This document shows, piece by piece, positions 1 through 64,000 of a DNA stretch of 64,000 nucleotides. This DNA is from Thermodesulfobacterium sp. TA1. Lineage in GTDB: Bacteria; Desulfobacterota; Thermodesulfobacteria; Thermodesulfobacteriales; Thermodesulfobacteriaceae. The translations under genes and the position numbers were made by a program. A model generated the notes under the pieces. The model did no database searches, was not told where the DNA came from, and saw only the letters and a program-made list of their open reading frames with translations. Positions within the stretch are counted from its first letter, which is position 1, and every line of letters begins with the position of its first letter. The DNA lies in the NCBI RefSeq assembly GCF_008630935.1, contig NZ_CP043908.1, forward strand, positions 1,612,001 through 1,676,000, written 5' to 3'.

Positions 1-80
1 CTTCCAAACAGAGGAACAGTAATCACACAGTAAATCCAGCAAAAAAAGTTTCTTAAAATCTCCCCCAGCCTTTCCATCAT
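1..80 (-). CDS. Partial ORF cut by the window edge, unrecognised
   Basis: An open frame starts with two consecutive ATG codons just after the trpG stop and runs off the left edge. The visible N-terminus (MMERLGEILRNFF, then Cys-Trp-Ile-Tyr-Cys and a short hydrophobic run) could begin a membrane-associated protein. Position right behind trpG suggests the same operon. No Shine-Dalgarno is clear and about 26 residues are too few to name a family. Confidence 0.35.
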   Translation of the reverse strand, partial: MMERLGEILRNFFCWIYCVITVPLFG

Positions 81-84
81 AGCA

Positions 85-738
85 CTAATAAGCAGTTAAA
101 AAGTTTCTCAAAAGTATCACCCCTTCTGGAAGGTCATCTTTAGAAAAATCCCAATCTTTTGGGGGAAAAGAATATTTCATCCATCTTTCAAGAGAAGTAC
201 CGATAGATTCTGGATGAAACTGCACACCTTCTATAGGCCATTCTTTGTGTCTTATACCCATAATCTCTCCATCCTCAGCCTGAGCGGTAATCTCAAAAAA
301 ATTTGGTAAGGTATCTGGGTCCACGGCTAAGGAATGATATCGCATAGCCTGAAAGGGATTAGGTAAATCTTTAAAAATACCTTTCCCGTCATGAAAAACC
401 TGAGAAACCTTACCATGCATAAGCCTCTTAGCCTTAACTATTTTTGCCCCAAAGGCATAAGCTATACTTTGATGTCCAAGACAAACCCCTAAGATAGGAA
501 TCTTTCCTGCCGCCTTTTTGATAAGCTCAACCGAAATCCCTGCCTCCTTAGGAGTACAAGGACCTGGAGAAATCAGCAAATAATCTGGTTTTAGACTAAG
601 CACCTCTTCCACAGTAATCGTATCGTTTCTGAAAACCTTTATTTCCCCTCCCCAGATTTTCTCAAGCATAATCCCGATAAGCTGAACCAGATTATAGGTA
701 AAAGAATCATAATTATCTATTACTACCACCCGTTTCAT
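85..738 (-). CDS. trpG: Anthranilate synthase component II, glutamine amidotransferase
   Basis: Supplies ammonia from glutamine to TrpE for anthranilate synthesis, the first step of tryptophan biosynthesis; cytoplasmic. The 217-residue class I amidotransferase has the expected triad: Cys86 in GVCLGHQ, and His175 and Glu177 in FHPESIGT. The oxyanion-hole segment [11 protein letters not shown] is at about 58-66. It lies 3 bp downstream of trpE. PabA-type enzymes of folate synthesis share this fold and a dual role is possible, because no other trp gene is visible here. There is an insertion relative to shorter homologues near the C-terminus ([21 protein letters not shown]). Confidence 0.93.
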
Positions 739-741
739 GGT

Positions 742-2238
742 TTAAACCAGCTCTCTTAAGATTTCTATAGCTTTAAACATAGCTTTAGCCTTGTTTAAAG
801 TTTCTTCGTATTCTTTTTCAGGGTCAGAATCAGCCACTATCCCTGCTCCTGCTTGAAGATAACAAACCTCTCCTTTTTGGAAAATAGTCCTTATAGTAAT
901 ACAAAAATCCATATTACCTGAAAAACCAAAATATCCTACAGCACCTGCATAAGGACCTCTTTCCTTCTTTTCAATTTCAGCGATAATCTCCATCGCCCGT
1001 ATTTTGGGAGCACCAGAAACCGTCCCTGCAGGGAAAGTAGCGGCAAAGACGTCAAACATGTCTAACCCTGGAATAACCTCACCTTTAACCCCTGAAACAA
1101 GATGCATCACATGAGAATAACGTTCAACCACCATCAACTCATAAACCTCAACCGTCCCATATTTACAAATCCTACCAAGGTCATTTCTCCCAAGGTCAAC
1201 CAGCATGATATGTTCAGCTAATTCCTTCTTATCTCCTTTTAAATCCTTTTCCAACTCCTTATCTTCTTGTTCTGTTTTTCCCCTCTTTCGTGTGCCTGCG
1301 ATAGGTCTTGTCTCAACCAAACTGCCTTCCATTCTTACTAAAATTTCTGGAGAAGAACCGATAAGCACCTCATCGTCAAGTTTTAAAAAAAATAGATAAG
1401 GCGAAGGATTTACCTTCCTTAAAGCCCTGTAAAAAAGAAAAGGAGGAACCTTAGATTTAAAAGAAAACCGCTGAGAAAGGACTACCTGAATGATATCTCC
1501 TTCTTCAATATATTTTTTTGCTCTTTCTACCATGGAGCAAAACTTTTCTTTAGTAATCTCTGGTTGAGGAGAAGCGATAGAGGTTATTTCGAAAGGCTGA
1601 TAAACAATTTTAGAAAAAAAGATAAGGTCTTTTATCTCACAAACCTTAGCTACCGCCTCTTGATAAACCTTAGAAACCTTCTCTTTTTGGTCAATCCTTA
1701 CATTATAGACGATCTTTAGGGCATGCTTAAACCTATCGTAAACTAAAACCACCTCTGGAAACATAAAATGTAGGTCAGAAAACCCTAAAATCTCTTCTCC
1801 TACAGGAATTTTTTCGAAAAATCTTACCGTTTCATAACCTATAAAACCTACTGCCCCTCCGAAAAACCTTGGTAAACCATCAACCAACGCACAATCTACT
1901 CCTTTGATTAACTTTCTTAGCTCGTTAAAAGGGTTGGCGCTAAAAAAGTTATCTTTAAGGATAAGACCTTCATTTTGTCTCTCAAAAAGCCAGACCTGTT
2001 GGCCTTTACTTTTAAACACCAGATAAGGGTCTATCCCTATAAAACTATACCTTGCCCACTTTTCTCCTCCTTCTAAGCTCTCAAGTAAAAAGGCATATCT
2101 TTTCCCTTCCCCTAACTTGTAAAAAAGCGAAATAGGAGTGTCTAAATCACAAGGGACCTCTGTGTAAACAGGGATTAGATTATATGTTTGGGCAAGGTTT
2201 TCAAAAACCTCTTTGGTAGGGGAAATTTTTAAATCCAT
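742..2238 (-). CDS. trpE: Anthranilate synthase component I
   Basis: Converts chorismate and ammonia to anthranilate. The 498-residue protein has the N-terminal TrpE domain, with the LLES segment that contributes to tryptophan feedback binding (about 51-54). The C-terminal chorismate-binding domain carries GDIIQVVLSQRF, the ETRPIAGTRKRG signature, DLGRNDLGR and the C-terminal AGAGIVADSDPEKEYEET. The start overlaps the end of hisS by 10 bp, so hisS, trpE and trpG appear co-transcribed. PabB is the alternative; the full-length N-terminal domain and the partner TrpG favour TrpE. Confidence 0.93.
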   Translation of the reverse strand: MDLKISPTKEVFENLAQTYNLIPVYTEVPCDLDTPISLFYKLGEGKRYAFLLESLEGGEKWARYSFIGIDPYLVFKSKGQQVWLFERQNEGLILKDNFFSANPFNELRKLIKGVDCALVDGLPRFFGGAVGFIGYETVRFFEKIPVGEEILGFSDLHFMFPEVVLVYDRFKHALKIVYNVRIDQKEKVSKVYQEAVAKVCEIKDLIFFSKIVYQPFEITSIASPQPEITKEKFCSMVERAKKYIEEGDIIQVVLSQRFSFKSKVPPFLFYRALRKVNPSPYLFFLKLDDEVLIGSSPEILVRMEGSLVETRPIAGTRKRGKTEQEDKELEKDLKGDKKELAEHIMLVDLGRNDLGRICKYGTVEVYELMVVERYSHVMHLVSGVKGEVIPGLDMFDVFAATFPAGTVSGAPKIRAMEIIAEIEKKERGPYAGAVGYFGFSGNMDFCITIRTIFQKGEVCYLQAGAGIVADSDPEKEYEETLNKAKAMFKAIEILRELV

Positions 2239-3554
2239 CCTTTTATCTCTTTAAACACCTTGTCTGCCAGGTCTTCTAAGTTTTCAAAACCTATCTCTTT
2301 TTGTGTACTCTGTCTCAAATCTCTAAAAACGACCTTTTTCTCCTCCCACTCTTTTTCTCCTAAAAGCAAAACATGCTTAGCTCCCAGTTTATCTGCATTT
2401 TTAAGCTGGGCTTTAAGTGATTTTTCTTCATAAGTAACTTCGCACCTTATACCTTTTTCTCTAAGTTTCTGAGAAAGAATAATCCCTTGTTTAATCAAGG
2501 GCTTACCCAAAAAAATTAAATACAGCTCAGGACAAAGCTTATTTGCCAAAGACTTTGGGTCAAGAAGACCTTGCTTTTCCTCATCCCCAAAAACAGAAAT
2601 AGCCCATCTCTCAAGGCCTATAGCAAACCCTATGGCCGGAAGTTCAGGCCCACCCAGCTCTTTCAATAAATAATCATACCTACCACCTGCACAAACCGTA
2701 TCTTGAGCCCCTAAGCCTTTAGCCTTAACCTCAAAAATAGTCCTTACGTAATAATCTAAACCTCTTACTAACCTGGGATTTAAAGAATATTCTATTCCTA
2801 AAAACTGTAAGGCTTCTCTAAGTTCTAAGAAATGAGCTTTACAAGCCTCACATAAAAACTCTGTAATCAAAGGACTTTCAGAAACTACCTGCCTACACCC
2901 TTCATTTTTACAATCAAGCACCCTTAAAGGGTTTCTGTCTATCCTTCCCTTACAGGTTTCACAAAGTCCTTCTTTATGTTGCTTTAGAAAAGATAACAAA
3001 ACCTCCCTGTATTTGGGTCTACACTCAGGACAACCGAGGGTGTTTAACTCCAAAGTATAAAGGTCGTTTAACCTCTCAGAAACCTCAGACAAAGGACTTT
3101 TTAAAATGTTTAAGGCTAAAGCAAGAACCTCAGCCTCTAAATAAGGATTTAGGTCTGAAAAAACCTCAAGGTCTATCTGATAAAACTCTCTCAACCTACC
3201 TTTTTGAGGACGCTCATGCCTAAACATAGGACCTATGGTAAAAAACTTTAAAGGCTTAGGCCTTACATAAAGTCCATGCTCTATCAACATCCGGCAGATA
3301 CCAGCCGTGGCTTCAGGACGTAAAGTGAGCCACTCTTTATTTCTGTCCTCAAAAGAATAGGTTTCCTTTTGGACTATATCTGTAACCTCTCCTATCGACC
3401 TTACAAAAAGCTCGGTTTTTTCAAGAATAGGTATTTTTATCTCTTTAAAGTTAAAAAGTTTACACCAAAAGCGTGCCTTATCTATTAAATATTCGTACTT
3501 TACAAAATCCTCTGGCAACCAGTCTTTAAAACCTCTTACTGCCTGCAGTCTCAT
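2229..3554 (-). CDS. hisS: Histidyl-tRNA synthetase
   Basis: Charges tRNA-His. This class II synthetase of 441 residues has motif 2 (LTLRPEATAGICRM), the histidine-specific segment RGLDYYVRTIFEV, and a motif 3 region GGRYDYLLKELGG followed by AIGFAIGLER. The C-terminal anticodon-binding domain begins near residue 330. A Cys-rich insertion (CPEC, CETC, CKNEGC, CEAC) between motif 2 and the His-A region resembles a zinc-binding insert. It overlaps the upstream oxidoreductase by 4 bp and the downstream trpE by 10 bp, showing tight operon packing. Confidence 0.95.
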   Translation of the reverse strand: MRLQAVRGFKDWLPEDFVKYEYLIDKARFWCKLFNFKEIKIPILEKTELFVRSIGEVTDIVQKETYSFEDRNKEWLTLRPEATAGICRMLIEHGLYVRPKPLKFFTIGPMFRHERPQKGRLREFYQIDLEVFSDLNPYLEAEVLALALNILKSPLSEVSERLNDLYTLELNTLGCPECRPKYREVLLSFLKQHKEGLCETCKGRIDRNPLRVLDCKNEGCRQVVSESPLITEFLCEACKAHFLELREALQFLGIEYSLNPRLVRGLDYYVRTIFEVKAKGLGAQDTVCAGGRYDYLLKELGGPELPAIGFAIGLERWAISVFGDEEKQGLLDPKSLANKLCPELYLIFLGKPLIKQGIILSQKLREKGIRCEVTYEEKSLKAQLKNADKLGAKHVLLLGEKEWEEKKVVFRDLRQSTQKEIGFENLEDLADKVFKEIKGWI

Positions 3555-5254
3555 CTAATATCTTCCCCCCATGATTTAGCAAGAACCACCCCTCCCATCG
3601 GCATAAAAACCCTTTCATATCCCTCAGCTTTTAACCATCTTACCACTTCATAAGACCTTGTCCCTACACTACAAACCACTACCAAATCTTTATCCTTGGG
3701 AAGGTCTTTTATCTTCTCTCGTGCGATTTGATAAGGAATGTTAATCCAATTTGGATATTTCTGAACCATCTCTTTGGCTTCTTCTGGGGTCCTAACATCT
3801 ACTATCAACAAGCTTGGATCTTTTTCCTTAAGCCTTTTCAATACTTCATCCCATTCTATAGGGGTAAACCTTTCAAAAATCAAATTTTCCGCTACATGCC
3901 CTGTCATATTAATCGGGTCAAGGGCGGTGTTAAAAGGTGGAGAGTATGCAAGCTCAAGCTCTACTACATCTTGGATTGAAGGTCTTTCTAAAAGTAATGC
4001 TGACATAGCATGCACCCTTGCTAAAGTGCCATCTGTGTAAGGACCTATTGATTGGAAACCTAAAACCTTAGCGGTTCCTTTATCAAAAACCAGATGATAA
4101 TAAGAACAACCTATAGAAAAGAAATGAGCTCTTTCGTGCTGGATGTTAAGGGCATAGGTGGCATCTACAAAACCTTCTGCCTTGGCTACCCCCAAACTAA
4201 TCCCACAGCCCCCTATAGCCATATCAAAACATTTTAAAATAAAAGCTCCTATCGTCCCTCTAAACTTAGCATATCCTCCTGCGAGGTTAGTTCCGATAAC
4301 CCTCCCTTGCTTATTAGCTAATGACCCTTGAGGCATAAGCATCTTTTTTCCGGTAATAAGATGTAATACCTCTACACAGTCTCCGCCTGCATAGATATCT
4401 GGGTCTGAAGTTTGCATCCTCTCATTAACCACTATCCCCCCAGTAATAGGAGAAACCAAAAGTCCTGCCTGCTTAGCCAAGTCTGTATTCGGGATTACTC
4501 CTGTAGCTAAAAGCACCAAGTCTGCTGGATAAAAACTGTCTTCTGTTCTAACCCCGACTACCTTGCCTCCTTCTCCCACTATTTCTTTAATCCGTGCGTT
4601 TAAAACCACTTTGACCCCTTTTGTCCTTAAATGATTTTCTACAATTTTTGAAAGAACAGGGTCTATAAGCCTTGGCAAAACCTGGGGAAAATATTCTAAT
4701 AAAGTTACCGGAAGCCCCCAGGATTCCCCAAAAGCCTCTACCACCTCAAGCCCTATAAAACCAGCCCCTATGACTAAAGGGCTTTTTACCTCTCCTTTTA
4801 CCAGCTTCTCTTTAATTTTTATCGCATCATGAAGGTTAGAAAGGGTATGCACCCCCTCAAGCTCAACCCCTGGAATAGGAGGAATTTTAGGTTTGGTGCC
4901 GGTAGCTATCACCAATTTATCATAAACTATCTCTTCAGTTTTTCCTGTATCTAACCATCTTACCTTAACGGTTTTTTTCTTTCGGTCTATTTCCTCTGCC
5001 TTGACCCTGGTTAAAACCTCTATACCTTTAGCTTCTTTAAAAAAACGTTCGTCTCTTATGGCATGAAAGGTGGTTCTTCTCAGCTCATCTATATGAGACA
5101 CATCTCCAGTAAGATAATAGGGCATACCACATCCGCCATAAGAAATATACTGGTCTTGATCTATCATCAAGATTTCTGCGTCTGGACGCAACCTCTTAAG
5201 CCTACAAGCTGCCCTGGTTCCACAAGCTACAGCCCCTATTACCAAAACACGCAT
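3551..5254 (-). CDS. CoA-disulfide reductase/NADH oxidase-like flavoprotein fused to rhodanese
   Basis: FAD- and NAD(P)H-dependent pyridine nucleotide-disulfide oxidoreductase with a C-terminal rhodanese domain, the layout of CoA-disulfide, polysulfide or persulfide reductases. The FAD Rossmann motif at 4-10 reads VIGAVAC rather than GxGxxG. Cys42 in SYGGCGMPYYLTG is the single redox cysteine of the CoADR class. The second dinucleotide motif is VIGAGFIGLEV and the FAD C-terminal motif is IYAGGDC. The rhodanese domain occupies about 465-567 with its active-site cysteine at Cys528 (VVCSVGTRS). Role in sulfur or CoA-persulfide reduction is inferred from family. Adjacent hisS and trp genes give no functional clue. 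Confidence 0.87.
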   Translation of the reverse strand: MRVLVIGAVACGTRAACRLKRLRPDAEILMIDQDQYISYGGCGMPYYLTGDVSHIDELRRTTFHAIRDERFFKEAKGIEVLTRVKAEEIDRKKKTVKVRWLDTGKTEEIVYDKLVIATGTKPKIPPIPGVELEGVHTLSNLHDAIKIKEKLVKGEVKSPLVIGAGFIGLEVVEAFGESWGLPVTLLEYFPQVLPRLIDPVLSKIVENHLRTKGVKVVLNARIKEIVGEGGKVVGVRTEDSFYPADLVLLATGVIPNTDLAKQAGLLVSPITGGIVVNERMQTSDPDIYAGGDCVEVLHLITGKKMLMPQGSLANKQGRVIGTNLAGGYAKFRGTIGAFILKCFDMAIGGCGISLGVAKAEGFVDATYALNIQHERAHFFSIGCSYYHLVFDKGTAKVLGFQSIGPYTDGTLARVHAMSALLLERPSIQDVVELELAYSPPFNTALDPINMTGHVAENLIFERFTPIEWDEVLKRLKEKDPSLLIVDVRTPEEAKEMVQKYPNWINIPYQIAREKIKDLPKDKDLVVVCSVGTRSYEVVRWLKAEGYERVFMPMGGVVLAKSWGEDIR

Positions 5255-5308
5255 TTATCCCCCCTCAGTTGATTGTGTTTTATGCATTTTAACATAAAAT
5301 GAATTATT

Positions 5309-7327
5309 TTAAACTAATCTAAAAACAAGAAAGCTAATCCACCATGCTAAAACAAAACTGTAGACTAAAAACCCTAAAGCAAACCTAAGATTACCTTCTC
5401 TTGCCATCGTGATAACCGTTGCCGCACAAGAGTTGTAAATCAACACAAAAACCAACAAAGAAAGAGCCTGCCTAAAATCTATAAGGCCTTTTATCCTTTC
5501 TTTAAGCCCTACTTCCTCTTCTTCTACCGAAAAAGAAGAAGGAAAAAAGCTTAAAAAGGAAGCAAAACTTTGCTTTAAAGCCTCTCCTAATTTTAAAAAC
5601 TGTTCTTTAGCCTTCTCTTTTGGGTCTATCCTTTCAAAGGCTTTTTCCTTTTCTTCAGAAACTATAACCCCTAAATTACTTAAAATAGCCTCTCTGGCTA
5701 AAAATCCAGAAACGACAGAAGTGCTTATCCTCCAATCTCCAAGCCCTATAGGAGAAAGGACATAGCTTAGAGCCTTGCCAAGCTTTGCTGCATAGGTATT
5801 TTCTATGTTTTTCTCTCCAAAAGGAAGGTTTAAAAGCAACCACACCAAAAGAGAAACCGCAAAGATAACCGTCCCAGCCCTATAGATAAATTCTTTAACA
5901 TAAACCTTGGTTATGTTAAACACAGTCTTCCAAGCAGGCATCCTATAAGGAGGAAGGTCCATCACAAAATGAGATAACTCTTTTTTCAAAAGGGTTTTTC
6001 TTAAAACAAACCCTGTTAATACTGAAAAAACAATACCCAGAAGATACAACCCAAAAATAAGCCCCACAGGGTTTTGAAAAAAGGTAAAGGCAAAGAAAGA
6101 AAAAACCACCAATCTTGCAGGACAAGAAATAAAGGGAATCATAGCCATAACCAGTAGTTTATCTTTAGTTTCTTGAAAAGTCCTGGTTGCAAGTATAGCA
6201 GGTACATTACACCCAAGCCCTAAGATAAGAGGAATAACACTTTGTCCATGAAGCCCTATCTTATGGGTAAACCTATCCATCAAAAAGGAAACCCTCGGAA
6301 GATAGCCTGAAGTTTCAAGAAGGGTTAAAAAGAAATACATCACCGCAACCAAAGGTAAAAAAGAAAGCACCACCCCTACCCCACCAAAAAACGCATTAGC
6401 TATAAAATCTCTGAAAAACTCTGAAACCCCCAACCCTTCCAAAAATTGATAACAAAGAGGAGCCAAAAAGTCTTGTAAAAATCCGTCTATCCAGTCTATG
6501 ATAGGCTTAGAAAAATCAAAAGAGATTTTAAAAAAAAGATACATAATTAGGAAAAAAAACAAAAAACCAAAAACCGGGTGCAGTAAAATCCGATCTAAAG
6601 TTTCTGTAAAATTTTCTTTTGGGATAAGTTTGCGTTTAACTACCTCTTTAGCCACCCCTCTTGTCAAACTAAGCCTTTTGTCTTTTATCAAATCCGTTAG
6701 CTCTGGATATTGCTTTTCCAGCAAACGTAGCCTCTCAAACTTGGTTAAAGGTTCTTCTTCGGAAAAGCTTAAGGTTTTAAGCCTTTCTTCTATTTCTTGA
6801 GGATAAGAAATTTGAAAAGGTATGGTCTTTTTTTCATAAGCCTCAACCACCGCAGGTAAAAGGTCCTTTACCCCCTCTCCTGTCCTACCTATGGTCTTTA
6901 TCACCCTAACCTTTAAGAGCTCTGACAACCTTTCTATGTCTATAGAAATCCCTAACTTTTGGGCCTCATCTATCATATTAAGGGCTAATACCATAGGTTT
7001 ACCCAGGTCTAAAAGCTGACAGGTAAGATAAAGGTCTCTTTCTATTTTTGGGGTTTCTACTACGTTAAGGATAACGTCATACTCTCCTGAAAGCAAAAAT
7101 TCAACCGCTACTTTTTCATCCTCAGAAACCGCCTGCTCTAAAGTATAAACCCCAGGAAGGTCTATAAAATAAACCTCATAGTCTTGAAAAAAAGTTTTCC
7201 CCTCTTTTTTCTCAACGGTTACCCCAGACCAGTTGCCTATCTTGAGGTTAGACCTTACCAAATGGTTTAAAATACTTGTTTTTCCTACGTTAGGATTACC
7301 TACCAAGGCTACCCTTATCGTTTTCAT
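5309..7327 (-). CDS. feoB: Ferrous iron transport GTPase/permease FeoB
   Basis: Inner-membrane Fe(II) uptake protein. The N-terminal G domain has GNPNVGKT at 10-17 (G1), DLPG at 56-59 (G3) and NMID at 117-120 (G4). The C-terminal half has multiple membrane segments with the Gate motifs, including LGLGCNVPA, and FISCPARL. Length 672 is normal. No feoA is adjacent. It is followed 54 bp later by the flavoprotein gene on the same strand and preceded closely by the M24 peptidase gene. Confidence 0.94.
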   Translation of the reverse strand: MKTIRVALVGNPNVGKTSILNHLVRSNLKIGNWSGVTVEKKEGKTFFQDYEVYFIDLPGVYTLEQAVSEDEKVAVEFLLSGEYDVILNVVETPKIERDLYLTCQLLDLGKPMVLALNMIDEAQKLGISIDIERLSELLKVRVIKTIGRTGEGVKDLLPAVVEAYEKKTIPFQISYPQEIEERLKTLSFSEEEPLTKFERLRLLEKQYPELTDLIKDKRLSLTRGVAKEVVKRKLIPKENFTETLDRILLHPVFGFLFFFLIMYLFFKISFDFSKPIIDWIDGFLQDFLAPLCYQFLEGLGVSEFFRDFIANAFFGGVGVVLSFLPLVAVMYFFLTLLETSGYLPRVSFLMDRFTHKIGLHGQSVIPLILGLGCNVPAILATRTFQETKDKLLVMAMIPFISCPARLVVFSFFAFTFFQNPVGLIFGLYLLGIVFSVLTGFVLRKTLLKKELSHFVMDLPPYRMPAWKTVFNITKVYVKEFIYRAGTVIFAVSLLVWLLLNLPFGEKNIENTYAAKLGKALSYVLSPIGLGDWRISTSVVSGFLAREAILSNLGVIVSEEKEKAFERIDPKEKAKEQFLKLGEALKQSFASFLSFFPSSFSVEEEEVGLKERIKGLIDFRQALSLLVFVLIYNSCAATVITMAREGNLRFALGFLVYSFVLAWWISFLVFRLV

Positions 7328-7352
7328 TTTAACCGTCCTTTTTACTTAATAA

Positions 7353-8450
7353 TTATATAATTATTAAATCTAAAGGGACCTCAGAAACTACCTTTCCTCT
7401 TCCTTCTTCTACAAAAACCATGTTTTCAAGCCTTATACCAAAGTTATTAGGAAAATAAATCCCTGGCTCTATCGTAAAAACCATCCCTTCTTCTATCCTT
7501 AAGTTTGGATCTGCAGTATAAACCACCCTTGGTGCCTCGTGCACCTCAACCCCTATCCCATGCCCAGTAGCATGAATAAAATACTTAGCAAGCCCTTTTT
7601 CCCCTAAATATTCTCTTATCACCCGGTCTATCTCAGCAATCCTTTCTCCTACCCTTACTTTCTCAAAACCCAACCACCAAGCATCTCTAAGTATAGTATA
7701 AAGTTTTTTAAATTCAGCCGGAGGGTCTCCTAAGTAAACCGTACGGGTAAAATCGGTGGCATATCCTTTCCACATCATCCCAAAGTCTAAAAGCAAAACC
7801 CCTTCCTTAGAAAGGGAACTTTCCGAGGTCTCCCAATGAGGAACAGAGCTGTTTTTACCAAAAGCTATGATCGCAGGGAAACTTTCTCCTTTTCCCCCTA
7901 AGGAAAAAAGATGAGAAACCAAAACCCCTCTTAAGGTAAGCTCTGTAAAAACAAGCCCATCCGATAAGAAATTTTTTATCTCTTGTAAGGTTTTATAAAA
8001 CAACTCATCTGTCTTTTTTACCCCTTCTTTTAAAACCTCAAGCTCCTTTTTAGACTTTATCATCCTTAGCTGGCTTAAAGGCTCAAACATCCCCACCAGT
8101 TTAACACCTCTGGTTCTAAGCCCCTCTTTAAAGGCACAGCTTACCTTGTCCTTTTCAAAACCTAACCTTTTAATCCCTATCCTTCGGATAGCATCTCTTA
8201 GAAATTTTAGTGTGTCCCCTTTTATCTCAACAACCTCCCAACCTGTAAGCTCCTTTTGTGCTTTTTCATAGTAGCGCGGGTCAGTCAAAAACCAAGCCTC
8301 TTCCTTAGTTAACAAGACATAAGCATTAGTTGACCTAAAATTAGAAAGATAAAATACATTGGCTTGCGAGGAGAAAAGAAACCCTTCTACCCCCCAATTT
8401 TCAAACTGTGCCCGAACTTTTGCCAACCTTTCCTTTATTTCTTCTTCCAT
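7353..8450 (-). CDS. Xaa-Pro aminopeptidase, M24 family
   Basis: Cytoplasmic metallopeptidase predicted to remove N-terminal residues preceding proline. The 365-residue protein has an N-terminal creatinase-like domain (about 1-135) and a C-terminal pita-bread domain. The five expected metal ligands are visible: two Asp in LLLDFGMMWKGYATDFTR, His in HATGHGIGVEVHE, Glu in FTIEPGIY and Glu in IRLENMV. It is the first gene of the leftward feoB group; the upstream 248 bp contain no gene and serve a divergent promoter region with the CRISPR island. PepP and PepQ subtypes cannot be told apart here. Confidence 0.88.
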   Translation of the reverse strand: MEEEIKERLAKVRAQFENWGVEGFLFSSQANVFYLSNFRSTNAYVLLTKEEAWFLTDPRYYEKAQKELTGWEVVEIKGDTLKFLRDAIRRIGIKRLGFEKDKVSCAFKEGLRTRGVKLVGMFEPLSQLRMIKSKKELEVLKEGVKKTDELFYKTLQEIKNFLSDGLVFTELTLRGVLVSHLFSLGGKGESFPAIIAFGKNSSVPHWETSESSLSKEGVLLLDFGMMWKGYATDFTRTVYLGDPPAEFKKLYTILRDAWWLGFEKVRVGERIAEIDRVIREYLGEKGLAKYFIHATGHGIGVEVHEAPRVVYTADPNLRIEEGMVFTIEPGIYFPNNFGIRLENMVFVEEGRGKVVSEVPLDLIII

Positions 8451-8633
8451 TTTTTCCCTCTTTTATCAAATTCTGACTTCTTTTTGTCAAAATTGAAATT
8501 CAATCTAAATTTAGAAATTTACTGCAAATCATGATTTTTGCAAGATTTAAAAAAATTATGAAAAAACTGAAACGAAAGCAAGGGAATTTCCTATCTATTT
8601 TTAAATAATAACCATAATCTCAAAAATTTATGC

Positions 8634-8660
8634 TTGACAAATTTTTATAAATTATATAAA
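8634..8660 (+). promoter_or_regulatory. Candidate promoter of the type III CRISPR/Calp operon
   Basis: TTGACA at 8634-8639 and TATAAA at 8655-8660, 15 bp apart, lie in very AT-rich DNA and point at the gene starting at 8699. This is a housekeeping-type match with a short spacer. It would give a leader of about 30 nt. Confidence 0.45.
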
Positions 8661-8698
8661 AAATATCACATAAAAAGATTGATATTTAAAAAAGCCGT

Positions 8699-9151
8699 AT
8701 GAAAAAGATTAAGGCTTTGCCTTTATTTTTTGAATTAAACCAGCCTTTTCGCAAACATTTAGGCCTTATTCCTAATACCCTTCTCAAAAAATTAGACAAA
8801 GTCTATAACTGCCTTGGGAGTTCCAACCCTAAAAAAATCCGTCCTTGTATTTTTTGGAAAGAAGCCGAGACAGGTTACTATAAACTTGTATTTCTAACCG
8901 CCTCTTATATATCCCCTCTAAAAATCGATTTATCTCTATGTTTTCAGAAACAAAAAATTTGTTCCAAATTTCCTTTTTATAATACTTCTTATGTCATTTC
9001 TCCTTTAGGTAAACCCCTTTGTATATCCCTTAAATCTCCCGAAGACCTACTTTCTGATTTTATCTATTGTGGAAGCTGTGAAGATTTAGAAATATTAGAC
9101 ACACTTATTGTAAACCATTTTTACTCTTCTTCTGATACTACAAAACGATGA
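8699..9151 (+). CDS. Small Cys-rich protein, possible PemK/MazF-like fold, first gene of Calp module
   Basis: A 150-residue protein I do not firmly recognise. The segment KKIRPCIFWKE, a short turn, then KLVFLTASYISPLKI, and later YNTSYVISPLGKP, resembles the RPvlVl, TS and SYv strands of PemK/MazF toxins. Seven cysteines (38, 50, 81, 88, 108, 124, 127), including CGSC at 124-127, are unusual for that family. Its last codons overlap the start of the sigma-like gene by 4 bp (ATGA), so the two are translationally coupled. A role as an extra partner or regulator of the Calp complex is inference. A stand-alone toxin is another possibility. No strong Shine-Dalgarno precedes it. Confidence 0.6.
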   Translation: MKKIKALPLFFELNQPFRKHLGLIPNTLLKKLDKVYNCLGSSNPKKIRPCIFWKEAETGYYKLVFLTASYISPLKIDLSLCFQKQKICSKFPFYNTSYVISPLGKPLCISLKSPEDLLSDFIYCGSCEDLEILDTLIVNHFYSSSDTTKR

Positions 9152-9846
9152 AAGATTATAAACCGATATTACAAAAATTATTAAACAACCAGTGTTCACC
9201 TAAAGATTTTGAATTACTAAAGAAAGACTTTAAGAAACTGCTCAAAAGAGCTTTTAAAACCCATTTTACCTCTTATATAGAAAAAGTTTTTGCTAAATAT
9301 TATGGTCCTGATTATCTTGAAGCTTTATCCCAAGAGCTTTTTGTAAAAATCGTATATCAAAAAGATACCCTTCTTAGTCTAAACTTTATTCACGAAAACT
9401 ATCTCTTTGCTATGGTTGTAAACTTGATATACTATCATCTTTCTTCAGGGTTTAGGGTATTGGAAAAAGAAGTAAACTTTGAGGACCTTTTTTCTCAAAA
9501 AGACCAAGAAGAAAAGGAACTAAAGCTTGAAGAAAGTATACCCCAAGTTTTTATTAATTACTTAGAAGACCAAACCCTTCTACATCTTAGTTTTTCTTTA
9601 AAACAATCTTTAACCAAAAAAGAACTTGAAACCTTATGCTGGTATATATTAAAGAATATCTATAAACATAAAAATCAAACCTCCGAAAAAAGAGATGCCT
9701 TTTATAAAAGATGGGAAAGATTAAAGCCTAAGCTTAAAGAAATTTTAGTAAGAGAATTGTTAGAGGACACAAATACCTATAAATTTTTTGAGGTTATTAA
9801 GTCAGAAATTTGTGAAAAACTTGATTTATTAAAAAGTAAGAAATAA
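9148..9846 (+). CDS. calpS: ECF-like sigma factor, CalpS candidate
   Basis: A 232-residue protein with an ECF sigma layout. A region 2-like helix block (EALSQELFVKIV, then YLFAMVVNLIYYHLSS, compare the usual LxQEvF and RNLxxDHLR) lies at about 55-105. An acidic linker follows. A region 4-like block with a recognition-helix candidate lies at about 140-205 (SLTKKELETLCWYILK, then RDAFYKRWERLKPKLKEIL). It sits beside CalpT- and CalpL-like genes in a type III operon, matching the CalpL-CalpT-CalpS system described from Sulfurihydrogenibium. Predicted role: released by CalpT cleavage to redirect RNA polymerase. Primary-sequence similarity to sigma factors is weak, so context carries much of the call. 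Confidence 0.7.
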   Translation: MKDYKPILQKLLNNQCSPKDFELLKKDFKKLLKRAFKTHFTSYIEKVFAKYYGPDYLEALSQELFVKIVYQKDTLLSLNFIHENYLFAMVVNLIYYHLSSGFRVLEKEVNFEDLFSQKDQEEKELKLEESIPQVFINYLEDQTLLHLSFSLKQSLTKKELETLCWYILKNIYKHKNQTSEKRDAFYKRWERLKPKLKEILVRELLEDTNTYKFFEVIKSEICEKLDLLKSKK

Positions 9847-9882
9847 CTGTGCCTTTTTAAAATTTATAAAAGGATAAATTTT

Positions 9883-10701
9883 ATGCCTTTGGAAGACCAG
9901 ATAAAAAAAGATTTTGAGTTATACAGAACTATTTCATCCGAAGAAATTGAATTGCTACCTGTTAAGAATCCTCAACCTGTCAAGGTTGGGGACTTGAGGG
10001 TTATTCAAGCTATGCCACCCGTTTATTTTGTAATCGTAGAAGAAATGTCTTTTTATCAAGAAAAACTTTACAAAGCGGTCGTGCTAACTGAAGAGATTTC
10101 TTTAGGTTGGCTTTCAAAAGAAACCCCTCTTTTGAGAATTCCAGAGAGTAAAACTTTATTGGTAGCATTGCCGTTTTGGATTTATTTAGAAGATCTTTTC
10201 GTTAGCAAGTTCCTAAAGAAAATAGGGACATTGAAGATGGAAGATATAGAAAAGCTTCTATCTTACGCAGAAAAAACTAATATCCCTAAAACCCTTCAAG
10301 GAGAATACATTCGTTTAGTCATGCAACGGCTTGCACCTTTCAATACGGCAAGTCTTCTTAATTATCTCGAAAAACTTGAAGAATACGAAGAATCTCCTCA
10401 AATAATTAAGCTTTCTCCTTCTATAGAAGAAACTTTTAAAGAATATTGCTTTCAAAAAGCAGCTTCTTCTAAAGAAGTATTTAAAGGGAAAAACTTTTTG
10501 GCTTTAATAGAAAAACTTCAGTCTTATGCGAGACTAATTATTTATTTACCCCAAGAATTTATAGGAAAAAACGTTTCTATCTGGATAAAAGGCCAAAAGT
10601 TTTTTGAAGGAGAATTGAAAAAAGATAAACTTATTTTAGAGCCCCTTCCAGCCCTTCTTGATTATTCATTTCTTGAGGAGGAGCTTGATGTTCAGGTTTG
10701 A
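9883..10701 (+). CDS. calpT: CalpT-like sigma-sequestering substrate
   Basis: A 272-residue protein between the sigma-like gene and the Lon-SAVED gene. The N-terminal part has a possible MazF-like barrel (VKVGDLRVIQ, YFVIVEE, YKAVVLTEE) at about 33-100. A helical middle follows (116-170), then a flexible-looking stretch with Ala193-Ala194-Ser195-Ser196, and a C-terminal part of about 77 residues. In the described Calp system the Lon protease cuts CalpT after activation, splitting it into a large and a small piece. The size here and the small-residue stretch fit that, but the actual cleavage site is inferred. It overlaps the start of calpL by 14 bp. Confidence 0.72.
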   Translation: MPLEDQIKKDFELYRTISSEEIELLPVKNPQPVKVGDLRVIQAMPPVYFVIVEEMSFYQEKLYKAVVLTEEISLGWLSKETPLLRIPESKTLLVALPFWIYLEDLFVSKFLKKIGTLKMEDIEKLLSYAEKTNIPKTLQGEYIRLVMQRLAPFNTASLLNYLEKLEEYEESPQIIKLSPSIEETFKEYCFQKAASSKEVFKGKNFLALIEKLQSYARLIIYLPQEFIGKNVSIWIKGQKFFEGELKKDKLILEPLPALLDYSFLEEELDVQV

Positions 10702-12166
10702 AGTCTTTGAAGAGGATCATCTTTTAAAGTTTCTTTGGCAGGGTCTGCTTGATGAATACATAGAGGATTTATTTTTAAGGTGGGACCTTTTTTCTCCTAA
10801 AATCCAATTTGAGTTAATACATTATGTAAAGACACGTTTAAAGGATGTTATTAGCCCCAAAATTATAGCTCGCGCCCTAAATATAAAAAACTCTGATGCC
10901 CAAAAAATACTTACAGCTAAAGAAAAAATCTTTGAAGTCTTGCTTGTAGAAAAAGAGGTAGAAAAGGCTAAAATTTCAGTAAAACCCTATAAAGGTTTGG
11001 CTATTCCTGAAACCTCTAAAATCATAACCAACCTTCCTGAATTAAGAAGTCCTCTATTAACGATAAAAAAATTTTTAGGAACAAGTTTTGCGGTTTTTTT
11101 TGAAACCTATTTTACCGGGAAAAGTTTTATGCTTCCTTTAGCGGTAGCACTTTCTATAGCTAAAATTCCAGAAGATTTAAGGTTTACAGGTGCTTTAAAT
11201 TCCAAAGGAGACCTTTTAGAGGTAGACCACATTAAAGAAAAATTAAATTACACTAAACAAAATAACCTTAGACTAATAACTCCATTACAAGTAAAACATT
11301 TTAACGCCATTAAAACCTATCTTGAAAACGATAGATGGGATATTCCTTTTTATGTAACCTCATCAGGAAAAGAAGAGTTTAATATGTTTTTAAATTCCTA
11401 TACAGGGACTAAAGTTTTAGCTGAGTTTGAAATCTTAAAAGGTCTTGAACTTTTTTATAATCTTCAAGAAGACAATTTTTATATAATCACAGGACAACTT
11501 AACTCTAAAGAAGACTGGGAAAAAACCTGTAAAACTTTTGCTGAAAAAATAGACCGTATAAAAACCTGCTTGCCTGGTATAAAAACCTATCATTTAGGCT
11601 TAAGAGGGCCTGTTTCCCTTGGTTTTGCTTTTGGGGTTCTTTTTTCTCATTTTGACCCCTTTGTTTTTTATCATTATCAAACGATAGAAGGAGAAACTAA
11701 ATACCATCCTATAAAGGTCGAAGAGCCAAGATTCTTTAAAGAAAGGCTAAAGGTTTATCAATACTTAAAACCTTCTTTTGAAAAAAAGGGAGAAGATTTA
11801 GTGATTGTGCTCAACTTTTCTCACCATGAACCAACCGCAGATGTTAAAAAGTATGTTTCCTCAATTTTAAGAGAGCCATCTTTTCTTATTCTTGAAACGG
11901 AGTTTAAAGGAAATTTACCGATAGAAACTTTTCGTGAAGTGGCAAAAGAAGCTGCAAGCTTTATCCAAGATGTCAGAGAAAAATATTCTTTTAATAGTTA
12001 TCACTTTTTCTTCTCATGTCCTGTTGTTGTAGCTTTTATGATAGGGCTTGCCTTTGGTCATTATGTAGATGGCCAGATTTACAACTTTCAAAAAGGTGAA
12101 AATTTATATCAACCGGTTATCGATTTTAAATTTTTAAGAAAAATTAGAGAAAAAAGGTCAGATTAG
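10688..12166 (+). CDS. calpL: CRISPR-associated Lon protease with SAVED sensor, CalpL
   Basis: Predicted cyclic-oligoadenylate-activated protease. I choose the ATG at 10688 because GAGGAGG lies just upstream; the frame is also open to an ATG at 10658. From 10688 the protein has 492 residues. The Lon-type catalytic core has Ser146 in FTGKSFMLPLAVAL and Lys183 in VDHIKEKL, the Ser-Lys dyad in the usual sequence setting (GALNSKGDLLEVDHIKEKL is Lon-like). The C-terminal SAVED domain (about 230-492) shows YHLGLRGPVSLGFAFGVL and VVVAFMIGLAFGHYVDGQ. In the described system binding of cA4 makes CalpL oligomerise and cut CalpT. No AAA+ ATPase domain is present. Confidence 0.88.
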   Translation: MFRFEVFEEDHLLKFLWQGLLDEYIEDLFLRWDLFSPKIQFELIHYVKTRLKDVISPKIIARALNIKNSDAQKILTAKEKIFEVLLVEKEVEKAKISVKPYKGLAIPETSKIITNLPELRSPLLTIKKFLGTSFAVFFETYFTGKSFMLPLAVALSIAKIPEDLRFTGALNSKGDLLEVDHIKEKLNYTKQNNLRLITPLQVKHFNAIKTYLENDRWDIPFYVTSSGKEEFNMFLNSYTGTKVLAEFEILKGLELFYNLQEDNFYIITGQLNSKEDWEKTCKTFAEKIDRIKTCLPGIKTYHLGLRGPVSLGFAFGVLFSHFDPFVFYHYQTIEGETKYHPIKVEEPRFFKERLKVYQYLKPSFEKKGEDLVIVLNFSHHEPTADVKKYVSSILREPSFLILETEFKGNLPIETFREVAKEAASFIQDVREKYSFNSYHFFFSCPVVVAFMIGLAFGHYVDGQIYNFQKGENLYQPVIDFKFLRKIREKRSD

Positions 12167-12231
12167 GTTAAAAATGCTGATTTTTATAAAACAAAAAGTA
12201 AAACAAAAAGTTTATTAAAAGGAGTAGTCTT

Positions 12232-14811
12232 ATGAAAGATCCAATCCTTTATAAAACCATTTTAGCTGCACTACTTCATGACTTAGGTAAAGTTTATCAA
12301 AGAACAGGAGAAAAATTGCCCGCTGAATTTTTAGAAAAAAATCGTGACTTATATCAGCCTAGTTATAGTGGATATTACACCCACAACCATGTGCTATATA
12401 CTGCTAAATTTATAGAAGATTTAAAAGAATTTATCCCCAATTATTTTTTACAAAAAGAAAACGCAGATTATTCGCTTATTAACTTAGCTGCTAAACATCA
12501 TAAACCTGAGTCAATTTGGCAATTAATCATTAGTGAAGCCGATCAATTAAGTAGTGGATACGAAAGGAGAAGGTTTATAGAAGAAACCAATCCTGAAAAA
12601 GGAGAAACCTCAGCAGATGTCCCACTCCTAAGTCTTTTTGAGGATGTTAGTTTAGACAATAAATGGAAAGAAGGGAAATTAGAGAACTACAAATTTGCCT
12701 ACAACCTTGATAAATTAAAACCTGAAAGTATTTTCCCAACCGATAGAATTGGGAAGATGGTTTCCAAAGAAAAATATAAAAATATCTGGGAAAACTTCAT
12801 CCAAAAATTCAAACAGCTTTCTTCTCAAAAAGGTAGGCCTGAACTTTGGTTAGAAAGTTTAAATACTTTGATGTTAGAATATTTTTTATTTGTGCCTTCG
12901 GCAACGGTTGGAATCTCCTCTACTAATAAGTTCGAGAAAATCCCAACTGACATCTCGCTTTATGATCATGCTTATTTCACCGCAAGCCTTGCCTCAACGT
13001 TATATTTATATCATACAAAAACCAACACCCTTTCAGAAAGTCATGTCCAAAATAGAAAAGAAGAAAAATTTCTATTTATAGAAGGCAATTTCTATGGTAT
13101 CCAAAAATTTATTTTTGCCTCTGGAGGAGAAACAAGAAAATGGGCTGCCAAAATTTTAAGAGGCCGCTCTTTTATGGTATCTCTTTACACAGAATTAGTA
13201 GCTGATTACCTTTTGAGAGAATTAGGTTTGCCTTTTGTCAATTTACTTTTTTCTGCTGCCGGCAAATTTTTACTTTTAGTCCCTAATATAGAAGAAATAA
13301 AAACTAAACTTAAAGAATTAGAGCTAAAAATCAACGATTGGTTTTACGACCATTATTTTGGAGAAGCCTCCATAGGTTTAGTATATACAGAGGCTAAACC
13401 TGAAGAGTTATTATATGAAAATGGATACAATAACCTCATGAAACGTTTAGGTCGCAAATCCGAAGAAAAGAAGTACCAAAAATTTGACCTTTTAAGATAT
13501 GGTGGCGTGATAAAAAATTATTTTGAAAAATTTTCAGGAGCAGGTGTTTGTAAGATTTGTGATAAGAGACCTGCTGAAATTCAAGAAAAATTCATAAAAG
13601 ATGAACAAGAGGAAATTATTCACGTTTGTCGTTTATGTAATGACCATAAAAAATTAGGTGAGTCTTTAGTAAAAAAGAAATATATCTTAGTTTTTACTGA
13701 AAAAAATAAAAACATGTTAAATTCTATTCCTATTTTTAATAAATACTGGATAACCTTTGAAGACAACCCTGATGTTATTCGAGGTTTACTCTCAGAAAAA
13801 GGCCTTATTCATATCTGGGATTTATCTTTACCTAAGGATAAAAAAGAAAACAATAAAGACATCTTTGCTAAAAAGTTTATTAATGCTTATGTACCCTACG
13901 ATGAAGAAAGCAAAGAAATTTTAACCTTAGAGGAACTTGCTAAAAAATCATTAACCAAAGGGGACGATAATAAGATTTACGGAATAGAAGCACTTGGAGT
14001 AATTAAAGCAGATGTAGATAATCTGGGAACAATTTTCTATCGCGGACTGCCTGAAAGCAAACGTACTTTTTCTCGTTATTTAACTCTATCTCGTATGTTA
14101 AACCTATTCTTTGCCTATTATTTACCTTATCTTTGTCAAACCCAATACAAATTAATATATAATGTATTCTCCGGAGGAGACGACCTATTTTTTATAGGCC
14201 CATGGAAAGAGTGCTATGCTTTTGCTTTAAAAGTTAACGAGCTTTTTAAGAAGTATGTTTGTAATAATTCTGCTTTTACCATATCAGCCGGATATGTTCT
14301 TACCAAACCTAACCTCCCGATTATTGAACTTGCAGAAAAAACAGAAAACGCACTTTCCCAAGCCAAAAAAGATGGGAAAAATAGATTAAACATTTTTAGA
14401 AAAAGTATATCCTGGGAAGACATTCCCGAGTTAGAAAATCTCAAAGATTATCTTATATCTCTTTGTAGCAACCAAAAAGAAATTTTGAGTAGAAGTTATT
14501 TGTACAAACTCAACCAAATCCTTGAAATGGTTGAAGAAGCTAAAAGAATGATAAGTATGGCAGATAAAAACACAAATTCAAAGATTGACTTAAAGGAGTT
14601 AGAAAATCTTTTATGGCCGAGTTTATTTTATTATTTTACTGTCAGAAATTTTGATAAAAAAAGGTTATTAAAAAAAGAGGAAAGAGCACAAAAGATGGAA
14701 GATTTTATAATAAAAATTAAAAACGCTTTAGAAAAACACGGAGAGGCTTTTAGATTGCCTCTCTGGCAAATACTATACTCTACAAGGAGGGCAGGATATG
14801 ACTCAAAGTAA
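12232..14811 (+). CDS. cas10: Type III-A Cas10/Csm1
   Basis: Large subunit of the Csm effector. It makes cyclic oligoadenylate and may cut ssDNA when the complex binds target RNA. The 859-residue protein has an N-terminal HD nuclease motif His16-Asp17 (ALLHDLGKVYQRTG), a zinc-binding pair of CxxC motifs at Cys440/443 and Cys466/469, a first Palm region near KADVDNLG, and an intact GGDD at 648-651. A helical D4 domain ends the protein. The intact HD and GGDD sites imply both activities. The gene starts after AAAGGAG, 65 bp behind calpL, and overlaps csm2 by 14 bp. Confidence 0.95.
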   Translation: MKDPILYKTILAALLHDLGKVYQRTGEKLPAEFLEKNRDLYQPSYSGYYTHNHVLYTAKFIEDLKEFIPNYFLQKENADYSLINLAAKHHKPESIWQLIISEADQLSSGYERRRFIEETNPEKGETSADVPLLSLFEDVSLDNKWKEGKLENYKFAYNLDKLKPESIFPTDRIGKMVSKEKYKNIWENFIQKFKQLSSQKGRPELWLESLNTLMLEYFLFVPSATVGISSTNKFEKIPTDISLYDHAYFTASLASTLYLYHTKTNTLSESHVQNRKEEKFLFIEGNFYGIQKFIFASGGETRKWAAKILRGRSFMVSLYTELVADYLLRELGLPFVNLLFSAAGKFLLLVPNIEEIKTKLKELELKINDWFYDHYFGEASIGLVYTEAKPEELLYENGYNNLMKRLGRKSEEKKYQKFDLLRYGGVIKNYFEKFSGAGVCKICDKRPAEIQEKFIKDEQEEIIHVCRLCNDHKKLGESLVKKKYILVFTEKNKNMLNSIPIFNKYWITFEDNPDVIRGLLSEKGLIHIWDLSLPKDKKENNKDIFAKKFINAYVPYDEESKEILTLEELAKKSLTKGDDNKIYGIEALGVIKADVDNLGTIFYRGLPESKRTFSRYLTLSRMLNLFFAYYLPYLCQTQYKLIYNVFSGGDDLFFIGPWKECYAFALKVNELFKKYVCNNSAFTISAGYVLTKPNLPIIELAEKTENALSQAKKDGKNRLNIFRKSISWEDIPELENLKDYLISLCSNQKEILSRSYLYKLNQILEMVEEAKRMISMADKNTNSKIDLKELENLLWPSLFYYFTVRNFDKKRLLKKEERAQKMEDFIIKIKNALEKHGEAFRLPLWQILYSTRRAGYDSK

Positions 14812-15271
14812 ATTTAGAAACAATCAAAGTTTCAATCAAAGACAGAACTTAGACAGAAGGCAACAAGAAAATACCCAACCGTTGCCTGAAATAAAATTTT
14901 GGGAAAACAAAAAAGAAGGATTGGTAAACCCTTTACTTTTTTCTGATATAGCCTACCAATGTTCTGAAATTATTAGTAAAGATACAAAACGCAATAAACG
15001 GTCTCAATTACGTAAGTTCTATGATGAAATTTTATTATTTTACGACCGTTTAAAGGTAACAAAAGAAAGTTTTCCTCAATTTTTACCTTATATAAAATTA
15101 CTGAGAGCTAAAGCTTACTATTCCTTAGGAAGAAAACATATAAACGACGCCTTTAAAGACATGATAGAAAAATGTCTAAATCAAATTGAAACTTGGGAAG
15201 ATTTTGAAGTGTTTAAAAACTTCTTTGAGGCTTTTATGGGATTTTATCGTTATCATAGAAAGGATGATTAA
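14798..15271 (+). CDS. csm2: Csm2, small subunit of type III-A effector
   Basis: All-helical small subunit that lines the crRNA-target duplex in Csm. The 157-residue protein carries the family signature RSQLRKFYDEI followed by FLPYIKLLRAKAYYSLGR. The first 30 residues are Gln/Asn-rich and look disordered. It starts inside the end of cas10 with AAGGAGG upstream, implying coupled translation. Presence of Csm2 and Csm5-type genes marks the system as III-A rather than III-B. Confidence 0.92.
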   Translation: MTQSKFRNNQSFNQRQNLDRRQQENTQPLPEIKFWENKKEGLVNPLLFSDIAYQCSEIISKDTKRNKRSQLRKFYDEILLFYDRLKVTKESFPQFLPYIKLLRAKAYYSLGRKHINDAFKDMIEKCLNQIETWEDFEVFKNFFEAFMGFYRYHRKDD

Positions 15272-15306
15272 CACAAGATTATAATTAGAAAAAAAGGAGG
15301 TTAAGC

Positions 15307-16044
15307 ATGGAAAAAACACTTCAACTTCAAAAAATTTATCAAATTAAAGGTAAAATTAAACTTTTAACCGGTTTGCACATCGGTTCAGGTAATACTGAAA
15401 TGCATATCGGTGGGGTTGATAACTTAGTAGTTAAAAATCCCCTCACAAACGAGCCCTATATACCTGGGTCAAGCTTAAAAGGAAAAATTAGAAGTTTACT
15501 TGAATATTATCTTGGACTTCCTACTTATTCTGAAAATGTCGATCCTAATAGTGGTGGTATAACCTCTCATAAACTCTTAAACAATAATTCCATCCCAAAC
15601 GAAATTAAAGAAAAAGCAACGCTCATTTTAAAACTTTTTGGGCTTTCAGGTTCAGGAGAAGATGTTCTTAAAAAGATAGGTCCAACAAGGGTTGCCTTTG
15701 CTGATTGTTTCTTCACCGAAGATTTTAAGAAAAAAATTACCAATGAATGTTTACCGTTTACAGAAATAAAAGCCGAAAACCGTATAAACAGAATAACCGG
15801 AACCGCAGAACATCCTCGTTTTATAGAAAGAGTGCCTGCTGGAGCAGAGTTTGATTTTCAGATTACTTTAAAGATCTATAATACAGAGGATGAAAAACTT
15901 CTTGAGGCTCTATTAAAAGGGTTGAAACTTCTTGAACTTGATTACCTTGGTGGTTGTGGCTCAAGAGGATATGGGAGAATAAAATTTGAGTTTGAAGATG
16001 AAAAAATAAAAGAAAAATTCGATAAAATTCAACTTTTTACTTAA
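15307..16044 (+). CDS. csm3: Csm3, backbone RNase subunit
   Basis: RAMP subunit that forms the crRNA-binding filament and cuts target RNA at 6-nt steps. Length 245 is normal. The conserved IGGVDN segment puts the catalytic Asp at position 38. The glycine-rich YIPGSSLKGKIRSLLEYY loop follows, and a C-terminal GGCGSRGYGRIKF is present. An AAAGGAGG ribosome site precedes the ATG. Target-RNA cleavage should therefore be intact. Confidence 0.95.
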   Translation: MEKTLQLQKIYQIKGKIKLLTGLHIGSGNTEMHIGGVDNLVVKNPLTNEPYIPGSSLKGKIRSLLEYYLGLPTYSENVDPNSGGITSHKLLNNNSIPNEIKEKATLILKLFGLSGSGEDVLKKIGPTRVAFADCFFTEDFKKKITNECLPFTEIKAENRINRITGTAEHPRFIERVPAGAEFDFQITLKIYNTEDEKLLEALLKGLKLLELDYLGGCGSRGYGRIKFEFEDEKIKEKFDKIQLFT

Positions 16045-16075
16045 ATAATGTTAAAGTGTTCTTAGGAGGGGTAAG

Positions 16076-17017
16076 TTGAGAACTTATCAAATAAACATTA
16101 AACCCTTAACCGGCTTTGGAACTCCTTTAAAAGGTGACACCCTATTTGGTCAGCTTTGTTGGCAAATTCTTTATGATAAAACCTTGCTGGGTAAAGATTT
16201 AGATACCTTACTTAGTGAATATTCAACAAATCCATTTTGCATCATTTCTTCAGCTTTTCCCTACACGGATGGCAAAATATATCTCAAAAAACCGTCATTA
16301 CCGTTACACTATTTATACGATCTATCCGAAGATGACTTAATAAGCAAAAGAAAAGACTTAAAAAATCAAAAATATTTCGTTTACCAACCACCTCTCCCTC
16401 CTCTTAACAAAATCGAATATATATCCCCCTTGGATACAATTTTGAGTGAAGATGAACAGGTTAGGTGTACGATTAATAGATTTTCTGGCACAACAAGTAG
16501 AAGTGGTTTTGCTCCCTTTGTTGTGCCTAAAACCTGGTATATGACAGAGCTTGCAATTTTTGTTGGTGTAAGAGAAGACCTTCCTATTGAAGGAGTAGTT
16601 GAGGCTCTAAGAAGAATAGGAAGTTTTGGGTTTGGAAAAGATGCTACGGCTGGTTGGGGAAAATTTGAAGTTGTAAACTATAAAGAAATAAATTTTTATT
16701 CTCAAATTAAAAACACTGAAAACGCTTACTATACGCTATCACCTGTCCTTCCTGAGGAAAAGGTTAGATATATTCAAATATTTTATGAGCCTTTTTTACG
16801 TTTTGGAAGACATGGTGATGTGTTGAGCTCCTCTGCTAATCCCTTTAAAGCTCCGGTTTTATTAGCCGATGAAGGAGCTATACTAATTCCTGAAAATTTT
16901 GAAAAGAAAGCCTACATAGGAAGGGCTATATTTAACGTCTCCTCTATATTAGAAGAGGCAGTAACACAAGGATACTCTTTGGTTATACCTGTGGAGGTAA
17001 ATCATGGAAAAATATAA
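16076..17017 (+). CDS. csm4: Csm4, crRNA 5'-handle binding subunit
   Basis: RAMP protein that holds the 5' tag of the crRNA and contacts Cas10. The 313-residue protein has KPLTGFGTPLKGDTLFGQLCW near the N-terminus and the glycine-rich IGSFGFGKDATAGWGKFEV loop in the middle. The start codon is TTG, preceded by AGGAGGGG, which decides the start. It overlaps csm5 by 14 bp. Confidence 0.92.
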   Translation: MRTYQINIKPLTGFGTPLKGDTLFGQLCWQILYDKTLLGKDLDTLLSEYSTNPFCIISSAFPYTDGKIYLKKPSLPLHYLYDLSEDDLISKRKDLKNQKYFVYQPPLPPLNKIEYISPLDTILSEDEQVRCTINRFSGTTSRSGFAPFVVPKTWYMTELAIFVGVREDLPIEGVVEALRRIGSFGFGKDATAGWGKFEVVNYKEINFYSQIKNTENAYYTLSPVLPEEKVRYIQIFYEPFLRFGRHGDVLSSSANPFKAPVLLADEGAILIPENFEKKAYIGRAIFNVSSILEEAVTQGYSLVIPVEVNHGKI

Positions 17018-18149
17018 AATAACCATCGAAGTTTTAAGCCCTATTCATATAGGATGTGATGAAGTATTTTCTCCTCTTGAATTTGTAATAGACAGCCAGA
17101 AACAAATTTTAATAAAGTTTAATCTTTTCGACTTATTAGAAAAGTTATCTCCAGAAGAAAGGACTGAGCTTAACAAAATCTCAAACAAAAAAGATGTATC
17201 TGCTTTAGTGGATTTATATAAATTTTATGCCTATCGGATAAAAGATAGAGTTAAAAGACTCTCTAACATTAAACAATATGCTATACCTTCTGAGCTTGCT
17301 AAAAGATATGAAGAAGTCTTAAAATTACCTCAAAAAGATATTATTCAAAATTTTAACAATTTTGAAATCCCAAGAACTTATTTTAACCCTTACACAGACC
17401 AACCTATAATACCAGGAAGCTCCCTCAAAGGCACTTTAAGAACAGGTTATTTAGAGGCTTTACTAAGACAAAAGATAGAAGAAAAAAGCATAAAAGATTT
17501 AGCCCAAAAGATATCCCAGATCAACGTAAACACTCGTCCTAAAGAAATAAACGGATTATTCAATGAATTAGAAAAAAATTTGTTAAAATATAACAACCCT
17601 TCAGAAGACCCCTTTGGGTCGTTAAAAATTTCTGACTTAAATCTTAAAAACCCGATAGATACTAAAATTTTATATAAAGTAAACGTTAGTAAAGAAAAAG
17701 GAGAACCTAAGGGGAGACTTACCCTTCCTATAGAGGTTATTCCTCCAGGGGCTTATTTTGAAGGCACTATGGAAATAACACAAGCTACAAATAGAGATAA
17801 AATTAATTTTGATGAACTTAAAAACAGTATACATAAACATTTTATATCTATCTTAGAAAAAGAGTATAAGCTTCATAAAAACTTAAACTTTAAAATGTTT
17901 GTGTTAAACCCTTTTCATAAAACCCAAATTAAAGAAAAGAAAGCTGTTTTTATCAAACTTGGTAAACATTCCGGTGCAGAGGCTATGACCATAGAGGGTA
18001 TAAGAAAAATCCTAATCAAAAAAGCTGGAGGGAGAAAAGAATATAGCACATCACCAACGACCATCTGGCTTGCAAGTGAAAGAAAACAAGATATATCAAA
18101 TGCTATGCCCTTTGGATGGGCTATTCTTTATTTTGAGAAGATTGTATGA
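17004..18149 (+). CDS. csm5: Csm5, crRNA 3'-end capping subunit
   Basis: RAMP protein at the 3' end of the crRNA. The 381-residue protein starts with ITIEVLSPIHIGCDEVFSP and has the Csm5 segment PIIPGSSLKGTLRTGYLEALL, with a glycine/lysine-rich FIKLGKHSGAEAMTIEG near the C-terminus. GGAGGT precedes the ATG within csm4. Its stop overlaps the cas6 start (ATGA). Confidence 0.93.
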   Translation: MEKYKITIEVLSPIHIGCDEVFSPLEFVIDSQKQILIKFNLFDLLEKLSPEERTELNKISNKKDVSALVDLYKFYAYRIKDRVKRLSNIKQYAIPSELAKRYEEVLKLPQKDIIQNFNNFEIPRTYFNPYTDQPIIPGSSLKGTLRTGYLEALLRQKIEEKSIKDLAQKISQINVNTRPKEINGLFNELEKNLLKYNNPSEDPFGSLKISDLNLKNPIDTKILYKVNVSKEKGEPKGRLTLPIEVIPPGAYFEGTMEITQATNRDKINFDELKNSIHKHFISILEKEYKLHKNLNFKMFVLNPFHKTQIKEKKAVFIKLGKHSGAEAMTIEGIRKILIKKAGGRKEYSTSPTTIWLASERKQDISNAMPFGWAILYFEKIV

Positions 18150-19060
18150 TAGTAGAAATACCCTATAAAATTTTAAACCTTGACTGTGAGCCGGAAGATG
18201 AACTTTATTTACCCTCTTTTAAAGGGTCCTCTTTTAGAGGGGTTATAGGAAGGACTTTAAGAAAAGCTCTTTGTGTGTTAAAAACCTACAAAGATTGTCG
18301 TCAATGTCCTCTTTATCTAAATTGCTACTATGCCTATATTTTTGAAACCATACCTAATCCTGAGAAGCCTCTACCTTTTAATTTGCACAAATATCCTTCT
18401 ATACCTCATCCCTTTGTTATAAAACCACCAGAAGAAAAAAAAACTTTATACAAAAAAGGCGAAACCTTTTCTATTAAAATCGTTCTAATTGGAAAGGCTA
18501 CAGCTTACGAACCTCATTTTATTCTTGCTATGCGTTTAGCAGGAGAACATGGAATAGGAAAAGGCAATAGGAAATTTTTTATTACTAACTATTCCTCTAC
18601 GGGTATCTTTAAACAGTCTATAACCTTTGACCTTAACAGTAACCATCCGTCTATTTCTGAGCTTACTTTGCAACTTCTTACACCTTTAAGACTAATCTAC
18701 GGAAAAAAATTGGTAAAAAACTTAGAATTTCATCATATTATAAGAGCGCTTTTAAGAAGGATTACCATTTTATACTATTTTCATGTTTCTGAAAACATAC
18801 CAGAGATACCGGTTAAAGGGTTAATAAATCTTGCGGAAAAGATAAAAACAGTTCAATCAAACCTTAAATGGTTTGATTGGGAGCGATATTCTTATAGACA
18901 GAACCGTAGGATGGTTCTCGGGGGCCTAATAGGAGATATAACCTTTGCTGGAGAACTTAGCCCTTTTTATACCTTGCTTAAGGCAGGGGAGATATTCCAT
19001 GCAGGTAAAAATACCTCCTTTGGGCTTGGAAAATATAAAATCCTAACCTCAGGAGAGTAG
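18146..19060 (+). CDS. cas6: Cas6 pre-crRNA processing endoribonuclease
   Basis: Predicted to cut the CRISPR transcript within each repeat and leave the 8-nt tag ATTGCGAC. The 304-residue RAMP protein is of the longer Cas6 class with a Cys motif (CRQCPLYLNCYYAYIFE) after the first strand-helix unit and FKGSSFRGVIGRTLRKAL near the N-terminus. The C-terminal glycine-rich loop is NTSFGLGKYKIL. It overlaps csm5 by 4 bp and is 1 bp from csx1. Catalytic residues cannot be assigned by eye. Confidence 0.88.
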   Translation: MIVEIPYKILNLDCEPEDELYLPSFKGSSFRGVIGRTLRKALCVLKTYKDCRQCPLYLNCYYAYIFETIPNPEKPLPFNLHKYPSIPHPFVIKPPEEKKTLYKKGETFSIKIVLIGKATAYEPHFILAMRLAGEHGIGKGNRKFFITNYSSTGIFKQSITFDLNSNHPSISELTLQLLTPLRLIYGKKLVKNLEFHHIIRALLRRITILYYFHVSENIPEIPVKGLINLAEKIKTVQSNLKWFDWERYSYRQNRRMVLGGLIGDITFAGELSPFYTLLKAGEIFHAGKNTSFGLGKYKILTSGE

Positions 19061-19061
19061 T

Positions 19062-20432
19062 ATGAAGCTAATTTATCAGATAGGAAGGCTTGATGCAAAA
19101 AGTTTTGAAAACATTAATTTTTTTTATAAAGATAAAGAATATTCTGCTCAGCTTAGCTCTTTTGTTTTAAAAGAACATTTTGAAGAAAATAAAGAAAAAT
19201 CTAAGGTAATTCTTATTTATCCAGTAAGTCTTTTAATAAACAAATCTTTTCTTAACAATACCCAATTTCCTGAGGTTTTAAAAAATACAATAAACAATAT
19301 TTTAACTAACCCAGAAAATTATTTCGTAAATCCTCGTAAATACTTTATGGAACATCCTCATTCAAAAATAGCTGATGATTTTATAATAATTCACAGCATA
19401 GGACAATATGAAGGGATTAACTTTTTCGCCACTTTAGAAGACCTTATCCTTGAAATTTTTATAGACTTGGTTTCTCGCTATCAAAAAGAGCCTTTTTCAG
19501 AGCTTTACCTTGATATTTCAAGCGGACATAATATATATGTTTCAGCCCTTCTTGAAGCAGGGAGATTATTTTTCACCTTTTACAAACTCCAGAACTTTCA
19601 TTCTAAGAACGACGATCTTCAAGTTTATATAACTTTCTCTGACCCGATTTTACCTCCATATGATAGAAAGTTTATGATTCGCGAAAAATTCCCTTTAAAG
19701 GTAAAAGCGTTTTTCCATTATCCAGAAACTCCTCATAATAACAGCCTTAATGATGGATACGGTGCTTTTGCTAAACTTTTGACCGGAGAAGCTAAAGAAT
19801 TACGAAAAAAGAAAAATTTATTAAACGAACTTTTTTCTTATGGTTATTTCTTTTACTCAGCTATCAAAAACAATACCCCACTTGTACTCTATACCTGGGA
19901 ATACCATCCAGAAGAAAAAATTGAAGAAGGTATCTCTGTTATATCAACTTTAGTAAAAGACCGATTGACTGCAAACTACCAAACGACACCAAACTTAGAT
20001 TTCAACCTATTTAGTAGTGCTTTTCTTATGTTATCTCTTTATAAAGGAATAGTTAGAGTTTTACAAACTTATAACATTTTTAAAAAAGAAGAAGTTTCCC
20101 TTACCGAAATTAAAAGTAAGTTTTTAGGTAATGATAGCCTTTATCGATGCTTTGGATTAATTCAAAACATCCCATATCTCTCTCATGAAATAAACAATAC
20201 CTTTGAAAAGGAACCGGAAAGAGGAGGAATAAACCACTTGATTACCGAAGACTACAAACTCCTGCGAGAATTTATTAAAGGAGAAAGCGACAAAATAAAC
20301 GACCGCAATTTTCTTGCTCATTGCGGTTTTGAAAGAAATTGTGTTTATGTCAGAAAAAATGAAGAAACCCTATTTATAAAATATAATAAAACGGAACTGC
20401 AAAAGATAGAAGAAATTTTAATTAAAAATTAG
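19062..20432 (+). CDS. csx1: Csx1, CARF-HEPN ancillary ribonuclease
   Basis: Predicted cyclic-oligoadenylate-activated RNase. The N-terminal CARF domain (about 1-205) contains ELYLDISSGHNIYVSALLEAGRLF. The C-terminal HEPN domain contains the catalytic Arg415-x4-His420 (DRNFLAHCGFE). At 456 residues it matches single-chain Csx1 proteins. It directly follows cas6 in the same operon, giving the system a second cOA effector beside CalpL. Csm6 is the close alternative name; the sequence looks more like Csx1. Confidence 0.88.
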   Translation: MKLIYQIGRLDAKSFENINFFYKDKEYSAQLSSFVLKEHFEENKEKSKVILIYPVSLLINKSFLNNTQFPEVLKNTINNILTNPENYFVNPRKYFMEHPHSKIADDFIIIHSIGQYEGINFFATLEDLILEIFIDLVSRYQKEPFSELYLDISSGHNIYVSALLEAGRLFFTFYKLQNFHSKNDDLQVYITFSDPILPPYDRKFMIREKFPLKVKAFFHYPETPHNNSLNDGYGAFAKLLTGEAKELRKKKNLLNELFSYGYFFYSAIKNNTPLVLYTWEYHPEEKIEEGISVISTLVKDRLTANYQTTPNLDFNLFSSAFLMLSLYKGIVRVLQTYNIFKKEEVSLTEIKSKFLGNDSLYRCFGLIQNIPYLSHEINNTFEKEPERGGINHLITEDYKLLREFIKGESDKINDRNFLAHCGFERNCVYVRKNEETLFIKYNKTELQKIEEILIKN

Positions 20433-20442
20433 GGGGGTGTTT

Positions 20443-21195
20443 ATGAGAAACAGAGGTTTTTCTAAATTTATCAGTCTTTTGTTAATCTTATTCTTTATTT
20501 TTCAACTTACAGGTTGTGCAACCATTCCTGAAGCTATTGAGTATCGCAACCTTTACACCAACTACAAAATGAGCGATACCATTTTTCTTGACGTAACAAA
20601 AAAATTGCAGTACAGGAATGTTTTTGTTGACGTAAGAAATACTTCTCAACTACAGGAAGTCGATACTAATGTTTTAAAAGAAGCTATTGCTCAAAACTTA
20701 GCAAGCAAGGGATATAATGTAGTAAACGATCCTGCTCAAGCAGATTATATCCTCCAGACAAACGTGCTTTACTTTGACTATTACAGGAAAACAGCGGCAA
20801 AAGATGGGGCAACCAGTGGTGCTTTGGCAGGTGCTGTTGCAGGAGGTCTTGCTGGAGGAAGGGATGTTGATGCGTTAATCCTTGCTGCTATTGGTGCAGG
20901 TGTTGGTTATGTTGGAGGTGCTTTGATCGGTTCTGCGATAAAGATTGAAACCTTTGCAGGAGTAGTAGACATTCAAATAATGGAAAGGACAGATAAACCA
21001 GTTGTAGGTAAAGTCGTAACCAATGCTTCTCAAGGAACTTCTACGGTTATTACTACAGAACAAGAGTATAAGAAAAACTATCAGATTTACAGAACAAAAC
21101 TTGCCGTAACGGCTACTCAAACTAACTTAAAAAGGGACGAGGCTGCAAGAGAAGTAACGAGAATGCTTGCATTGCAAATAGCAGGAATTTTCTAA
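20443..21195 (+). CDS. TraT-like outer-membrane lipoprotein
   Basis: Exported lipoprotein resembling TraT, the plasmid surface-exclusion/complement-resistance protein. I take the ATG at 20443, which follows a GGGGGG ribosome site, giving about 250 residues. A signal peptide ends in a lipobox LTGC. The body has TNYKMSDTIFLDV, NVFVDVRNTSQ and glycine-rich stretches (GALAGAVAGGLAGGRD) typical of TraT. It starts 10 bp after csx1, apparently in the same transcript. The role inside a CRISPR island is unknown; surface exclusion of conjugation or phage is a plausible inference. Confidence 0.85.
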   Translation: MRNRGFSKFISLLLILFFIFQLTGCATIPEAIEYRNLYTNYKMSDTIFLDVTKKLQYRNVFVDVRNTSQLQEVDTNVLKEAIAQNLASKGYNVVNDPAQADYILQTNVLYFDYYRKTAAKDGATSGALAGAVAGGLAGGRDVDALILAAIGAGVGYVGGALIGSAIKIETFAGVVDIQIMERTDKPVVGKVVTNASQGTSTVITTEQEYKKNYQIYRTKLAVTATQTNLKRDEAAREVTRMLALQIAGIF

Positions 21196-21253
21196 GCACT
21201 GATTAGACTACGGATTAAGACTACAGAATAAAAGGAAGGAGGCAAGTAAGGTT

Positions 21254-22081
21254 ATGAAGAAGCAAGTATTCATTGCGTTTATGTTTAGCTTTTTTCTTTT
21301 CTTTGTTTCTTTTTCAAAGAGTTTTGCTTGGTTTTTTAAAAGTGAAAATAAAGAGGAAATAAGTTTAGAGGATTGTACGGCGGCGGTTGGAGGAACTGCA
21401 GATTTAATTTTAAAAAACATAGACAAACCTTTTAAGTATTTAAGCGAAGAAGACAAAAATCTTTATTATACGCTTTACAAAAAAGTGGAAAATTGTCGTA
21501 ACAAGTATCTTGAGGCTAACAAAATTGTTTTTAGAAAAAAAGATTGGTATGAAGGCAAGATATTTCGTATTTATCCTAAAACTCCTTTAGAAAAAGCAAA
21601 TCCAAACAAATTTACCTTGTTGTTTTTAGATGGCAACGTAAAAGAAGTAGCAGTATTAAAGAGAATTTACGGTGATGGGTTAGGATTTTTAATGTTTCAT
21701 GAAATGTATGTTTACCAAAGTGGTAAGTCTAATAGAGACAAAATAATTAAAATTTTAGACCGAGAAGAGAAGCAACCTTTTTGTTATGTAGAAGGGTTTA
21801 CAGGGTATATGAAAATTGTCTGTCCTCCTTATCATCTTGAGAAGAATTTTTCATCGTTGATAATAAAAGATTATAAAGAAAACACCAGCAAAGAGGAAAT
21901 TGTTTCTTCTTTAGAAAATATGACAGGATTCTTAAATGAAGAACTTAACCAAAAGGTTGCGATTGATTACCGTGTTCTTTTATATGAAAACATAAGAAAC
22001 TTAATCATTTGGATCGAAAAAGAATTTGGACCTAAAGGAAGAAATCTAATTCCGAGTGTTTTAGAAAAAAAGCCTAATTAA
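21254..22081 (+). CDS. Exported protein of unknown function
   Basis: A 275-residue protein I do not recognise. It has a classic signal peptide (hydrophobic 5-20, ending SFA before a Trp) and a soluble, Lys/Glu-rich body, probably periplasmic. GLGFLMFHEMYVYQSGK suggests no known catalytic site. AAGGAGG lies 10-15 bp before the ATG. It is flanked by TraT-like and membrane-protein genes on the same strand, so the three look like one envelope cassette between the effector and adaptation genes. Confidence 0.7.
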   Translation: MKKQVFIAFMFSFFLFFVSFSKSFAWFFKSENKEEISLEDCTAAVGGTADLILKNIDKPFKYLSEEDKNLYYTLYKKVENCRNKYLEANKIVFRKKDWYEGKIFRIYPKTPLEKANPNKFTLLFLDGNVKEVAVLKRIYGDGLGFLMFHEMYVYQSGKSNRDKIIKILDREEKQPFCYVEGFTGYMKIVCPPYHLEKNFSSLIIKDYKENTSKEEIVSSLENMTGFLNEELNQKVAIDYRVLLYENIRNLIIWIEKEFGPKGRNLIPSVLEKKPN

Positions 22082-22125
22082 GCAGGTTGAGCTTCCTGAA
22101 AAATACTCTTTAAAGGGGGCAAAAG

Positions 22126-22716
22126 ATGGAAAAAAGGCTTTCTAATGCAAAAATACTTGGTGTTATTAGTTCTATACTTTTAGCGTTAACAGCCTTTTTG
22201 CCTGAAGTTGAGATAATTTTATGGATTGTTGGTTCTGTGCTTTTACTAATTTCTTTAAATATAATGTCAGATATTTTCAATGATAAACGCCTTTTTAAAA
22301 ATATTTTAAAATCCTTTGTAATAATACTTGCAGGGATAACATTAGCGCTATTGGTTTTATTAATCGCAGGGGTCATCACAGGGACATCTCTGTCATCTTT
22401 GTTTACTGAGTTAATGGAAATTTCTTTGGAAGAAAAGCCTACTATAAATAACATACCGATAATTTTTATAATAGTTTTATATCTTTCTTATCTTTATAGT
22501 TCATATTACTTTAAAAAGGCAATGGATTTACTTTATGAATATACTAAGATAAAACTGTTTCGGTATGGTGGGCTTCTTTATTTTATTAGTGCAATTTTAT
22601 TTGTTGTAGTTTTTCTTAGTACTTTAGCTGATTTAATAGCTTTTGTATTGATTGCCATCGGTTTCTTTACAATACCTGAAGACATAACTTCAAAATCCTT
22701 GTCGGAAAAAACCTAA
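22126..22716 (+). CDS. Small integral membrane protein of unknown function
   Basis: A 196-residue protein with about five hydrophobic segments (roughly 10-28, 30-46, 60-85, 105-125, 145-175), no recognised motif, and a short charged C-terminus. AAAGGGGG precedes the ATG. It is last in the three-gene envelope cassette after csx1. Membrane ancillary proteins occur in other type III loci, but this one does not show a CARF or SAVED domain. Confidence 0.65.
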   Translation: MEKRLSNAKILGVISSILLALTAFLPEVEIILWIVGSVLLLISLNIMSDIFNDKRLFKNILKSFVIILAGITLALLVLLIAGVITGTSLSSLFTELMEISLEEKPTINNIPIIFIIVLYLSYLYSSYYFKKAMDLLYEYTKIKLFRYGGLLYFISAILFVVVFLSTLADLIAFVLIAIGFFTIPEDITSKSLSEKT

Positions 22717-23125
22717 ACCCTGATAAAATAGGTTAAAAATGATTTTATTTTTATTTTATTTCAAATCTAACCCAAAACACATCTCAGGTGCTATAGGTAG
22801 TCTATCTACCATAACCACAGCACTTAAAAAATCTTTAGTTAAATCCTTTAGCTTGGTATATTATGGCAAAAGAATTATTGCAGAAAATCCTTATTGCTTG
22901 ATTAAAAAGAGTCTTAATCCAGTTATCAATGTTAAGGTTATAGTGTCTTTTTTACCTTTCTTCTTCCTCCTACCCTCCACACACAATCATTAAAACCCAA
23001 CCACCCCTCTTTGCTAAATACGAGATAAAAAGTTGAAACCTCTATATTTGGTTAAAAATTCTGTCAGATTTCATCAATTTTACTCATTTTTAATTAATTA
23101 AGAACCCAAAAAAAAAAGCCTAAAG
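22717..23125 (+). other. Gap before the adaptation genes
   Basis: 409 bp with no convincing gene. An open frame of 84 codons at 22739-22993 has low-complexity composition and no ribosome site. The right part is AT-rich and probably holds the adaptation-operon promoter. GTTGAAACCT at 23032-23041 is identical to the first 10 nt of the CRISPR repeat but the remaining 25 nt do not match. Confidence 0.5.
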
Positions 23126-23806
23126 ATGAAGGGAAAAGTAATCGTATACTATGGGCAGAAGGTAGAGTTTTCCCATGAAGTAATTTCTATTATAAGTTTT
23201 ACTAAAGATATAGTTAATGTAGGGAAAAGGCAAATAATTGTTATAAACAAAGAAGAAAAATATTTCAGATATTATTTAAATTTTAAACGATCTCCGGAGA
23301 TTGAAAATTCTTTAATGGCAAAATATCTTAAAAACCGCGAAAAAATAAGAGAAGAAATCAGAACGATTTCTATCTTAGGCCTCAAATATAGAGAACATAA
23401 ACTTTACGGTAAAACCTTTAATGAATTTATACCTTTTAAAGCTCTTATTAAAGAGGTTTCTCTCTTAATTGAGGCATATTATAAATATTACAGTATTGCT
23501 TGTGCCATATTAACCACCTTGTTTTTTACAAAAATCGGGATTCCATCTTCTTTACCTAAGATCATAGACTATATTTATGGACAGGATTTTTTGGATGACT
23601 TCTTTTTTGCCCCTGCCTTTATTTTTACTATCTTTGAATCTACTACAGACTTACTCTTAGGGGAAAGACTTGTAGATGAAGCTTGTATAGCAAGAAGCTT
23701 TCTTTCTTTTCTACTTTGGAAACATGCTAAACCATTATTAAAAATTCCTTACTTTAACTTAATTCAAACCGGGGTTAGCAGGGACTTAATATGGGTTATC
23801 TTATAG
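23126..23806 (+). CDS. Unrecognised protein at the head of the adaptation block
   Basis: A 226-residue protein I cannot assign. Its start (KVIVYYGQKVEFSHEVISI) looks similar in pattern to the start of the Cas1 two genes downstream (TVIIYNHYVELSRKAERLF), so a diverged Cas1-like N-terminal domain is possible. The rest is helical (KALIKEVSLLIEAYYKYY, FIFTIFESTTDLLLGERL) and lacks the Cas1 Glu/His/Asp catalytic set. It overlaps the next cas2 by 16 bp, so it is coupled to the adaptation genes. A spacer-acquisition accessory role is inference from position only. Confidence 0.6.
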   Translation: MKGKVIVYYGQKVEFSHEVISIISFTKDIVNVGKRQIIVINKEEKYFRYYLNFKRSPEIENSLMAKYLKNREKIREEIRTISILGLKYREHKLYGKTFNEFIPFKALIKEVSLLIEAYYKYYSIACAILTTLFFTKIGIPSSLPKIIDYIYGQDFLDDFFFAPAFIFTIFESTTDLLLGERLVDEACIARSFLSFLLWKHAKPLLKIPYFNLIQTGVSRDLIWVIL

Positions 23807-24051
23807 TTTATGACATCTCAGAGCACAAGAAAAGATTAAAAGTTGCAAGAATTTTACAAAAATTTGGCTATCGCATTCAATACAGCGCATTTTATCTACC
23901 TGAAGCAGACGAAAACCTGATAGGTTTCCTTTACGAAGAGATTTCAAAACTGGTAGATAAAACTACAGATAGAGTCTTTTTTTATCCTGTTGACCCCCCA
24001 GAAGTTTTTAAAGGCTATCCACTTGAGCCCTGGAAAATTTTTGTTTTTTAA
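23791..24051 (+). CDS. cas2: Cas2, first copy
   Basis: Small dimeric partner of Cas1 in spacer integration. The 86-residue protein has the Cas2 first strand with its Asp (YLIVYDISEHKKRLKVARIL), then GYRIQYSAFYL and a C-terminal edge segment KIFVF. It overlaps the preceding gene and lies 9 bp before cas1. Confidence 0.9.
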   Translation: MGYLIVYDISEHKKRLKVARILQKFGYRIQYSAFYLPEADENLIGFLYEEISKLVDKTTDRVFFYPVDPPEVFKGYPLEPWKIFVF

Positions 24052-24060
24052 GGGTTTTTT

Positions 24061-24936
24061 ATGAAGCAAACAGTTATTATATACAACCACTATGTAGAAC
24101 TAAGTAGAAAGGCTGAGAGACTATTTATTAAAACCGCTCATACAGAAAGTAGTATCCCTCTTTCTAATATAGATGGCATTCTTATTTTTGGCAAAGTAAA
24201 GCTTACCTCCGATGCCATATCTCTTTGTATGAAAAAACAAATTCCTATCCTTTTGCTCACTATATACGGTCAAATAAAAGCCCAGATTTTACCTCCTATC
24301 GGCAGTGAAACAACAAAAAGAAGATTAAAACAGGTTGGACTTTATTTTTTAAAAAGACTTGATATTGCAAAGTATTTGATTAAGAGAAAATGTCTGGAAA
24401 TAGAATATACTTTTGATATTAATCTTGAGCATTTTAAAGTAAAAGTGGAGAAGGTAAGTGATTATGCAGTTTTACTGGGTTTAGAAGGTCAGGTCTCTAA
24501 ACTGATGTTTCAAAAATTTGAAGAAATGATTAGACCTACCTCATTCACTTTTAGAGAAAGGAACTATCATCCACCCAAGGATGAAGTAAACGCACTATTA
24601 AGTTTTATTTATACCCTTGGATACAATTTATCAACCGCCCTTATTCTCTTAAAAGGTTTTGATCCGTATATTTCTTTTCTTCATTCTAAAAGAGGTTCTC
24701 ATGCTGCTTTTTCTTCCGACCTTATGGAAATAATCCGGCCTAAGCTTACCCATTTTTGCGGAGAAATTTTACTAAACAAACTTATAACTTCGGATGATTT
24801 TATGAAAAAAGACGATTGTATAATGTTAAAAAAATCATCTATTGCAAAAGTGCTAACTGAATTTAGCAACATAAAAGAAAACCTCTTAGAGCTTTTAAAA
24901 GAGTTTTTAATAGAGTTTGAAGGGGTTGAATTTTAA
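24061..24936 (+). CDS. cas1: Cas1 integrase
   Basis: Catalyses integration of new spacers at the leader end of the array. The 291-residue protein has the beta N-terminal domain and helical C-terminal domain. Metal-binding residues are intact: Glu142 (LLGLEGQ), His208 (FLHSKRG) and Asp220 with Glu223 (SSDLMEIIRP). The RERNYHPPKDEVNALLSF stretch matches the conserved PPxDxxNALLS region. It sits between two cas2 genes. No reverse transcriptase domain is fused. Confidence 0.94.
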   Translation: MKQTVIIYNHYVELSRKAERLFIKTAHTESSIPLSNIDGILIFGKVKLTSDAISLCMKKQIPILLLTIYGQIKAQILPPIGSETTKRRLKQVGLYFLKRLDIAKYLIKRKCLEIEYTFDINLEHFKVKVEKVSDYAVLLGLEGQVSKLMFQKFEEMIRPTSFTFRERNYHPPKDEVNALLSFIYTLGYNLSTALILLKGFDPYISFLHSKRGSHAAFSSDLMEIIRPKLTHFCGEILLNKLITSDDFMKKDDCIMLKKSSIAKVLTEFSNIKENLLELLKEFLIEFEGVEF

Positions 24937-24958
24937 ACGGTATAAATGGGGGTTATAT

Positions 24959-25204
24959 GTGAGAGTAATCCTTTATGATTATGAAACTGAAAAAGTAAGA
25001 AATAAAGTTAGAAAAAACCTGAAAAAAGTTGGAGTTCATGTCCAGTGGAGTGTATTCGAAAGTTTAGAACATTTTGAAAAATTAATAAAGATTTTACAAG
25101 AGGAAGAGGAAAAAAATTTTAGAATTTCTGTGTTTAGAATAAATTCTAAGGGTAAAATACTAAAAATCGGGACAGATTGGGAAAAAATGAGGTTTGTTTT
25201 TTAA
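24959..25204 (+). CDS. cas2: Second Cas2-like protein
   Basis: Cas2-type fold: VRVILYDYETEKVRNKVRKNL, then VGVHVQWSVFE and KWRF-like edge residues at the end (WEKMRFVF). I choose GTG at 24959, 6 nt after GGGGG, which gives 81 residues starting at the first strand; the frame is also open from ATG 24917 inside cas1. It differs strongly from the first Cas2, so it is not a recent duplicate. The acidic residue at the end of strand 1 is Asp in LYDYE. Last gene before the leader. Confidence 0.8.
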   Translation: MRVILYDYETEKVRNKVRKNLKKVGVHVQWSVFESLEHFEKLIKILQEEEEKNFRISVFRINSKGKILKIGTDWEKMRFVF

Positions 25205-25617
25205 AAATTTTTGTGTTAATATTTAAACAATAAAGGTTGTTCTTTGACAATAGAATAGCCGGGCAGGGCAGGTGAAAAGGCAAAAGTTTCAAGGGAAAAT
25301 TATGGGGCTGGTGTGGTTTGGTTAAGGGTGTATGTAAGTATATTTAGTAAACAACTATATGAAAAACAGGCTACCTTACAAGCAAGTAATTATGTGGATT
25401 ACAAAAGGTGGTTTTAAAGGCTGTGTTTTTGAGTTTCAATCGCAGTTAGAAGAGGTAAAAGGTATATTTATAAGTTATTGATTTTATGTAAGAAAAAGTT
25501 TGTATCGCTGGCTCTGGAGGTTAGAATTCATGCGGGTTGCGAGGGGCTGTTTTGTAAAAATTAGTTTTATACTAAATTTTAAAAACCTTGATAAAATCAA
25601 GGTTTTAAGTAGTTAGG
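25205..25617 (+). promoter_or_regulatory. CRISPR leader
   Basis: 413 bp between the last adaptation gene and the first repeat, without a gene. It has a G-rich middle (GGCTCTGGAGG, GCGAGGGGCTG) unlike the surrounding AT-rich DNA. A TATACT at 25568-25573 could be a -10 element for array transcription but no clear -35 accompanies it. TTGACA at 25244-25249 lacks a matching -10. Leader position on the adaptation-gene side and the 3' repeat end ATTGCGAC together set rightward transcription. Confidence 0.7.
25582..25606. repeat. Leader-end inverted repeat
   Basis: AAAACCTTGA at 25582-25591 and TCAAGGTTTT at 25597-25606 form perfect 10-bp arms around TAAAA, ending 11 bp before the first CRISPR repeat. 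Could be a Cas1-Cas2 or host-factor site, or a hairpin in the leader RNA. Confidence 0.6.
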
Positions 25618-28600
25618 GTTGAAACCTGCCCTACTTAAAAAGGGATTGCGACTTCATTTCTTACCTCCTCCTCCTTAAATTTTTTTGTTTTGTTGAAACC
25701 TGCCCTACTTAAAAAGGGATTGCGACTAGAAATTCTTATCTTAAATCTAAAGTTCCTGTTCTTGTTTATTGTTGAAACCTGCCCTACTTAAAAAGGGATT
25801 GCGACTCGACTTTGTATTTCATTTTTATTGTATTTAGTATTTCTGGTTGAAACCTGCCCTACTTAAAAAGGGATTGCGACACCTACTGGGGGCTTTAATT
25901 TTTTAAACCCCTAAAATGTTGAAACCTGCCCTACTTAAAAAGGGATTGCGACAAAAAGATTATTGATATTTGATATTTTAGAATTTTTGATGTTGAAACC
26001 TGCCCTACTTAAAAAGGGATTGCGACTTAGCAATAGTGCTTAGTGTTTGATTGGGTACAAAAGTTGAAACCTGCCCTACTTAAAAAGGGATTGCGACACA
26101 TAATAACCTTTCATTTTACACCTCCTCCTTTTTTTAGGTTGAAACCTGCCCTACTTAAAAAGGGATTGCGACACATAATAACCTTTCATTTTACACCTCC
26201 TCCTTTTTTTAGGTTGAAACCTGCCCTACTTAAAAAGGGATTGCGACTATATTTTTTATTTTTTTTTAATTTTTTTCAAGTCATTGTTGAAACCTGCCCT
26301 ACTTAAAAAGGGATTGCGACTCAATATTTCATTTATTGGTATTTCTATCTCTTTTATGTTGAAACCTGCCCTACTTAAAAAGGGATTGCGACCGAGTATT
26401 TCTTTTATTTTAAATAAATATGGATTATTGTTGAAACCTGCCCTACTTAAAAAGGGATTGCGACAATGGTATACTATACTTTTCTTTTTTTATTAGCTTA
26501 AAGGTTGAAACCTGCCCTACTTAAAAAGGGATTGCGACAAGCTTTTTTGATGTAAGACTTCATCTTTTGGGACTTTTCAGTGTTGAAACCTGCCCTACTT
26601 AAAAAGGGATTGCGACAAGTCTATATCTTTTAATATTACAAAATTATATTTTAATAGTTGAAACCTGCCCTACTTAAAAAGGGATTGCGACTAGATCTCT
26701 TCTATATACCATATACCAACCTAAACCATATATATGTTGAAACCTGCCCTACTTAAAAAGGGATTGCGACTTATATTTTTTATTCTTTTTATTTTTTATT
26801 TTTTAAAAGTTGAAACCTGCCCTACTTAAAAAGGGATTGCGACATTTAAACTTTTGATAAATTGATCATCTATTTCTATTTCAGGTTGAAACCTGCCCTA
26901 CTTAAAAAGGGATTGCGACATTATAAACAATAAAGCTTATCAAAAAGTTATCTAATTTGTTGAAACCTGCCCTACTTAAAAAGGGATTGCGACACTTTTT
27001 CTCAAAAGTTACGAAAAGAGAGTCTTTTAGTTGAAACCTGCCCTACTTAAAAAGGGATTGCGACGTAAAGAAAGCTTTTCATTTTATTGGCTTTCTCAAA
27101 GTTGAAACCTGCCCTACTTAAAAAGGGATTGCGACAAAAAACTATCAAGATATAACCATAACGGAGTAGCTAGTTGAAACCTGCCCTACTTAAAAAGGGA
27201 TTGCGACTAAAATCCTCTCATAACTTACCTCCTTTTTTTTTGATTTGTTGAAACCTGCCCTACTTAAAAAGGGATTGCGACTTTTCAGAAATCTTTTTAA
27301 CTCAAAGCTATTTAACCGGTTGAAACCTGCCCTACTTAAAAAGGGATTGCGACAATTTTTCTTTTTCTATTAGCATTTTTCAATCTCTATATTATTGTTG
27401 AAACCTGCCCTACTTAAAAAGGGATTGCGACTATCGAGGTTCAAAGTTCGATAAAGAAAGTCTTTCATCTGTTGAAACCTGCCCTACTTAAAAAGGGATT
27501 GCGACTTAAGGTTATTCAAGGTTTCAGGTTTAGTAAAAAGTTGAAACCTGCCCTACTTAAAAAGGGATTGCGACATTAAAAAAAGATTAAGAGGCAAGCT
27601 TAATGGCTTGCCTCTGTTGAAACCTGCCCTACTTAAAAAGGGATTGCGACATGTCTACACCTCCTCTTATTTTAATTTTTTTTATTTTTCTATTTGGGTT
27701 GAAACCTGCCCTACTTAAAAAGGGATTGCGACTGGTATAGACTTAATACAAGATTTTTTTAATATAGAAATGTTGAAACCTGCCCTACTTAAAAAGGGAT
27801 TGCGACCCATGTTATTTGCGGTATATATTAGTTTTAGATCTCTTCTATAGTTGAAACCTGCCCTACTTAAAAAGGGATTGCGACATTCAAAACTAAAATA
27901 TCTGTTATCTATTATCCTGTACAGTTGAAACCTGCCCTACTTAAAAAGGGATTGCGACTAATTAGAGATACATTATTTGTAAACTTTGAGAAAAGAGTTG
28001 AAACCTGCCCTACTTAAAAAGGGATTGCGACTGGCTTTTTTCGCTACCTTTTAATGATAGCCTTTTTTCAAAGCTTATGTTGAAACCTGCCCTACTTAAA
28101 AAGGGATTGCGACAATAAAATCCTTTCATTTTAAACCTCCTTTTTTTAGTTTGTTGAAACCTGCCCTACTTAAAAAGGGATTGCGACTTATGAATAAACT
28201 ACCATTAATTAAAATGTAAAATCCTTTGTTGAAACCTGCCCTACTTAAAAAGGGATTGCGACTAAAAAATAATTTTTCTTTTTCTATAATCATTTTTTAT
28301 ACCTGTTGAAACCTGCCCTACTTAAAAAGGGATTGCGACAAATAGTTTTTTTGCTATTTCAAAAAATATGTCGTTATTATCGGGTTGAAACCTGCCCTAC
28401 TTAAAAAGGGATTGCGACAAGACATTCTTGCATTAATTTAGAATAGTGACTAGCAGTAAGAGTTGAAACCTGCCCTACTTAAAAAGGGATTGCGACAAGT
28501 TGTTTAGTGGTAATATCTTTGTAAAGCATTATCATTTTTAGTTGAAACCTGCCCTACTTAAAAAGGGATTGCGACAAATAGTATCCTTTAATGTCAGAGA

Positions 28601-29408
28601 AATCATATCCACATGTTGAAACCTGCCCTACTTAAAAAGGGATTGCGACGCGGCTAGCTTCTTAGAGATAGAACATGCGAGAGACTATAAAGTTGAAACC
28701 TGCCCTACTTAAAAAGGGATTGCGACAAGTTGTTTAGTGGTAATATCTTTGTAAAGCATTATCATTTTTAGTTGAAACCTGCCCTACTTAAAAAGGGATT
28801 GCGACAAATAGTATCCTTTAATGTCAGAGAAATCATATCCACATGTTGAAACCTGCCCTACTTAAAAAGGGATTGCGACTCTTCCTGTAAAGTCTTCCTT
28901 ACTCTTAAATTTTCTTGTTGAAACCTGCCCTACTTAAAAAGGGATTGCGACAAAACCTTCCTTCCCTCTTCTTCCAGTCCTTCCATGATACGTGTTGAAA
29001 CCTGCCCTACTTAAAAAGGGATTGCGACCCCCCTTTTTTATCTTTTTTAGCAGCTTTTCTAGATTTTTTAAGTTGAAACCTGCCCTACTTAAAAAGGGAT
29101 TGCGACGCGAGAAAACATATCTTAAAAAAATTTGCTTTTCTTCTGGTTGAAACCTGCCCTACTTAAAAAGGGATTGCGACTAAAGGAGATATTATCATCT
29201 TAAAAATAATCCCAAACATGTTGAAACCTGCCCTACTTAAAAAGGGATTGCGACCTTAAGATTAAAGCTTTTCCTTCTTTGCTATAAGAATAATGTTGAA
29301 ACCTGCCCTACTTAAAAAGGGATTGCGACAAGTCTCTTTAGCCTTTTTTTCTAAATCCTGAATAATTTGTACAGTTGAAACCTGCCCTACTTAAAAAGGG
29401 ATTGCGAC
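25618..29408 (+). CRISPR. CRISPR array, 51 repeats left of the IS110 element
   Basis: Identical 35-nt repeats begin GTTGAAACCT and end GGGATTGCGAC, with an internal CCCT/AGGG stem. The first is at 25618-25652, the last before the element at 29374-29408. The 50 intact spacers are 34-47 nt, mostly 36-44. Spacer duplications: 26098-26137 equals 26173-26212; 28497-28540 equals 28727-28770; 28576-28614 equals 28806-28844. No repeat variants were seen in this part, so the array looks young or homogenised. The expected crRNA 5' tag is ATTGCGAC. Confidence 0.98.
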
Positions 29409-29506
29409 TTTTGCTTTTCCATTTTTTTATCTCCTCCTGCAATTTTTATGTTAAGGTTTGTTTAACACATTTTGTTTTGTATAATAAAACAAAAGCTTAT
29501 AAGTTA

Positions 29507-29640
29507 GAGAGGGACAGGGACTCCATTTTTGGTAGGCCTTTGAGCCTCTTAAGGAGTATGTCCCTCTGTCCCTCAACACCCGATAAGTTGGTTGGGCTAC
29601 CAAAGCCCCAGCTACTCGGGAGGATGGTGTGAGGGACAAA
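29507..29640 (+). ncRNA. Bridge-RNA-like structured region of the IS110 element
   Basis: Stem 1: GAGGGACAGGGACTCC (29509-29524) pairs with 29553-29574 (GGAGT, then TCCCTCTGTCCCTC), with an inner hairpin AGGC/GCCT at 29534-29547. Stem 2: ACACC (29576-29580) with GGTGT (29626-29630) and CCCGA (29579-29583) with TCGGG (29616-29620), enclosing a GGGCT/AGCCC hairpin at 29594-29608. It lies just 5' of the transposase gene, where IS110-group elements encode their guide (bridge) RNA. Target- and donor-binding loops cannot be assigned without the element ends. Confidence 0.7.
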
Positions 29641-29663
29641 AATCTTAAAAAGGAGGTAGCATC

Positions 29664-30863
29664 ATGACCCATTACATCGGTGTTGACATTTCTAAAGATA
29701 ACTTCCACTTCTGCATCCTTAACCATGAAGCTAAAACCCTCTCCTCCGGCAAACTCTCTATGTCTCTTCAAGGCTTCTCTGATTTCTTTAACCTTCTCAA
29801 AACCCTCTCTGACCCTATCGTTGTTATGGAATCCTCTGGTAGGTTCCACATCCCCCTTTACTGCTTCCTCGTTGAAAAAGATATCCAAACCTTCATCCTT
29901 AACCCTAAAATCGTCCACAGATTCTTTGAATTTATCTCCGCTAACAACCCCTCTAAATACGACACAAAAGATGCCAAAATCCTTGCACTCTTCGCTCTTA
30001 ATAACCCTGAATTCCTTAAATCCTATCCTGAAAACTCTGAACTCCGTAGTGCTTCTCGTCTTATCCAAAAACTTAAACATGAACTTGCTGAAGCTAAAAC
30101 TCAAATCAAATACGCCCTCACTGTTCTTTTCCCAGAAGCTGAAAAGCACTTTAATATTTACTCCCACTCCTTCCTTAACATACTCCTTAAATTCCCCTCT
30201 GCTAAAACCCTTAAAAAAGCTAAACCAAATGAAATTTCCGAAATTATTAAATCCTCTGTTCCTAAAGGTAAAACCCCTTCCTTTTCTCCCGATGAAGTCA
30301 TAAACCTTGCTAAAAACTCTATCGGGGTTGACAATCCTTATCTCTCTCAAACTCTTATCATCTACATCGAAAAACTCTTTTTCCTTGAGCCAAGAATAAA
30401 AAAGCTTGAAGAGATGCTTGTAGAGAAAATGGATGAAGACCAGCAAGAACAAATTAAGCTCATTTCCTCTATAAAAGGTATTTCCTCTAAACTTGCAAGT
30501 CTCTTTTTGGCTGAAATCAGAGACGTAAAAAGATTTTCTAATGCCAAAAAGCTCATAAAGTTTGCGGGCACAGACCCAGTAACAAAACAATCTGGTAAGT
30601 ATAAAGCTAAGATGAGCATATCTAAGCAAGGGTCGAGCTTTCTCAGAAATGTTCTTTTCCAGATGGCGGTAGGTGTAGTAAAATGGAATTTTTACTTCAG
30701 ATCCTATTTTATACGTAAGAAGAAAAACTTTGGCAGTTATAAGAAAGCTATGATAGCAGTTGTAAACAAACTTATAAGAGTTATCTATGCAATTTGTAGA
30801 AAAAAAACTTTCTTTAATCCTGCTTTTTCTAAGTTCCCTGTTCTGGAGGTCTCTCATGTTTAA
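29664..30863 (+). CDS. IS110-family transposase (DEDD/serine recombinase)
   Basis: A 399-residue transposase. The N-terminal RuvC-like DEDD domain shows Asp8 (GVDISKD), a Glu in VVMESSGR, and the Asp pair in SKYDTKDAKILA. The C-terminal Tnp domain has ISSIKGISSKLASLFLAEI, KLIKFAGTDPVTKQSGK, and the candidate catalytic serine in SKQGSSFLRNVL. AAAGGAGG lies before the ATG. The frame is full-length and uninterrupted, so the element may be active. The first half is unusually rich in C-ending codons compared with the second half and with the neighbouring cas genes, which fits a foreign origin. Confidence 0.93.
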   Translation: MTHYIGVDISKDNFHFCILNHEAKTLSSGKLSMSLQGFSDFFNLLKTLSDPIVVMESSGRFHIPLYCFLVEKDIQTFILNPKIVHRFFEFISANNPSKYDTKDAKILALFALNNPEFLKSYPENSELRSASRLIQKLKHELAEAKTQIKYALTVLFPEAEKHFNIYSHSFLNILLKFPSAKTLKKAKPNEISEIIKSSVPKGKTPSFSPDEVINLAKNSIGVDNPYLSQTLIIYIEKLFFLEPRIKKLEEMLVEKMDEDQQEQIKLISSIKGISSKLASLFLAEIRDVKRFSNAKKLIKFAGTDPVTKQSGKYKAKMSISKQGSSFLRNVLFQMAVGVVKWNFYFRSYFIRKKKNFGSYKKAMIAVVNKLIRVIYAICRKKTFFNPAFSKFPVLEVSHV

Positions 30864-30908
30864 TTCCTATTTTCTGATAGTTGACTCCTTTTAAATTTTT
30901 TTCTAATT

Positions 30909-30943
30909 GTTGAAACCTGCCCTACTTAAAAAGGGATTGCGAC
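30909..30943 (+). CRISPR. Terminal CRISPR repeat beyond the IS element
   Basis: A perfect 35-nt copy of the repeat lies alone to the right of the transposase gene, making 52 repeats in total. It is followed directly by TT and AGGGATTGC, a broken echo of the repeat 3' half, then unique sequence, which marks the array end. Confidence 0.96.
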
Positions 30944-31106
30944 TTAGGGATTGCAAACTTTTTCTTTTAAAGGTTTTCCGTAGATGTCTAAATGAAAGGA
31001 CTTAAGGCTTAAGCCTGTTTTAAAAAGGTTAAAATGGGGGTAAAAGAGTTGCAAAATTTTTAAGTCAGGCTATTATTTCTTTAAATCCTTTAAAAGGTGA
31101 GGCCTA

Positions 31107-31310
31107 ATGAACCATAATAAAATAGTAAACTTAGAAAACAAAACTAAATCCTTAGAAGATTTAAAACTTTCCCCTTTAGATGAGATTACTCTCAAAACCA
31201 CAAAAGAAATAGTCATTAAATTTATAGAAATGGGACGCTGTTCTCCCGCTACGTTTGAAGAAGTTTTTAGCCAAGTTTTCTCTGTGATAAAAAAAACCCT
31301 TACCAAATAA
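31107..31310 (+). CDS. Small conserved-looking protein of unknown function
   Basis: A 67-residue soluble, charged protein (TTKEIVIKFIEMGRCSPATFEEVFSQVF) with predicted helices. AAAGGTGAG precedes the ATG, and the gene ends 6 bp before the flavoprotein start, so the two are probably co-expressed. I cannot name the family. Confidence 0.65.
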   Translation: MNHNKIVNLENKTKSLEDLKLSPLDEITLKTTKEIVIKFIEMGRCSPATFEEVFSQVFSVIKKTLTK

Positions 31311-31316
31311 ATATAA

Positions 31317-31955
31317 ATGTATCTTCTTGCCGTCCATGCAAGCCCAAGAAAACAAGGCAATTCAGAAATCTTACTAAATTCCTTTTTATCAGGACTTAAC
31401 CCACCTAAAATAAACGCTGAAAAAATTAGATTAGCTGAGCTAAAGTTTATGCCCTGTATTGAATGTGGAGGTTGTGAAAAAGACGGAACCTGTATCTTAG
31501 AAGATGCCCTGACAGAGGTCTATTCTAAGGTGCTAAAAACTAATTTTTTGGTAATAGCAACCCCTATCTTTTTCTATACCTATCCTTCTTTTCTCCAAGC
31601 TTTTTTTGAAAGGTTTCAAGCTTTTTGGGTGTCTAAATATCTTCTTAAAAATCCTGCCCCCTCTCAAAAACCTAAAGGAATTCTTTTAGCTTTAGGGGCA
31701 ACCAAAGGAAAAAAAATTTTTGAATGCTTAGTAAGAAGTTTTAAGTATGTTCTTGATACGATAGACGGGGAATATATAGGAGGCATTTTTATAAGAGGGA
31801 TTGATAAAAAAGGAGAAATTTTAAACCACCCAGAGTTTTTAGAAAAAGCTAAGGTCTTAGGGCAAAAGGTTTGCCTTCTGGAAAAAAAAGACTTGGCTAA
31901 ACCAAAAGATGAGTTAGCACGTTTTTTAGGACTTAATTTAGACCCAGTTCCTTAG
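31317..31955 (+). CDS. Iron-sulfur flavoprotein, NADPH-dependent FMN reductase family
   Basis: A 212-residue flavodoxin-fold protein. The FMN phosphate loop is VHASPRKQGNSEILL. A compact cysteine motif CIECGGCEKDGTC follows, the CX2CX2CXnC arrangement of iron-sulfur flavoproteins. ATPIFFYTYPSFLQAFFERFQ fits the FMN-binding region. Likely electron transfer or oxidative-stress role. Its stop overlaps the convergent thiE stop by 4 bp. Confidence 0.83.
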   Translation: MYLLAVHASPRKQGNSEILLNSFLSGLNPPKINAEKIRLAELKFMPCIECGGCEKDGTCILEDALTEVYSKVLKTNFLVIATPIFFYTYPSFLQAFFERFQAFWVSKYLLKNPAPSQKPKGILLALGATKGKKIFECLVRSFKYVLDTIDGEYIGGIFIRGIDKKGEILNHPEFLEKAKVLGQKVCLLEKKDLAKPKDELARFLGLNLDPVP

Positions 31956-32578
31956 ACATAATTAAAAAGTTTAGCATAAGCTCTTGCTTTTTCTTCTATG
32001 TCCTCTGACTTCCAAAGGTCGCTTATCACTGCTATCATGTCTGCCCCTAATTTTACCAACTCATACGCCTGTTCTAAGGTTATTCCTCCTATTGCACAAA
32101 CAGGGATTTTTAAGATTTTTTTAGCCATGGGAATTATATTTTTATCTACTATCTTAGCGTTAGGTTTGGTAGGAGATGGATAAAAACTACCAAAAGCTAC
32201 GTAGGTAGCCCCTTGTTTTTCAGCCTCTACTGCTCTTTTTATGTCTCCATAGCAAGAAACCCCTATGATAGGACCTTTAAAAAACTTTTTAACCTCAGCA
32301 AGTGAGGCGTCGTCTTTTCCTATATGGACTCCATCGGCTGAAACACGAGCACCTAATTCTACCCTATCGTTAACGATAAAATAGGCGTTAAACTTATGAC
32401 AAAGTTTCTTTAATTCTAAAGCTAAGTATATTAAATTTTCTAAAGGTGTGGTCTTATCCCTAAGTTGAATAAACTTAGCCCCTCCTCTCAGGGCTTTTTC
32501 TACCATAAGAAAGACCTTTCCGTCTTGATAAGGAGTTAAGACCTCATCGGTTATCGCGTAAAAACCTCTTATGTCCAT
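31952..32578 (-). CDS. thiE: Thiamine-phosphate synthase
   Basis: Joins the pyrimidine and thiazole phosphates to make thiamine phosphate. The 208-residue TIM barrel shows FIQLRDK, FIVNDRVELGARVSADGVHIGKDD, GVSCYGD, FGSFYPSPTKPNA and CAIGGIT, all conserved in ThiE. It lies 4 bp downstream of the radical SAM gene. No TPP riboswitch is visible in that small gap. Confidence 0.92.
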   Translation of the reverse strand: MDIRGFYAITDEVLTPYQDGKVFLMVEKALRGGAKFIQLRDKTTPLENLIYLALELKKLCHKFNAYFIVNDRVELGARVSADGVHIGKDDASLAEVKKFFKGPIIGVSCYGDIKRAVEAEKQGATYVAFGSFYPSPTKPNAKIVDKNIIPMAKKILKIPVCAIGGITLEQAYELVKLGADMIAVISDLWKSEDIEEKARAYAKLFNYV

Positions 32579-32582
32579 AAAC

Positions 32583-33275
32583 CTAAAACCTTTTTATCAG
32601 AGAAACCTCAGGGAGTCTTTCTCTTAAAAACTCTGCTACCTTGTGGTAAAAACTCGGATTGACCGGACCAAGAGCTTCTTGTTTAAGGGTGTGTTCTGGC
32701 ACAAACTTTTGCAAAGCAATCCTTTTAAACCAAGATAAATAAGGCACCATCTCTTCTAAATCTTCTTCTGTTAAAAGGGGAGGATAAAGGGTAATCCTTA
32801 TTTCAACTTGGTCGGCAACCTCTTTTAACACCTTAAAAGTTTCTTCTACTAACCTAAAATCTCCTTCAAGTTCAAAATACCTTGCAGGGGAGGTTTTAAA
32901 ATCTACCGCCCAAAAATCTATCAATCTATCCTCTACCAAACTTTTAACCAACTCAGGCTGGCTTCCGTTGGTATCCAGTTTAACAGGAAGACCGGTCTCT
33001 ATCCGGATTTCTTCCACAAACCTTATCAACTTCTTACCCCAAAGAGTAGGCTCTCCTCCGGTAATAACCACCCCTTTGATAAACCCCTTTCTTCTTTTGA
33101 TTTCCTCTATAACCCAGGACTCAGGTAAATTTTTTAACTTTTTATATCTTTCAGGCAAAACCAAATCTATGTTATAACAAAAAGGACACCTAAAATTGCA
33201 ACCATACGTAAAAACCACCGAAGAAATCCTTCCAGGATAGTCTACCAGACTTGTACCTATAAACCCTTTAATCAT
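32583..33275 (-). CDS. Radical SAM activating enzyme, anaerobic ribonucleotide reductase type
   Basis: A 230-residue glycyl-radical activase-like enzyme. The radical SAM cluster motif CNFRCPFC has Cys26, Cys30 and Cys33; GGEPTLWG follows at about 73-80. The opening KGFIGTSLVDYPGRISSVVFTYGC is typical of the NrdG-like clade found in anaerobes. The partner reductase is not in the window. PflA-type activases share this architecture, so the exact substrate is uncertain. Confidence 0.85.
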   Translation of the reverse strand: MIKGFIGTSLVDYPGRISSVVFTYGCNFRCPFCYNIDLVLPERYKKLKNLPESWVIEEIKRRKGFIKGVVITGGEPTLWGKKLIRFVEEIRIETGLPVKLDTNGSQPELVKSLVEDRLIDFWAVDFKTSPARYFELEGDFRLVEETFKVLKEVADQVEIRITLYPPLLTEEDLEEMVPYLSWFKRIALQKFVPEHTLKQEALGPVNPSFYHKVAEFLRERLPEVSLIKRF

Positions 33276-33450
33276 TTTTTCCTCACCGCCATCCTAAATC
33301 TATCGAAAATATAAACCTTTATTAAAAATCAGGCAAGATATTAAATTTATGCTAAAGTAGAGCAAAAGACCTCTTGCTTTTGCCGGATAGAGAAATAAAA
33401 GCCTTTAAAGTAGGTTGACCTCTTTTTAATTAAATTATAAAATTTTAGCG

Positions 33451-34203
33451 ATGGTAGAGGTAATCTTTCTGGGGACTGCCGGTGGTCGTTATGTGGTTGC
33501 TAAACAGCTTAGGGCCTCAGCCGGAACGGTCATCAGGATTGATAACTCTTATCTTCTTCTTGACCCTGGTCCAGGAACTTTAGTTTACCTTGCTAAAAAG
33601 AGAATCCCGATAGAGAAAATCCAAACCATAGTGGTGTCTCATCAACATCTGGACCACTCGGCAGACTTAAACATAGTTGTTGACGCTGTTGTAGAAGGTG
33701 GTCTTAAAAAAAGAGGAAGTGTGTTTTTAACTGAAAGCACCTTAAACGAAGGGATTTTGCTGTCCTACCTTAAACCCTATCTTAAAAGATTAGAAATCTT
33801 GAGACCTCATACCGTTTACGAAGACCCGCCTTTTAGGTTAAAAACCACTTGTTTGCTTAGACATAATGCGGAAAACCACGGTCTGATTTTTTATTTACCA
33901 GAAGGCAAAACCATAGGTTTTCTCACCGATACGGCTTATTTTGAGGGACTGGCAGAAGAATTTTCTGAGGCTAACATACTGGTTATTAATACCGTAAGAT
34001 ATACCCCTAAGGAGGGGGTTTTACACCTTAGCATACCTGATGTAAAAAGGCTTTTAACCCAAATCAGGCCTGAAGAAGTTATCCTTACCCATTTTGGGAT
34101 GACCATGCTTAGGGCTAACCCTTTTAAAGTCGCCCAACAGCTAAGCCAAGAGTTAGGTTTACCCATCAAAGCTTGTTATGATGGAATGAGTCTTAAAATT
34201 TAA
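33451..34203 (+). CDS. MBL-fold metal-dependent hydrolase
   Basis: A 250-residue metallo-beta-lactamase-fold protein. HQHLDH gives His64, His66, Asp68 and His69; the opening VIFLGTAGGRYV and YLLLDPGPGTLVYL match ribonuclease Z-like and related hydrolases; LTHFGM ends the metal set. Function is open: tRNA 3' processing, phosphodiesterase or other. It converges on DUF763 with a 4-bp stop overlap. Confidence 0.83.
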   Translation: MVEVIFLGTAGGRYVVAKQLRASAGTVIRIDNSYLLLDPGPGTLVYLAKKRIPIEKIQTIVVSHQHLDHSADLNIVVDAVVEGGLKKRGSVFLTESTLNEGILLSYLKPYLKRLEILRPHTVYEDPPFRLKTTCLLRHNAENHGLIFYLPEGKTIGFLTDTAYFEGLAEEFSEANILVINTVRYTPKEGVLHLSIPDVKRLLTQIRPEEVILTHFGMTMLRANPFKVAQQLSQELGLPIKACYDGMSLKI

Positions 34204-35288
34204 ACTAAGTTAAAAAGCTTAGGAAGTCTCCTAAACATTTCAAGTTTTTCTGTTTCGCCTAACTTGGCCTTTCTTAATATTTCTTCTAACTCCTGTATGG
34301 TGTTATCATAGAGTTTTTTGTTTAGTCTATAAGGATGCCCGTCTTTTCCTCCATGGGCATAGCTATAAACCACCGGATCTTCTCTTGAAGCCTTCACCTC
34401 ATAAATCAGCTCTGAGGCTAAGGTTAAAGCCCTTAAAGCCTTGGCCCCCATCCCTTGGCTTAAAATCAAATCCTTAAAATCAGCAGGAGGGTTCTCGTAA
34501 ACCTTTTCCCAAATTTTTCTAAGAGACTTAAAAGATAAATCCTGCGGGGTTAAGGCATGTTCTTTTTTAAAGATTAGATGCACCTTAGGGGTCAGTTCCT
34601 TCATCACTAAACTAAAGTCTTCTTTAACCAGATTTACTAAACAACTTTGCACCGGTTTACTTTCTTTAGCTACCAAGTTAAGCACATCTTGTTTTTTTAT
34701 CTGAGATACAATCCCTGCATGAGGGTTTTCGCAAAGGTCGATGATTTTTTGGCTGTACCATTGATAACGCCTGGCATAAGAAGTCTTTTCATCCATTCCC
34801 TGCTGTATAACCCCCCAATCTCCTTCCTTAGAAAAGATAAAAAGATGAAAATAAAGCTGAAAACCATCCTGGATGGCGTTATTGTCAATCCTTGCGGTAA
34901 GTCTGCTTAGAGTTACCAGTTTGGAGGCCTCTTGAGGGAGCCCCTCTTTTTCGCCCCAAAAGATGATTTCTTGAGGGGTATTTAAAGCCCTCTTAGCCTT
35001 TCCTCCGCAGACATAAACTCCAAGGTCTCTAAAATAAGGTTTTAAAGCCTCTTTTACAGCCCCTCCTACCGTAGTGGTTAATCCTGAGGAATGCCAATCA
35101 AAACCAAGCAAACAACCCAAAGCCTGAAACCAAAAAGGGTCGGTAAGCCTTTTAATCAACTCCTTTGGACCAAACTCCTGATAGACCAGCAACAAAAACG
35201 CTCTGCTTAGCCTAATCATTCTTTCAAAAAGCCAAGGAGGGCACTTTCCTCCATGTAAAGGTAAATCCACCACGCTTCTGCTTACCAT
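34200..35288 (-). CDS. DUF763-domain protein
   Basis: A 362-residue protein matching DUF763 by its N-terminal DLPLHGGKCPPWLFERM and the signature LGFDWHSSGLTTTVGGAVKEAL, with VYSYAHGGKDGHPYRLNKKLYDNTI near the end. The family's function is not established; archaeal and thermophile members have been discussed as possible DNA-related proteins. It is next to the CDF exporter gene on the same strand, 13 bp away. Confidence 0.87.
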   Translation of the reverse strand: MVSRSVVDLPLHGGKCPPWLFERMIRLSRAFLLLVYQEFGPKELIKRLTDPFWFQALGCLLGFDWHSSGLTTTVGGAVKEALKPYFRDLGVYVCGGKAKRALNTPQEIIFWGEKEGLPQEASKLVTLSRLTARIDNNAIQDGFQLYFHLFIFSKEGDWGVIQQGMDEKTSYARRYQWYSQKIIDLCENPHAGIVSQIKKQDVLNLVAKESKPVQSCLVNLVKEDFSLVMKELTPKVHLIFKKEHALTPQDLSFKSLRKIWEKVYENPPADFKDLILSQGMGAKALRALTLASELIYEVKASREDPVVYSYAHGGKDGHPYRLNKKLYDNTIQELEEILRKAKLGETEKLEMFRRLPKLFNLV

Positions 35289-35301
35289 TTGTCTCCCCTG
35301 T

Positions 35302-36213
35302 CTAAAGAGCTTTTTTAGGCACTACCTCACATCCTGGACAACCGTTGTATTCAAACTGGACGGTCACATGGTTAATACCTAATTTTTGCAACTTATCTTT
35401 TATCTTTTGGTAAACCTGCATCGTCTGGGTTACGGTTAGGTCTGATTTTAGGTTAACATGTCCTTCAAAAAAATGGTTTTTATCATCAAGGCTCCATAGA
35501 TGAACATGATGCACATCTTTTATTTCTTGGATTTTCATCAACTCCTCAACCACTTTAGTAGGTTCTACATGAGTCGGGGTTGATTGCATAATAATGTTGA
35601 CGGATTTTAACAAAACCTCTAAACTTTCTTTGGCTATGTAAACCGCTATCAATATACTTATAAGCGGGTCAATCCTTACCATACCCCAAAAATAGATAAA
35701 AAGCGCTCCTATAATCACCGCTATAGAAGATAAAGCATCTCCTAAAATATGAAGATAAGCCGACTTTACGTTAAGGTCCTTTTTGGCAGCTCCCTTTAAA
35801 AACAGCAAACTTAAAAGGTTGCCTAAGAGTCCTATACCACCTATAATAAACACCGTCTTAATCTCTATAGGATGAGTATTAATCAGCCTTTCAACCGCCT
35901 CTTTTACCAAAAAAATGCATATTACCAGCAGGGTAACCGAATTAAAAAGACTGGCTAAGATGGTTATCCGTTTGTAGCCAAAAGTCTTTTTCTCATCTGG
36001 CCCTTTTAGAGAAAACTTATAGGCAAAATACGTAATGGTTATAGACATGGCATCGCTTAGATTATGAAAGGCATCAGACAAAAGAGACATACTTCCTGAA
36101 ACCAACCCACCGACAAACTCAACCAAGGTTATCACTAAGTTAAAGACCACTACATAAAAAAGATTTTTTCCGCTAATCTCAGAATGATCAGAGTGATGAT
36201 GGTGAGGGTGCAT
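35302..36213 (-). CDS. Cation diffusion facilitator, Zn/heavy-metal exporter
   Basis: A 303-residue CDF transporter with six membrane segments. The N-terminus is His-rich (MHPHHHHSDHSE). Metal-site motifs are HNLSDAM in TM2 and HILGDAL in TM5. The cytoplasmic C-terminal domain has the HHVHLWSLDDKNHFFEGHVNL region typical of metal-responsive CDF proteins. It lies back to back with the ZraS/ZraR-like pair, pointing to a zinc or related metal response. Confidence 0.93.
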   Translation of the reverse strand: MHPHHHHSDHSEISGKNLFYVVVFNLVITLVEFVGGLVSGSMSLLSDAFHNLSDAMSITITYFAYKFSLKGPDEKKTFGYKRITILASLFNSVTLLVICIFLVKEAVERLINTHPIEIKTVFIIGGIGLLGNLLSLLFLKGAAKKDLNVKSAYLHILGDALSSIAVIIGALFIYFWGMVRIDPLISILIAVYIAKESLEVLLKSVNIIMQSTPTHVEPTKVVEELMKIQEIKDVHHVHLWSLDDKNHFFEGHVNLKSDLTVTQTMQVYQKIKDKLQKLGINHVTVQFEYNGCPGCEVVPKKAL

Positions 36214-36391
36214 CCTCTATATCCTGTTTAGTTTTATACCAAATTTGTCTCTTTTTTCCTTTTTGTCAAGCATACACTCCTCTATCTAAAAGAACTCTTT
36301 CGTTTTTAAGACAAAAACGAAAGGCTATTTTGTTTTCTTCTTTAAAAAAGCCTCTTTCTTTTATCAATTACCACAGGCTTTTCTCTTAGGT

Positions 36392-36405
36392 TTTACAATT
36401 TACAA
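36392..36405. promoter_or_regulatory. Tandem TTTACAA element before the sensor kinase
   Basis: Two direct TTTACAA copies (36392-36398 and 36399-36405) lie 24 bp before the kinase ATG. The same heptamer forms the palindrome at 39939-39953 upstream of the ZraP-like gene. Candidate binding site of the adjacent NtrC-type regulator. Confidence 0.4.
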
Positions 36406-36428
36406 ATTTTAGGTTAAGCTAAAAGTTG

Positions 36429-37703
36429 ATGGGGAAAAACGATAAACTCAGACGTTATCTTAAAACCTCGGTTTTATCTTGGGTGTTTTTAGGGGTTTCT
36501 CTAATAGCCGGATTTTTGTTTTTCATCGCAGGGGTTTACAACTACAAAAACATAGAAAAAACCTTAGAAAACGCTCTTAAACTACAAGCCATAGGTGTTG
36601 AGATTACCCTTAAAAGCTTGATTAAAAACTTTAACTTAGACTTAATAAAAAAGGAAAGAAATTTTTTTGTTGAACTTCTTTTGGGTAACGAGTGGGAAGG
36701 AGTAGCTTATGTAGCTATCTATGACAAAAACGGCACAGCTTTACTTCATTCTAATCCCGAACTTATAGGCCAAAAGATAGAACAATTTGTCCCTATTAGG
36801 CCCCCTTTTCCTCGAAGTTTTTATCAAACCTCTTTAACAGAAGAAAAACTCTTTCTCTATGAAAACCTTATCAGACTTAAAAACGAACAAGCGGTGTTAA
36901 GGGTAGCGCTACATGTATATCCTGTTGAAGAAAGGTTAAGTTATGCAAGAAGACATATCTATTTAGAGTTTTTACTTGGATTGGTTTTTATAGGGATAGG
37001 AGGAATAGGGTTTTGGTTTTTTAGAAAGACTGAAAGGTTGATAAGACAGGTTGAGGACCTTGAACGCTGGAGGTTTATTTCTCAGGTGCTTGCACACGAA
37101 ATGAAAAACCCATTAGCCAGTATTAAAGGCTTTACCCAGCTTATCCTTAAGAAAAACCCAGAAGAAAAGACCCAAAAAGCCCTTAATTTTATCTTTAAAG
37201 AAACCCTTCGGATGGAAAATCTCTTGCGAACTTTAAACTCTTATACCCACCCATTGCTAATCAATCCTTCTAACTTTAACTTAAAAGAACTTTTAACCGA
37301 GGTAGTAGAAACCTTTAAACTTCTTTATCCTGAGGCAGACCTAAGGTTAAACCTTCGGGGAGAAAACTTTTTAGTGTTTACAGACCAAGATAAACTCAAA
37401 GAAATCTTGATAAACCTGTTAGAAAACGCTTGGCAAGCCTCTCAAGAAAACGGGAGTCTCAGGGTAGACCTGGGTTTAAATTCTGAAAAAAATTTCTATA
37501 TTATTTATATTAAAGATTATGGAAAGGGAATACCTAAAGAATTACTTCTCAAGGTTTGGGAGCCCTTTTTTACTACCAAGGCAAAAGGGATGGGACTTGG
37601 ATTAACCATAGTAAAAAAACTTTGTGAGGAGCTAAACCTTAGTATAGAATTAAAATCTCAACCCGCTTATGGAACAGAAGTATGGCTAAAAATCCCTCGA
37701 TAG
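36429..37703 (+). CDS. Sensor histidine kinase, ZraS/AtoS-like
   Basis: Membrane sensor with TM1 at about 18-38, a periplasmic domain of about 135 residues, TM2 at about 178-200, then HisKA and HATPase domains. The phosphoacceptor is His223 in LAHEMKNPLASIKGF. The ATP-lid motifs ENAWQAS, IKDYGKGIP and KGMGLGLTIVKKL are intact. I take ATG 36429 rather than the TTG just before. It overlaps its regulator gene by 22 bp. Neighbours (CDF exporter, ZraP-like protein) suggest metal or envelope stress sensing. Confidence 0.9.
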   Translation: MGKNDKLRRYLKTSVLSWVFLGVSLIAGFLFFIAGVYNYKNIEKTLENALKLQAIGVEITLKSLIKNFNLDLIKKERNFFVELLLGNEWEGVAYVAIYDKNGTALLHSNPELIGQKIEQFVPIRPPFPRSFYQTSLTEEKLFLYENLIRLKNEQAVLRVALHVYPVEERLSYARRHIYLEFLLGLVFIGIGGIGFWFFRKTERLIRQVEDLERWRFISQVLAHEMKNPLASIKGFTQLILKKNPEEKTQKALNFIFKETLRMENLLRTLNSYTHPLLINPSNFNLKELLTEVVETFKLLYPEADLRLNLRGENFLVFTDQDKLKEILINLLENAWQASQENGSLRVDLGLNSEKNFYIIYIKDYGKGIPKELLLKVWEPFFTTKAKGMGLGLTIVKKLCEELNLSIELKSQPAYGTEVWLKIPR

Positions 37704-39001
37704 CCATCGTAGAAGACGATACCTCTTTTGCCAGTTTTTTGGAAATGACCTTTCAAGAAGAAAACTACACTGTTTGGGTTTTTCATCATCCTGAAACCGC
37801 TTTGCTTAAACTTCCTGAACTTAAACCTGACATAGTAATCACCGACCTTAAAATGCCTGAGATGGACGGTATCACCTTTATTAAAAAGGCTAAAAAGCTT
37901 CTTCCAGAAAGTGTTTTTATCGTGATTACCGCCTTTGGGACCATTCCTTCGGCGGTTGAAGCGATGAAAGCAGGGGCTGTAGACTATCTTACCAAACCGC
38001 TTTCTTCTCCAGAAGAACTGCTGTTTAAGGTAAAAAATTACCTAAAAAACACAAAAAGTTTTGAAAGCACCGAAGGTTTACCTCCGTTCGATGTGGTTTT
38101 TGCAGGTATAGAAGACCTTTATGAAAAATTGGTAGAAATTGCCCCTACAGATACCACCGTTTGTCTTTTAGGGGAAACAGGCACAGGGAAAAGTTTAATA
38201 GCTAAGGTTATTCATGTTCTAAGCAGGAAAAAAGGACCTTTTGTAGAGATAAATTGTGCTGCCTTACCTGAAAACCTGGTAGAGGCTGAACTTTTTGGTT
38301 ATGAAAAAGGGGCTTTTACCGGTGCCCTCAAAACAAAACCTGGCAAGGTTGAGGTTGCAAGAGGAGGAACCCTTTTTCTTGATGAAATCTCTGAGATGAG
38401 CTTGCCTGTTCAGGCTAAATTTTTGAGGGTTCTTCAAGACAAAACCTTTGAAAGGTTAGGGGGGCTTGAAACCTTAAAAACTAACGCCAGATTTATCGTG
38501 GCTACCAATAAAGATTTAGTAAAACTTGTAGCTGAGGGGCGGTTTAGAGAAGACCTGTTTTATCGTATTAACGTTCTCTCTTTTTATCTCCCACCCCTTA
38601 GAGAAAGAAAAAAACATTTAGAAAAAATCGTAAATTATCTGTTAGAAAACATCTGTCAAAAACTGGGAAAACCTTTAAAACCTTTAAGTAAAACTTCCTG
38701 GGAAAAACTTAAAGAGTACCATTTTCCCGGCAACATAAGAGAGCTTGAGAATCTACTTGAAAGGGCGATATTGCTTAGCAAGGGAGAAACACTTGAGGTA
38801 GAATTTTTCTCTAAAGAAAGAGAAATTTTAAAAGAGGAGTTAGAACTTAAAGATGCTTTACAGATTAAAAACTTAGAGAAAAAAGCCATACTAAAAGCCC
38901 TGGAGGTTACCAAAGGCAACAAGCCTGAAGCAGCCAAACTGCTTGGTATCTCTTTAAAAACCCTTTATAACAAGCTTAAGGAATTTGGGATAAACCAATA
39001 G
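37682..39001 (+). CDS. Sigma-54-dependent NtrC-family response regulator, ZraR-like
   Basis: Activates sigma-54 RNA polymerase. The receiver domain has the phosphoacceptor Asp55 (VITDLKMPEMDG). The AAA+ domain has Walker A GETGTGKS at 164-171, the sigma-54 contact GAFTGA at 210-215 and GTLFLDEISEM. A FIS-type helix-turn-helix ends the protein (PEAAKLLGISLKTLYNKL). Cognate of the overlapping kinase gene. A near-consensus sigma-54 promoter lies in front of the ZraP-like gene nearby, the likely target. Confidence 0.94.
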   Translation: MAKNPSIAIVEDDTSFASFLEMTFQEENYTVWVFHHPETALLKLPELKPDIVITDLKMPEMDGITFIKKAKKLLPESVFIVITAFGTIPSAVEAMKAGAVDYLTKPLSSPEELLFKVKNYLKNTKSFESTEGLPPFDVVFAGIEDLYEKLVEIAPTDTTVCLLGETGTGKSLIAKVIHVLSRKKGPFVEINCAALPENLVEAELFGYEKGAFTGALKTKPGKVEVARGGTLFLDEISEMSLPVQAKFLRVLQDKTFERLGGLETLKTNARFIVATNKDLVKLVAEGRFREDLFYRINVLSFYLPPLRERKKHLEKIVNYLLENICQKLGKPLKPLSKTSWEKLKEYHFPGNIRELENLLERAILLSKGETLEVEFFSKEREILKEELELKDALQIKNLEKKAILKALEVTKGNKPEAAKLLGISLKTLYNKLKEFGINQ

Positions 39002-39004
39002 AGA

Positions 39005-39433
39005 CTATTCCCAAACAGGTTTATAAGGAGGCACAGGACTTCTGAAAAGGTAAAGGCTTCCGGTATCTAAGTTTTTTATATGCCTTGCCATAAAGATAAT
39101 TCCATACCTTGGGAAAAATGTTTTAGCACCGGTAATCTCAACCCTATCCCCTTCTTTAAAGTCTGGCTTTAAGAAACGATAATAACTCACCGGACACAAA
39201 AAAACGGTATAAGCTTTACCTTCTCTTTCTACTTCCAGAGCAGCTAATCCCCTTGGAGGAAGATATATTTTTAGGATCCTACCTTTAAACGTAATCTCTA
39301 AATTAGGGTCATAAGGAATTTCTTTAGGCAAAATAAAAGGTTGTGCCCTAAGACTTGGGACAAAAAAAACAATCAAAAGAAAACCTAAAAAAACAATAAA
39401 GCCCGGGATAAAACCCCGGGCTTTATACCTCAT
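39005..39433 (-). CDS. Exported or membrane-anchored small protein of unknown function
   Basis: A hydrophobic N-terminus (about 9-27) ending SLRA looks like a signal peptide or anchor. The rest, about 110 residues, is strand-rich (EITFKGRILKIYL, GDRVEITGAK) and OB-fold-like. I choose ATG 39433, one base after the stop of the ZraP-like gene (TAAGATG), over an upstream start at 39493 inside that gene. A terminator hairpin covers its first codons, so expression should be low relative to the upstream gene. Confidence 0.65.
   Translation of the reverse strand: MRYKARGFIPGFIVFLGFLLIVFFVPSLRAQPFILPKEIPYDPNLEITFKGRILKIYLPPRGLAALEVEREGKAYTVFLCPVSYYRFLKPDFKEGDRVEITGAKTFFPRYGIIFMARHIKNLDTGSLYLFRSPVPPYKPVWE
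39384..39424 (-). terminator. Intrinsic terminator/attenuator overlapping a start region
   Basis: Arms AAAGCCCGGG (39398-39407) and CCCGGGCTTT (39415-39424) form a 10-bp GC-rich stem; on the minus strand the stem is followed by ATTGTTTTTTT. It ends transcripts of the ZraP-like gene but lies inside codons 4-12 of the next reading frame. Confidence 0.75.
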
Positions 39434-39434
39434 C

Positions 39435-39782
39435 TTACCACCCGCAGTATTTTCTCCACATACCAACTTTACCAAGTGGTAACCCCTTTTCATGCCCTTT
39501 TTTCATGATCTCTACACGGATTTTAGCAAGTTCTTGCTCTTTTGCAAGGATAGTATCCCAGTTAGGAGAAGGCTGAAGGATAATGGAACGAAGCTCCGCC
39601 CTTAATTGAGCCTCCCTTTGATAAAGAGGTTGTACGTCTTTGCAAAACTCTTGCAACTTAGCAGGCTCAACCGGAGGATACATAGGACGTCCTGTTCCTC
39701 CCATACCTTTTTGAGCAAAGGCTGAACCGGTTAAAAGAGTACCAATCCCTAAAGCTACCGCCAAAGTCTTTTTGATGTTCAT
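39435..39782 (-). CDS. ZraP/Spy-like periplasmic metal-stress protein
   Basis: A 115-residue exported protein. The start is ATG 39782, preceded by CCAGGAGGTG, giving a clean signal peptide (MNIKKTLAVALGIGTLLTGSAFA). The mature part is helical with AQLRAELRSIILQPSPNWDTILAKEQELAKIRVEIMKKG, like the heavy-metal-resistance/CpxP-Spy superfamily. It lies beside a ZraS/ZraR-like pair and behind a candidate sigma-54 promoter, the classic ZraPSR arrangement. Confidence 0.8.
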   Translation of the reverse strand: MNIKKTLAVALGIGTLLTGSAFAQKGMGGTGRPMYPPVEPAKLQEFCKDVQPLYQREAQLRAELRSIILQPSPNWDTILAKEQELAKIRVEIMKKGHEKGLPLGKVGMWRKYCGW

Positions 39783-39824
39783 AACCACACCTCCTGGTTT
39801 AGTTTTTATCTTTGTACTATTTAT

Positions 39825-39840
39825 ATCAAAAATCATGCCT
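39825..39840 (-). promoter_or_regulatory. Candidate sigma-54 promoter of the ZraP-like gene
   Basis: The minus strand reads AGGCATGATTTTTGAT. Compared with TGGCACGnnnnTTGCW it keeps GGCA, the G and TTG, and differs at three positions (GA instead of GC in the -12 box). It lies 43 bp before the ATG. Supported by the adjacent NtrC-type regulator. Confidence 0.5.
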
Positions 39841-39938
39841 AAAAATTTTCTCTCAAAATACCCTTAATCTTGGGCTGTTTTCCGAAAAAGGAATTTAAAA
39901 AAAAACGAAAAAACTTGAAATTTTTACGAAAGCACGGG

Positions 39939-39953
39939 TTGTAAAATTTACAA
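39939..39953. promoter_or_regulatory. Candidate regulator binding palindrome
   Basis: TTGTAAAATTTACAA has 7-bp arms around one base. It lies about 100 bp upstream of the candidate -24 box, a usual enhancer distance, and shares TTTACAA with the tandem element before the kinase gene. Confidence 0.5.
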
Positions 39954-40275
39954 AGTGTAGCCAAGGACAATACCTAACATAAAACTCTAACCTCAAAACC
40001 CCTATAAAAAAACCCCAGTTATGATAGTAAAAAAACTTCGCTTAAGACCTTTAAGTAATATATAAAATATTATTGGTCTTTCAGCCAAGGATAACATGTT
40101 ATTAGAAGAAAAATCTTAAAAACCAATCAAACCGTGGAACCAAGCCTTTAAACTAATAACCACCCAATAATTTAAAATAGGGCTTTACTTTTTTCCAGGA
40201 TTTCTTTAAAATATTTTGTAGATGATTATGTTATTAATATGTTAATAAAAAAATGATAAACTTTGGAGGTGGGTT

Positions 40276-41169
40276 ATGAAGCCCTATCAGAAACCCTTGA
40301 TAGCTTTAGATACATCAGAACAGTCCTGGCATGTTTTTCTCGAGGCACTTAAACTTCTTCAGACAAGTTCTACTAAGGCTGCTATAGTGACGGTAGCTCC
40401 TCTTTATACGGATGATTTGCTCATAACCACCGTAGAAGACCTTCCAGGAAAAACCCTTCCAGGATTTGAAGAAATCTTTACTGACTTACCCATTAAGATA
40501 ATTCAACCCTATCAAGAACTCATCAAAAAGGTAGAAAATGTCTTATCAGAAAAAAGAATCGAAGCTCAGTGTTTTTTAGAAAAAGGAGAGGCCTATCAGA
40601 AGATTGTAGACTTAGCCTATAACACTGGAGCTGATTTAATCATCATGGGACGGAGTAGTAGTAAACTTAAAACCTTTTTCTTAGGAAGCACGGCAGCCAG
40701 GGTGATAGGTTATAGTCCTGTAGATGTCCTCATTATTCCTTATCCTCGAACCATAAACTTAGAAAAAATACTGGTAGCAGTAGACGGGTCTTCTTTTGCT
40801 GAAAAGGCCTTTGCTAAAGCCATAACCTTGGCTAAAGCCCATCAGAGCAAACTGTCAGTGGTATCGGTGATAGACCTCCCTGTAGAAACCTATGGAGTTG
40901 CCCCGGATGTGTTGGACAAACTTTCTGAAGAAAGAAGAAAATATCTGGAAAATCTGGTGGATAAAGCCAACAAAGAAGGTGTAAAAATAGACTGGTTCTT
41001 AAAGCTGGGGGCGGTAGAAGATAAAATCCTTGAGGTAGCCCAAGAAACAGGCTCTGGACTCCTGGTAATGGGTACTTATGGAAAAACCGGGCTTAAAAGA
41101 TTGTTGATGGGAAGCGTAACAGAGAGGGTTCTTTCAGCCGGTGCCTTGCCGGTTTTGGTCGTAAAATAA
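40276..41169 (+). CDS. Universal stress protein, tandem UspA domains
   Basis: A 297-residue protein with two UspA domains (about 1-152 and 153-297). Each has the ATP-loop pattern: GRSSSKLKTFFLGSTA in the first and GTYGKTGLKRLLMGSVTERV in the second. Cytoplasmic stress protein; exact role unknown. GGAGGTGGG precedes the ATG. It stands alone between divergent promoters. Confidence 0.9.
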   Translation: MKPYQKPLIALDTSEQSWHVFLEALKLLQTSSTKAAIVTVAPLYTDDLLITTVEDLPGKTLPGFEEIFTDLPIKIIQPYQELIKKVENVLSEKRIEAQCFLEKGEAYQKIVDLAYNTGADLIIMGRSSSKLKTFFLGSTAARVIGYSPVDVLIIPYPRTINLEKILVAVDGSSFAEKAFAKAITLAKAHQSKLSVVSVIDLPVETYGVAPDVLDKLSEERRKYLENLVDKANKEGVKIDWFLKLGAVEDKILEVAQETGSGLLVMGTYGKTGLKRLLMGSVTERVLSAGALPVLVVK

Positions 41170-41320
41170 AAAACTTTTATTATTTCTAACCCCTCGATTT
41201 TTTAACTGAGGGGCCTCCCATTCTATTGAACCATAATGTTGGAATCTATCGCTTGAAAAAAATCTATAATAGTGGTAAGTTATTACTTACTTTACTATAT
41301 TTATTTACAAGGAGGAGGGT

Positions 41321-42340
41321 ATGACCTGGGAAGAGGTAAGAAAAAACGCCAGGGAAAAACTAAAGGGCTTTTGCAAGGTTTGTCCAGTATGCAATGGAGT
41401 TGCCTGTGCTGGAGAAGTGCCTGGAATGGGAGGATTAGGAACAGGTTCTGCCTTCAGGGCAAATTTAGAGGCTTTAAACAGATACAAGTTTAACCTCACG
41501 GCAATTCACGAAGTTAAATCCCCTCTTACTGAGATAGAACTTTTTGGTCAAACCTTATCTCTACCGGTTATGGCTGCCCCTATCACTGGAACTACTTATA
41601 ACATGGGCGGAGCAATAACAGAAGACGTCTATACCGAAGAAGTAATAGCCGGGTCTCTCATGGCTGGAACCATCGGCTGGACAGGAGACGGAGCAGACCC
41701 TTTAATGTATTCAAGCGGTATTAATGCTATTAAAAAGTTTGAAGGAAAGGGTATCCCTATCATTAAGCCCAGGGCACAGGAAGAAATCATTAAAAGGATC
41801 AGGATGGCAGAAGAGGCTGGGGCCTTGGCTGTAGGGGTTGACATAGACGGTGCAGGGCTTATCACCATGGCTTTAAAAGGACAACCTGTAAGTCCTAAAA
41901 CCCCTAAGGAAATAGAAGAATTGGTAAAAGCAACCAAACTTCCTTTTATCCTTAAGGGTATTATGACGGTAAAGGATGCTGAAATTGCCTATGATTGCGG
42001 GGTTTCCTGTATCGTGGTTTCTAACCACGGAGGTAGAGTTTTGGATCATACCCCAGGGGTAGCAGATGTTTTACCAGAAATTACCGCAAAGTTTAAAGGA
42101 AAAATGACCATAATAGCAGACGGAGGGGTCAGAAGCGGAGCAGATGTCCTTAAACTACTTGCCCTTGGTGCTGATGCCGTGCTTATTGGAAGACCGGTAG
42201 TAATTGCAGTGTTTGGTGGAATGAGAGAAGGGCTTAAGTTGTATTTTGATAAAATAAAAAACGAACTTATTCAAACGATGTTATTAACCGGGGTTGCTTC
42301 GGTTAAAGACGTGCCAGCAAGTATTTTGGTTAAGATGTAA
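41321..42340 (+). CDS. FMN-dependent alpha-hydroxy-acid oxidase-like protein with Cys-rich N-terminus
   Basis: A 339-residue TIM-barrel flavoprotein. FMN and substrate motifs are present: LPVMAAPITG, FILKGIMTVKDAE, VVSNHGGRVLDHTPG (catalytic His and Arg), IIADGGVRSGADVLKLLALGADAVLIGRP. The N-terminus has Cys18, Cys21, Cys24 and Cys29 (CKVCPVCNGVAC) in place of the usual segment, suggesting a metal or Fe-S site. AAGGAGGAGGG precedes the ATG. It faces the lactate-oxidation operon across a shared terminator, so lactate or a related 2-hydroxyacid is a plausible substrate. Confidence 0.83.
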   Translation: MTWEEVRKNAREKLKGFCKVCPVCNGVACAGEVPGMGGLGTGSAFRANLEALNRYKFNLTAIHEVKSPLTEIELFGQTLSLPVMAAPITGTTYNMGGAITEDVYTEEVIAGSLMAGTIGWTGDGADPLMYSSGINAIKKFEGKGIPIIKPRAQEEIIKRIRMAEEAGALAVGVDIDGAGLITMALKGQPVSPKTPKEIEELVKATKLPFILKGIMTVKDAEIAYDCGVSCIVVSNHGGRVLDHTPGVADVLPEITAKFKGKMTIIADGGVRSGADVLKLLALGADAVLIGRPVVIAVFGGMREGLKLYFDKIKNELIQTMLLTGVASVKDVPASILVKM

Positions 42341-42351
42341 AAGATTAAAGA

Positions 42352-42380
42352 AGGCGGCCTGATTTTAGTTTAGGCCGCCT
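42352..42380. terminator. Bidirectional hairpin between convergent genes
   Basis: AGGCGGCCT (42352-42360) and AGGCCGCCT (42372-42380) pair over an 11-nt loop in the 50-bp gap between convergent genes. T-rich tracts lie near both sides but are not perfect. Confidence 0.65.
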
Positions 42381-42389
42381 CAGCAATCT

Positions 42390-42824
42390 TTAGGTTTTTT
42401 GCCAAAGATATAAACCCGTCTGATCGTCAAAACCCCTTGTAAAGGCCTCGCCTTCAAACTCTACTATCTCAAACTCAAAGGCAAAAACCTCAGACCCTTC
42501 AAAAAGATGACCCCCTATTGCGGTAAAATCTTCTTTACCTAACACCACATGAAGATGAGCAAAAGAGACCCCATCTTTAACCGAAATGTTTCCCTTTAAA
42601 CTTAAAATTTCCATAGGTTGGTTAAAATTTTTGATTATATACTCTCTCTTGATTTGATCATAATACCCTATGGTAGCCTTGGTTACAGCTCCGATACCTG
42701 AAACCATACCAGCCTTGATGTTGAGCTCCTTAGCCTTCTCTGTCAACCATTTGAATAGGTCCTCTCCCTTAGGAATCCTACCCTGAATAATTCTTTTTAC
42801 TTTATACTCTCTTATAACATCCAT
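42390..42824 (-). CDS. PCC/DUF296-domain protein
   Basis: A 144-residue protein of the plants-and-prokaryotes-conserved domain. The family pattern shows in AGMVSGIGAVTKATIGYYD, then HLHVVLGKEDFTAIGGHLFEG and VFAFEFEIVEF. The metal-binding His residues of the family are in HLHV and GGHL. Last gene of the lactate operon, 2 bp after the LutB-type gene. Function in prokaryotes is not settled; a regulatory or small-molecule role is possible. Confidence 0.85.
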   Translation of the reverse strand: MDVIREYKVKRIIQGRIPKGEDLFKWLTEKAKELNIKAGMVSGIGAVTKATIGYYDQIKREYIIKNFNQPMEILSLKGNISVKDGVSFAHLHVVLGKEDFTAIGGHLFEGSEVFAFEFEIVEFEGEAFTRGFDDQTGLYLWQKT

Positions 42825-42826
42825 GG

Positions 42827-44944
42827 TTATAACCTTTCAGCCAAAATTTCTAAGGAGTGCCTTACTTTAAAGTCTAAACCTTTCTTATCAGCTCCTCCTC
42901 TTATCTGCATTATACATCCAGGACAATCGGTGCATACTAATTTAACCCCTGTATCTTGTATGTTTTTCAATTTTCTTTCAAGAATTTTAACAGAAATTTC
43001 TGGAAATTTAAGGGAGTAAGAACCACCCATACCACAGCATACATCAGACTCAAACATCTCTTTTAGCTTTAGCCCTGCTTTTTGCAAAGACTCTCTCGGT
43101 TCTTGCCAGATGTTTAAAGAACGCTTAAGATGGCATGGGTCATGATAAGTAAAGTCTTCTTCTAACGGTTTGCTAAAGGTGAGCTTTCCTTCTTTAATAA
43201 GCTTATTAATAAAATAAGAGGTATCTACCACCTTTTCAGCCATCTTTTCTGCTTTCGCTAAAACCTCTGAAGAAACTTTTTGGTTTCTTAAAGCCAACAA
43301 GCCTTTTTTCTTTAAAACTAAAGTACAGGTAGGACAGGCTGAAAGAATAAAATCTGGATTTTCTTGTTCCAAGGCCTTTAGATTTTGCAACATATTGTTT
43401 GCGGCAACATCCATAACACCGTTATAAAGTGCAGGGGCTCCACAACAAGTCTGGTCTTGAGGAAAGACCACCTGAATTCCTGCCTTGTTAAGAAGCTTAA
43501 CCAAAGCCTCTCCTATCTCTGGATAGGCAAAGTCTATAAGGCAACCGGCAAAAAAGGCAACCTTTTGTTTAGCCTCTGGCTGTTTAATTTTTTTAATACG
43601 GTCTCTAAAAGGTGTTTCTGCTATAGCAGGAAGGCTTCTTTCTTGAGTAAGTTCGGAAAAAGCTAAAGGTAGATGTCTGATAAAAGCACCCTGTTTAAAA
43701 GGTGCTTGTAGTTTTGAAGCCATTCTTAAAGCGGTGTGGAAAAGCCTACGATTATTAACAACAGAATAAATCGCCCTTATCTTTAAAGGTAAACCTTCTT
43801 CTTCTGCAAGTCTTCTTCTTATCTCTAAGATTAGGTCTGGAATGTTTATTTTTCCTGGACATATCTTCACACAGTTACCGCACTGGATACAGAGGTTTTG
43901 GATGTCTTTGGTGGCCTTAAGGCCCTCAGTCCAGGCAGTAAGGATGGTTCCTATTCCTCCGGTGTAAACCCTTCCAAATACAAGACCGCTTATTAACCTA
44001 AAAACAGGGCATACGTTTAAGCAAGAGGCACATCTTATACACTGTAAAGCCTCTTTAAAAACTGGGTCTTTAGCCATCTCAGAACGACCGTTATCAAAAA
44101 GGATGATATGGACTTCTTTTTTAGTTCCGTCCCAGTGTTCTCTTTCTCCGGTAATAAAAGATACATAAGTGGTAATAGGTTGGGCGGTGGCGTTTCTCGG
44201 TAAAGCTTTTACGATAGGGTCTATGTCTTCCAGCTTGTCTACCAATTTTTCTATCCCTACAACCGCTATATGAACCTTAGGTAAGGTTAAAACCAATCTT
44301 GCATTCCCTTCGTTGGTAAAAATTACTATGCTTCCTGTCTCGGCTACCGCTATGTTGGCTCCGGTTATACCTAAGTCTGCTTTAAGAAACTTCTCTCTTA
44401 AATTTTTTCTGGCAAACTTTACCATCTTCTTGATGTCAGGCTCAACGGCATCTACTTTTTTGGTAAAGATGTCTGAAACTTCATATCGAGTAAGATGTAT
44501 AGCAGGCAAAACCATGTGAGATGGTCTCTGACCTGCAAGTTGGATAATCCACTCTCCTAAATCTGTCTCAAACACCTCTATTCCTGCTTCTTGCAGATGT
44601 TTGTTAAGGTGAATCTCTTCTGTTGCCATGGACTTTGATTTAACGATAGTCTTTACATTATGTGCCTTGGCTACCTCTAAAATATAGTTAATAACCTCTT
44701 TGGGGTCCTTGGTGTAAAAAACTTTAGCCCCTCTTTTGGTGGCTTGTTCTGTAAATTTTTTAATCAGTTTATCAAAATTCTCAGCAGCATAACTTTTTAC
44801 CCTTACGATTTCGTTTCTTATCTTTTCAAAATCAAGCCCTGTATAAGCCTTTTCCCGAGCTACCACATAGGCTTCATAAAAATTGGTTAGCGCTTTAGTG
44901 ATAACAGGATTTTCTAAAGCCTTTTTAATTTCCTCTTTAAGCAT
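42827..44944 (-). CDS. LutB-type protein fused to LutA-like CCG domains, lactate oxidation
   Basis: A 705-residue fusion. N-terminal LUD domain (about 60-290) includes GITGANIAVAETGSIV. Two 4Fe-4S motifs follow, CIRCASCLNVCP and CIQCGNCVKICP. The C-terminal half has two cysteine-rich CCG domains: CLIDFAYPEIGEALVKLL with DQTCCGAPALYNG, and YHDPCHLKRS with DVCCGMGGSYSLKF. This corresponds to LldF plus LldE in one chain, as in Desulfovibrio lactate-oxidation clusters. It works with the LutC subunit to oxidise lactate to pyruvate and pass electrons on at the membrane. Confidence 0.9.
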   Translation of the reverse strand: MLKEEIKKALENPVITKALTNFYEAYVVAREKAYTGLDFEKIRNEIVRVKSYAAENFDKLIKKFTEQATKRGAKVFYTKDPKEVINYILEVAKAHNVKTIVKSKSMATEEIHLNKHLQEAGIEVFETDLGEWIIQLAGQRPSHMVLPAIHLTRYEVSDIFTKKVDAVEPDIKKMVKFARKNLREKFLKADLGITGANIAVAETGSIVIFTNEGNARLVLTLPKVHIAVVGIEKLVDKLEDIDPIVKALPRNATAQPITTYVSFITGEREHWDGTKKEVHIILFDNGRSEMAKDPVFKEALQCIRCASCLNVCPVFRLISGLVFGRVYTGGIGTILTAWTEGLKATKDIQNLCIQCGNCVKICPGKINIPDLILEIRRRLAEEEGLPLKIRAIYSVVNNRRLFHTALRMASKLQAPFKQGAFIRHLPLAFSELTQERSLPAIAETPFRDRIKKIKQPEAKQKVAFFAGCLIDFAYPEIGEALVKLLNKAGIQVVFPQDQTCCGAPALYNGVMDVAANNMLQNLKALEQENPDFILSACPTCTLVLKKKGLLALRNQKVSSEVLAKAEKMAEKVVDTSYFINKLIKEGKLTFSKPLEEDFTYHDPCHLKRSLNIWQEPRESLQKAGLKLKEMFESDVCCGMGGSYSLKFPEISVKILERKLKNIQDTGVKLVCTDCPGCIMQIRGGADKKGLDFKVRHSLEILAERL

Positions 44945-45010
44945 GGTTACACTCCTTTAATTTTTATAACTTTGTTAGACAATATCTTTGTTTTTATAAA
45001 AATCTTTGGC

Positions 45011-45547
45011 TTATAAATTTTCTATACAAACTATAATAACCCTTTCTGGTCCGTGAACTCCTATGGTTAAAACCCTCTCTATGTCTGCCGTTCTACTGGG
45101 ACCGCTGATAAGGGTGATATGAGGATGGGTATGAAGATGGAAAGACCGAAGGGCGGTTTTTAGGTCTGGTAAAATCTTACTCTTAGGCAAAATAGCTATA
45201 TGTATCTCTGGTAAAGCTGAGACCAACCTTTTTTGTATACGGTTAGAAACCTCTATCAAAGACCCAGATTCAGCTATCGCTCCGTCTACTTCGTTTATTC
45301 CGATTTTGGCCTTGCTAGCTATTTCTGGGGTAATCTCAAAGGAAATCTGAGGGATTTCTGCTAAAAGGTCTTCCTTTTTTACTCCATCAAGAAACCAGGT
45401 GTCATACCAAACCACAGCCTTTTGGTCTTCAGGCATGGTGTTTTCTCTAATAAAATTTTTAACAAACTCTAAAGCGTCCTTTCGGTTTTTAAAGGCATGC
45501 ACCTCTGCCATCAAAGCAGAGGCTTTTTCTTTAAATAATTCAAACAT
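45011..45547 (-). CDS. lutC: LutC-like LUD-domain protein
   Basis: A 178-residue LUD-family subunit of the lactate dehydrogenase complex. The family core is visible in GINEVDGAIAESGSLIEVS, then PEIHIAILPKSKILPDL and a C-terminal SGPSRTADIERVLTIGVHGPERVIIVCIE. It shares a base with the end of the upstream Fe-S gene and is 66 bp before the LutB-type gene. Confidence 0.9.
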   Translation of the reverse strand: MFELFKEKASALMAEVHAFKNRKDALEFVKNFIRENTMPEDQKAVVWYDTWFLDGVKKEDLLAEIPQISFEITPEIASKAKIGINEVDGAIAESGSLIEVSNRIQKRLVSALPEIHIAILPKSKILPDLKTALRSFHLHTHPHITLISGPSRTADIERVLTIGVHGPERVIIVCIENL

Positions 45548-46836
45548 TAGGCTTCCCTCCTATAGGAATCAGCAAGTAAACTTATTACATGTTTTACTTT
45601 GGCATTAACCTTATATCTTTGGGCTCCCTCTCCTAACTGCATCATACAGGCCGGACATTCGGTAGCCACTACCTCTGCCTTTGTAGACCTTACATCTTCC
45701 ATCTTAGACTGAAGTATTTTTAAACTTGTATCGGCATAGGCTAAATGATAAGAACCTCCGCTTCCACAGCAGGCGTCTGGCTTTTTCATCTCTATAAGCT
45801 GAAGACCAGGAATAGATTTTAAAATTTCTCTTGGCTCTGTCCAAACCTTCATAGATTTTTTAAGATGACATGGGTCGTGATAGGTTACTTTAAGCTTTAG
45901 CTCAGCCTGAGGTTTTTTAAACTTTATTACCTTTAAAATAAAAGTGGTTATGTCATAGACCTTTTCTGCCCATTTTTTGGCCTTATTTTCATATTCTGAA
46001 TCTCCTTCAAAAATTAAAGGATATTCATGTTTTAACGCACTTCCGCAAGAAGCACACCCGGTGACGATGTAATCAGGGTTCAACCTTTCAAAAAGGTCTA
46101 AGTTGTTTTTTGCCAATCCTTTAGCCTTTTCAATGTCTCCATGGACCATAACCGGCATACCACAACAATTTTGACCTTTAGGGATAAGGGTCTTTATGTC
46201 GTTTTTCTTTAACACCAAAAGGATATCCTCTCCGATTTCAGGATAAAGATAGTTTATAGAACATCCTGTAAAAAAAAGGGCAGTTGCCTGAGGCTTCGGA
46301 ACGTCTAACACCTCGTTTACACTATCTCTAAAGGCTTTAGAGGCAAACTCAGGAAGGACGAAATCTTCATCAAACCTTTTTCCAAAGGTTCTTAAAAAAG
46401 CCCTGGGAGCCCTGAGTTTAGGTCCTCGTTTCTCTAAGAAGAAACCTTGGATTTTGGAAAAAGCCTTTAGTCCTGTATCAAAAAGCGAAGGATGGGTTAA
46501 GGCCCAAAAAGCTAATTTTTTAACCCAGGGCTTACCCATGTCCTTAGCAAGTTTATGCCTTAACCCTAAGATAATCTTATCGTATTTGACTCCTGTAGGG
46601 CAGGCAAGCATACAAGACTTACAAACCAGACAGTTATAGATAAGGTTCATCAAGTCTTTGTCCCTTATTTTACCTTCTAAATAGGCCTCTCCTAAAGCGA
46701 TTTTCCCTCTGGCAACAGCACTTTCCCTTATCTCAGCCCCATAAACAGGACAAACAGCCATACAGTTACCACATTTCATACACCTTATAAGTTCTCTCTT
46801 TAAAAGCTCGTCATTTTCAAAGATACTTTTACCCAC
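45547..46836 (-). CDS. HdrD/GlpC-like iron-sulfur subunit
   Basis: A 429-residue Fe-S electron carrier. Two 4Fe-4S motifs (CMKCGNCMAVCP and CLVCKSCMLACP) near the N-terminus are followed by two CCG domains: CSINYLYPEIGEDILLVL with GQNCCGMPVMVHG, and YHDPCHLKKS with PDACCGSGGSYHLAY. It is 3 bp after the GlcD-like gene and is expected to be its electron-accepting partner (GlcF/LldE role). Confidence 0.92.
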   Translation of the reverse strand: MGKSIFENDELLKRELIRCMKCGNCMAVCPVYGAEIRESAVARGKIALGEAYLEGKIRDKDLMNLIYNCLVCKSCMLACPTGVKYDKIILGLRHKLAKDMGKPWVKKLAFWALTHPSLFDTGLKAFSKIQGFFLEKRGPKLRAPRAFLRTFGKRFDEDFVLPEFASKAFRDSVNEVLDVPKPQATALFFTGCSINYLYPEIGEDILLVLKKNDIKTLIPKGQNCCGMPVMVHGDIEKAKGLAKNNLDLFERLNPDYIVTGCASCGSALKHEYPLIFEGDSEYENKAKKWAEKVYDITTFILKVIKFKKPQAELKLKVTYHDPCHLKKSMKVWTEPREILKSIPGLQLIEMKKPDACCGSGGSYHLAYADTSLKILQSKMEDVRSTKAEVVATECPACMMQLGEGAQRYKVNAKVKHVISLLADSYRREA

Positions 46837-46839
46837 TGT

Positions 46840-48231
46840 TTAATCCTCCATAGGGACTAATTTACCGGGGTTTAAAATATTATCAGGGTCTAAAGCTTTT
46901 TTTAGCCTTCTCATAACCTCTATCCCTGAGCTACCGAGCTCGTTTTTCAAATACTTTTTCTTGGCAACCCCGATTCCATGCTCACCAGAAAGGGTCCCTC
47001 CAAGCTTTAAGGCTACGTCAAAAATCTCATCTATCGCTTTGTCAAGCCTTGCCATTTCATCTTTATCCATAGGGTCAACAAGAATAGTAGGATGAAGGTT
47101 TCCATCCCCTGCGTGTCCAAAGGTACCTATGGTAAGGTTGTATTTTTTAGCAATTTCCTGAACAGCCTTCAACATGTCTACGATTTTAGTCCTCGGAACG
47201 GTTGCATCTTCTAAAACCGTAGCTGGTTTTACTTGAGCTAAAGCAGGAAGGGCTGCTCTTCTTGCAGCCCATAGATTATCTCTTTCTTGGTCTGTTTCTG
47301 CCACCTTATACCTTCCTTTATTCTTTTGAATAACCTCTACTACCTTCTGTGCCTCTTCTTCTACCCCATCTTTTCCGTTTCCGTCAACCTCTATCAATAA
47401 AAGCGCGGCTACATCGGTTGGTAATCCTACCTTGGCAAAGTTTTCTACCGTCCTTATGGTAACGTTATCCATAATTTCTAAGGTTGCAGGAATAACGTGA
47501 GCCCTGATGATGTCTGTAACCGTCTGTCCTGCGTCTTCAAGAGTATCAAAAAAGGCAATCATAGATTTTCTATATTTAGGGGCTGGAATAAGTTTTAAAA
47601 TAACCTCAGTAATAATACCTAAGGTCCCTTCAGACCCTACAAAAAGCCCGGTGAAATCATAGGCAGTAACGTTTTTTACCGTTTTTCCTCCAAACCTAAA
47701 AACCTCTCCTGTAGGAAGAACTACCTCCATACCCATTACATAATGTTTGGTTACTCCATATTTAAGACCTCTTAAACCACCTGCGTTTTCCGCTACTGTT
47801 CCACCGATGGTAGCTACTGCCATGGAACCTGGGTCTGGAGGATAAATCAAACCATACTTGGCTACTTCAGCATTAAGGGTAGCAACTATCACCCCAGGCT
47901 GAACGGTGGCTGTAAGATTATCGGTATCTATTTCTAAAATTTTATTCATCCTTTGAAAAGAAATAACCACTCCCTTGCTTAGAGGGACAGGCCCTCCGCT
48001 TAGACAAGTGCCTGCCCCTCTTGGATAGATGGGCACTTTATGTTCTCTACAAAGCTTAACTATTCCTTGCACCTGTTCTGTAGTTTGAGGAAAAAGCACC
48101 GCCCCAGGGATTTCCCGGGGGATCCCCGGGGTGGCATCATAACTATAGGTGATAAGTTCTGCCTCTTTGGTTAAGACGTTTTCTTCTCCCAACAAAGAAA
48201 CACAAGCTTTAATAAATGTATTACTTAACAT
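46840..48231 (-). CDS. FAD-linked lactate/glycolate dehydrogenase, GlcD family
   Basis: A 463-residue flavoprotein of the FAD-linked oxidase type. The FAD PP-loop appears in PIYPRGAGTCLSGG and YPPDPGSMAVATIGGTVAENAGG; the C-terminal oxidase domain has GTFGHAGDGNLHPTI and GTLSGEHGIGVAKK. It overlaps the lactate permease gene by 11 bp. The context makes D-lactate (or both isomers with the Lut proteins) the likely substrate. Confidence 0.92.
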   Translation of the reverse strand: MLSNTFIKACVSLLGEENVLTKEAELITYSYDATPGIPREIPGAVLFPQTTEQVQGIVKLCREHKVPIYPRGAGTCLSGGPVPLSKGVVISFQRMNKILEIDTDNLTATVQPGVIVATLNAEVAKYGLIYPPDPGSMAVATIGGTVAENAGGLRGLKYGVTKHYVMGMEVVLPTGEVFRFGGKTVKNVTAYDFTGLFVGSEGTLGIITEVILKLIPAPKYRKSMIAFFDTLEDAGQTVTDIIRAHVIPATLEIMDNVTIRTVENFAKVGLPTDVAALLLIEVDGNGKDGVEEEAQKVVEVIQKNKGRYKVAETDQERDNLWAARRAALPALAQVKPATVLEDATVPRTKIVDMLKAVQEIAKKYNLTIGTFGHAGDGNLHPTILVDPMDKDEMARLDKAIDEIFDVALKLGGTLSGEHGIGVAKKKYLKNELGSSGIEVMRRLKKALDPDNILNPGKLVPMED

Positions 48232-49990
48232 AATTTGCCCCCTTACCTACAACCCTTGAGATGATAACCAATAAAATTGAAGCTACAAAAGTAGCTATAA
48301 GTATGTTATATCCTTCTTGGGGAGCAACTTGAGCGGCAGAAGCAGCTTTAGCGGTTTCTACAGCTTTTTCCCATACAGGAATCATCCAAGTAAACACATA
48401 AGCCTGCAACATGGCAAGCACACCCATCAAAAAGGTTAAAATGACAGAATGTTTAAAAGTAAACCTAAAAATGTCTCCTTCTTTTCCGCTGAGACCGGTG
48501 GCTGCAGTTGCCACGGCTATAGACTGGGGAGAAATCATTTTACCCATAACTCCACCTGAAGAGTTGGTTGCTACCGTAAGAACTGGGTCAATACCGATCT
48601 GTCTTGCCGTAACTTCTTGAAGTTTTCCAAAAAGTGCGCTGGTAGAGGTATCAGAACCAGTCATAAAAACCCCTAACCAACCAAGGAAGGCAGAGAAAAG
48701 CGGGAATAAAATTCCGGTAGAAGCAAAAGCCAAACCTAAGGTAATTGCCATACCAGAAAAATTCATAAGATAAGCAAAACCTAAAATAGTTCCTATAGTA
48801 AAGATAGCCCATTTAAGAGAGTTAAGGGTTTTACCTGCTACTCTGATAGCGGTAGAAATTGAGGCTCCAACTACAGGAATAGAAAGAATGGCTGCAAAAA
48901 GAATGGCTGTTCCTGCAGCACTAAAGATGTTCCATACATAAACGGCTGGTTTAGGTTTTCCCACATGGTCTATTACCTCTTTATCAAGCCCAGCTATAGG
49001 GAATTTTAAAACTAAAATTTGGTCTAAAGCAGCCTTGACCGATTTAACACCCCAGGCAGCAACAAAAATAGAAAGAAGAATAAAAGGAGCCCAAGCCCTA
49101 AAAACCTGACCCAAGGTATACTGAAGTTTTGCTTTCTCTACCACACCTTCATGTTCAAAAGTCCAAACTTCCTTAGGATGCCAAATTCTTACAAAAATAG
49201 CGGTGCAAACAATGGTTACAATAGCAGATAAAATATCAGGAAGATAGGGCCCTAAATAGTTAGAAACTAAAAACTGGGTTATGGCAAAGGAACCACCAGA
49301 AATTAAAAGTATCGGCCAAATTTCTAAAGTTTTCTTCCAACCTGCCATAACTACCGACATATAAAAAGGAATAAGCACACTAAAGAAAGGAAGCTGTCTT
49401 CCTACCATCTTAGACAAAGCCATAAGGTCAACACCAGACACTTGAGCACCAACCACTATCGGAATTCCTATAGCACCAAAGGCAACTGGAGCAGTATTTG
49501 CCAAAAGAGCTATACCAGAAGCATATATCGGATTAAACCCAATACCTGCAAGCATGGCTGCAGAAATAGCAACCGGAGTACCAAAACCAGCAGCACCCTC
49601 TAAGAAAGCACCAAAACAAAAAGCTATAAGGATAGCCTGCACCCTTCGGTCGTTACTTATCGCTGCTAACGAATTTTTAATGATTTCAAACTGCTTTGTC
49701 TCTACCGAAAGGTTATAAAGATAAATAGCGGTGATTACAATCCATGAAACAGGCCAAAGCCCAAAAAGAAAACCATTAAGAGTAGAAAGTACCGCTAATT
49801 TAACCGGCATTTTGTAGGCTACTACCGCTATGATTAAAGCTATAAAGACAGCACCTACAGCAGCCCAATGCCCCTTCATCCTTTTGTAGGCTAAAGCCCA
49901 AAAAAGGAAAAAAATCGGGATGGATGCTACCAAAGCTGATAAACCAAGATTACCTAAAGGATTTACATCCATCTGCCAGGCCATAACCAT
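48221..49990 (-). CDS. lctP: L-lactate permease, LctP family
   Basis: A 589-residue inner-membrane transporter with about 13 membrane segments. Family features: the N-terminal WPVSWIVITAIYLYNL, FCFGAFLEGAAGFGTPVAIS, VAFGAIGIPIVVGAQVSG, the C-terminal half GSDTSTSALFGKLQEVTARQIG and NSSGGVMGKMISPQSIAVA. First gene of the leftward lactate operon, with AAAGGAGGT before the ATG. Imports lactate (or glycolate) with protons. Confidence 0.95.
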   Translation of the reverse strand: MVMAWQMDVNPLGNLGLSALVASIPIFFLFWALAYKRMKGHWAAVGAVFIALIIAVVAYKMPVKLAVLSTLNGFLFGLWPVSWIVITAIYLYNLSVETKQFEIIKNSLAAISNDRRVQAILIAFCFGAFLEGAAGFGTPVAISAAMLAGIGFNPIYASGIALLANTAPVAFGAIGIPIVVGAQVSGVDLMALSKMVGRQLPFFSVLIPFYMSVVMAGWKKTLEIWPILLISGGSFAITQFLVSNYLGPYLPDILSAIVTIVCTAIFVRIWHPKEVWTFEHEGVVEKAKLQYTLGQVFRAWAPFILLSIFVAAWGVKSVKAALDQILVLKFPIAGLDKEVIDHVGKPKPAVYVWNIFSAAGTAILFAAILSIPVVGASISTAIRVAGKTLNSLKWAIFTIGTILGFAYLMNFSGMAITLGLAFASTGILFPLFSAFLGWLGVFMTGSDTSTSALFGKLQEVTARQIGIDPVLTVATNSSGGVMGKMISPQSIAVATAATGLSGKEGDIFRFTFKHSVILTFLMGVLAMLQAYVFTWMIPVWEKAVETAKAASAAQVAPQEGYNILIATFVASILLVIISRVVGKGANYVK

Positions 49991-50185
49991 ACCTCCTTTT
50001 AAAAATTTTAAAAATACTACTTCTTTAGTTGCAACTTATAAACCTTTTTAAACCTAAGTCAAGTCCTAATTTTTTTAGTATTTTATTAAATTTCTTTAAA
50101 ACTTTAGATAAAAATATCACAAGCTCTTTTTTTTGTTTTTTTTTCTTTTTTTTTTGAGATTTCTATTTTGCTAAAAATAAAAAAT

Positions 50186-50218
50186 TGTCCTGAAACTTTT
50201 AAAAAGAGTTTCAGGACA
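50186..50218 (-). terminator. Perfect inverted repeat, intrinsic terminator in the leftward direction
   Basis: TGTCCTGAAACT (50186-50197) and AGTTTCAGGACA (50207-50218) form a 12-bp stem with a 9-nt loop. Leftward, it is followed by an A/T run with TTTTTTATTTTT. It would stop leftward transcripts from the 50309-50689 remnant before lctP. It could also insulate the lctP promoter. Confidence 0.65.
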
Positions 50219-50308
50219 GCAAATGGCATTAGGTGACTATTATAATAACTATTCTGAAACTTTTCCCTCAAAGGTTTCTGTTGCAGACTTTTCTCTTAGG
50301 ATCTTTAC

Positions 50309-50689
50309 CTAAACCCCTAAAAAATCTGTCATAATAAGAACTACCATAAAAATCATTACTGCGGAAAGCATAGTGCCTCTTTTAATCTCCTTCTCTACCT
50401 TCTCAAAGCCTGATTCGTTCCTCCATTTCAAGCCTTTACTTCCTCATAAAACAACCAAAGTCTCTTTTATGACCTGATTTATAACCTGAAGCTCTCTTAA
50501 GCCTTCAATTTCCCCACACTTTGTAAGTAAATTTCTGGTATAAATTTCTGGTATAAAGCCGTTTTTAGCTTTCTTGTTATTGTTCAAGATAAATACGTGC
50601 TGAATTCCTTATGAAAAAAGTTTTAAAATCTCTTCTAAAGAATAAAAAGTCAGTAATCTTTGTTTGTTTTTAGAGAAGCTACCATGCCT
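50309..50689 (-). pseudogene. Decayed leftward coding remnant
   Basis: One frame over 127 codons reads as protein-like text broken by TAA at 50609-50611 and TGA at 50444-50446. The middle (NGFIPEIYTRN, then CGEIEGLREL) vaguely recalls IS256-type transposases but not enough to name. The last 40 codons after a TTG at 50431 form a possible small single-membrane-segment protein (KEIKRGTMLSAVMIFMVV). Either a transposase relic or a real small ORF. Confidence 0.3.
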
Positions 50690-51114
50690 TTTATCCTTCT
50701 CAAGGCTTTACACAATTAATGAGACAATACCTTTTACCTTAAAACTTTTACGCAAAAATCTTTAAAGCCAACCTAAAAATTTTAATCCCAAAATTAGAGA
50801 CTTAACCAAACAGTAAAAGTTTTTACCGTAGAACACATCAACAAAACTTTAAAGAAAATATTTTATGTCAACAATATATTATAATATATTTTAAAAGAAA
50901 CGAGATTATATAAAAAAGTATTTAAAAAGTAAACTATTAAGATTTTTTGAAAATTTTAATAAAAAATGAAGAAATAACACAATTTTAAAAGCTTAAAATT
51001 TTTAATCCTAATTTTTAACAAATTTTTCCGCTTGACTTTTGCAAACAGCTGAGATATTTTAAGGGCAAAAAGAGACAAGATAATGTGAAAAAAATAACTT
51101 TATGAGGGTAAAAG

Positions 51115-53208
51115 ATGTTGGATTTCATTTTTAAGCCTACAAGCATAGCGGTAGTAGGTGCTTCTGAGGAGGAAAAAAAGATAGGGCATGTCATCCTAAA
51201 AAACCTTTTAACCCAAGGATATACTGGCAAAATTTTTCCTATAAATCCTAAAAGGAAAGAAATACTTGGGCTTAAGTGTTATTCTTCGGTATCGTCTGTA
51301 AAGGAAAAGATAGACTTAGCCATAATCGTGGTTCCGGCTAAAGTAGTCCCTTCTGTGTTAAAAGATTGCGGAGAGGCTGGAGTGAAAGGGGTGGTGGTGA
51401 TTACTGCAGGGTTTAAAGAAACCGGTGAAGAGGGGGCAAGGCTTGAAAGAGAAATTATAGAAACGATTAAAAAGTATGGGATTAGGATGGTAGGTCCCAA
51501 CTGCTTGGGGGTAATAAACACTGAAATAGGGATGAACGCTACTTTTGCCCCAGAGCTTCCACCTAAAGGTAGGGTTTCCTTTTTTTCTCAATCTGGGGCT
51601 TTAGGGGTAGCTTTGATAGATTGGGCAATAGGAAGTGGTTTTGGTTTTGGAAAGTTCGTAAGTTTTGGGAACAAGGCTGACTTAAACGAAACAGATTTTT
51701 TAGACTATTTTGGGGAAGATGAAGACACAGATATCATCCTTGGTTACATAGAAGATATCAAAGATGGCAAACGTTTTATAGAAGTTGCCCAAAAGGTAGC
51801 CAAGAAAAAACCGGTTATCATCATAAAATCTGGTGCTACTGAGGCTGGTGCTAGAGCGGCTTCTTCACATACAGGGGCTTTAGCCGGTTCAGATAGGGCT
51901 TTCAGTGAAGCCTTCAGAAAAGCTGGAGTGATACGAGTTGAGGGGATAAAAGAACTTTTTGAAGTTGCTGAGATTTTTAAAAGTGGAAAACTTCCTGCAG
52001 GAGAAAAATTACTTATTGTTACCAACGCAGGTGGTCCTGGAATTATAGCGGCAGATACCGCAGAAAAAACCGGGCTTAAGCTCTATCCTATGTCTAAGGA
52101 ATCTATCGAATACTTAGCAGAAAGGCTACCCTCTACGGCTGCCCTTTACAACCCTGTAGATGTAATAGGAGATGCTACTTCAGAAAGATATTTGGTGGTT
52201 TTAGAAAGGGCGATAATTGACCCAAACGTAGATGGAGTTTGTGTAATCCTTACTCCTCAAGCCATGACAGATGTAGAAAACATTGCCAAAATAGTGGTTG
52301 AAAAAAGTCAAGAGACAGCAAAACCTTTTATAGGCTGTTTTATCGGAGGGCCTAAGGTCAAACAAGCAACCCTTTACTTAAAACAAAACAATATAGCCTG
52401 CTATGAAGACCCATTAATAGCTGTAAGTGCTTATAGTAAGTTAGTAAGCTACGTAAAATATAAAAACAGAGAAGAAGAGGAATATGTAAGATTCCCTATC
52501 CCTGAAGAGGTTAAAAAAGAAATAAATCTTATCCTTGAAACTCTTAGAGATGCCGGAGTAAACGTTATAGGAGAAGAAAACGCCATGAAGATATTAAGTT
52601 TCTATGGGATTGAGTTTCCTAAAAGAGGTCTTGCCAGAACCCCTGATGAAGCGGTTAAAATTGCAGAACAAATCGGCTACCCTGTAGTTATGAAAATTAG
52701 TTCCCCTCATATCGTCCATAAAACTGATGTTGGAGGCGTAAAAATAGGTCTTAAAGATGAAAAAGAAGTAAAAGAAGCCTTTTTTGAGATGACGATAAAC
52801 GTTAAAAGAGCTATACCTGGGGCTTATATTAAAGGGGTAAACATCTATGAAATGGTAAGCGGCGGAAAAGAAGTAATCTTAGGGGTAACTTATGATAATA
52901 CCTTTGGACATATGCTAATGTTTGGTTTAGGTGGAATCTATGTAGAGGTCTTAAAAGATGTAAGTTTTAGACTTGCACCGGTAAGCAAAAAAGAAGCCTA
53001 CGAAATGTTAACAGAAATAAAAGGCAAAAAACTATTAGAAGGGGTAAGAGGAGAAAAGCCTTGCGACAAAGACGCCATAGTAGACAAAATACTTCGATTA
53101 TCTCAGTTGGTCCAAGATTTCCCTATCATTAAAGAAATAGACATCAACCCTTACTTGGTAAAAGAAGTAGGAGGTGTAGCTTTAGACGCAAGAATAATTA
53201 TAGGGTAA
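51115..53208 (+). CDS. Acetyl-CoA synthetase (ADP-forming), fused alpha-beta
   Basis: Converts acetyl-CoA, ADP and phosphate to acetate, CoA and ATP. The 697-residue protein joins the alpha part (CoA-binding Rossmann IAVVGASEEEKKIGHV; the phospho-histidine His252 in SSHTGALAGSDRAF) to the beta ATP-grasp part (GYPVVMKISSPHIVHKTDVGGVKIGL). It stands at the head of a rightward group with a DRTGG protein and POR, so it should turn POR product into ATP and acetate. No phosphotransacetylase/acetate kinase pair is visible. Confidence 0.93.
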   Translation: MLDFIFKPTSIAVVGASEEEKKIGHVILKNLLTQGYTGKIFPINPKRKEILGLKCYSSVSSVKEKIDLAIIVVPAKVVPSVLKDCGEAGVKGVVVITAGFKETGEEGARLEREIIETIKKYGIRMVGPNCLGVINTEIGMNATFAPELPPKGRVSFFSQSGALGVALIDWAIGSGFGFGKFVSFGNKADLNETDFLDYFGEDEDTDIILGYIEDIKDGKRFIEVAQKVAKKKPVIIIKSGATEAGARAASSHTGALAGSDRAFSEAFRKAGVIRVEGIKELFEVAEIFKSGKLPAGEKLLIVTNAGGPGIIAADTAEKTGLKLYPMSKESIEYLAERLPSTAALYNPVDVIGDATSERYLVVLERAIIDPNVDGVCVILTPQAMTDVENIAKIVVEKSQETAKPFIGCFIGGPKVKQATLYLKQNNIACYEDPLIAVSAYSKLVSYVKYKNREEEEYVRFPIPEEVKKEINLILETLRDAGVNVIGEENAMKILSFYGIEFPKRGLARTPDEAVKIAEQIGYPVVMKISSPHIVHKTDVGGVKIGLKDEKEVKEAFFEMTINVKRAIPGAYIKGVNIYEMVSGGKEVILGVTYDNTFGHMLMFGLGGIYVEVLKDVSFRLAPVSKKEAYEMLTEIKGKKLLEGVRGEKPCDKDAIVDKILRLSQLVQDFPIIKEIDINPYLVKEVGGVALDARIIIG

Positions 53209-53257
53209 TAGTTATAAACATTAGGTTAAATCTCTGAAAAAAACAGGAGGTATAGAT

Positions 53258-54331
53258 ATGAAGGCTATATTTTTAGTGTCAAACAGACCTTTTACCGGAA
53301 GAAACGTTTTAGCTTTAGGACTGGCTTTAAACCTTAAAGAAAAAGGTAATAAGGTTGGGTACATGAAGCTAATAGGTAAAGTTCCGATAAAGGTAGGAGA
53401 TAAGATCCTTGACGAAGAAGCCATGTTTATCCATCAGGTCTTAGAAAGTGAAGACCCGGTTGAGTGGTCCTGCCCGTTTGTGTTTACTTATGATATCCAG
53501 TATAAACTTTTTGAAGGAGAAGGTGTAAGTTTAGACCAACAGATAAAAGAGGTGATAAAAAAACAAGCTGAACTTAAAGATTATCTTTTTGTCGTAGGAG
53601 GAGACAACATTTTTGAAGGCTACAGCCTGGGGATAGATTGTTTTCATTTGATAAAAGAGTTAGATGCCAAGGGAGTAATAGTTCAGCTTTGGGATGGGGA
53701 GACCTCGGTAGACGATATCCTTGGGATAAGGGAGCTTTTGGGTGCAAGTTTTGCGGGTGCGGTGATAAACAAGGTCCCTGTTGAGGAGTATCCTTATGTA
53801 AAGGAGAAGGTGGTGTCTTATTTAGAAGGGAAAGGGGTAGAGGTTTTAGGGGTATTTAAGCGGGATAAGTTGCTTGAGGCAGTAACGGTTAGGACGTTGC
53901 TTGAGGTGGTTAACGGAGGGATAGTGTGTTGTGAGGATAAGCTTGATGAGTTTGTAGAGAACATAACGATCGGTGCGATGGACCCTGAGAATGCGATGAG
54001 GTATTTTTTGAGGATACCTAACAAGGTGGTGATAACCGGTGTAAACAGGACAGACATTCAGATTTTAGCCTTAGAGACCTCTACTAAGTGTTTACTTTTG
54101 ACAGGAGGATTATACCCAAGTGAGATGGTGGTTAACATAGCTAAGACCAAAGGGGTGCCTGTGGTGGTTACTTCTCTTGATACCTTTTCCTCGGTTGAAA
54201 AAATACAAGGTTTAGTAGGTAAAGCCATTCTTAAAGAAAAAGGCAAAGCTTTAAGGGCTAAAGAGATGATAGCTAAGGACTTCAAATTAGAAAGGTTTTT
54301 ATCTAAAGTGAACAACAATAAACCACAATAA
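53258..54331 (+). CDS. BioD-like/DRTGG-domain protein (Pta N-terminal-like)
   Basis: A 357-residue protein with the domain order found at the N-terminus of long phosphotransacetylases: a BioD-like P-loop fold (about 1-210) and a DRTGG domain (about 215-320). The nucleotide loop is altered (NRPFTGRNVLALGLA, without GKT). The catalytic Pta domain is absent. Such stand-alone proteins may regulate acetyl-CoA metabolism, which fits the position between the synthetase and POR genes; that role is inference. AGGAGGT precedes the ATG. Confidence 0.82.
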   Translation: MKAIFLVSNRPFTGRNVLALGLALNLKEKGNKVGYMKLIGKVPIKVGDKILDEEAMFIHQVLESEDPVEWSCPFVFTYDIQYKLFEGEGVSLDQQIKEVIKKQAELKDYLFVVGGDNIFEGYSLGIDCFHLIKELDAKGVIVQLWDGETSVDDILGIRELLGASFAGAVINKVPVEEYPYVKEKVVSYLEGKGVEVLGVFKRDKLLEAVTVRTLLEVVNGGIVCCEDKLDEFVENITIGAMDPENAMRYFLRIPNKVVITGVNRTDIQILALETSTKCLLLTGGLYPSEMVVNIAKTKGVPVVVTSLDTFSSVEKIQGLVGKAILKEKGKALRAKEMIAKDFKLERFLSKVNNNKPQ

Positions 54332-54341
54332 GAGGTGGGAT

Positions 54342-54890
54342 ATGATTGAGATTAGACTACATGGAAGAGGTGGGCAGGGGGCGGTTACCTCTGCCGAGCT
54401 TATCGCTGTGGCTGCTATCTCCCAGGGTGATTATGCTCAAGCCTTCCCAAGCTTCGGACCTGAAAGAAGAGGGGCTCCGGTCCAAGCCTTCGCAAGAATC
54501 GACAAAAAACCTATCCGCTCAAGAGAAAAAATCTATGAACCTGACGTCATCCTCGTTCTTGACCCCACTCTACCCAAAATCGTTAACATCACCCAAGGCC
54601 TTAAATCCTCTGGTATCGCTATCCTTAACTCCCATCTCCCTGAACCCGAATTACGTAAACTCCTTAACAACTTCCCAGGTAAAATCGCTGCCGTTGATGC
54701 CACCAAAATCGCCATCGAAGAACTCGGACTCCCTATCACCAACACCACCATGCTCGGTGCCTTCCTTAAAGCCACAAGCCTCATCTCCCTATCAGCCATC
54801 GAAGAAGCCCTAAATGCTCGCTTCGGACGCCTTGCCGAAAAAAACATCAATGCCCTCAAAAGGGCTATCGATGAAACCAAAATCTACTAA
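54342..54890 (+). CDS. porC: Pyruvate:ferredoxin oxidoreductase gamma subunit
   Basis: A 182-residue 2-oxoacid:acceptor oxidoreductase gamma chain. It begins IRLHGRGGQGAVTSAELIA and continues AFPSFGPERRGAPVQAFARI, both family signatures. It starts the POR set (gamma, delta, alpha, beta). From about base 54420 onward the codons shift to C-ending forms, suggesting strong expression. Confidence 0.93.
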   Translation: MIEIRLHGRGGQGAVTSAELIAVAAISQGDYAQAFPSFGPERRGAPVQAFARIDKKPIRSREKIYEPDVILVLDPTLPKIVNITQGLKSSGIAILNSHLPEPELRKLLNNFPGKIAAVDATKIAIEELGLPITNTTMLGAFLKATSLISLSAIEEALNARFGRLAEKNINALKRAIDETKIY

Positions 54891-54904
54891 TAAGGAGTTA
54901 AGCC

Positions 54905-55198
54905 ATGCCTAAAGAACAAGGCCTCGTAAGCTGGAAACAACTCGCACCAGGTATGTATATCCTTGAGCCTGGTAACTCCAAAAAGTTTAAAACCGGTGAC
55001 TGGAGAGCCTTCAAACCCGTCCTCGATAAAGATAAATGCATCAAATGCGGTATGTGCTATATCCTATGCCCTGACATCTGCTACCAACCAGACCAAGAAG
55101 GCTTCTTCATCTCTAACCTTTTCTACTGTAAAGGCTGCGGTATCTGTGCCGCACACTGCCCTAAAAAAGCCATTACCATGGTCTTAGAGGAGGAATAA
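54905..55198 (+). CDS. porD: Pyruvate:ferredoxin oxidoreductase delta subunit
   Basis: A 97-residue ferredoxin-like subunit with two 4Fe-4S motifs, CIKCGMCYILCP and CKGCGICAAHCP. It relays electrons from the TPP site to ferredoxin. It lies 14 bp after porC and 1 bp before porA. Confidence 0.94.
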   Translation: MPKEQGLVSWKQLAPGMYILEPGNSKKFKTGDWRAFKPVLDKDKCIKCGMCYILCPDICYQPDQEGFFISNLFYCKGCGICAAHCPKKAITMVLEEE

Positions 55199-55199
55199 C

Positions 55200-56369
55200 A
55201 TGGCTAAAAAAATCGCTAAAGAAGTCTCCGTTGCCGTGGCTGAGGCTGTAGCCCAGTGTAATGTTGACGTCATTTCAGCCTACCCTATTACCCCTCAAAC
55301 CCATATCGTCGAACACCTCGCAGAACTTGTTAACAACGGCGAGCTTGATGCCGAATACATACCTGTTGAGTCTGAACATGCTGCCATGAGTGCCTGCATC
55401 GGTGCTGCTGCAACAGGGGCTAGAACCTTTACCTCTACCTCCTCACAAGGCCTCCTTCTCATGTACGAAAACCTCTACATCGCTCCTGCTCTACGCCTGC
55501 CTATCGTTATGGCTCTTGTCAACCGCTCTGTCTCTGCCCCTATCAGCATCTGGAACGACCACTCCGATGTCATGTCCATGAGAGATGCCGGCTGGATACA
55601 TACTTTCGCTGAAAACGGCCAAGAAGCCGTTGACCTCATCTACCATGCCTACAAAGTCGCTGAAAAAACCTTACTTCCTGTTGCTGTAAACATCGACGGC
55701 TTCATCCTATCCCATGTGGTAGAACCTATCGAATTCTTAGACCAAACTCTACTCGATAAATTCCTCCCTCCACTTAAAATGAAATACAAACTCGACCCCA
55801 AAAAACCTATCACCATCGGTGCCATCGGAGTCCCTGAAATCTATACCGAAGCCAAAAAGGCCCAAGACGAAGCCCTTAAAGCCAGCTACAAAACCATCGT
55901 CCAAGCCTGGAAAGACTTCGAAAAACTCTCCGGCAGAAAATATCTTCCTGTTGAAACCTATCAAATGGAAGATGCCGAAGTAGGCCTTGTCATCATGGGA
56001 AGCCTTGCTGAAAACGCCATGAATGCCGTCGACCTCCTCAGAACTAAAGGTAAAAAAGTAGGTGTGGTAAGAATAAGACTCTGGAGACCCTTCCCAATGA
56101 AAGACTTCATCAAGGCTATCGGTAAAGTCAAAGCCCTTTGCGTGGTTGACCGAGCCGTTAGCCATGCTGCTACCGGTGGCCCTGTCGGTATAGAAGTAAG
56201 GTCTGCCCTCTACCAGTCTAACAAAAGACCTCGGGTCCTTAACCTCATCGCAGGCCTAAGCGGCAGAGACGTTACCAAAGAAGACTTCGTCGAAATCTTC
56301 GAAAAAACCTTTGAAACCCTTGCTAAAAAACCATCTACACCCTATGAAATATACGGTGTAAAGGAGTAA
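55200..56369 (+). CDS. porA: Pyruvate:ferredoxin oxidoreductase alpha subunit
   Basis: A 389-residue alpha chain. The N-terminal pyrimidine-binding domain shows ISAYPITPQTHIVEHLAEL, EYIPVESEHAAMSACIGAAATGARTFTSTSSQG, which are standard POR alpha motifs. The C-terminal region has VGLVIMGSLAENAMNAVDLLR. AGGAGG lies just before the ATG. It forms the active site with PorB. Confidence 0.95.
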   Translation: MAKKIAKEVSVAVAEAVAQCNVDVISAYPITPQTHIVEHLAELVNNGELDAEYIPVESEHAAMSACIGAAATGARTFTSTSSQGLLLMYENLYIAPALRLPIVMALVNRSVSAPISIWNDHSDVMSMRDAGWIHTFAENGQEAVDLIYHAYKVAEKTLLPVAVNIDGFILSHVVEPIEFLDQTLLDKFLPPLKMKYKLDPKKPITIGAIGVPEIYTEAKKAQDEALKASYKTIVQAWKDFEKLSGRKYLPVETYQMEDAEVGLVIMGSLAENAMNAVDLLRTKGKKVGVVRIRLWRPFPMKDFIKAIGKVKALCVVDRAVSHAATGGPVGIEVRSALYQSNKRPRVLNLIAGLSGRDVTKEDFVEIFEKTFETLAKKPSTPYEIYGVKE

Positions 56370-56373
56370 GCCT

Positions 56374-57354
56374 ATGAGACCAGAACTTAAAAACTTTAAA
56401 CCCTTTACCATGAAAAACTTACCTCAGTATGAAGGCTTTGCTCAAGGCCATAGAGCCTGCCAAGGTTGCGGCACCGTACTCCCACTAAGACTCGCCCTTA
56501 AAGTCTTAGGCCCAAACACCATCGCCGTCACCTCAACCGGCTGCATGGAAATCATCTCAAGTCCATTCCCTTATACCTCCTGGGAAGTCCCCTGGATACA
56601 TGTTGCCTTCGAAAACTCCGCTACCGTCGCCTCAGGCATAGAAGCCGCCATCAAAGCCCTTAAAAGAAAAGGTAAAATTAAGTCCAAAGAAAAAATAAAC
56701 ATCGTCGTCTTTGCCGGAGACGGAGCTACCTTTGACATAGGTCTCCAGTGGCTCTCTGGTGCCCTTGAAAGAGGCCATGACTTTGTCTACATCTGCCTTG
56801 ATAACGAAGCCTACATGAACACAGGGGTCCAAAGGTCTGGAGCAACCCCCTTCGGAGCCCACACCACCACAAGCCCTGCCGGTAAAGTCATCAAAGGCCA
56901 AACCACCTGGAAAAAAAATCTAATGGGCATCGTGGTAGCCCATAACATACCTTATGCCGCTACCGCTAACCCAGCCTTCCCTCTTGACCTGATGAATAAG
57001 GTTAAAAAAGCTGCCCTGATAAACGGTCCTGCCTTTATCCATGTGTTCGCAACCTGCCCCACCGGTTGGGGATGTAAAAGCGAAGACAGCCTACTTGCAG
57101 CTAAACTTGCGGTAGAAACAAGGGTCTTCCCTCTCTACGAAGTAATAGACGGAAAATACATCATCAACCGCAAAATAGACAAACCTAAACCCGTAGAAGA
57201 ATACCTTAAACTCCAAAGAAGGTTTAGACACCTTACCCCAGAACAAATAACCTACATCCAACAAAGAGTAAACGAAGAATACGAAAAACTAATTAAACTC
57301 GCCGAATGCTTCGGAGAAGAAAAAACCGAAACAAAACAAAACCAAGAAGAGTAA
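56374..57354 (+). CDS. porB: Pyruvate:ferredoxin oxidoreductase beta subunit
   Basis: A 326-residue TPP-binding chain. The cluster cysteines begin in CQGCGTVLPL; the TPP diphosphate motif is FAGDGATFDIGLQWLSGALERGHDFVYICLDNEAYMNTG split between Gly-Asp-Gly and Asn. ATCPTGWGCKSEDS has a further cluster Cys. It ends 3 bp before the hydrogenase set, tying pyruvate oxidation to ferredoxin-linked hydrogen production. Confidence 0.95.
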   Translation: MRPELKNFKPFTMKNLPQYEGFAQGHRACQGCGTVLPLRLALKVLGPNTIAVTSTGCMEIISSPFPYTSWEVPWIHVAFENSATVASGIEAAIKALKRKGKIKSKEKINIVVFAGDGATFDIGLQWLSGALERGHDFVYICLDNEAYMNTGVQRSGATPFGAHTTTSPAGKVIKGQTTWKKNLMGIVVAHNIPYAATANPAFPLDLMNKVKKAALINGPAFIHVFATCPTGWGCKSEDSLLAAKLAVETRVFPLYEVIDGKYIINRKIDKPKPVEEYLKLQRRFRHLTPEQITYIQQRVNEEYEKLIKLAECFGEEKTETKQNQEE

Positions 57355-57357
57355 TGT

Positions 57358-57717
57358 ATGAGGCTCAATCTTTTAGAAAAAGCTAAGGAAATGAAGGACT
57401 TAGGTGCTCGCTATATTACTACCGTAGCTTATCTAAACCCTGAAACCGGAGAAAGGATAATAGTAAAACATCTTTTTGACCTAAACGGCAAGATTGAAGA
57501 CATAACTTACGAGGCTGGGTTTTCTGAGGTTTTAGAGAGCATAAAAGAAGTGTATCCTGCGGTTGAATGGTCAGAACGTGAAGTGATGGAGCTTTATGGT
57601 ATAGAATTTACTGATTACCCCGAGGAAGAGAAAAAACTTCTCTTAGCCTCGGGGATGAAAAAATTTCCTTTATTAGAAGTAGAAAAACAAAAAGTTCTTA
57701 AGAAAAAACATGGCTAA
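57358..57717 (+). CDS. Hydrogenase 30-kDa/NuoC-like subunit
   Basis: A 119-residue protein of the complex I 30-kDa family: ARYITTVAYLNPETGERI, then WSEREVMELYGIEFTDYP, the region that docks to the large subunit. It is short, like EchD-type subunits. It overlaps the large-subunit gene by 8 bp. First gene of the group 4 hydrogenase operon. Confidence 0.86.
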   Translation: MRLNLLEKAKEMKDLGARYITTVAYLNPETGERIIVKHLFDLNGKIEDITYEAGFSEVLESIKEVYPAVEWSEREVMELYGIEFTDYPEEEKKLLLASGMKKFPLLEVEKQKVLKKKHG

Positions 57718-58807
57718 TCAATCAAGGTTTGTCCTTCCCATCGGACCTATTCATATAGCCTTAGAAGAGCCTATACAGCTCAAGTTAGAGACAGAAGGTA
57801 ATATAGTAAAAAGCGTAAGCCTTCAGATAGGATATGTCCATCGTGCTATAGAATTTCTTTTAGCCAATAAAGATTTTTATCAAGGAATTATTATAGTAGA
57901 ACGGGTTTGTGGGATTTGTTCACATTCCCATCCTACTTGTTTTGTTCAGGCATTAGAGCAAATAGCCGGGATTGAAGTCCCCCTGAGGGCAAGATATTTA
58001 AGAACCTTGGTAGGGGAGCTTGAAAGGATCCATTCTCATCTTTTAAACACCGCTATTGCTTGTGAAATCATGGGATTTAAAACTCTTTTTGTGAGATGTA
58101 TGAACGCAAGAGAAACCGTAAAAGACCTTATGGAAGGAATAACCGGACATAGAGGAAATTATGCCTTTAACACCATAGGTGGGGTGAGAAAAGACCTAAC
58201 AGAAGATGAAATAGAGGCGGTTAAAAAACTGATCGAAAATCTTGAACCAGAAGTGTTCAACCTTATAGAGGCGGTGCTTACCAATCCAACCATCGTTGGT
58301 CGCACCAAAGGAATAGGGGTTTTAACCTATCAGGATGCCGTAGAGTTTTCGGTAGTAGGGCCTGTGGCCAGGGCATCAGGAGTACCCCTTGACCTAAGAA
58401 AAGATGCCCCTATGCCTGGTGCAGCCTATGAATTTCTTGAGTTTCAAAAGGTGTTAGAAAAAGACGGGGATGTGTTAAGCAGGGTTAAGGTGAGACTGCT
58501 TGAAATGGTAGAGAGTTTTAAGATGATAAACCAAATTTTGAAAGACCTTCCCAAAGGACCTATTTTAACCAAAAAGTTTACCTCTATTCCTAAAGGGATA
58601 GGAATAAGTAGATGGGAAGCCCCAAGAGGAGGTCTTATCTATTACTGTGTAACCGATGGGTCTGACATCCCTTATCGGGTAAAAATAAGGGCTCCGAGTT
58701 TTGTGAACATTTATGCCCTAAACAAGATTTTACTAAACCAAGATGTAGCAGACGTAACCCTTATTTCAGGTAGCATTGACCCATGTTTTTCGTGTATGCA
58801 AAGATAG
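57710..58807 (+). CDS. Group 4 [NiFe]-hydrogenase large subunit
   Basis: A 365-residue catalytic subunit. Both nickel motifs are intact: RVCGICSHSH with Cys67 and Cys70, and DPCFSC with Cys359 and Cys362 at the very C-terminus. The protein ends at Arg365, so there is no cleavable extension, as in Ech/CooH-type enzymes. These four cysteines separate it from NuoD. Predicted to reduce protons with electrons from ferredoxin. Confidence 0.92.
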   Translation: MANQSRFVLPIGPIHIALEEPIQLKLETEGNIVKSVSLQIGYVHRAIEFLLANKDFYQGIIIVERVCGICSHSHPTCFVQALEQIAGIEVPLRARYLRTLVGELERIHSHLLNTAIACEIMGFKTLFVRCMNARETVKDLMEGITGHRGNYAFNTIGGVRKDLTEDEIEAVKKLIENLEPEVFNLIEAVLTNPTIVGRTKGIGVLTYQDAVEFSVVGPVARASGVPLDLRKDAPMPGAAYEFLEFQKVLEKDGDVLSRVKVRLLEMVESFKMINQILKDLPKGPILTKKFTSIPKGIGISRWEAPRGGLIYYCVTDGSDIPYRVKIRAPSFVNIYALNKILLNQDVADVTLISGSIDPCFSCMQR

Positions 58808-58819
58808 AGGTCCTTTAGG

Positions 58820-59221
58820 ATGTTAAGACTAAAAATAGACCCTTCCCTTTGTAAAGGTTGTACTGCTTGCGAAAAAATTTGTATGAAAGTGCACGGTTCA
58901 ACCGCCCCGAGGATTTTTGTTTTTAAAAAGGGAGAAAAAATAAAAATCTCTGCTTGTAATCAATGTGGCATCTGTGCTAAGGTATGCTCTGTGGGGGCTA
59001 TAACCAAGGAAGGAGACGCCTATATTATAGACCCTTCTTTATGTGTAGGTTGTAAAATCTGTTATTACCTTTGTCCTTCAGGGGCTATAGAAATGGTTCC
59101 TTCTTTTAACAAATACAATCCTATCATCGCACAAAAATGCGACCTATGTAAAGATAAAGGGTTTAACCCTTCTTGTGCCAAGGTTTGTAGAACTAAAGCC
59201 ATCACTGTAGAGGAGAAATAA
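58820..59221 (+). CDS. Hydrogenase polyferredoxin, HycB/CooF-like
   Basis: A 133-residue electron-transfer protein with sixteen cysteines in four 4Fe-4S motifs: CKGCTACEKIC, CNQCGICAKVC, CVGCKICYYLC and CDLC followed by CAKVC. It resembles HycB/CooF proteins that pass electrons to group 4 hydrogenases. It lies 12 bp after the large-subunit gene and directly before the first membrane subunit. Confidence 0.9.
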   Translation: MLRLKIDPSLCKGCTACEKICMKVHGSTAPRIFVFKKGEKIKISACNQCGICAKVCSVGAITKEGDAYIIDPSLCVGCKICYYLCPSGAIEMVPSFNKYNPIIAQKCDLCKDKGFNPSCAKVCRTKAITVEEK

Positions 59222-59222
59222 A

Positions 59223-60983
59223 ATGTTTCTTGCTTTTAGTGTTTTAGTTTTATTTTTTGGGGCCTTAATTTCTGGTTTATTTTATAGAATAAACAGCGCA
59301 AGGTTTCACGGAAGTATAGCCTTTATCACCTCGGTTGGTTCCTTGATTTTTTTGACTTTGGTCTTTTTTGAGTTTATCCAGTTTGGGGAAAGTTTTTGGA
59401 GGTTTTCTCTTTTTCCTTGGGCAAAAAACTTCATTAACCTTGATTTGGTTTTTAAGGCTAATGGGTTAAACCTTTTCTTTGCTCTGTTTGGTGCCTATGT
59501 AAGCGTGGGGATTAATCTTTATGCTATCAAATACATGACCCATGAAAAGGAAGGGTTTGGTAGGTTTTACACGTTTATTCAGCTTTTCATAGGGTCTTAC
59601 TTAGGACTGGTCTTAAGCGAAAACCTCTTCTGGTCTTACATATTTTTTGAACTTACCGGAGTATGTTCCTATCAGTTGATAGCCTTTTGGTATCGGTCTG
59701 AACTTTCAAGCTTTTCTGCCAAAAAAGCCTTTTTAATAACCCATATAGCTGGATATGGCTTTTTGTTAGGGCTTCTCTTGTTTTATCTTTCTCCAGACCC
59801 CAAAGTTTACCAAGACTTAATTTTAGCTGGACTTTTGGTTGCGGTTTTAGCTAAATCTGTTCAATGGCCTCTTTATACTTGGATACCTTATGCGATGAAC
59901 GCCCCAACCCCTGTAAGTGCCCTTTTACACGCAGCCTGTCTGGTTAAATGTGGGGTATATCTTTTGTTTAAGTTTTACTTTCTGTTTGGAGGCTTTACCT
60001 ACTTTTGGCAAAATCTCTTGATTTATTTAGGGATGTTTTCTTCTCTTATAGGGGTTCTTTTTGCCCTTAAACAAGCAGACGTTAAGAAGCTTTTAGCCTA
60101 TCATACGGTAAGTCAGATAGGATATATGGTTTCAGGGATAGGTCTTGGGACCTCTCTTGGATTAGCGGCCTCCCTTTTTCATACCCTAAACCATGCCCTT
60201 TTTAAAGGGCTACTCTTTTTGGTAGCAGGGGTTCTACAACAAGCAACCCATACCAGAGACCTCTCTAAAATGGGAGGGCTTGCCTCTAAACTTCCTAAAA
60301 CCACCTTTCTTTATCTGATAGGTGCTGCTTCTATTTCCGGAATACCTGGGTTTAACGGTTTTGTAAGTAAATGGATGTTTTACCAGGCTGCGATAGAAGC
60401 CAACCATCCTTTGGCTGCAGCCTTAGGGCTTATCATAAGCACCTTAACCACCCTTTCGTTTATCAAGGTCCTTGATACCGCGTTTTTAGGAAATCCTAAA
60501 ACGGAAGTCTCAACCCTTAACGAAAAACCTTTTAAACTCATGATAACAGGCGGAGCTCTTTTAGGGATCCCCTGTGTAATTTTTGGAATTTTTCCTCAAA
60601 TAGCTATAGACTTTCTTATAAATCCTGTATTATCCTTACTTAGTCTTACCCATGTCGGCTTTAGTTGGTATCAGCTTCCTACGCCTCTAATAGGACTTCT
60701 AGTTTTCTTTTCTTTAGGATTAGGTGGGTTGGTTTATTTAGCCTGGATTAAACCTCAAGGTATCGTAAAAGAAACAGAGGTTTTTAAAGGTGGGGAAGAT
60801 GAAAAGGTCTTTAACCCTACCGCTGATGATTTTGTGGCTGACATAGAAACTCGTTTGGCATCTTTTTATCAAAAAGCAGACCCAGACCAATATATCGTAA
60901 AATTTTTTAATTGGATAGAAAGGTTAATAACCAAAGTTTATGAAACCATAAACAAGGTAGAAAAGTTTTGGGGTAGAGTATGA
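59223..60983 (+). CDS. Hydrogenase antiporter-like membrane subunit, NuoL/MbhH type
   Basis: A 586-residue membrane protein of the proton-translocating NuoL/M/N family with about 14 segments. Conserved elements: the glutamate in SYIFFELTGVCSYQLIAFWY, Lys and His residues in WIPYAMNAPTPVSALLHAACLVKCGVYLL and AYHTVSQIGYM. The C-terminal 60 residues are soluble and charged. Predicted to pump protons or sodium with electron flow. Confidence 0.9.
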   Translation: MFLAFSVLVLFFGALISGLFYRINSARFHGSIAFITSVGSLIFLTLVFFEFIQFGESFWRFSLFPWAKNFINLDLVFKANGLNLFFALFGAYVSVGINLYAIKYMTHEKEGFGRFYTFIQLFIGSYLGLVLSENLFWSYIFFELTGVCSYQLIAFWYRSELSSFSAKKAFLITHIAGYGFLLGLLLFYLSPDPKVYQDLILAGLLVAVLAKSVQWPLYTWIPYAMNAPTPVSALLHAACLVKCGVYLLFKFYFLFGGFTYFWQNLLIYLGMFSSLIGVLFALKQADVKKLLAYHTVSQIGYMVSGIGLGTSLGLAASLFHTLNHALFKGLLFLVAGVLQQATHTRDLSKMGGLASKLPKTTFLYLIGAASISGIPGFNGFVSKWMFYQAAIEANHPLAAALGLIISTLTTLSFIKVLDTAFLGNPKTEVSTLNEKPFKLMITGGALLGIPCVIFGIFPQIAIDFLINPVLSLLSLTHVGFSWYQLPTPLIGLLVFFSLGLGGLVYLAWIKPQGIVKETEVFKGGEDEKVFNPTADDFVADIETRLASFYQKADPDQYIVKFFNWIERLITKVYETINKVEKFWGRV

Positions 60984-62095
60984 TAAAGGCATTAACCCCC
61001 TTTTTAAGCCTTATTTACTTAATTATTACCTTTTCTTGTGGAATTTTTTATTTACGAGACTTTAAAAGAAAAGGTGCTATCCTTGCTTGCGTTCTGTTAT
61101 TAGCTTTTTCTAATCTATATTTACTTTGGTATGAAACCCCTTATGCCATCTGGTTTGACGGACTTAGTGTAGTAGCCATATTAGCCTTGGTTTATCTCTT
61201 AGAGTATAAAACCGCCTTTAAAGTTTTAAGTTTAGTTGAAGGGATCTATTTGGTTTTACTTATCTTAGGGAAAACGGTCTTTGCTCATACCCCTCAAGGG
61301 TTGGCTTTACTTTGTATAGCCTTTCTTTTAAAACTTGCGGTTTTTCCTGTTTTTCTTTGGCTTCCGATAGTGGTAAAAACTATAGATGCTATAACCGCTG
61401 GATTTTTTATCTGCTCTTTTGAGCTGATAGACTTTGTGCTTTTATGGCGGGTAATAGAAGAAGCTTCCCTTTTTCCTCAGTTTTTCCTTATGTTAAAGGA
61501 GCTTTTACTCCTTATAGGAATATTAACCCTACTTTTTGGAGCAGGGCTTGCCCTTTGTGAAAGAAACTTAAAGAAGCTTTTAGCCTATGCTACGATCGAT
61601 GATACTGGATATCTTTTAATAGGGTTAAGCCTTTTTTCTCCTGCAAGCCTTTATGGAGCTATAATATTGTGGATTAACCATGTTATCGCTAAGTTAGGTT
61701 TGTTCTTTATAGTTTACCAGATAGAAAAAAACAACCATCCCTTGTTTTTAGGAAGGATAAAAGGACTGGCTAAGTATTATCCTGGTTTAGCTTTCTCTTT
61801 TTTAGTGTTTGCTCTAACCTTGATAGGTGTTCCTATCCTTCCAGGTTTTTGGGGAAAGCTCTTCCTTTATCAAGAGGTACTTAAAATTTCTAAACCACTT
61901 TTTGGGTTTATGTTATTAGGAAGTTGTCTTACGTTGGTCTATTTTATAAGGGCTTATCATAGTCTGTTTTTAGGGGCTGAAGAGGAAGAAAAGGTTAAAA
62001 GTCCTCTTCCTAAACTTGAATCAGGTTTAATTATGTTTTTGAGCCTAACGATAGTTTTAAGTTTTTTTATGCTAAGTTTTTTTAAGGGGTGGTAA
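60980..62095 (+). CDS. Second antiporter-like membrane subunit
   Basis: A 371-residue membrane protein, shorter than a full NuoL/N but in the same family (KLLAYATIDDTGYLLIGLSL, INHVIAKLGLFFIVYQIE). It overlaps the preceding gene by 4 bp. It fits the HyfF/NuoN position in a multi-antiporter hydrogenase. The N-terminal part is less conserved. Confidence 0.83.
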   Translation: MIKALTPFLSLIYLIITFSCGIFYLRDFKRKGAILACVLLLAFSNLYLLWYETPYAIWFDGLSVVAILALVYLLEYKTAFKVLSLVEGIYLVLLILGKTVFAHTPQGLALLCIAFLLKLAVFPVFLWLPIVVKTIDAITAGFFICSFELIDFVLLWRVIEEASLFPQFFLMLKELLLLIGILTLLFGAGLALCERNLKKLLAYATIDDTGYLLIGLSLFSPASLYGAIILWINHVIAKLGLFFIVYQIEKNNHPLFLGRIKGLAKYYPGLAFSFLVFALTLIGVPILPGFWGKLFLYQEVLKISKPLFGFMLLGSCLTLVYFIRAYHSLFLGAEEEEKVKSPLPKLESGLIMFLSLTIVLSFFMLSFFKGW

Positions 62096-62098
62096 TAA

Positions 62099-62557
62099 AT
62101 GCTTTTAGACCCTATCAAGCAGTTTTTTAGGTATTCTCAAAAAAGGTCCCTTTGGGTTTTTCATGTAAACACCGGGTCTTGTAATGGGTGCGATATAGAA
62201 ATTTTAGCTCTTTTTTCCTCTAAGTATGACGCCGAAAGATTTGGGATAAAACTGGTAGGCAGTCCTAAACATGCAGACATCTTGTTGGTTACTGGCCCTG
62301 TTACTAGCAAATCCAGAGACCCATTATTAAGGGTTTATGATATGATGCCTAAACCAAAAGCAGTAGTTAGTGTAGGGGTTTGTTCTCTTAGTGGAGGGGT
62401 GTTTGCCAAAAGTTATAATGTCTTAGGACCGGTTGATAACTTTATACCTGTGCATGTGTATGTAGGAGGATGCTCTGCTCACCCCAACATGATTTTAGAA
62501 GGCATCTTAAGGGCGGCACAATTTTTATCTGAAGAGGAAGAACTATGGAGTTTTTAA
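62099..62557 (+). CDS. Group 4 hydrogenase small subunit, NuoB-like
   Basis: A 152-residue subunit that carries the proximal 4Fe-4S cluster. The ligands are Cys28 and Cys31 (NTGSCNGCDIE), Cys95 (SVGVCSLSGG) and Cys125 (YVGGCSAHPN). It has the EchC/NuoB layout. It overlaps the NuoH-like gene by 13 bp. Confidence 0.92.
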   Translation: MLLDPIKQFFRYSQKRSLWVFHVNTGSCNGCDIEILALFSSKYDAERFGIKLVGSPKHADILLVTGPVTSKSRDPLLRVYDMMPKPKAVVSVGVCSLSGGVFAKSYNVLGPVDNFIPVHVYVGGCSAHPNMILEGILRAAQFLSEEEELWSF

Positions 62558-63474
62558 AAGAGCTGTTTTTATACCCAGGGCTATTTTTTGGTTTTATTTT
62601 AGGTGGTCTTTTAGAGGGTGTAAAAAGAAAGCTTAAAGCTAAGATGCAGCTAAGAATAGGACCTCCTATAACCCAGCCTTTTTATGACCTAAACAAACTT
62701 ATGGTTAAAACCATCACCAAACCTTATGGTGTAGCTCCTTCTGTGTATCTTCTTATTCCTTTTATTCCTACCATAACCCTTATCTTCTGTTTTCTTCTTA
62801 TGCCTTATCCCTTTTATCAAGAAAAAACAGCCTTTTCTTTTGACCTTATCTTAGTTTTTTACCTAACCGAAATCCCACTTCTTGCCCAAATAATCTTTGG
62901 ATACTCTACCAAGTCTCCTTACGGAATGGTAGGTGCAGCCAGAGCAGGACAGATGTTTTTTTACTACAACGCCCTTTTTATCATGGTTATCACCACTCTA
63001 AGCCTCCTTGGAGACCCCCCTTATAGTTTTTGTATAAAAACCATTGCAGAAGCTTGGTCTCCCTTAGACATAGTAATAAAGCTTTTAACCCTTCCCTTTT
63101 TTGTATTTGCCGTTCTTGCCAAACTTAAATTGAATCCCTTTTCTATACCAGATGCTGAAGCAGAAATTTTAGAAGGACCTTTAACCGAAGCCTCTGGCTT
63201 AGCCCTTGCTTTTTTTAAGCTTAACTATCTACTTGAACTTGCGATTTTTGGTTCTCTTTTTTCCTTTTTTTATCTTCCTGTTTTAAAAATCTCTCCAAAA
63301 ATCGGGTTGATTTTACTTTTATTAGGGGCTTTTTCTCTAACCTTTGCGTTTGGTTTTGTAGAAAACCTAACTGCCAGGCTAAGACTTTCTCAATTTTCAT
63401 CCCTTTATTTAAAACATCTAATACCTTTAGCCACTGGACTTTTAGTAATAACTTGGATACTAAAAACCTGGTAA
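62545..63474 (+). CDS. NuoH/EchB-like membrane subunit
   Basis: A 309-residue membrane anchor of about eight segments. It has the family signatures LRIGPPITQPFYDLNKLMVK and the charged loop FSIPDAEAEILEGPLTEASGLALAFFKL. It ties the peripheral arm to the pump modules. Predicted essential for coupling. Confidence 0.9.
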   Translation: MEFLKELFLYPGLFFGFILGGLLEGVKRKLKAKMQLRIGPPITQPFYDLNKLMVKTITKPYGVAPSVYLLIPFIPTITLIFCFLLMPYPFYQEKTAFSFDLILVFYLTEIPLLAQIIFGYSTKSPYGMVGAARAGQMFFYYNALFIMVITTLSLLGDPPYSFCIKTIAEAWSPLDIVIKLLTLPFFVFAVLAKLKLNPFSIPDAEAEILEGPLTEASGLALAFFKLNYLLELAIFGSLFSFFYLPVLKISPKIGLILLLLGAFSLTFAFGFVENLTARLRLSQFSSLYLKHLIPLATGLLVITWILKTW

Positions 63475-63487
63475 AAGGACAAGGAAG

Positions 63488-63955
63488 ATGCTAAAACTTG
63501 CAGGCTGGCTTTTAAAAAACCTGTTTAAAAAACCTTTAACCATCGAGTTTAAAGGTAAAAGCCTTAAGGAAGTAAGGACTACCTATCGCGGTTATCCTAC
63601 CCATAGAGGGGAAAGATGCGTAGGCTGTAGACTATGTATTTATGTATGCCCTTCTGATGCCATAAGGATTGAAGGTAGTCTTTTTATAATAAATAAGTGT
63701 AAATGTACTGCATGCAAGGACTGTGCTGACGCCTGTCCTTTTGGGGCTATGCAGTTTATCCCCAGGCTGATAGGCACGGCTATATCCAAAAATGAATACA
63801 TGGAAATTACAGAAATCAAACTGGTAAAGTGCGAAAACTGCGGAGAGCCTATGCCTAAACCGGAACTTTTGTTAGAAAGACTATTAGGTAAACCTCCTAA
63901 AAACATACCATCCTATCTTAATCTTTGCCCTAAATGTAGAAGACAACAGATTTAA
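63488..63955 (+). CDS. NuoI/EchF-like ferredoxin subunit
   Basis: A 155-residue protein with two 4Fe-4S motifs, CVGCRLCIYVCP and CKCTACKDCADACP, like NuoI, HycF or EchF. The C-terminal tail adds CENC and CPKC, a possible zinc ribbon. It is the last visible gene; the 45 bp after it reach the window edge with no clear terminator. Confidence 0.9.
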   Translation: MLKLAGWLLKNLFKKPLTIEFKGKSLKEVRTTYRGYPTHRGERCVGCRLCIYVCPSDAIRIEGSLFIINKCKCTACKDCADACPFGAMQFIPRLIGTAISKNEYMEITEIKLVKCENCGEPMPKPELLLERLLGKPPKNIPSYLNLCPKCRRQQI

Positions 63956-64000
63956 TTTGTAAGCCCCAATTTAAAAGATTGACAATTTTTACATATGGTT

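Follow-up and report, generated by a model that had tools for sequence, protein, structure and literature searches.

The window, a 64,000-nucleotide stretch of the Thermodesulfobacterium sp. TA1 genome, carries calpS, calpT and calpL directly 5' of a type III-A CRISPR operon; the locus also includes Csx1, cas1-cas2 and an array of 51 repeats (Table 1). The gene that follows calpL is cas10, encoding both HD and GGDD motifs, and it is succeeded by csm2-5 and cas6, which links the Calp module to a type III CRISPR system with a cyclase motif; the placement immediately upstream of cas10 had been pointed out in an initial annotation of the sequence and is as described there. At the 5' end of the module, a further gene, left unnamed in that annotation, overlaps calpS by 4 bases. 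Taken as a whole, the locus is very probably a Calp module of four genes, coupled to type III-A CRISPR.

Table 1. Features of the Calp and CRISPR region, in window coordinates
Feature	Position	Strand	Basis
Fourth Calp component 'S150' (PADLOC C3a162-like), 150 aa	8699-9151	+	Conserved 5' of calpS
CalpS, ECF-type sigma factor (mainly by homology), 232 aa	9148-9846	+	PADLOC HTH 1e-20; profile family of type-locus CalpS
CalpT, predicted anti-sigma factor and protease substrate, 272 aa	9883-10701	+	PADLOC CRISPR-T 7e-22, Unk_02 8e-35
CalpL, Lon protease-SAVED, 492 aa counted from ATG	10688-12166	+	Pfam, PADLOC and PDB sequence matches
cas10/csm1, HD and GGDD motifs; cyclase that would supply cyclic oligoadenylate	12232-14811	+	Pfam, PADLOC
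csm2	14798-15271	+	Pfam, PADLOC
csm3	15307-16044	+	Pfam, PADLOC
csm4	16076-17017	+	PADLOC
csm5	17004-18149	+	Pfam, PADLOC
cas6	18146-19060	+	Pfam, PADLOC
csx1, CARF-HEPN ribonuclease, second cyclic-oligoadenylate effector	19062-20432	+	
cas2	23791-24051	+	
cas1	24061-24936	+	
CRISPR array, 35-base repeat GTTGAAACCTGCCCTACTTAAAAAGGGATTGCGAC, 51 copies	25618-29408	+	

CalpL, CalpT and CalpS homologues

The proposal that calpL encodes a Lon Ser-Lys core with a C-terminal SAVED domain is borne out by its matches to Pfam SAVED (PF18145, 3e-22) and to the PADLOC Lon/CARF-SAVED models (up to 1e-131), and by the alignment of residues 22-477 with the sequence of the crystallised CalpL (7qda/8b0r) at 4e-31 (phmmer). 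The Lon dyad, S146/K185, is invariant in 44/44 CalpL homologues and corresponds to what we take to be the dyad of SsCalpL, S152/K193. The ring-nuclease residues are similarly well kept: R348, K351 and H380, present in 44, 42 and 42 of the 44 homologues respectively, are the window equivalents of R361, K364 and H392, the cA4 ring-nuclease residues of SsCalpL (PMC11417357). Among further positions that contribute in SsCalpL, K366 is replaced by Arg in the window protein, S391 by His and H474 by Asn, and H329 and S443 are window pocket residues. By analogy with the published homologues, CalpL of the window is predicted to bind cA4, to oligomerise and to act as a protease.

The adjacent 272-residue protein had been put forward as CalpT, and this identity is upheld by the PADLOC CRISPR-T match and by a search of the PDB sequences with the family profile, in which CalpT10 (8b0u) came out best (E = 0.02). 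Its C-terminal domain is CalpT10-like and aligns with the crystallised CalpT10 fragment. Because CalpT10 in 8b0u comprises exactly residues 196-271 (76 aa), the cut in SsCalpT falls between A195 and S196. Residues A193-A194-S195-S196-K197 of the window protein align to this site and keep its small-residue motif, and nearly all of the 48 CalpT homologues have Ala or another small residue at the cleavage-site position. Window CalpT is therefore predicted, from sequence, to be cut within A193-A194-S195-S196-K197.

The remaining member of the trio, annotated at the outset as an ECF-like sigma protein, can be recognised as a CalpS homologue: the PADLOC 'HTH' model that it matches also finds the type-locus sigma gene (5e-13), and the two proteins fall in the same profile family. 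Its sigma-factor nature follows mainly from this homology to published CalpS, and the direct evidence is weaker. A search for Pfam Sigma70_r2 in window CalpS found no match, the domain being detected in 2 of 35 family members (best 1.7e-5), and sigma factors account for 6 of 19 PDB fold matches to the AF2 model (pTM 0.48), none of them significant. Inspection by eye of 39 loci revealed no shared ECF-type promoter upstream of the operon, and sigma-70-like sites in this region were not more frequent than in shuffled sequences. The window has a TTGACA at 8634 with a TATAAA 15 bases on, which we do not count as evidence.

The module closely parallels that of Sulfurihydrogenibium sp. YO3AOP1 (PMC11417357; 7qda, 8b0r, 8b0u), with which it shares the S-T-L gene order, the Lon-SAVED architecture, the dyad, the ring-nuclease residues, the CalpT10 domain and the cleavage-site region, as well as a fourth gene at the type locus. 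In contrast, the sequences are distant (as the phmmer value for CalpL attests), and the window module lies 5' of type III-A (Csm) genes and Csx1, whereas at the type locus (L101) calpL is followed by type III genes of a different make-up. The Lon-SAVED CalpL of Candidatus Cloacimonas acidaminovorans (9eyi-9eyk) is more distant still, matching window CalpL at 2e-8. This kind of system is already known; what is new here is a fourth operon gene and a cut-down CalpT in viruses.

The fourth gene of the operon

The published accounts that we found present Calp as tripartite and do not include the fourth gene, which both the window and the type locus carry. The initial annotation had likewise called the three-part module complete; all three identifications hold, but 'complete' understates the operon, to which the fourth gene belongs. 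It lies immediately 5' of calpS in 44 of the 51 loci compared, including the type Sulfurihydrogenibium locus, where the copy is at L101:4293-4838 and the corresponding PADLOC entry is C3a162, 'unknown function'. It adjoins calpS in both Thermodesulfobacteriota and Aquificota, with the 4-base overlap seen in many loci, and is duplicated in tandem in three. Within Aquificota it occurs in 57 of 136 genomes, and at every site checked it either adjoins calpS or lies at the end of a contig, apart from one decayed orphan in a genome without calpL; no intact copy was found away from calpS at these sites. One locus (L063) has lost the fourth gene and calpS together, and another (L017), in which cas10 is broken, keeps calpS, calpT and calpL without it. 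The Calp operon thus nearly always has four genes, the fourth being an added component of the described system.

Several likenesses, each weak but convergent, lead us to suspect a PemK/MazF/ToxN ribonuclease-like fold for the product of this gene. Compared with a 10-sequence PemK set, the family gave an hhalign E of 1.6e-4 (probability 50%), and Arg-Pro and Thr/Ser stand at the aligned PemK positions in 34/34 members (R48-P49 and T/S67 in the window). Foldseek searches with the AF2 model (pLDDT 81, pTM 0.80) placed ToxN best in the PDB, with CptN and AbiQ lower, and PemK-like proteins at ranks 1-2 in BFVD; these are weak matches, all with E > 0.1 (0.18-0.41 for the leads). The protein nevertheless differs from the PemK/MazF and ToxN/AbiQ/CptN toxins in having four near-invariant cysteines (C81, C88, C124 and C127), which may form a putative Cys4 metal site, and in the setting of its gene, which is part of a sigma-factor operon instead of lying beside an antitoxin. 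Eight members gave no Pfam match, PemK, MazF and ToxN included, and for a ToxN profile comparison we sought Pfam ToxN (PF13958) in 198 relatives, none of which scored above the cut-off.

A CalpT-like protein in hot-spring viruses

Relatives of 'Hydrogenobaculum phage 1' from hot springs, represented by 5 IMG/VR contigs, encode a CalpT-like protein of 131-151 aa, one copy of which is at L121:7920-8327. The protein stops before the cleavage site and so contains neither that site nor the CalpT10 part. When it was compared with 1916 host ORFs, CalpT was the sole match (hhalign E 4e-10), and wherever we searched, its closest relatives were CalpTs of the window family, that of the window being the best (E 1e-10). 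Single-sequence blastp of window CalpT against the viral proteins, scaled to a large database, gave borderline values of 8e-4 to 6, and the claim of homology therefore rests on the profile comparisons. PADLOC and PHROGs did not recognise the viral proteins, and no relatives of CalpL, CalpS or the fourth protein were found on the viral contigs. A gene of the AcrIII-1 family (STIV_B116-like, PF08960) lies near the CalpT-like gene in every virus.

Spacers point to Thermodesulfobacterium-like bacteria as hosts of viruses of the 'Hydrogenobaculum phage 1' kind. Two genomes of the window's genus (G007 and G013) have spacers that match this phage at 100%, and no calpL was found in either; in another genome, the Calp carrier G014, a spacer that partly matches these viruses shares a contig with Calp. 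Spacers of the window array and of some other arrays, searched against the viral contigs, gave at best a 25-base, 88% match. The phage primase DNA had only short matches in Aquificota genomes, the best of them in apparent coding sequence and not in an array.

From its sequence we infer that the viral protein would be an uncleavable sigma trap, which would make it a new anti-CRISPR strategy. There is precedent for thermophile viruses capturing a Calp domain in AcrIII-2, a viral SAVED ring nuclease (PMC12751052; 9r8s) that, among solved structures, is nearest in sequence to the SAVED domain of the window (2e-47). AcrIII-2 removes cA4, whereas the target of the viral CalpT fragment would be the sigma factor, further down the pathway. 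AcrIII-1/Crn2 (PF08960), encoded by the same viruses as the CalpT-like protein, belongs to another family and would serve another step of the pathway.

Proposed circuit and competing readings

We infer that the Calp circuit operates here, with cA4 as its signal and release of a working sigma factor as its outcome. At rest, CalpS would be held by CalpT, and CalpT bound to CalpL. On meeting matching phage RNA, Cas10 of the Csm complex would produce cA4, which would be bound by the SAVED domain and cause CalpL to stack into oligomers, so that the Lon domain could cleave CalpT around A-A-S-S-K. The N-terminal part of CalpT, still bound to CalpS and now ending in Ala, would then be degraded, freeing CalpS to redirect transcription, and CalpL would also destroy cA4 and so time the response. 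The fourth protein would most likely join CalpS/CalpT in a complex, either as a further regulator of the sigma factor or as an RNase held in check, and a viral CalpT-like fragment would trap CalpS even once host CalpT had been cut. The activities in this scheme are extrapolated from published homologues; the locus itself provides the genes, their homology and the catalytic and site residues. The fuller proposal is a tentative one, to which we give slightly less than an even chance: that Calp is a four-part system in which the PemK-like product of the first gene is controlled together with the sigma factor, and that viruses defeat it at the last step by locking CalpS with an uncleavable CalpT fragment, while a protein of the AcrIII-1 family removes cA4.

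The viral protein could instead have no anti-CRISPR role and serve the virus as a regulator, binding a sigma factor so as to turn host transcription to the virus's own programme. This reading is a credible though doubtful one: the two genomes with perfectly matching spacers lack calpL, as do three searched genomes that we take to be Hydrogenobaculum, the genus on record as hosting the best-known relative, but the nearest relatives of the viral protein are window-family CalpTs, an AcrIII-1 family gene is close by in every virus, and the partial spacer match is in a Calp carrier. A different possibility is that the circuit frees a toxin instead of, or besides, a sigma factor: cleavage by CalpL would unleash an RNase, namely the fourth protein, the MazF-like portion of CalpT or both, and the response would be dormancy or death. 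CalpT23 was originally described as MazF-like (PMC9704534), profile alignment shows distant PemK similarity in the CalpT N-terminal domain, and the fourth protein has the conserved residues and closest folds set out above. We consider toxin release unlikely, however, as CalpT has since been assigned as an anti-sigma factor (PMC11417357) and lacks the Arg-Pro motif, the fold matches to the fourth protein all fall short of significance and a separate antitoxin gene is not apparent.

It is more improbable still that the fourth gene is a toxin-like passenger with no role in Calp signalling. Such a gene might well be missing from L017 and survive as a decayed orphan without calpL, but its position beside calpS across two phyla, the overlaps, the joint loss in L063, the tandem duplicates and the lack of intact copies elsewhere at the sites checked all argue against this. 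We give almost no credence to the idea that the whole operon is a degenerate, functionless relic: relatives have decayed, with cas10 broken in L017 and calpS frameshifted in L020 (another of the loci), but the window genes are intact, with their key residues and both Cas10 motifs kept, and the array has 51 repeats.

Calp is a rare CRISPR system in that it answers infection through a change in transcription, and we know of no function assigned to its freed sigma factor. A conserved fourth gene, found in nearly every operon examined, is a direct lead to a missing regulator or effector. To our knowledge no earlier sigma-level anti-CRISPR has been described; if our reading of the viral CalpT without a cleavage site is true, it would be the first, it would mean that the transcriptional arm of Calp costs the virus something, and the viral protein would be a reagent for locking the circuit.

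The Calp operon of Thermodesulfobacterium sp. TA1

The 1.83 Mb genome that holds the window is a single contig, and the reading frames named in the initial annotation lie where it placed them (table). Its reading of these genes as a Calp module at the head of a type III-A operon is right; the kind of system is already known, and the copy in this organism is new. The Cas10 encoded here retains both HD and GGDD.

Coordinates of features in the window and in fetched loci and viral contigs (L-numbers)
Feature	Location	Strand	Remark
Fourth gene	window 8699-9151	+	150-aa ORF
CalpS	window 9148-9846	+
CalpT	window 9883-10701	+
CalpL	window 10688-12166	+
cas10, csm2, csm3, csm4, csm5, cas6, csx1, a few other genes, cas2, cas1		+	in this order after CalpL
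TraT-like gene (PF05818, 2e-54) and DUF996 gene	window 20437-21195 and 22126-22716		between csx1 and cas2-cas1
CRISPR array	window 25618-29408		51 repeats; last, after cas1
Fourth gene, type locus	L101:4293-4838
Tandem fourth genes	L067:4403-5340, L072:5159-6096, L142:4331-5268
CalpT-CalpL operon	L063:5886-8118
CalpT-CalpL single frame	L072:6737-8659		640 aa
Calp locus with broken cas10	L017:672-13235
CalpL-like, ~565 aa	L096:1655-3358, L097:5952-7643, L098:6342-8054, L099:5730-7427, L100:3885-5600
AcrIII-1 family (PF08960)	L119:6814-7317, L120:2234-2626, L121:11496-12002, L122:10475-10807, L124:16476-16808		same viruses as CalpT-like gene
Spacers 100% to NC_028651	L192:849-950, L194:892-923		window's genus; 32-37 bases

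The proposed Lon Ser-Lys core and C-terminal SAVED domain are both found in CalpL: its alignment with the sequence of the CalpL crystal structure spans residues 22-477 (4e-31), Pfam detects SAVED at 3e-22, and S146 and K185, which never differ among the 44 full-length sequences aligned, correspond to S152 and K193 of the type-locus protein from Sulfurihydrogenibium (SsCalpL), which we take to be the published catalytic dyad. Among solved sequences, AcrIII-2 of viral origin comes nearest to the SAVED half (2e-47). The ring-cleavage residues identified by mutation in SsCalpL, R361, K364 and H392 (PMC11417357), have counterparts in R348 (44/44), K351 (42/44) and H380 (42/44), and H329 (H345 of SsCalpL) is invariant in the 44-sequence alignment. 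In place of SsCalpL K366, S391 and H474 the window protein has Arg, His and Asn.

The adjacent 272-residue protein is identified as CalpT by its match to the PADLOC CRISPR-T model (7e-22) and by a profile of ten relatives, whose best match among all PDB sequences is CalpT10 (8b0u, E = 0.02), at the expected end of the protein. In the type locus, recognized by the 7qda and 8b0u sequence stretches it contains, CalpT10 corresponds exactly to CalpT residues 196-271, so that the cut falls at HVA195/S196TSQK. The aligned window segment reads QKA193-A194-S195-S196-K197; nearly all of 48 homologues have Ala or some other small residue at this position. The published proposal that ClpXP then degrades the fragment would fit with a C-terminal Ala exposed by cleavage.

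CalpS had been described as an ECF-like sigma protein, of which the homology to CalpS stands and the sigma folds find modest evidence. The window and type-locus proteins both match the PADLOC 'HTH' model and fall into a single profile family, in which a YKRWERLK segment is highly conserved. Pfam detected Sigma70_r2 in 2 of 35 family members, at best with 1.7e-5; the window protein gave no such hit. Its AF2 model (pLDDT 75, pTM 0.48) has 19 PDB matches, of which six are sigma factors, sigma-E region 2 among them, and none reaches significance. We accept the window protein as CalpS because it is a homologue of the published one, and not on the strength of its fold.

Some Aquificota Calp operons encode a longer CalpL-like protein, in which Lon and a divergent SAVED-like part are followed by an additional C-terminal region. 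This region is STIV_B116-like (AcrIII-1/Crn2 ring nuclease family) by Pfam in the one member scanned, from L097, with which the remaining members align as judged by eye; the fused ring nuclease may replace that of SAVED.

A fourth gene upstream of calpS

The 150-aa frame upstream of calpS encodes a protein with no Pfam match. Of 51 loci from Thermodesulfobacteriota and Aquificota, 44 have all four genes together by profiles built here, and in relatives the fourth gene lies directly 5' of calpS. Contig ends are close by in four of the seven exceptions (L009, L061, L069, L079). The operon in L063 lacks both calpS and the fourth gene; L017 is missing only the fourth gene, its cas10 being broken into several frames; and L072 carries two copies of the fourth gene, with calpT and calpL joined in one long frame, apparently a fusion or an assembly error. 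Tandem duplicates were seen at three loci. The gene is present in 57 of 136 Aquificota genomes, where, at the sites checked, it adjoins calpS or a contig end, the sole exception being a truncated orphan whose genome lacks calpL. The type locus has it too, under the PADLOC label 'C3a162, unknown function'; it is thus already catalogued, yet undiscussed in the Calp literature searched, which describes a tripartite system.

All 34 aligned members share R48 and P49 and have either Thr or Ser at position 67; the cysteines C81, C88, C124 and C127 are each retained in 33-34 of them. Against a PemK set hhalign gives E = 1.6e-4 with a probability of 50%, the Arg-Pro and Thr/Ser aligned (unrelated pairs score 0.05-0.5). 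With the AF2 model (pLDDT 81, pTM 0.80), ToxN is the top PDB match, CptN and AbiQ appear further down the list, and PemK-like proteins are the top two in a viral structure library, with E above 0.1 throughout. Since the three rankings agree and none reached significance individually, we treat a PemK/MazF-like fold as a lead, without assigning the protein to that family.

The four-base overlap with calpS, seen in the window and many other loci, suggests coupled translation, and this coupling, together with loss alongside calpS, makes it rather probable that the protein is a physical partner of CalpS/CalpT. The retained Arg and Thr/Ser favour an RNase restrained by the Calp complex; we hold RNase activity itself to be less likely than not. 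Partnership and RNase activity are compatible and do not exclude each other.

CalpT-like proteins in viruses and their hosts

Scanning viral contigs with the CalpT profile identified four that carry a CalpT-like gene, and a later scan a fifth; each encodes one protein of 131-151 aa that is colinear with CalpT from about residue 36 to residue 170 and stops short of both the cleavage site and the CalpT10 part. A profile of four of these proteins matched only CalpT among 1916 host ORFs, with the window CalpT on top (1e-10), and its sole match in the window's whole genome is the place of calpT. By hhalign they match the CalpT profile at 4e-10 (unrelated families, 0.05-0.3), and single-sequence blastp is borderline once scaled to a large database. 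The contigs are viral: L121, the one examined, has a Prim-Pol gene 95% identical to its counterpart in Hydrogenobaculum phage 1 (NC_028651), L119 and L120 have close copies of this gene, and the CalpT-like gene recurs at the end of the phage record, which breaks off within it. An AcrIII-1 family protein is likewise encoded by each of the five contigs and by the phage (Pfam PF08960 confirmed in the five scanned); in NC_028651 it is annotated only as hypothetical.

In three genomes that we take for Hydrogenobaculum, calpL was not found. The phage itself is a metagenome assembly, assigned to that host through spacers (PMC7689252). Within the window's genus, one genome (G007) has two adjacent spacers, of 37 and 36 bases, and another (G013) one of 32 bases, all identical to the phage and flanked by repeats; calpL was not found in either. 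A Calp operon carrier, G014, has on the same contig an array with a repeat one base off that of the window, one diverged spacer of which matches a gene of these viruses (a manual count gives about 25 of 31 bases); if AUUGCGAC is the handle of the crRNA, this spacer is oriented so that its crRNA would be antisense to the mRNA of the virus. From this partial match, it is likely that a Calp carrier has been exposed to these viruses. The identical spacers show that the window's family has met viruses like Hydrogenobaculum phage 1, and they question or widen the host assigned to it. For specialists, the interest lies in a fourth gene that had been overlooked and in the CalpT fragment that viruses carry.

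Follow-up and report, generated by a model that had tools for sequence, protein, structure and literature searches.

The Calp complex has been described as tripartite (PMC11417357), and the cascade that it forms is presented likewise in two further reports (PMC12751052, PMC11229360). Its three proteins function as a cascade in vitro without a fourth protein (PMC11417357, PMC12751052). A 23-kDa fragment of one of them, CalpT, has been described as MazF-like (PMC9704534), and a MazF-like fold serves the anti-sigma factor in this operon (PMC9704534, PMC11417357). In the open literature on Calp, leaving aside a 2023 Nature paper, we found no mention of a fourth Calp protein.

We analyzed a window of 64,000 nucleotides, the whole of the stretch of Thermodesulfobacterium sp. 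TA1 DNA under study (contig NZ_CP043908.1, positions 1,612,001 to 1,676,000), in which calpS, calpT and calpL are preceded by a small open reading frame; we use the name calpX, or X, for this frame and for its family (Table 1). The order calpX-calpS-calpT-calpL followed by cas10 through csx1 shows that the Calp module in the window is complete and that it leads a type III-A operon. A first-pass annotation of the window had reported a 150-residue gene that overlaps calpS by 4 bp and carries seven cysteines, a CGSC among them, and all of this was confirmed on the sequence and the list of open reading frames. The gene starts with ATG, the overlap reads ATGA, and the cysteines are residues 38, 50, 81, 88, 108, 124 and 127, with CGSC at 124-127. 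No clear promoter was seen 5' of calpX in the window.

Table 1. Coordinates within the window of calpX, its conserved codons and the neighboring genes
Feature	Position	Strand	Evidence
calpX, MazF/PemK-like, C4 site, 150 aa	8699..9151	+	ORF; homologues 5' of calpS; predicted fold
R48-P49 codons (RP aligned with MazF RP)	8840..8845	+	47/47 non-redundant rows; hhalign register
T67 codon (aligned with MazF catalytic Thr region)	8897..8899	+	Thr 33, Ser 14 among 47
C81-x6-C88, putative metal site, half 1	8939..8962	+	C81 47/47, C88 45/47
C124-G-S-C127, putative metal site, half 2	9068..9079	+	46/47 each, spacing always 2
calpS, sigma-like protein	9148..9846	+	PADLOC HTH PDLC01153 1e-20
calpT, anti-sigma, degenerate MazF-like N-terminal region	9883..10701	+	PADLOC PDLC01140 (Unk_02) 7.6e-35, CRISPR-T 7.2e-22; conservation
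calpL, Lon-SAVED protease	10688..12166	+	PADLOC CRISPR-Lon 3.9e-121; PDB 7qda/8b0r 3.6e-31
type III-A operon: cas10, csm2, csm3, csm4, csm5, cas6, csx1 (CARF-HEPN)	12232..20432	+	PADLOC

We investigated whether homologues of calpX neighbor calpS, which had been set beforehand as a test of the proposal that calpX is a Calp component. Scans with the calpX protein alone returned no relatives from genome, viral, phage or plasmid collections, and a one-sequence search of the window's phylum gave two real matches, the rest being noise, for instance frames broken by multiple stops. A genome scan with CalpL added three loci, two of them from Thermodesulfobacteriota MAGs and the third from an Aquificaceae MAG, and in each of the three a calpX relative lay directly 5' of calpS. 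The relative from the same genus was 49% identical to the window protein and kept all seven cysteines, and relatives in three other loci were 29-41% identical; in one low-coverage MAG (L064) both calpX and calpS were interrupted by apparent frameshifts, with the CGxC end readable in another frame. When profiles were applied to the loci of Aquificota and Thermodesulfobacteriota, 67 of the 74 calpX matches shared the strand of calpS and lay directly 5' of it, the commonest arrangement being a 4-bp overlap (18 cases); these locus counts are slightly inflated, since a few loci (L066 and L106, for instance) represent one and the same place. Of the remaining seven matches, four were the first members of tandem pairs, two lay at contig ends and one was a truncated remnant. 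Conversely, calpX preceded 66 of the 69 calpS matches, and the three exceptions were a calpS split by an apparent frameshift, a contig end and L196, a true S-T-L locus in the middle of a contig that has no calpX, from which it follows that calpX was dispensable for CalpS at least once. Identity of calpX between the two phyla was about 20-30% with the position of the gene unchanged, and close pairs had dN/dS values of 0.12-0.30, indicating purifying selection. Taken together, these results demonstrate that calpX is a near-universal fourth Calp gene in the loci examined from two phyla; it is not the "extra" gene of the first-pass annotation, being standard in these loci. The tandem duplicates occur in L111, L119, L193 and L201, with the second copy adjoining calpS in each, and the truncated remnant (L192:4604-4846) encodes 80 aa and has no other Calp genes nearby.

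The distribution of calpX was then compared to that of CalpL. CalpL-like proteins were detected with the CRISPR-Lon model in 65 of 136 Aquificota genomes, and the two genes were strongly associated across these 136 (53 with both, 12 with CalpL only, 5 with calpX only and 66 with neither; Fisher P 4e-20), and in most of the discordant genomes the locus runs into a contig end. Within the window's phylum, calpX was present in 2 of 297 genomes, both with complete Calp loci. This co-occurrence and the regular placement before calpS support the earlier suggestion that calpX is a fourth Calp component. Two loci in the middle of contigs, L108 (4886-7118) and L157 (3747-6138), carry calpT-calpL and lack both calpS and calpX, showing that calpX travels with calpS. 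Together with a lone calpL at L154:4255-5640, they make up the reduced Calp modules seen here. Other departures from the usual layout involved CalpL itself. CalpT and CalpL are naturally fused into one protein of 640 aa at L119:4738-6660, with an N run of the assembly inside the frame, and the CalpL of some loci is 560-590 aa long. The two long forms tested against Pfam (L200:5452-7143 and L199:2293-3975) have a C-terminal match to PF08960 (E 1e-20 to 2e-22), the STIV B116-like, AcrIII-1/Crn2 ring nuclease family, and would thus be Lon proteases with a built-in ring-nuclease-type domain, encoded beside calpT and calpS; L158, L159, L160, L196, L198, L204 and L207 belong to the same class by length and profile.

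The system in which Calp was first described proved to carry the gene as well. The CalpL of L102 is 100% identical to PDB 8b0r over 460 compared residues, which identifies L102 as Sulfurihydrogenibium sp. YO3AOP1 or a very close relative, and calpX lies immediately 5' of calpS there. The Sulfurihydrogenibium calpX protein is matched by the PADLOC model C3a162 (PDLC01080, E 2.3e-60), a type III CRISPR accessory family of "unknown function" for which the model states no fold, operon role or link to Calp. This model matches 17 of 50 calpX family members and misses most of the family, the window protein included. The name C3a162 presumably originated in a survey of accessory genes of type III systems from 2019. 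This family was therefore catalogued earlier, with no functional account that we could find; its MazF-fold identity and its near-universal position beside calpS appear to be new, both being undescribed in the open literature found.

A PemK/MazF-like fold for the calpX protein was suggested by two approaches that do not depend on each other. Searches of Pfam, NCBIfam and PDB sequences with the protein returned nothing, as did the calpX profile against PDB sequences, and PF02452 (PemK_toxin) was absent among the matches listed (to E 0.097) for any of 50 calpX members. An AlphaFold2 model built from four sequences was of low confidence (pLDDT 55.6, pTM 0.58). With this model Foldseek found nothing significant, its top hit being the MazF-fold toxin ToxN at E 1.3, and VIA-align returned MazF, CptN, ToxN or CcdB chains in all of its top 33 rows (Z 7.1-4.0), ahead of the first unrelated chain at Z 3.1. 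VIA Z values below 8 are weak by themselves, but the uniformity of this 33-row list of MazF-type folds is not. A second model, of the distant relative in L066, was too poor (pLDDT 44.7), and MazF was not among its weak matches. Independently of any structure model, a 50-row calpX profile was compared by hhalign to PemK proteins of Aquificota, which placed RP on RP and TT on TT with P 0.0013 when E. coli MazF was included in the set and 0.0085 when it was not. None of 200 and none of 150 shuffled-column controls reached the real score, and two disjoint halves of the calpX family gave an identical register. The list obtained with the low-confidence model and the profile alignment, which scored above all shuffles, thus point to the PemK/MazF resemblance already noted in the strand patterns, and we consider it very probable that calpX adopts this fold.

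Conservation within calpX was counted over 47 non-redundant rows. R48 and P49 were invariant, and position 67 was always Thr or Ser (47/47). In the MazF enzymes of E. coli and B. subtilis, the Arg of the RP motif and the Thr of the TT motif belong to the active site, so the aligned residues indicate that the catalytic MazF pair (Arg, Thr/Ser) is conserved in calpX. Four cysteines, C81, C88, C124 and C127, were kept in 45 or more of the rows (Table 1), giving the pattern C-x(2-9)-C plus CGxC. No His is conserved, and the zinc anti-sigma (ZAS) motif HX3CX2C is absent; the four cysteines are suggestive of a metal site, probably for zinc. The redox- or zinc-dependent switch proposed at first therefore fares differently in its two parts, since the four conserved cysteines favor a metal site and a redox switch built on all seven is weakened because C38, C50 and C108 show no conservation in the wider family. 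For comparison, the N-terminal region of CalpT is likewise MazF-like, with a GD...PLTS pattern and a Thr/Ser at position 69 in 45 of 45 rows, but in contrast to calpX its RP Arg is not conserved and no Cys is found among its well-conserved positions. No sequence similarity was detectable between the calpX and CalpT profiles (P 0.21-0.28). Judged by these alignments, the operon encodes two MazF-like proteins, calpX with the Arg kept and CalpT with the Arg lost.

Four related loci, L147, L151, L152 and L153, share a motif pair 5' of calpX, AAACG-N16-TCTGAC (AATCG in L153); with one mismatch at most allowed, a search of six genomes found it at a single further site. The pair is a candidate ECF promoter for the operon, perhaps one through which CalpS regulates its own expression, but TATAAT boxes are present 5' of calpX at many other loci (19 of 50, compared to 2.6 expected), and the window has no clear promoter there.

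The reading that we prefer, to which we give about an even chance, is that the product of calpX belongs to the Calp module as its conserved fourth part. It would be a small protein of the PemK/MazF fold, bearing a four-Cys, probably zinc, site, that is co-translated with CalpS, freed with CalpS and acts on RNA. Its observed basis is the position of the gene, its coupling to calpS, its conservation, its absence together with calpS from two loci and the invariant MazF-type pair. Under this reading the calpX protein would be produced in a fixed ratio with CalpS and would sit in or on the CalpS-CalpT complex. Cleavage of CalpT by cA4-activated CalpL would then free it together with CalpS, and it would act on RNA, by cleavage or specific binding, to give the Calp response an RNA arm beside its transcriptional arm. 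It is the conserved Arg/Thr pair that favors an action on RNA. A more ambitious version, which we regard as doubtful, is a four-part Calp in which a single proteolytic cut would release two effectors together: a sigma factor that redirects transcription, and an RNase of MazF type, carrying a metal, that redirects translation or shuts it down. This RNase might pair, by way of its MazF fold, with the degenerate MazF-like part of CalpT. Two facts speak against an essential role of calpX in sigma control: work on the three-protein cascade has been done in its absence, and L196 has calpS without it.

Three roles had been offered for calpX at the outset, a second sigma partner, a metal or redox switch and a toxin held in check, and sequence cannot separate them. 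The strongest rival to the RNA-acting role, and nearly as likely, is a purely regulatory one, in which a calpX protein with the MazF fold would bind CalpS, serving as an additional brake, a chaperone or a cofactor, and would have no RNase activity; we consider this a serious possibility that falls short of probable. MazF folds can act as protein-binding platforms, and such a role would agree with the tie of calpX to calpS rather than to calpT and calpL, as seen where calpX and calpS are both missing, and with translational coupling of the two genes. It would also match CalpT, an anti-sigma factor of the same operon with a MazF-like fold (PMC9704534, PMC11417357). The regulatory role is harder to reconcile with an RP Arg and Thr/Ser present in every calpX row, when the Arg is not conserved in the presumably non-catalytic CalpT. 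The calpX protein could instead be the toxin of a toxin-antitoxin pair, neutralized by CalpS or CalpS-CalpT and either addicting the cell to the locus or killing it once the complex is broken. The MazF-like fold with its active-site residues, the tight coupling to the next gene and the tandem copies in four loci would all suit a toxin, but the gene next to calpX is calpS and not a MazE-like gene in nearly all loci, and addiction is weak given that L196 has calpS without calpX and that the remnant in L192 stands alone; we judge this improbable. Least likely, and very improbable, is that calpX is a passive neighbor, kept in place by operon linkage and playing no part in Calp. The S-T-L locus without calpX would agree with this; a position shared between two phyla at such low identity, purifying selection, co-loss with calpS and the near absence of calpX on its own speak against it.

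Should a fourth protein prove standard in the organism of the founding system and in related organisms, the reconstitutions described in the open literature were carried out without a native component, and the picture of what follows CalpS release may be incomplete. With the RNase-like active site, it becomes testable whether type III CRISPR signaling couples transcriptional and RNA-acting responses, and likewise why two MazF-like proteins, with and without the active-site Arg, share one operon.

Compared to the MazF/PemK toxins (PF02452) and to ToxN/CptN, the calpX protein appears to have the same fold, the RP and TT motifs and the active-site Arg and Thr/Ser, and it differs in having no Pfam match, an added C-x(2-9)-C plus CGxC, and a sigma factor gene, not MazE, as its downstream neighbor. 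The Calp system of Sulfurihydrogenibium sp. YO3AOP1 was published as tripartite, with a fourth protein unmentioned (PMC11417357), and it shares with the window the CalpL, CalpT and CalpS genes, their order beside a type III cas operon, and calpX too.
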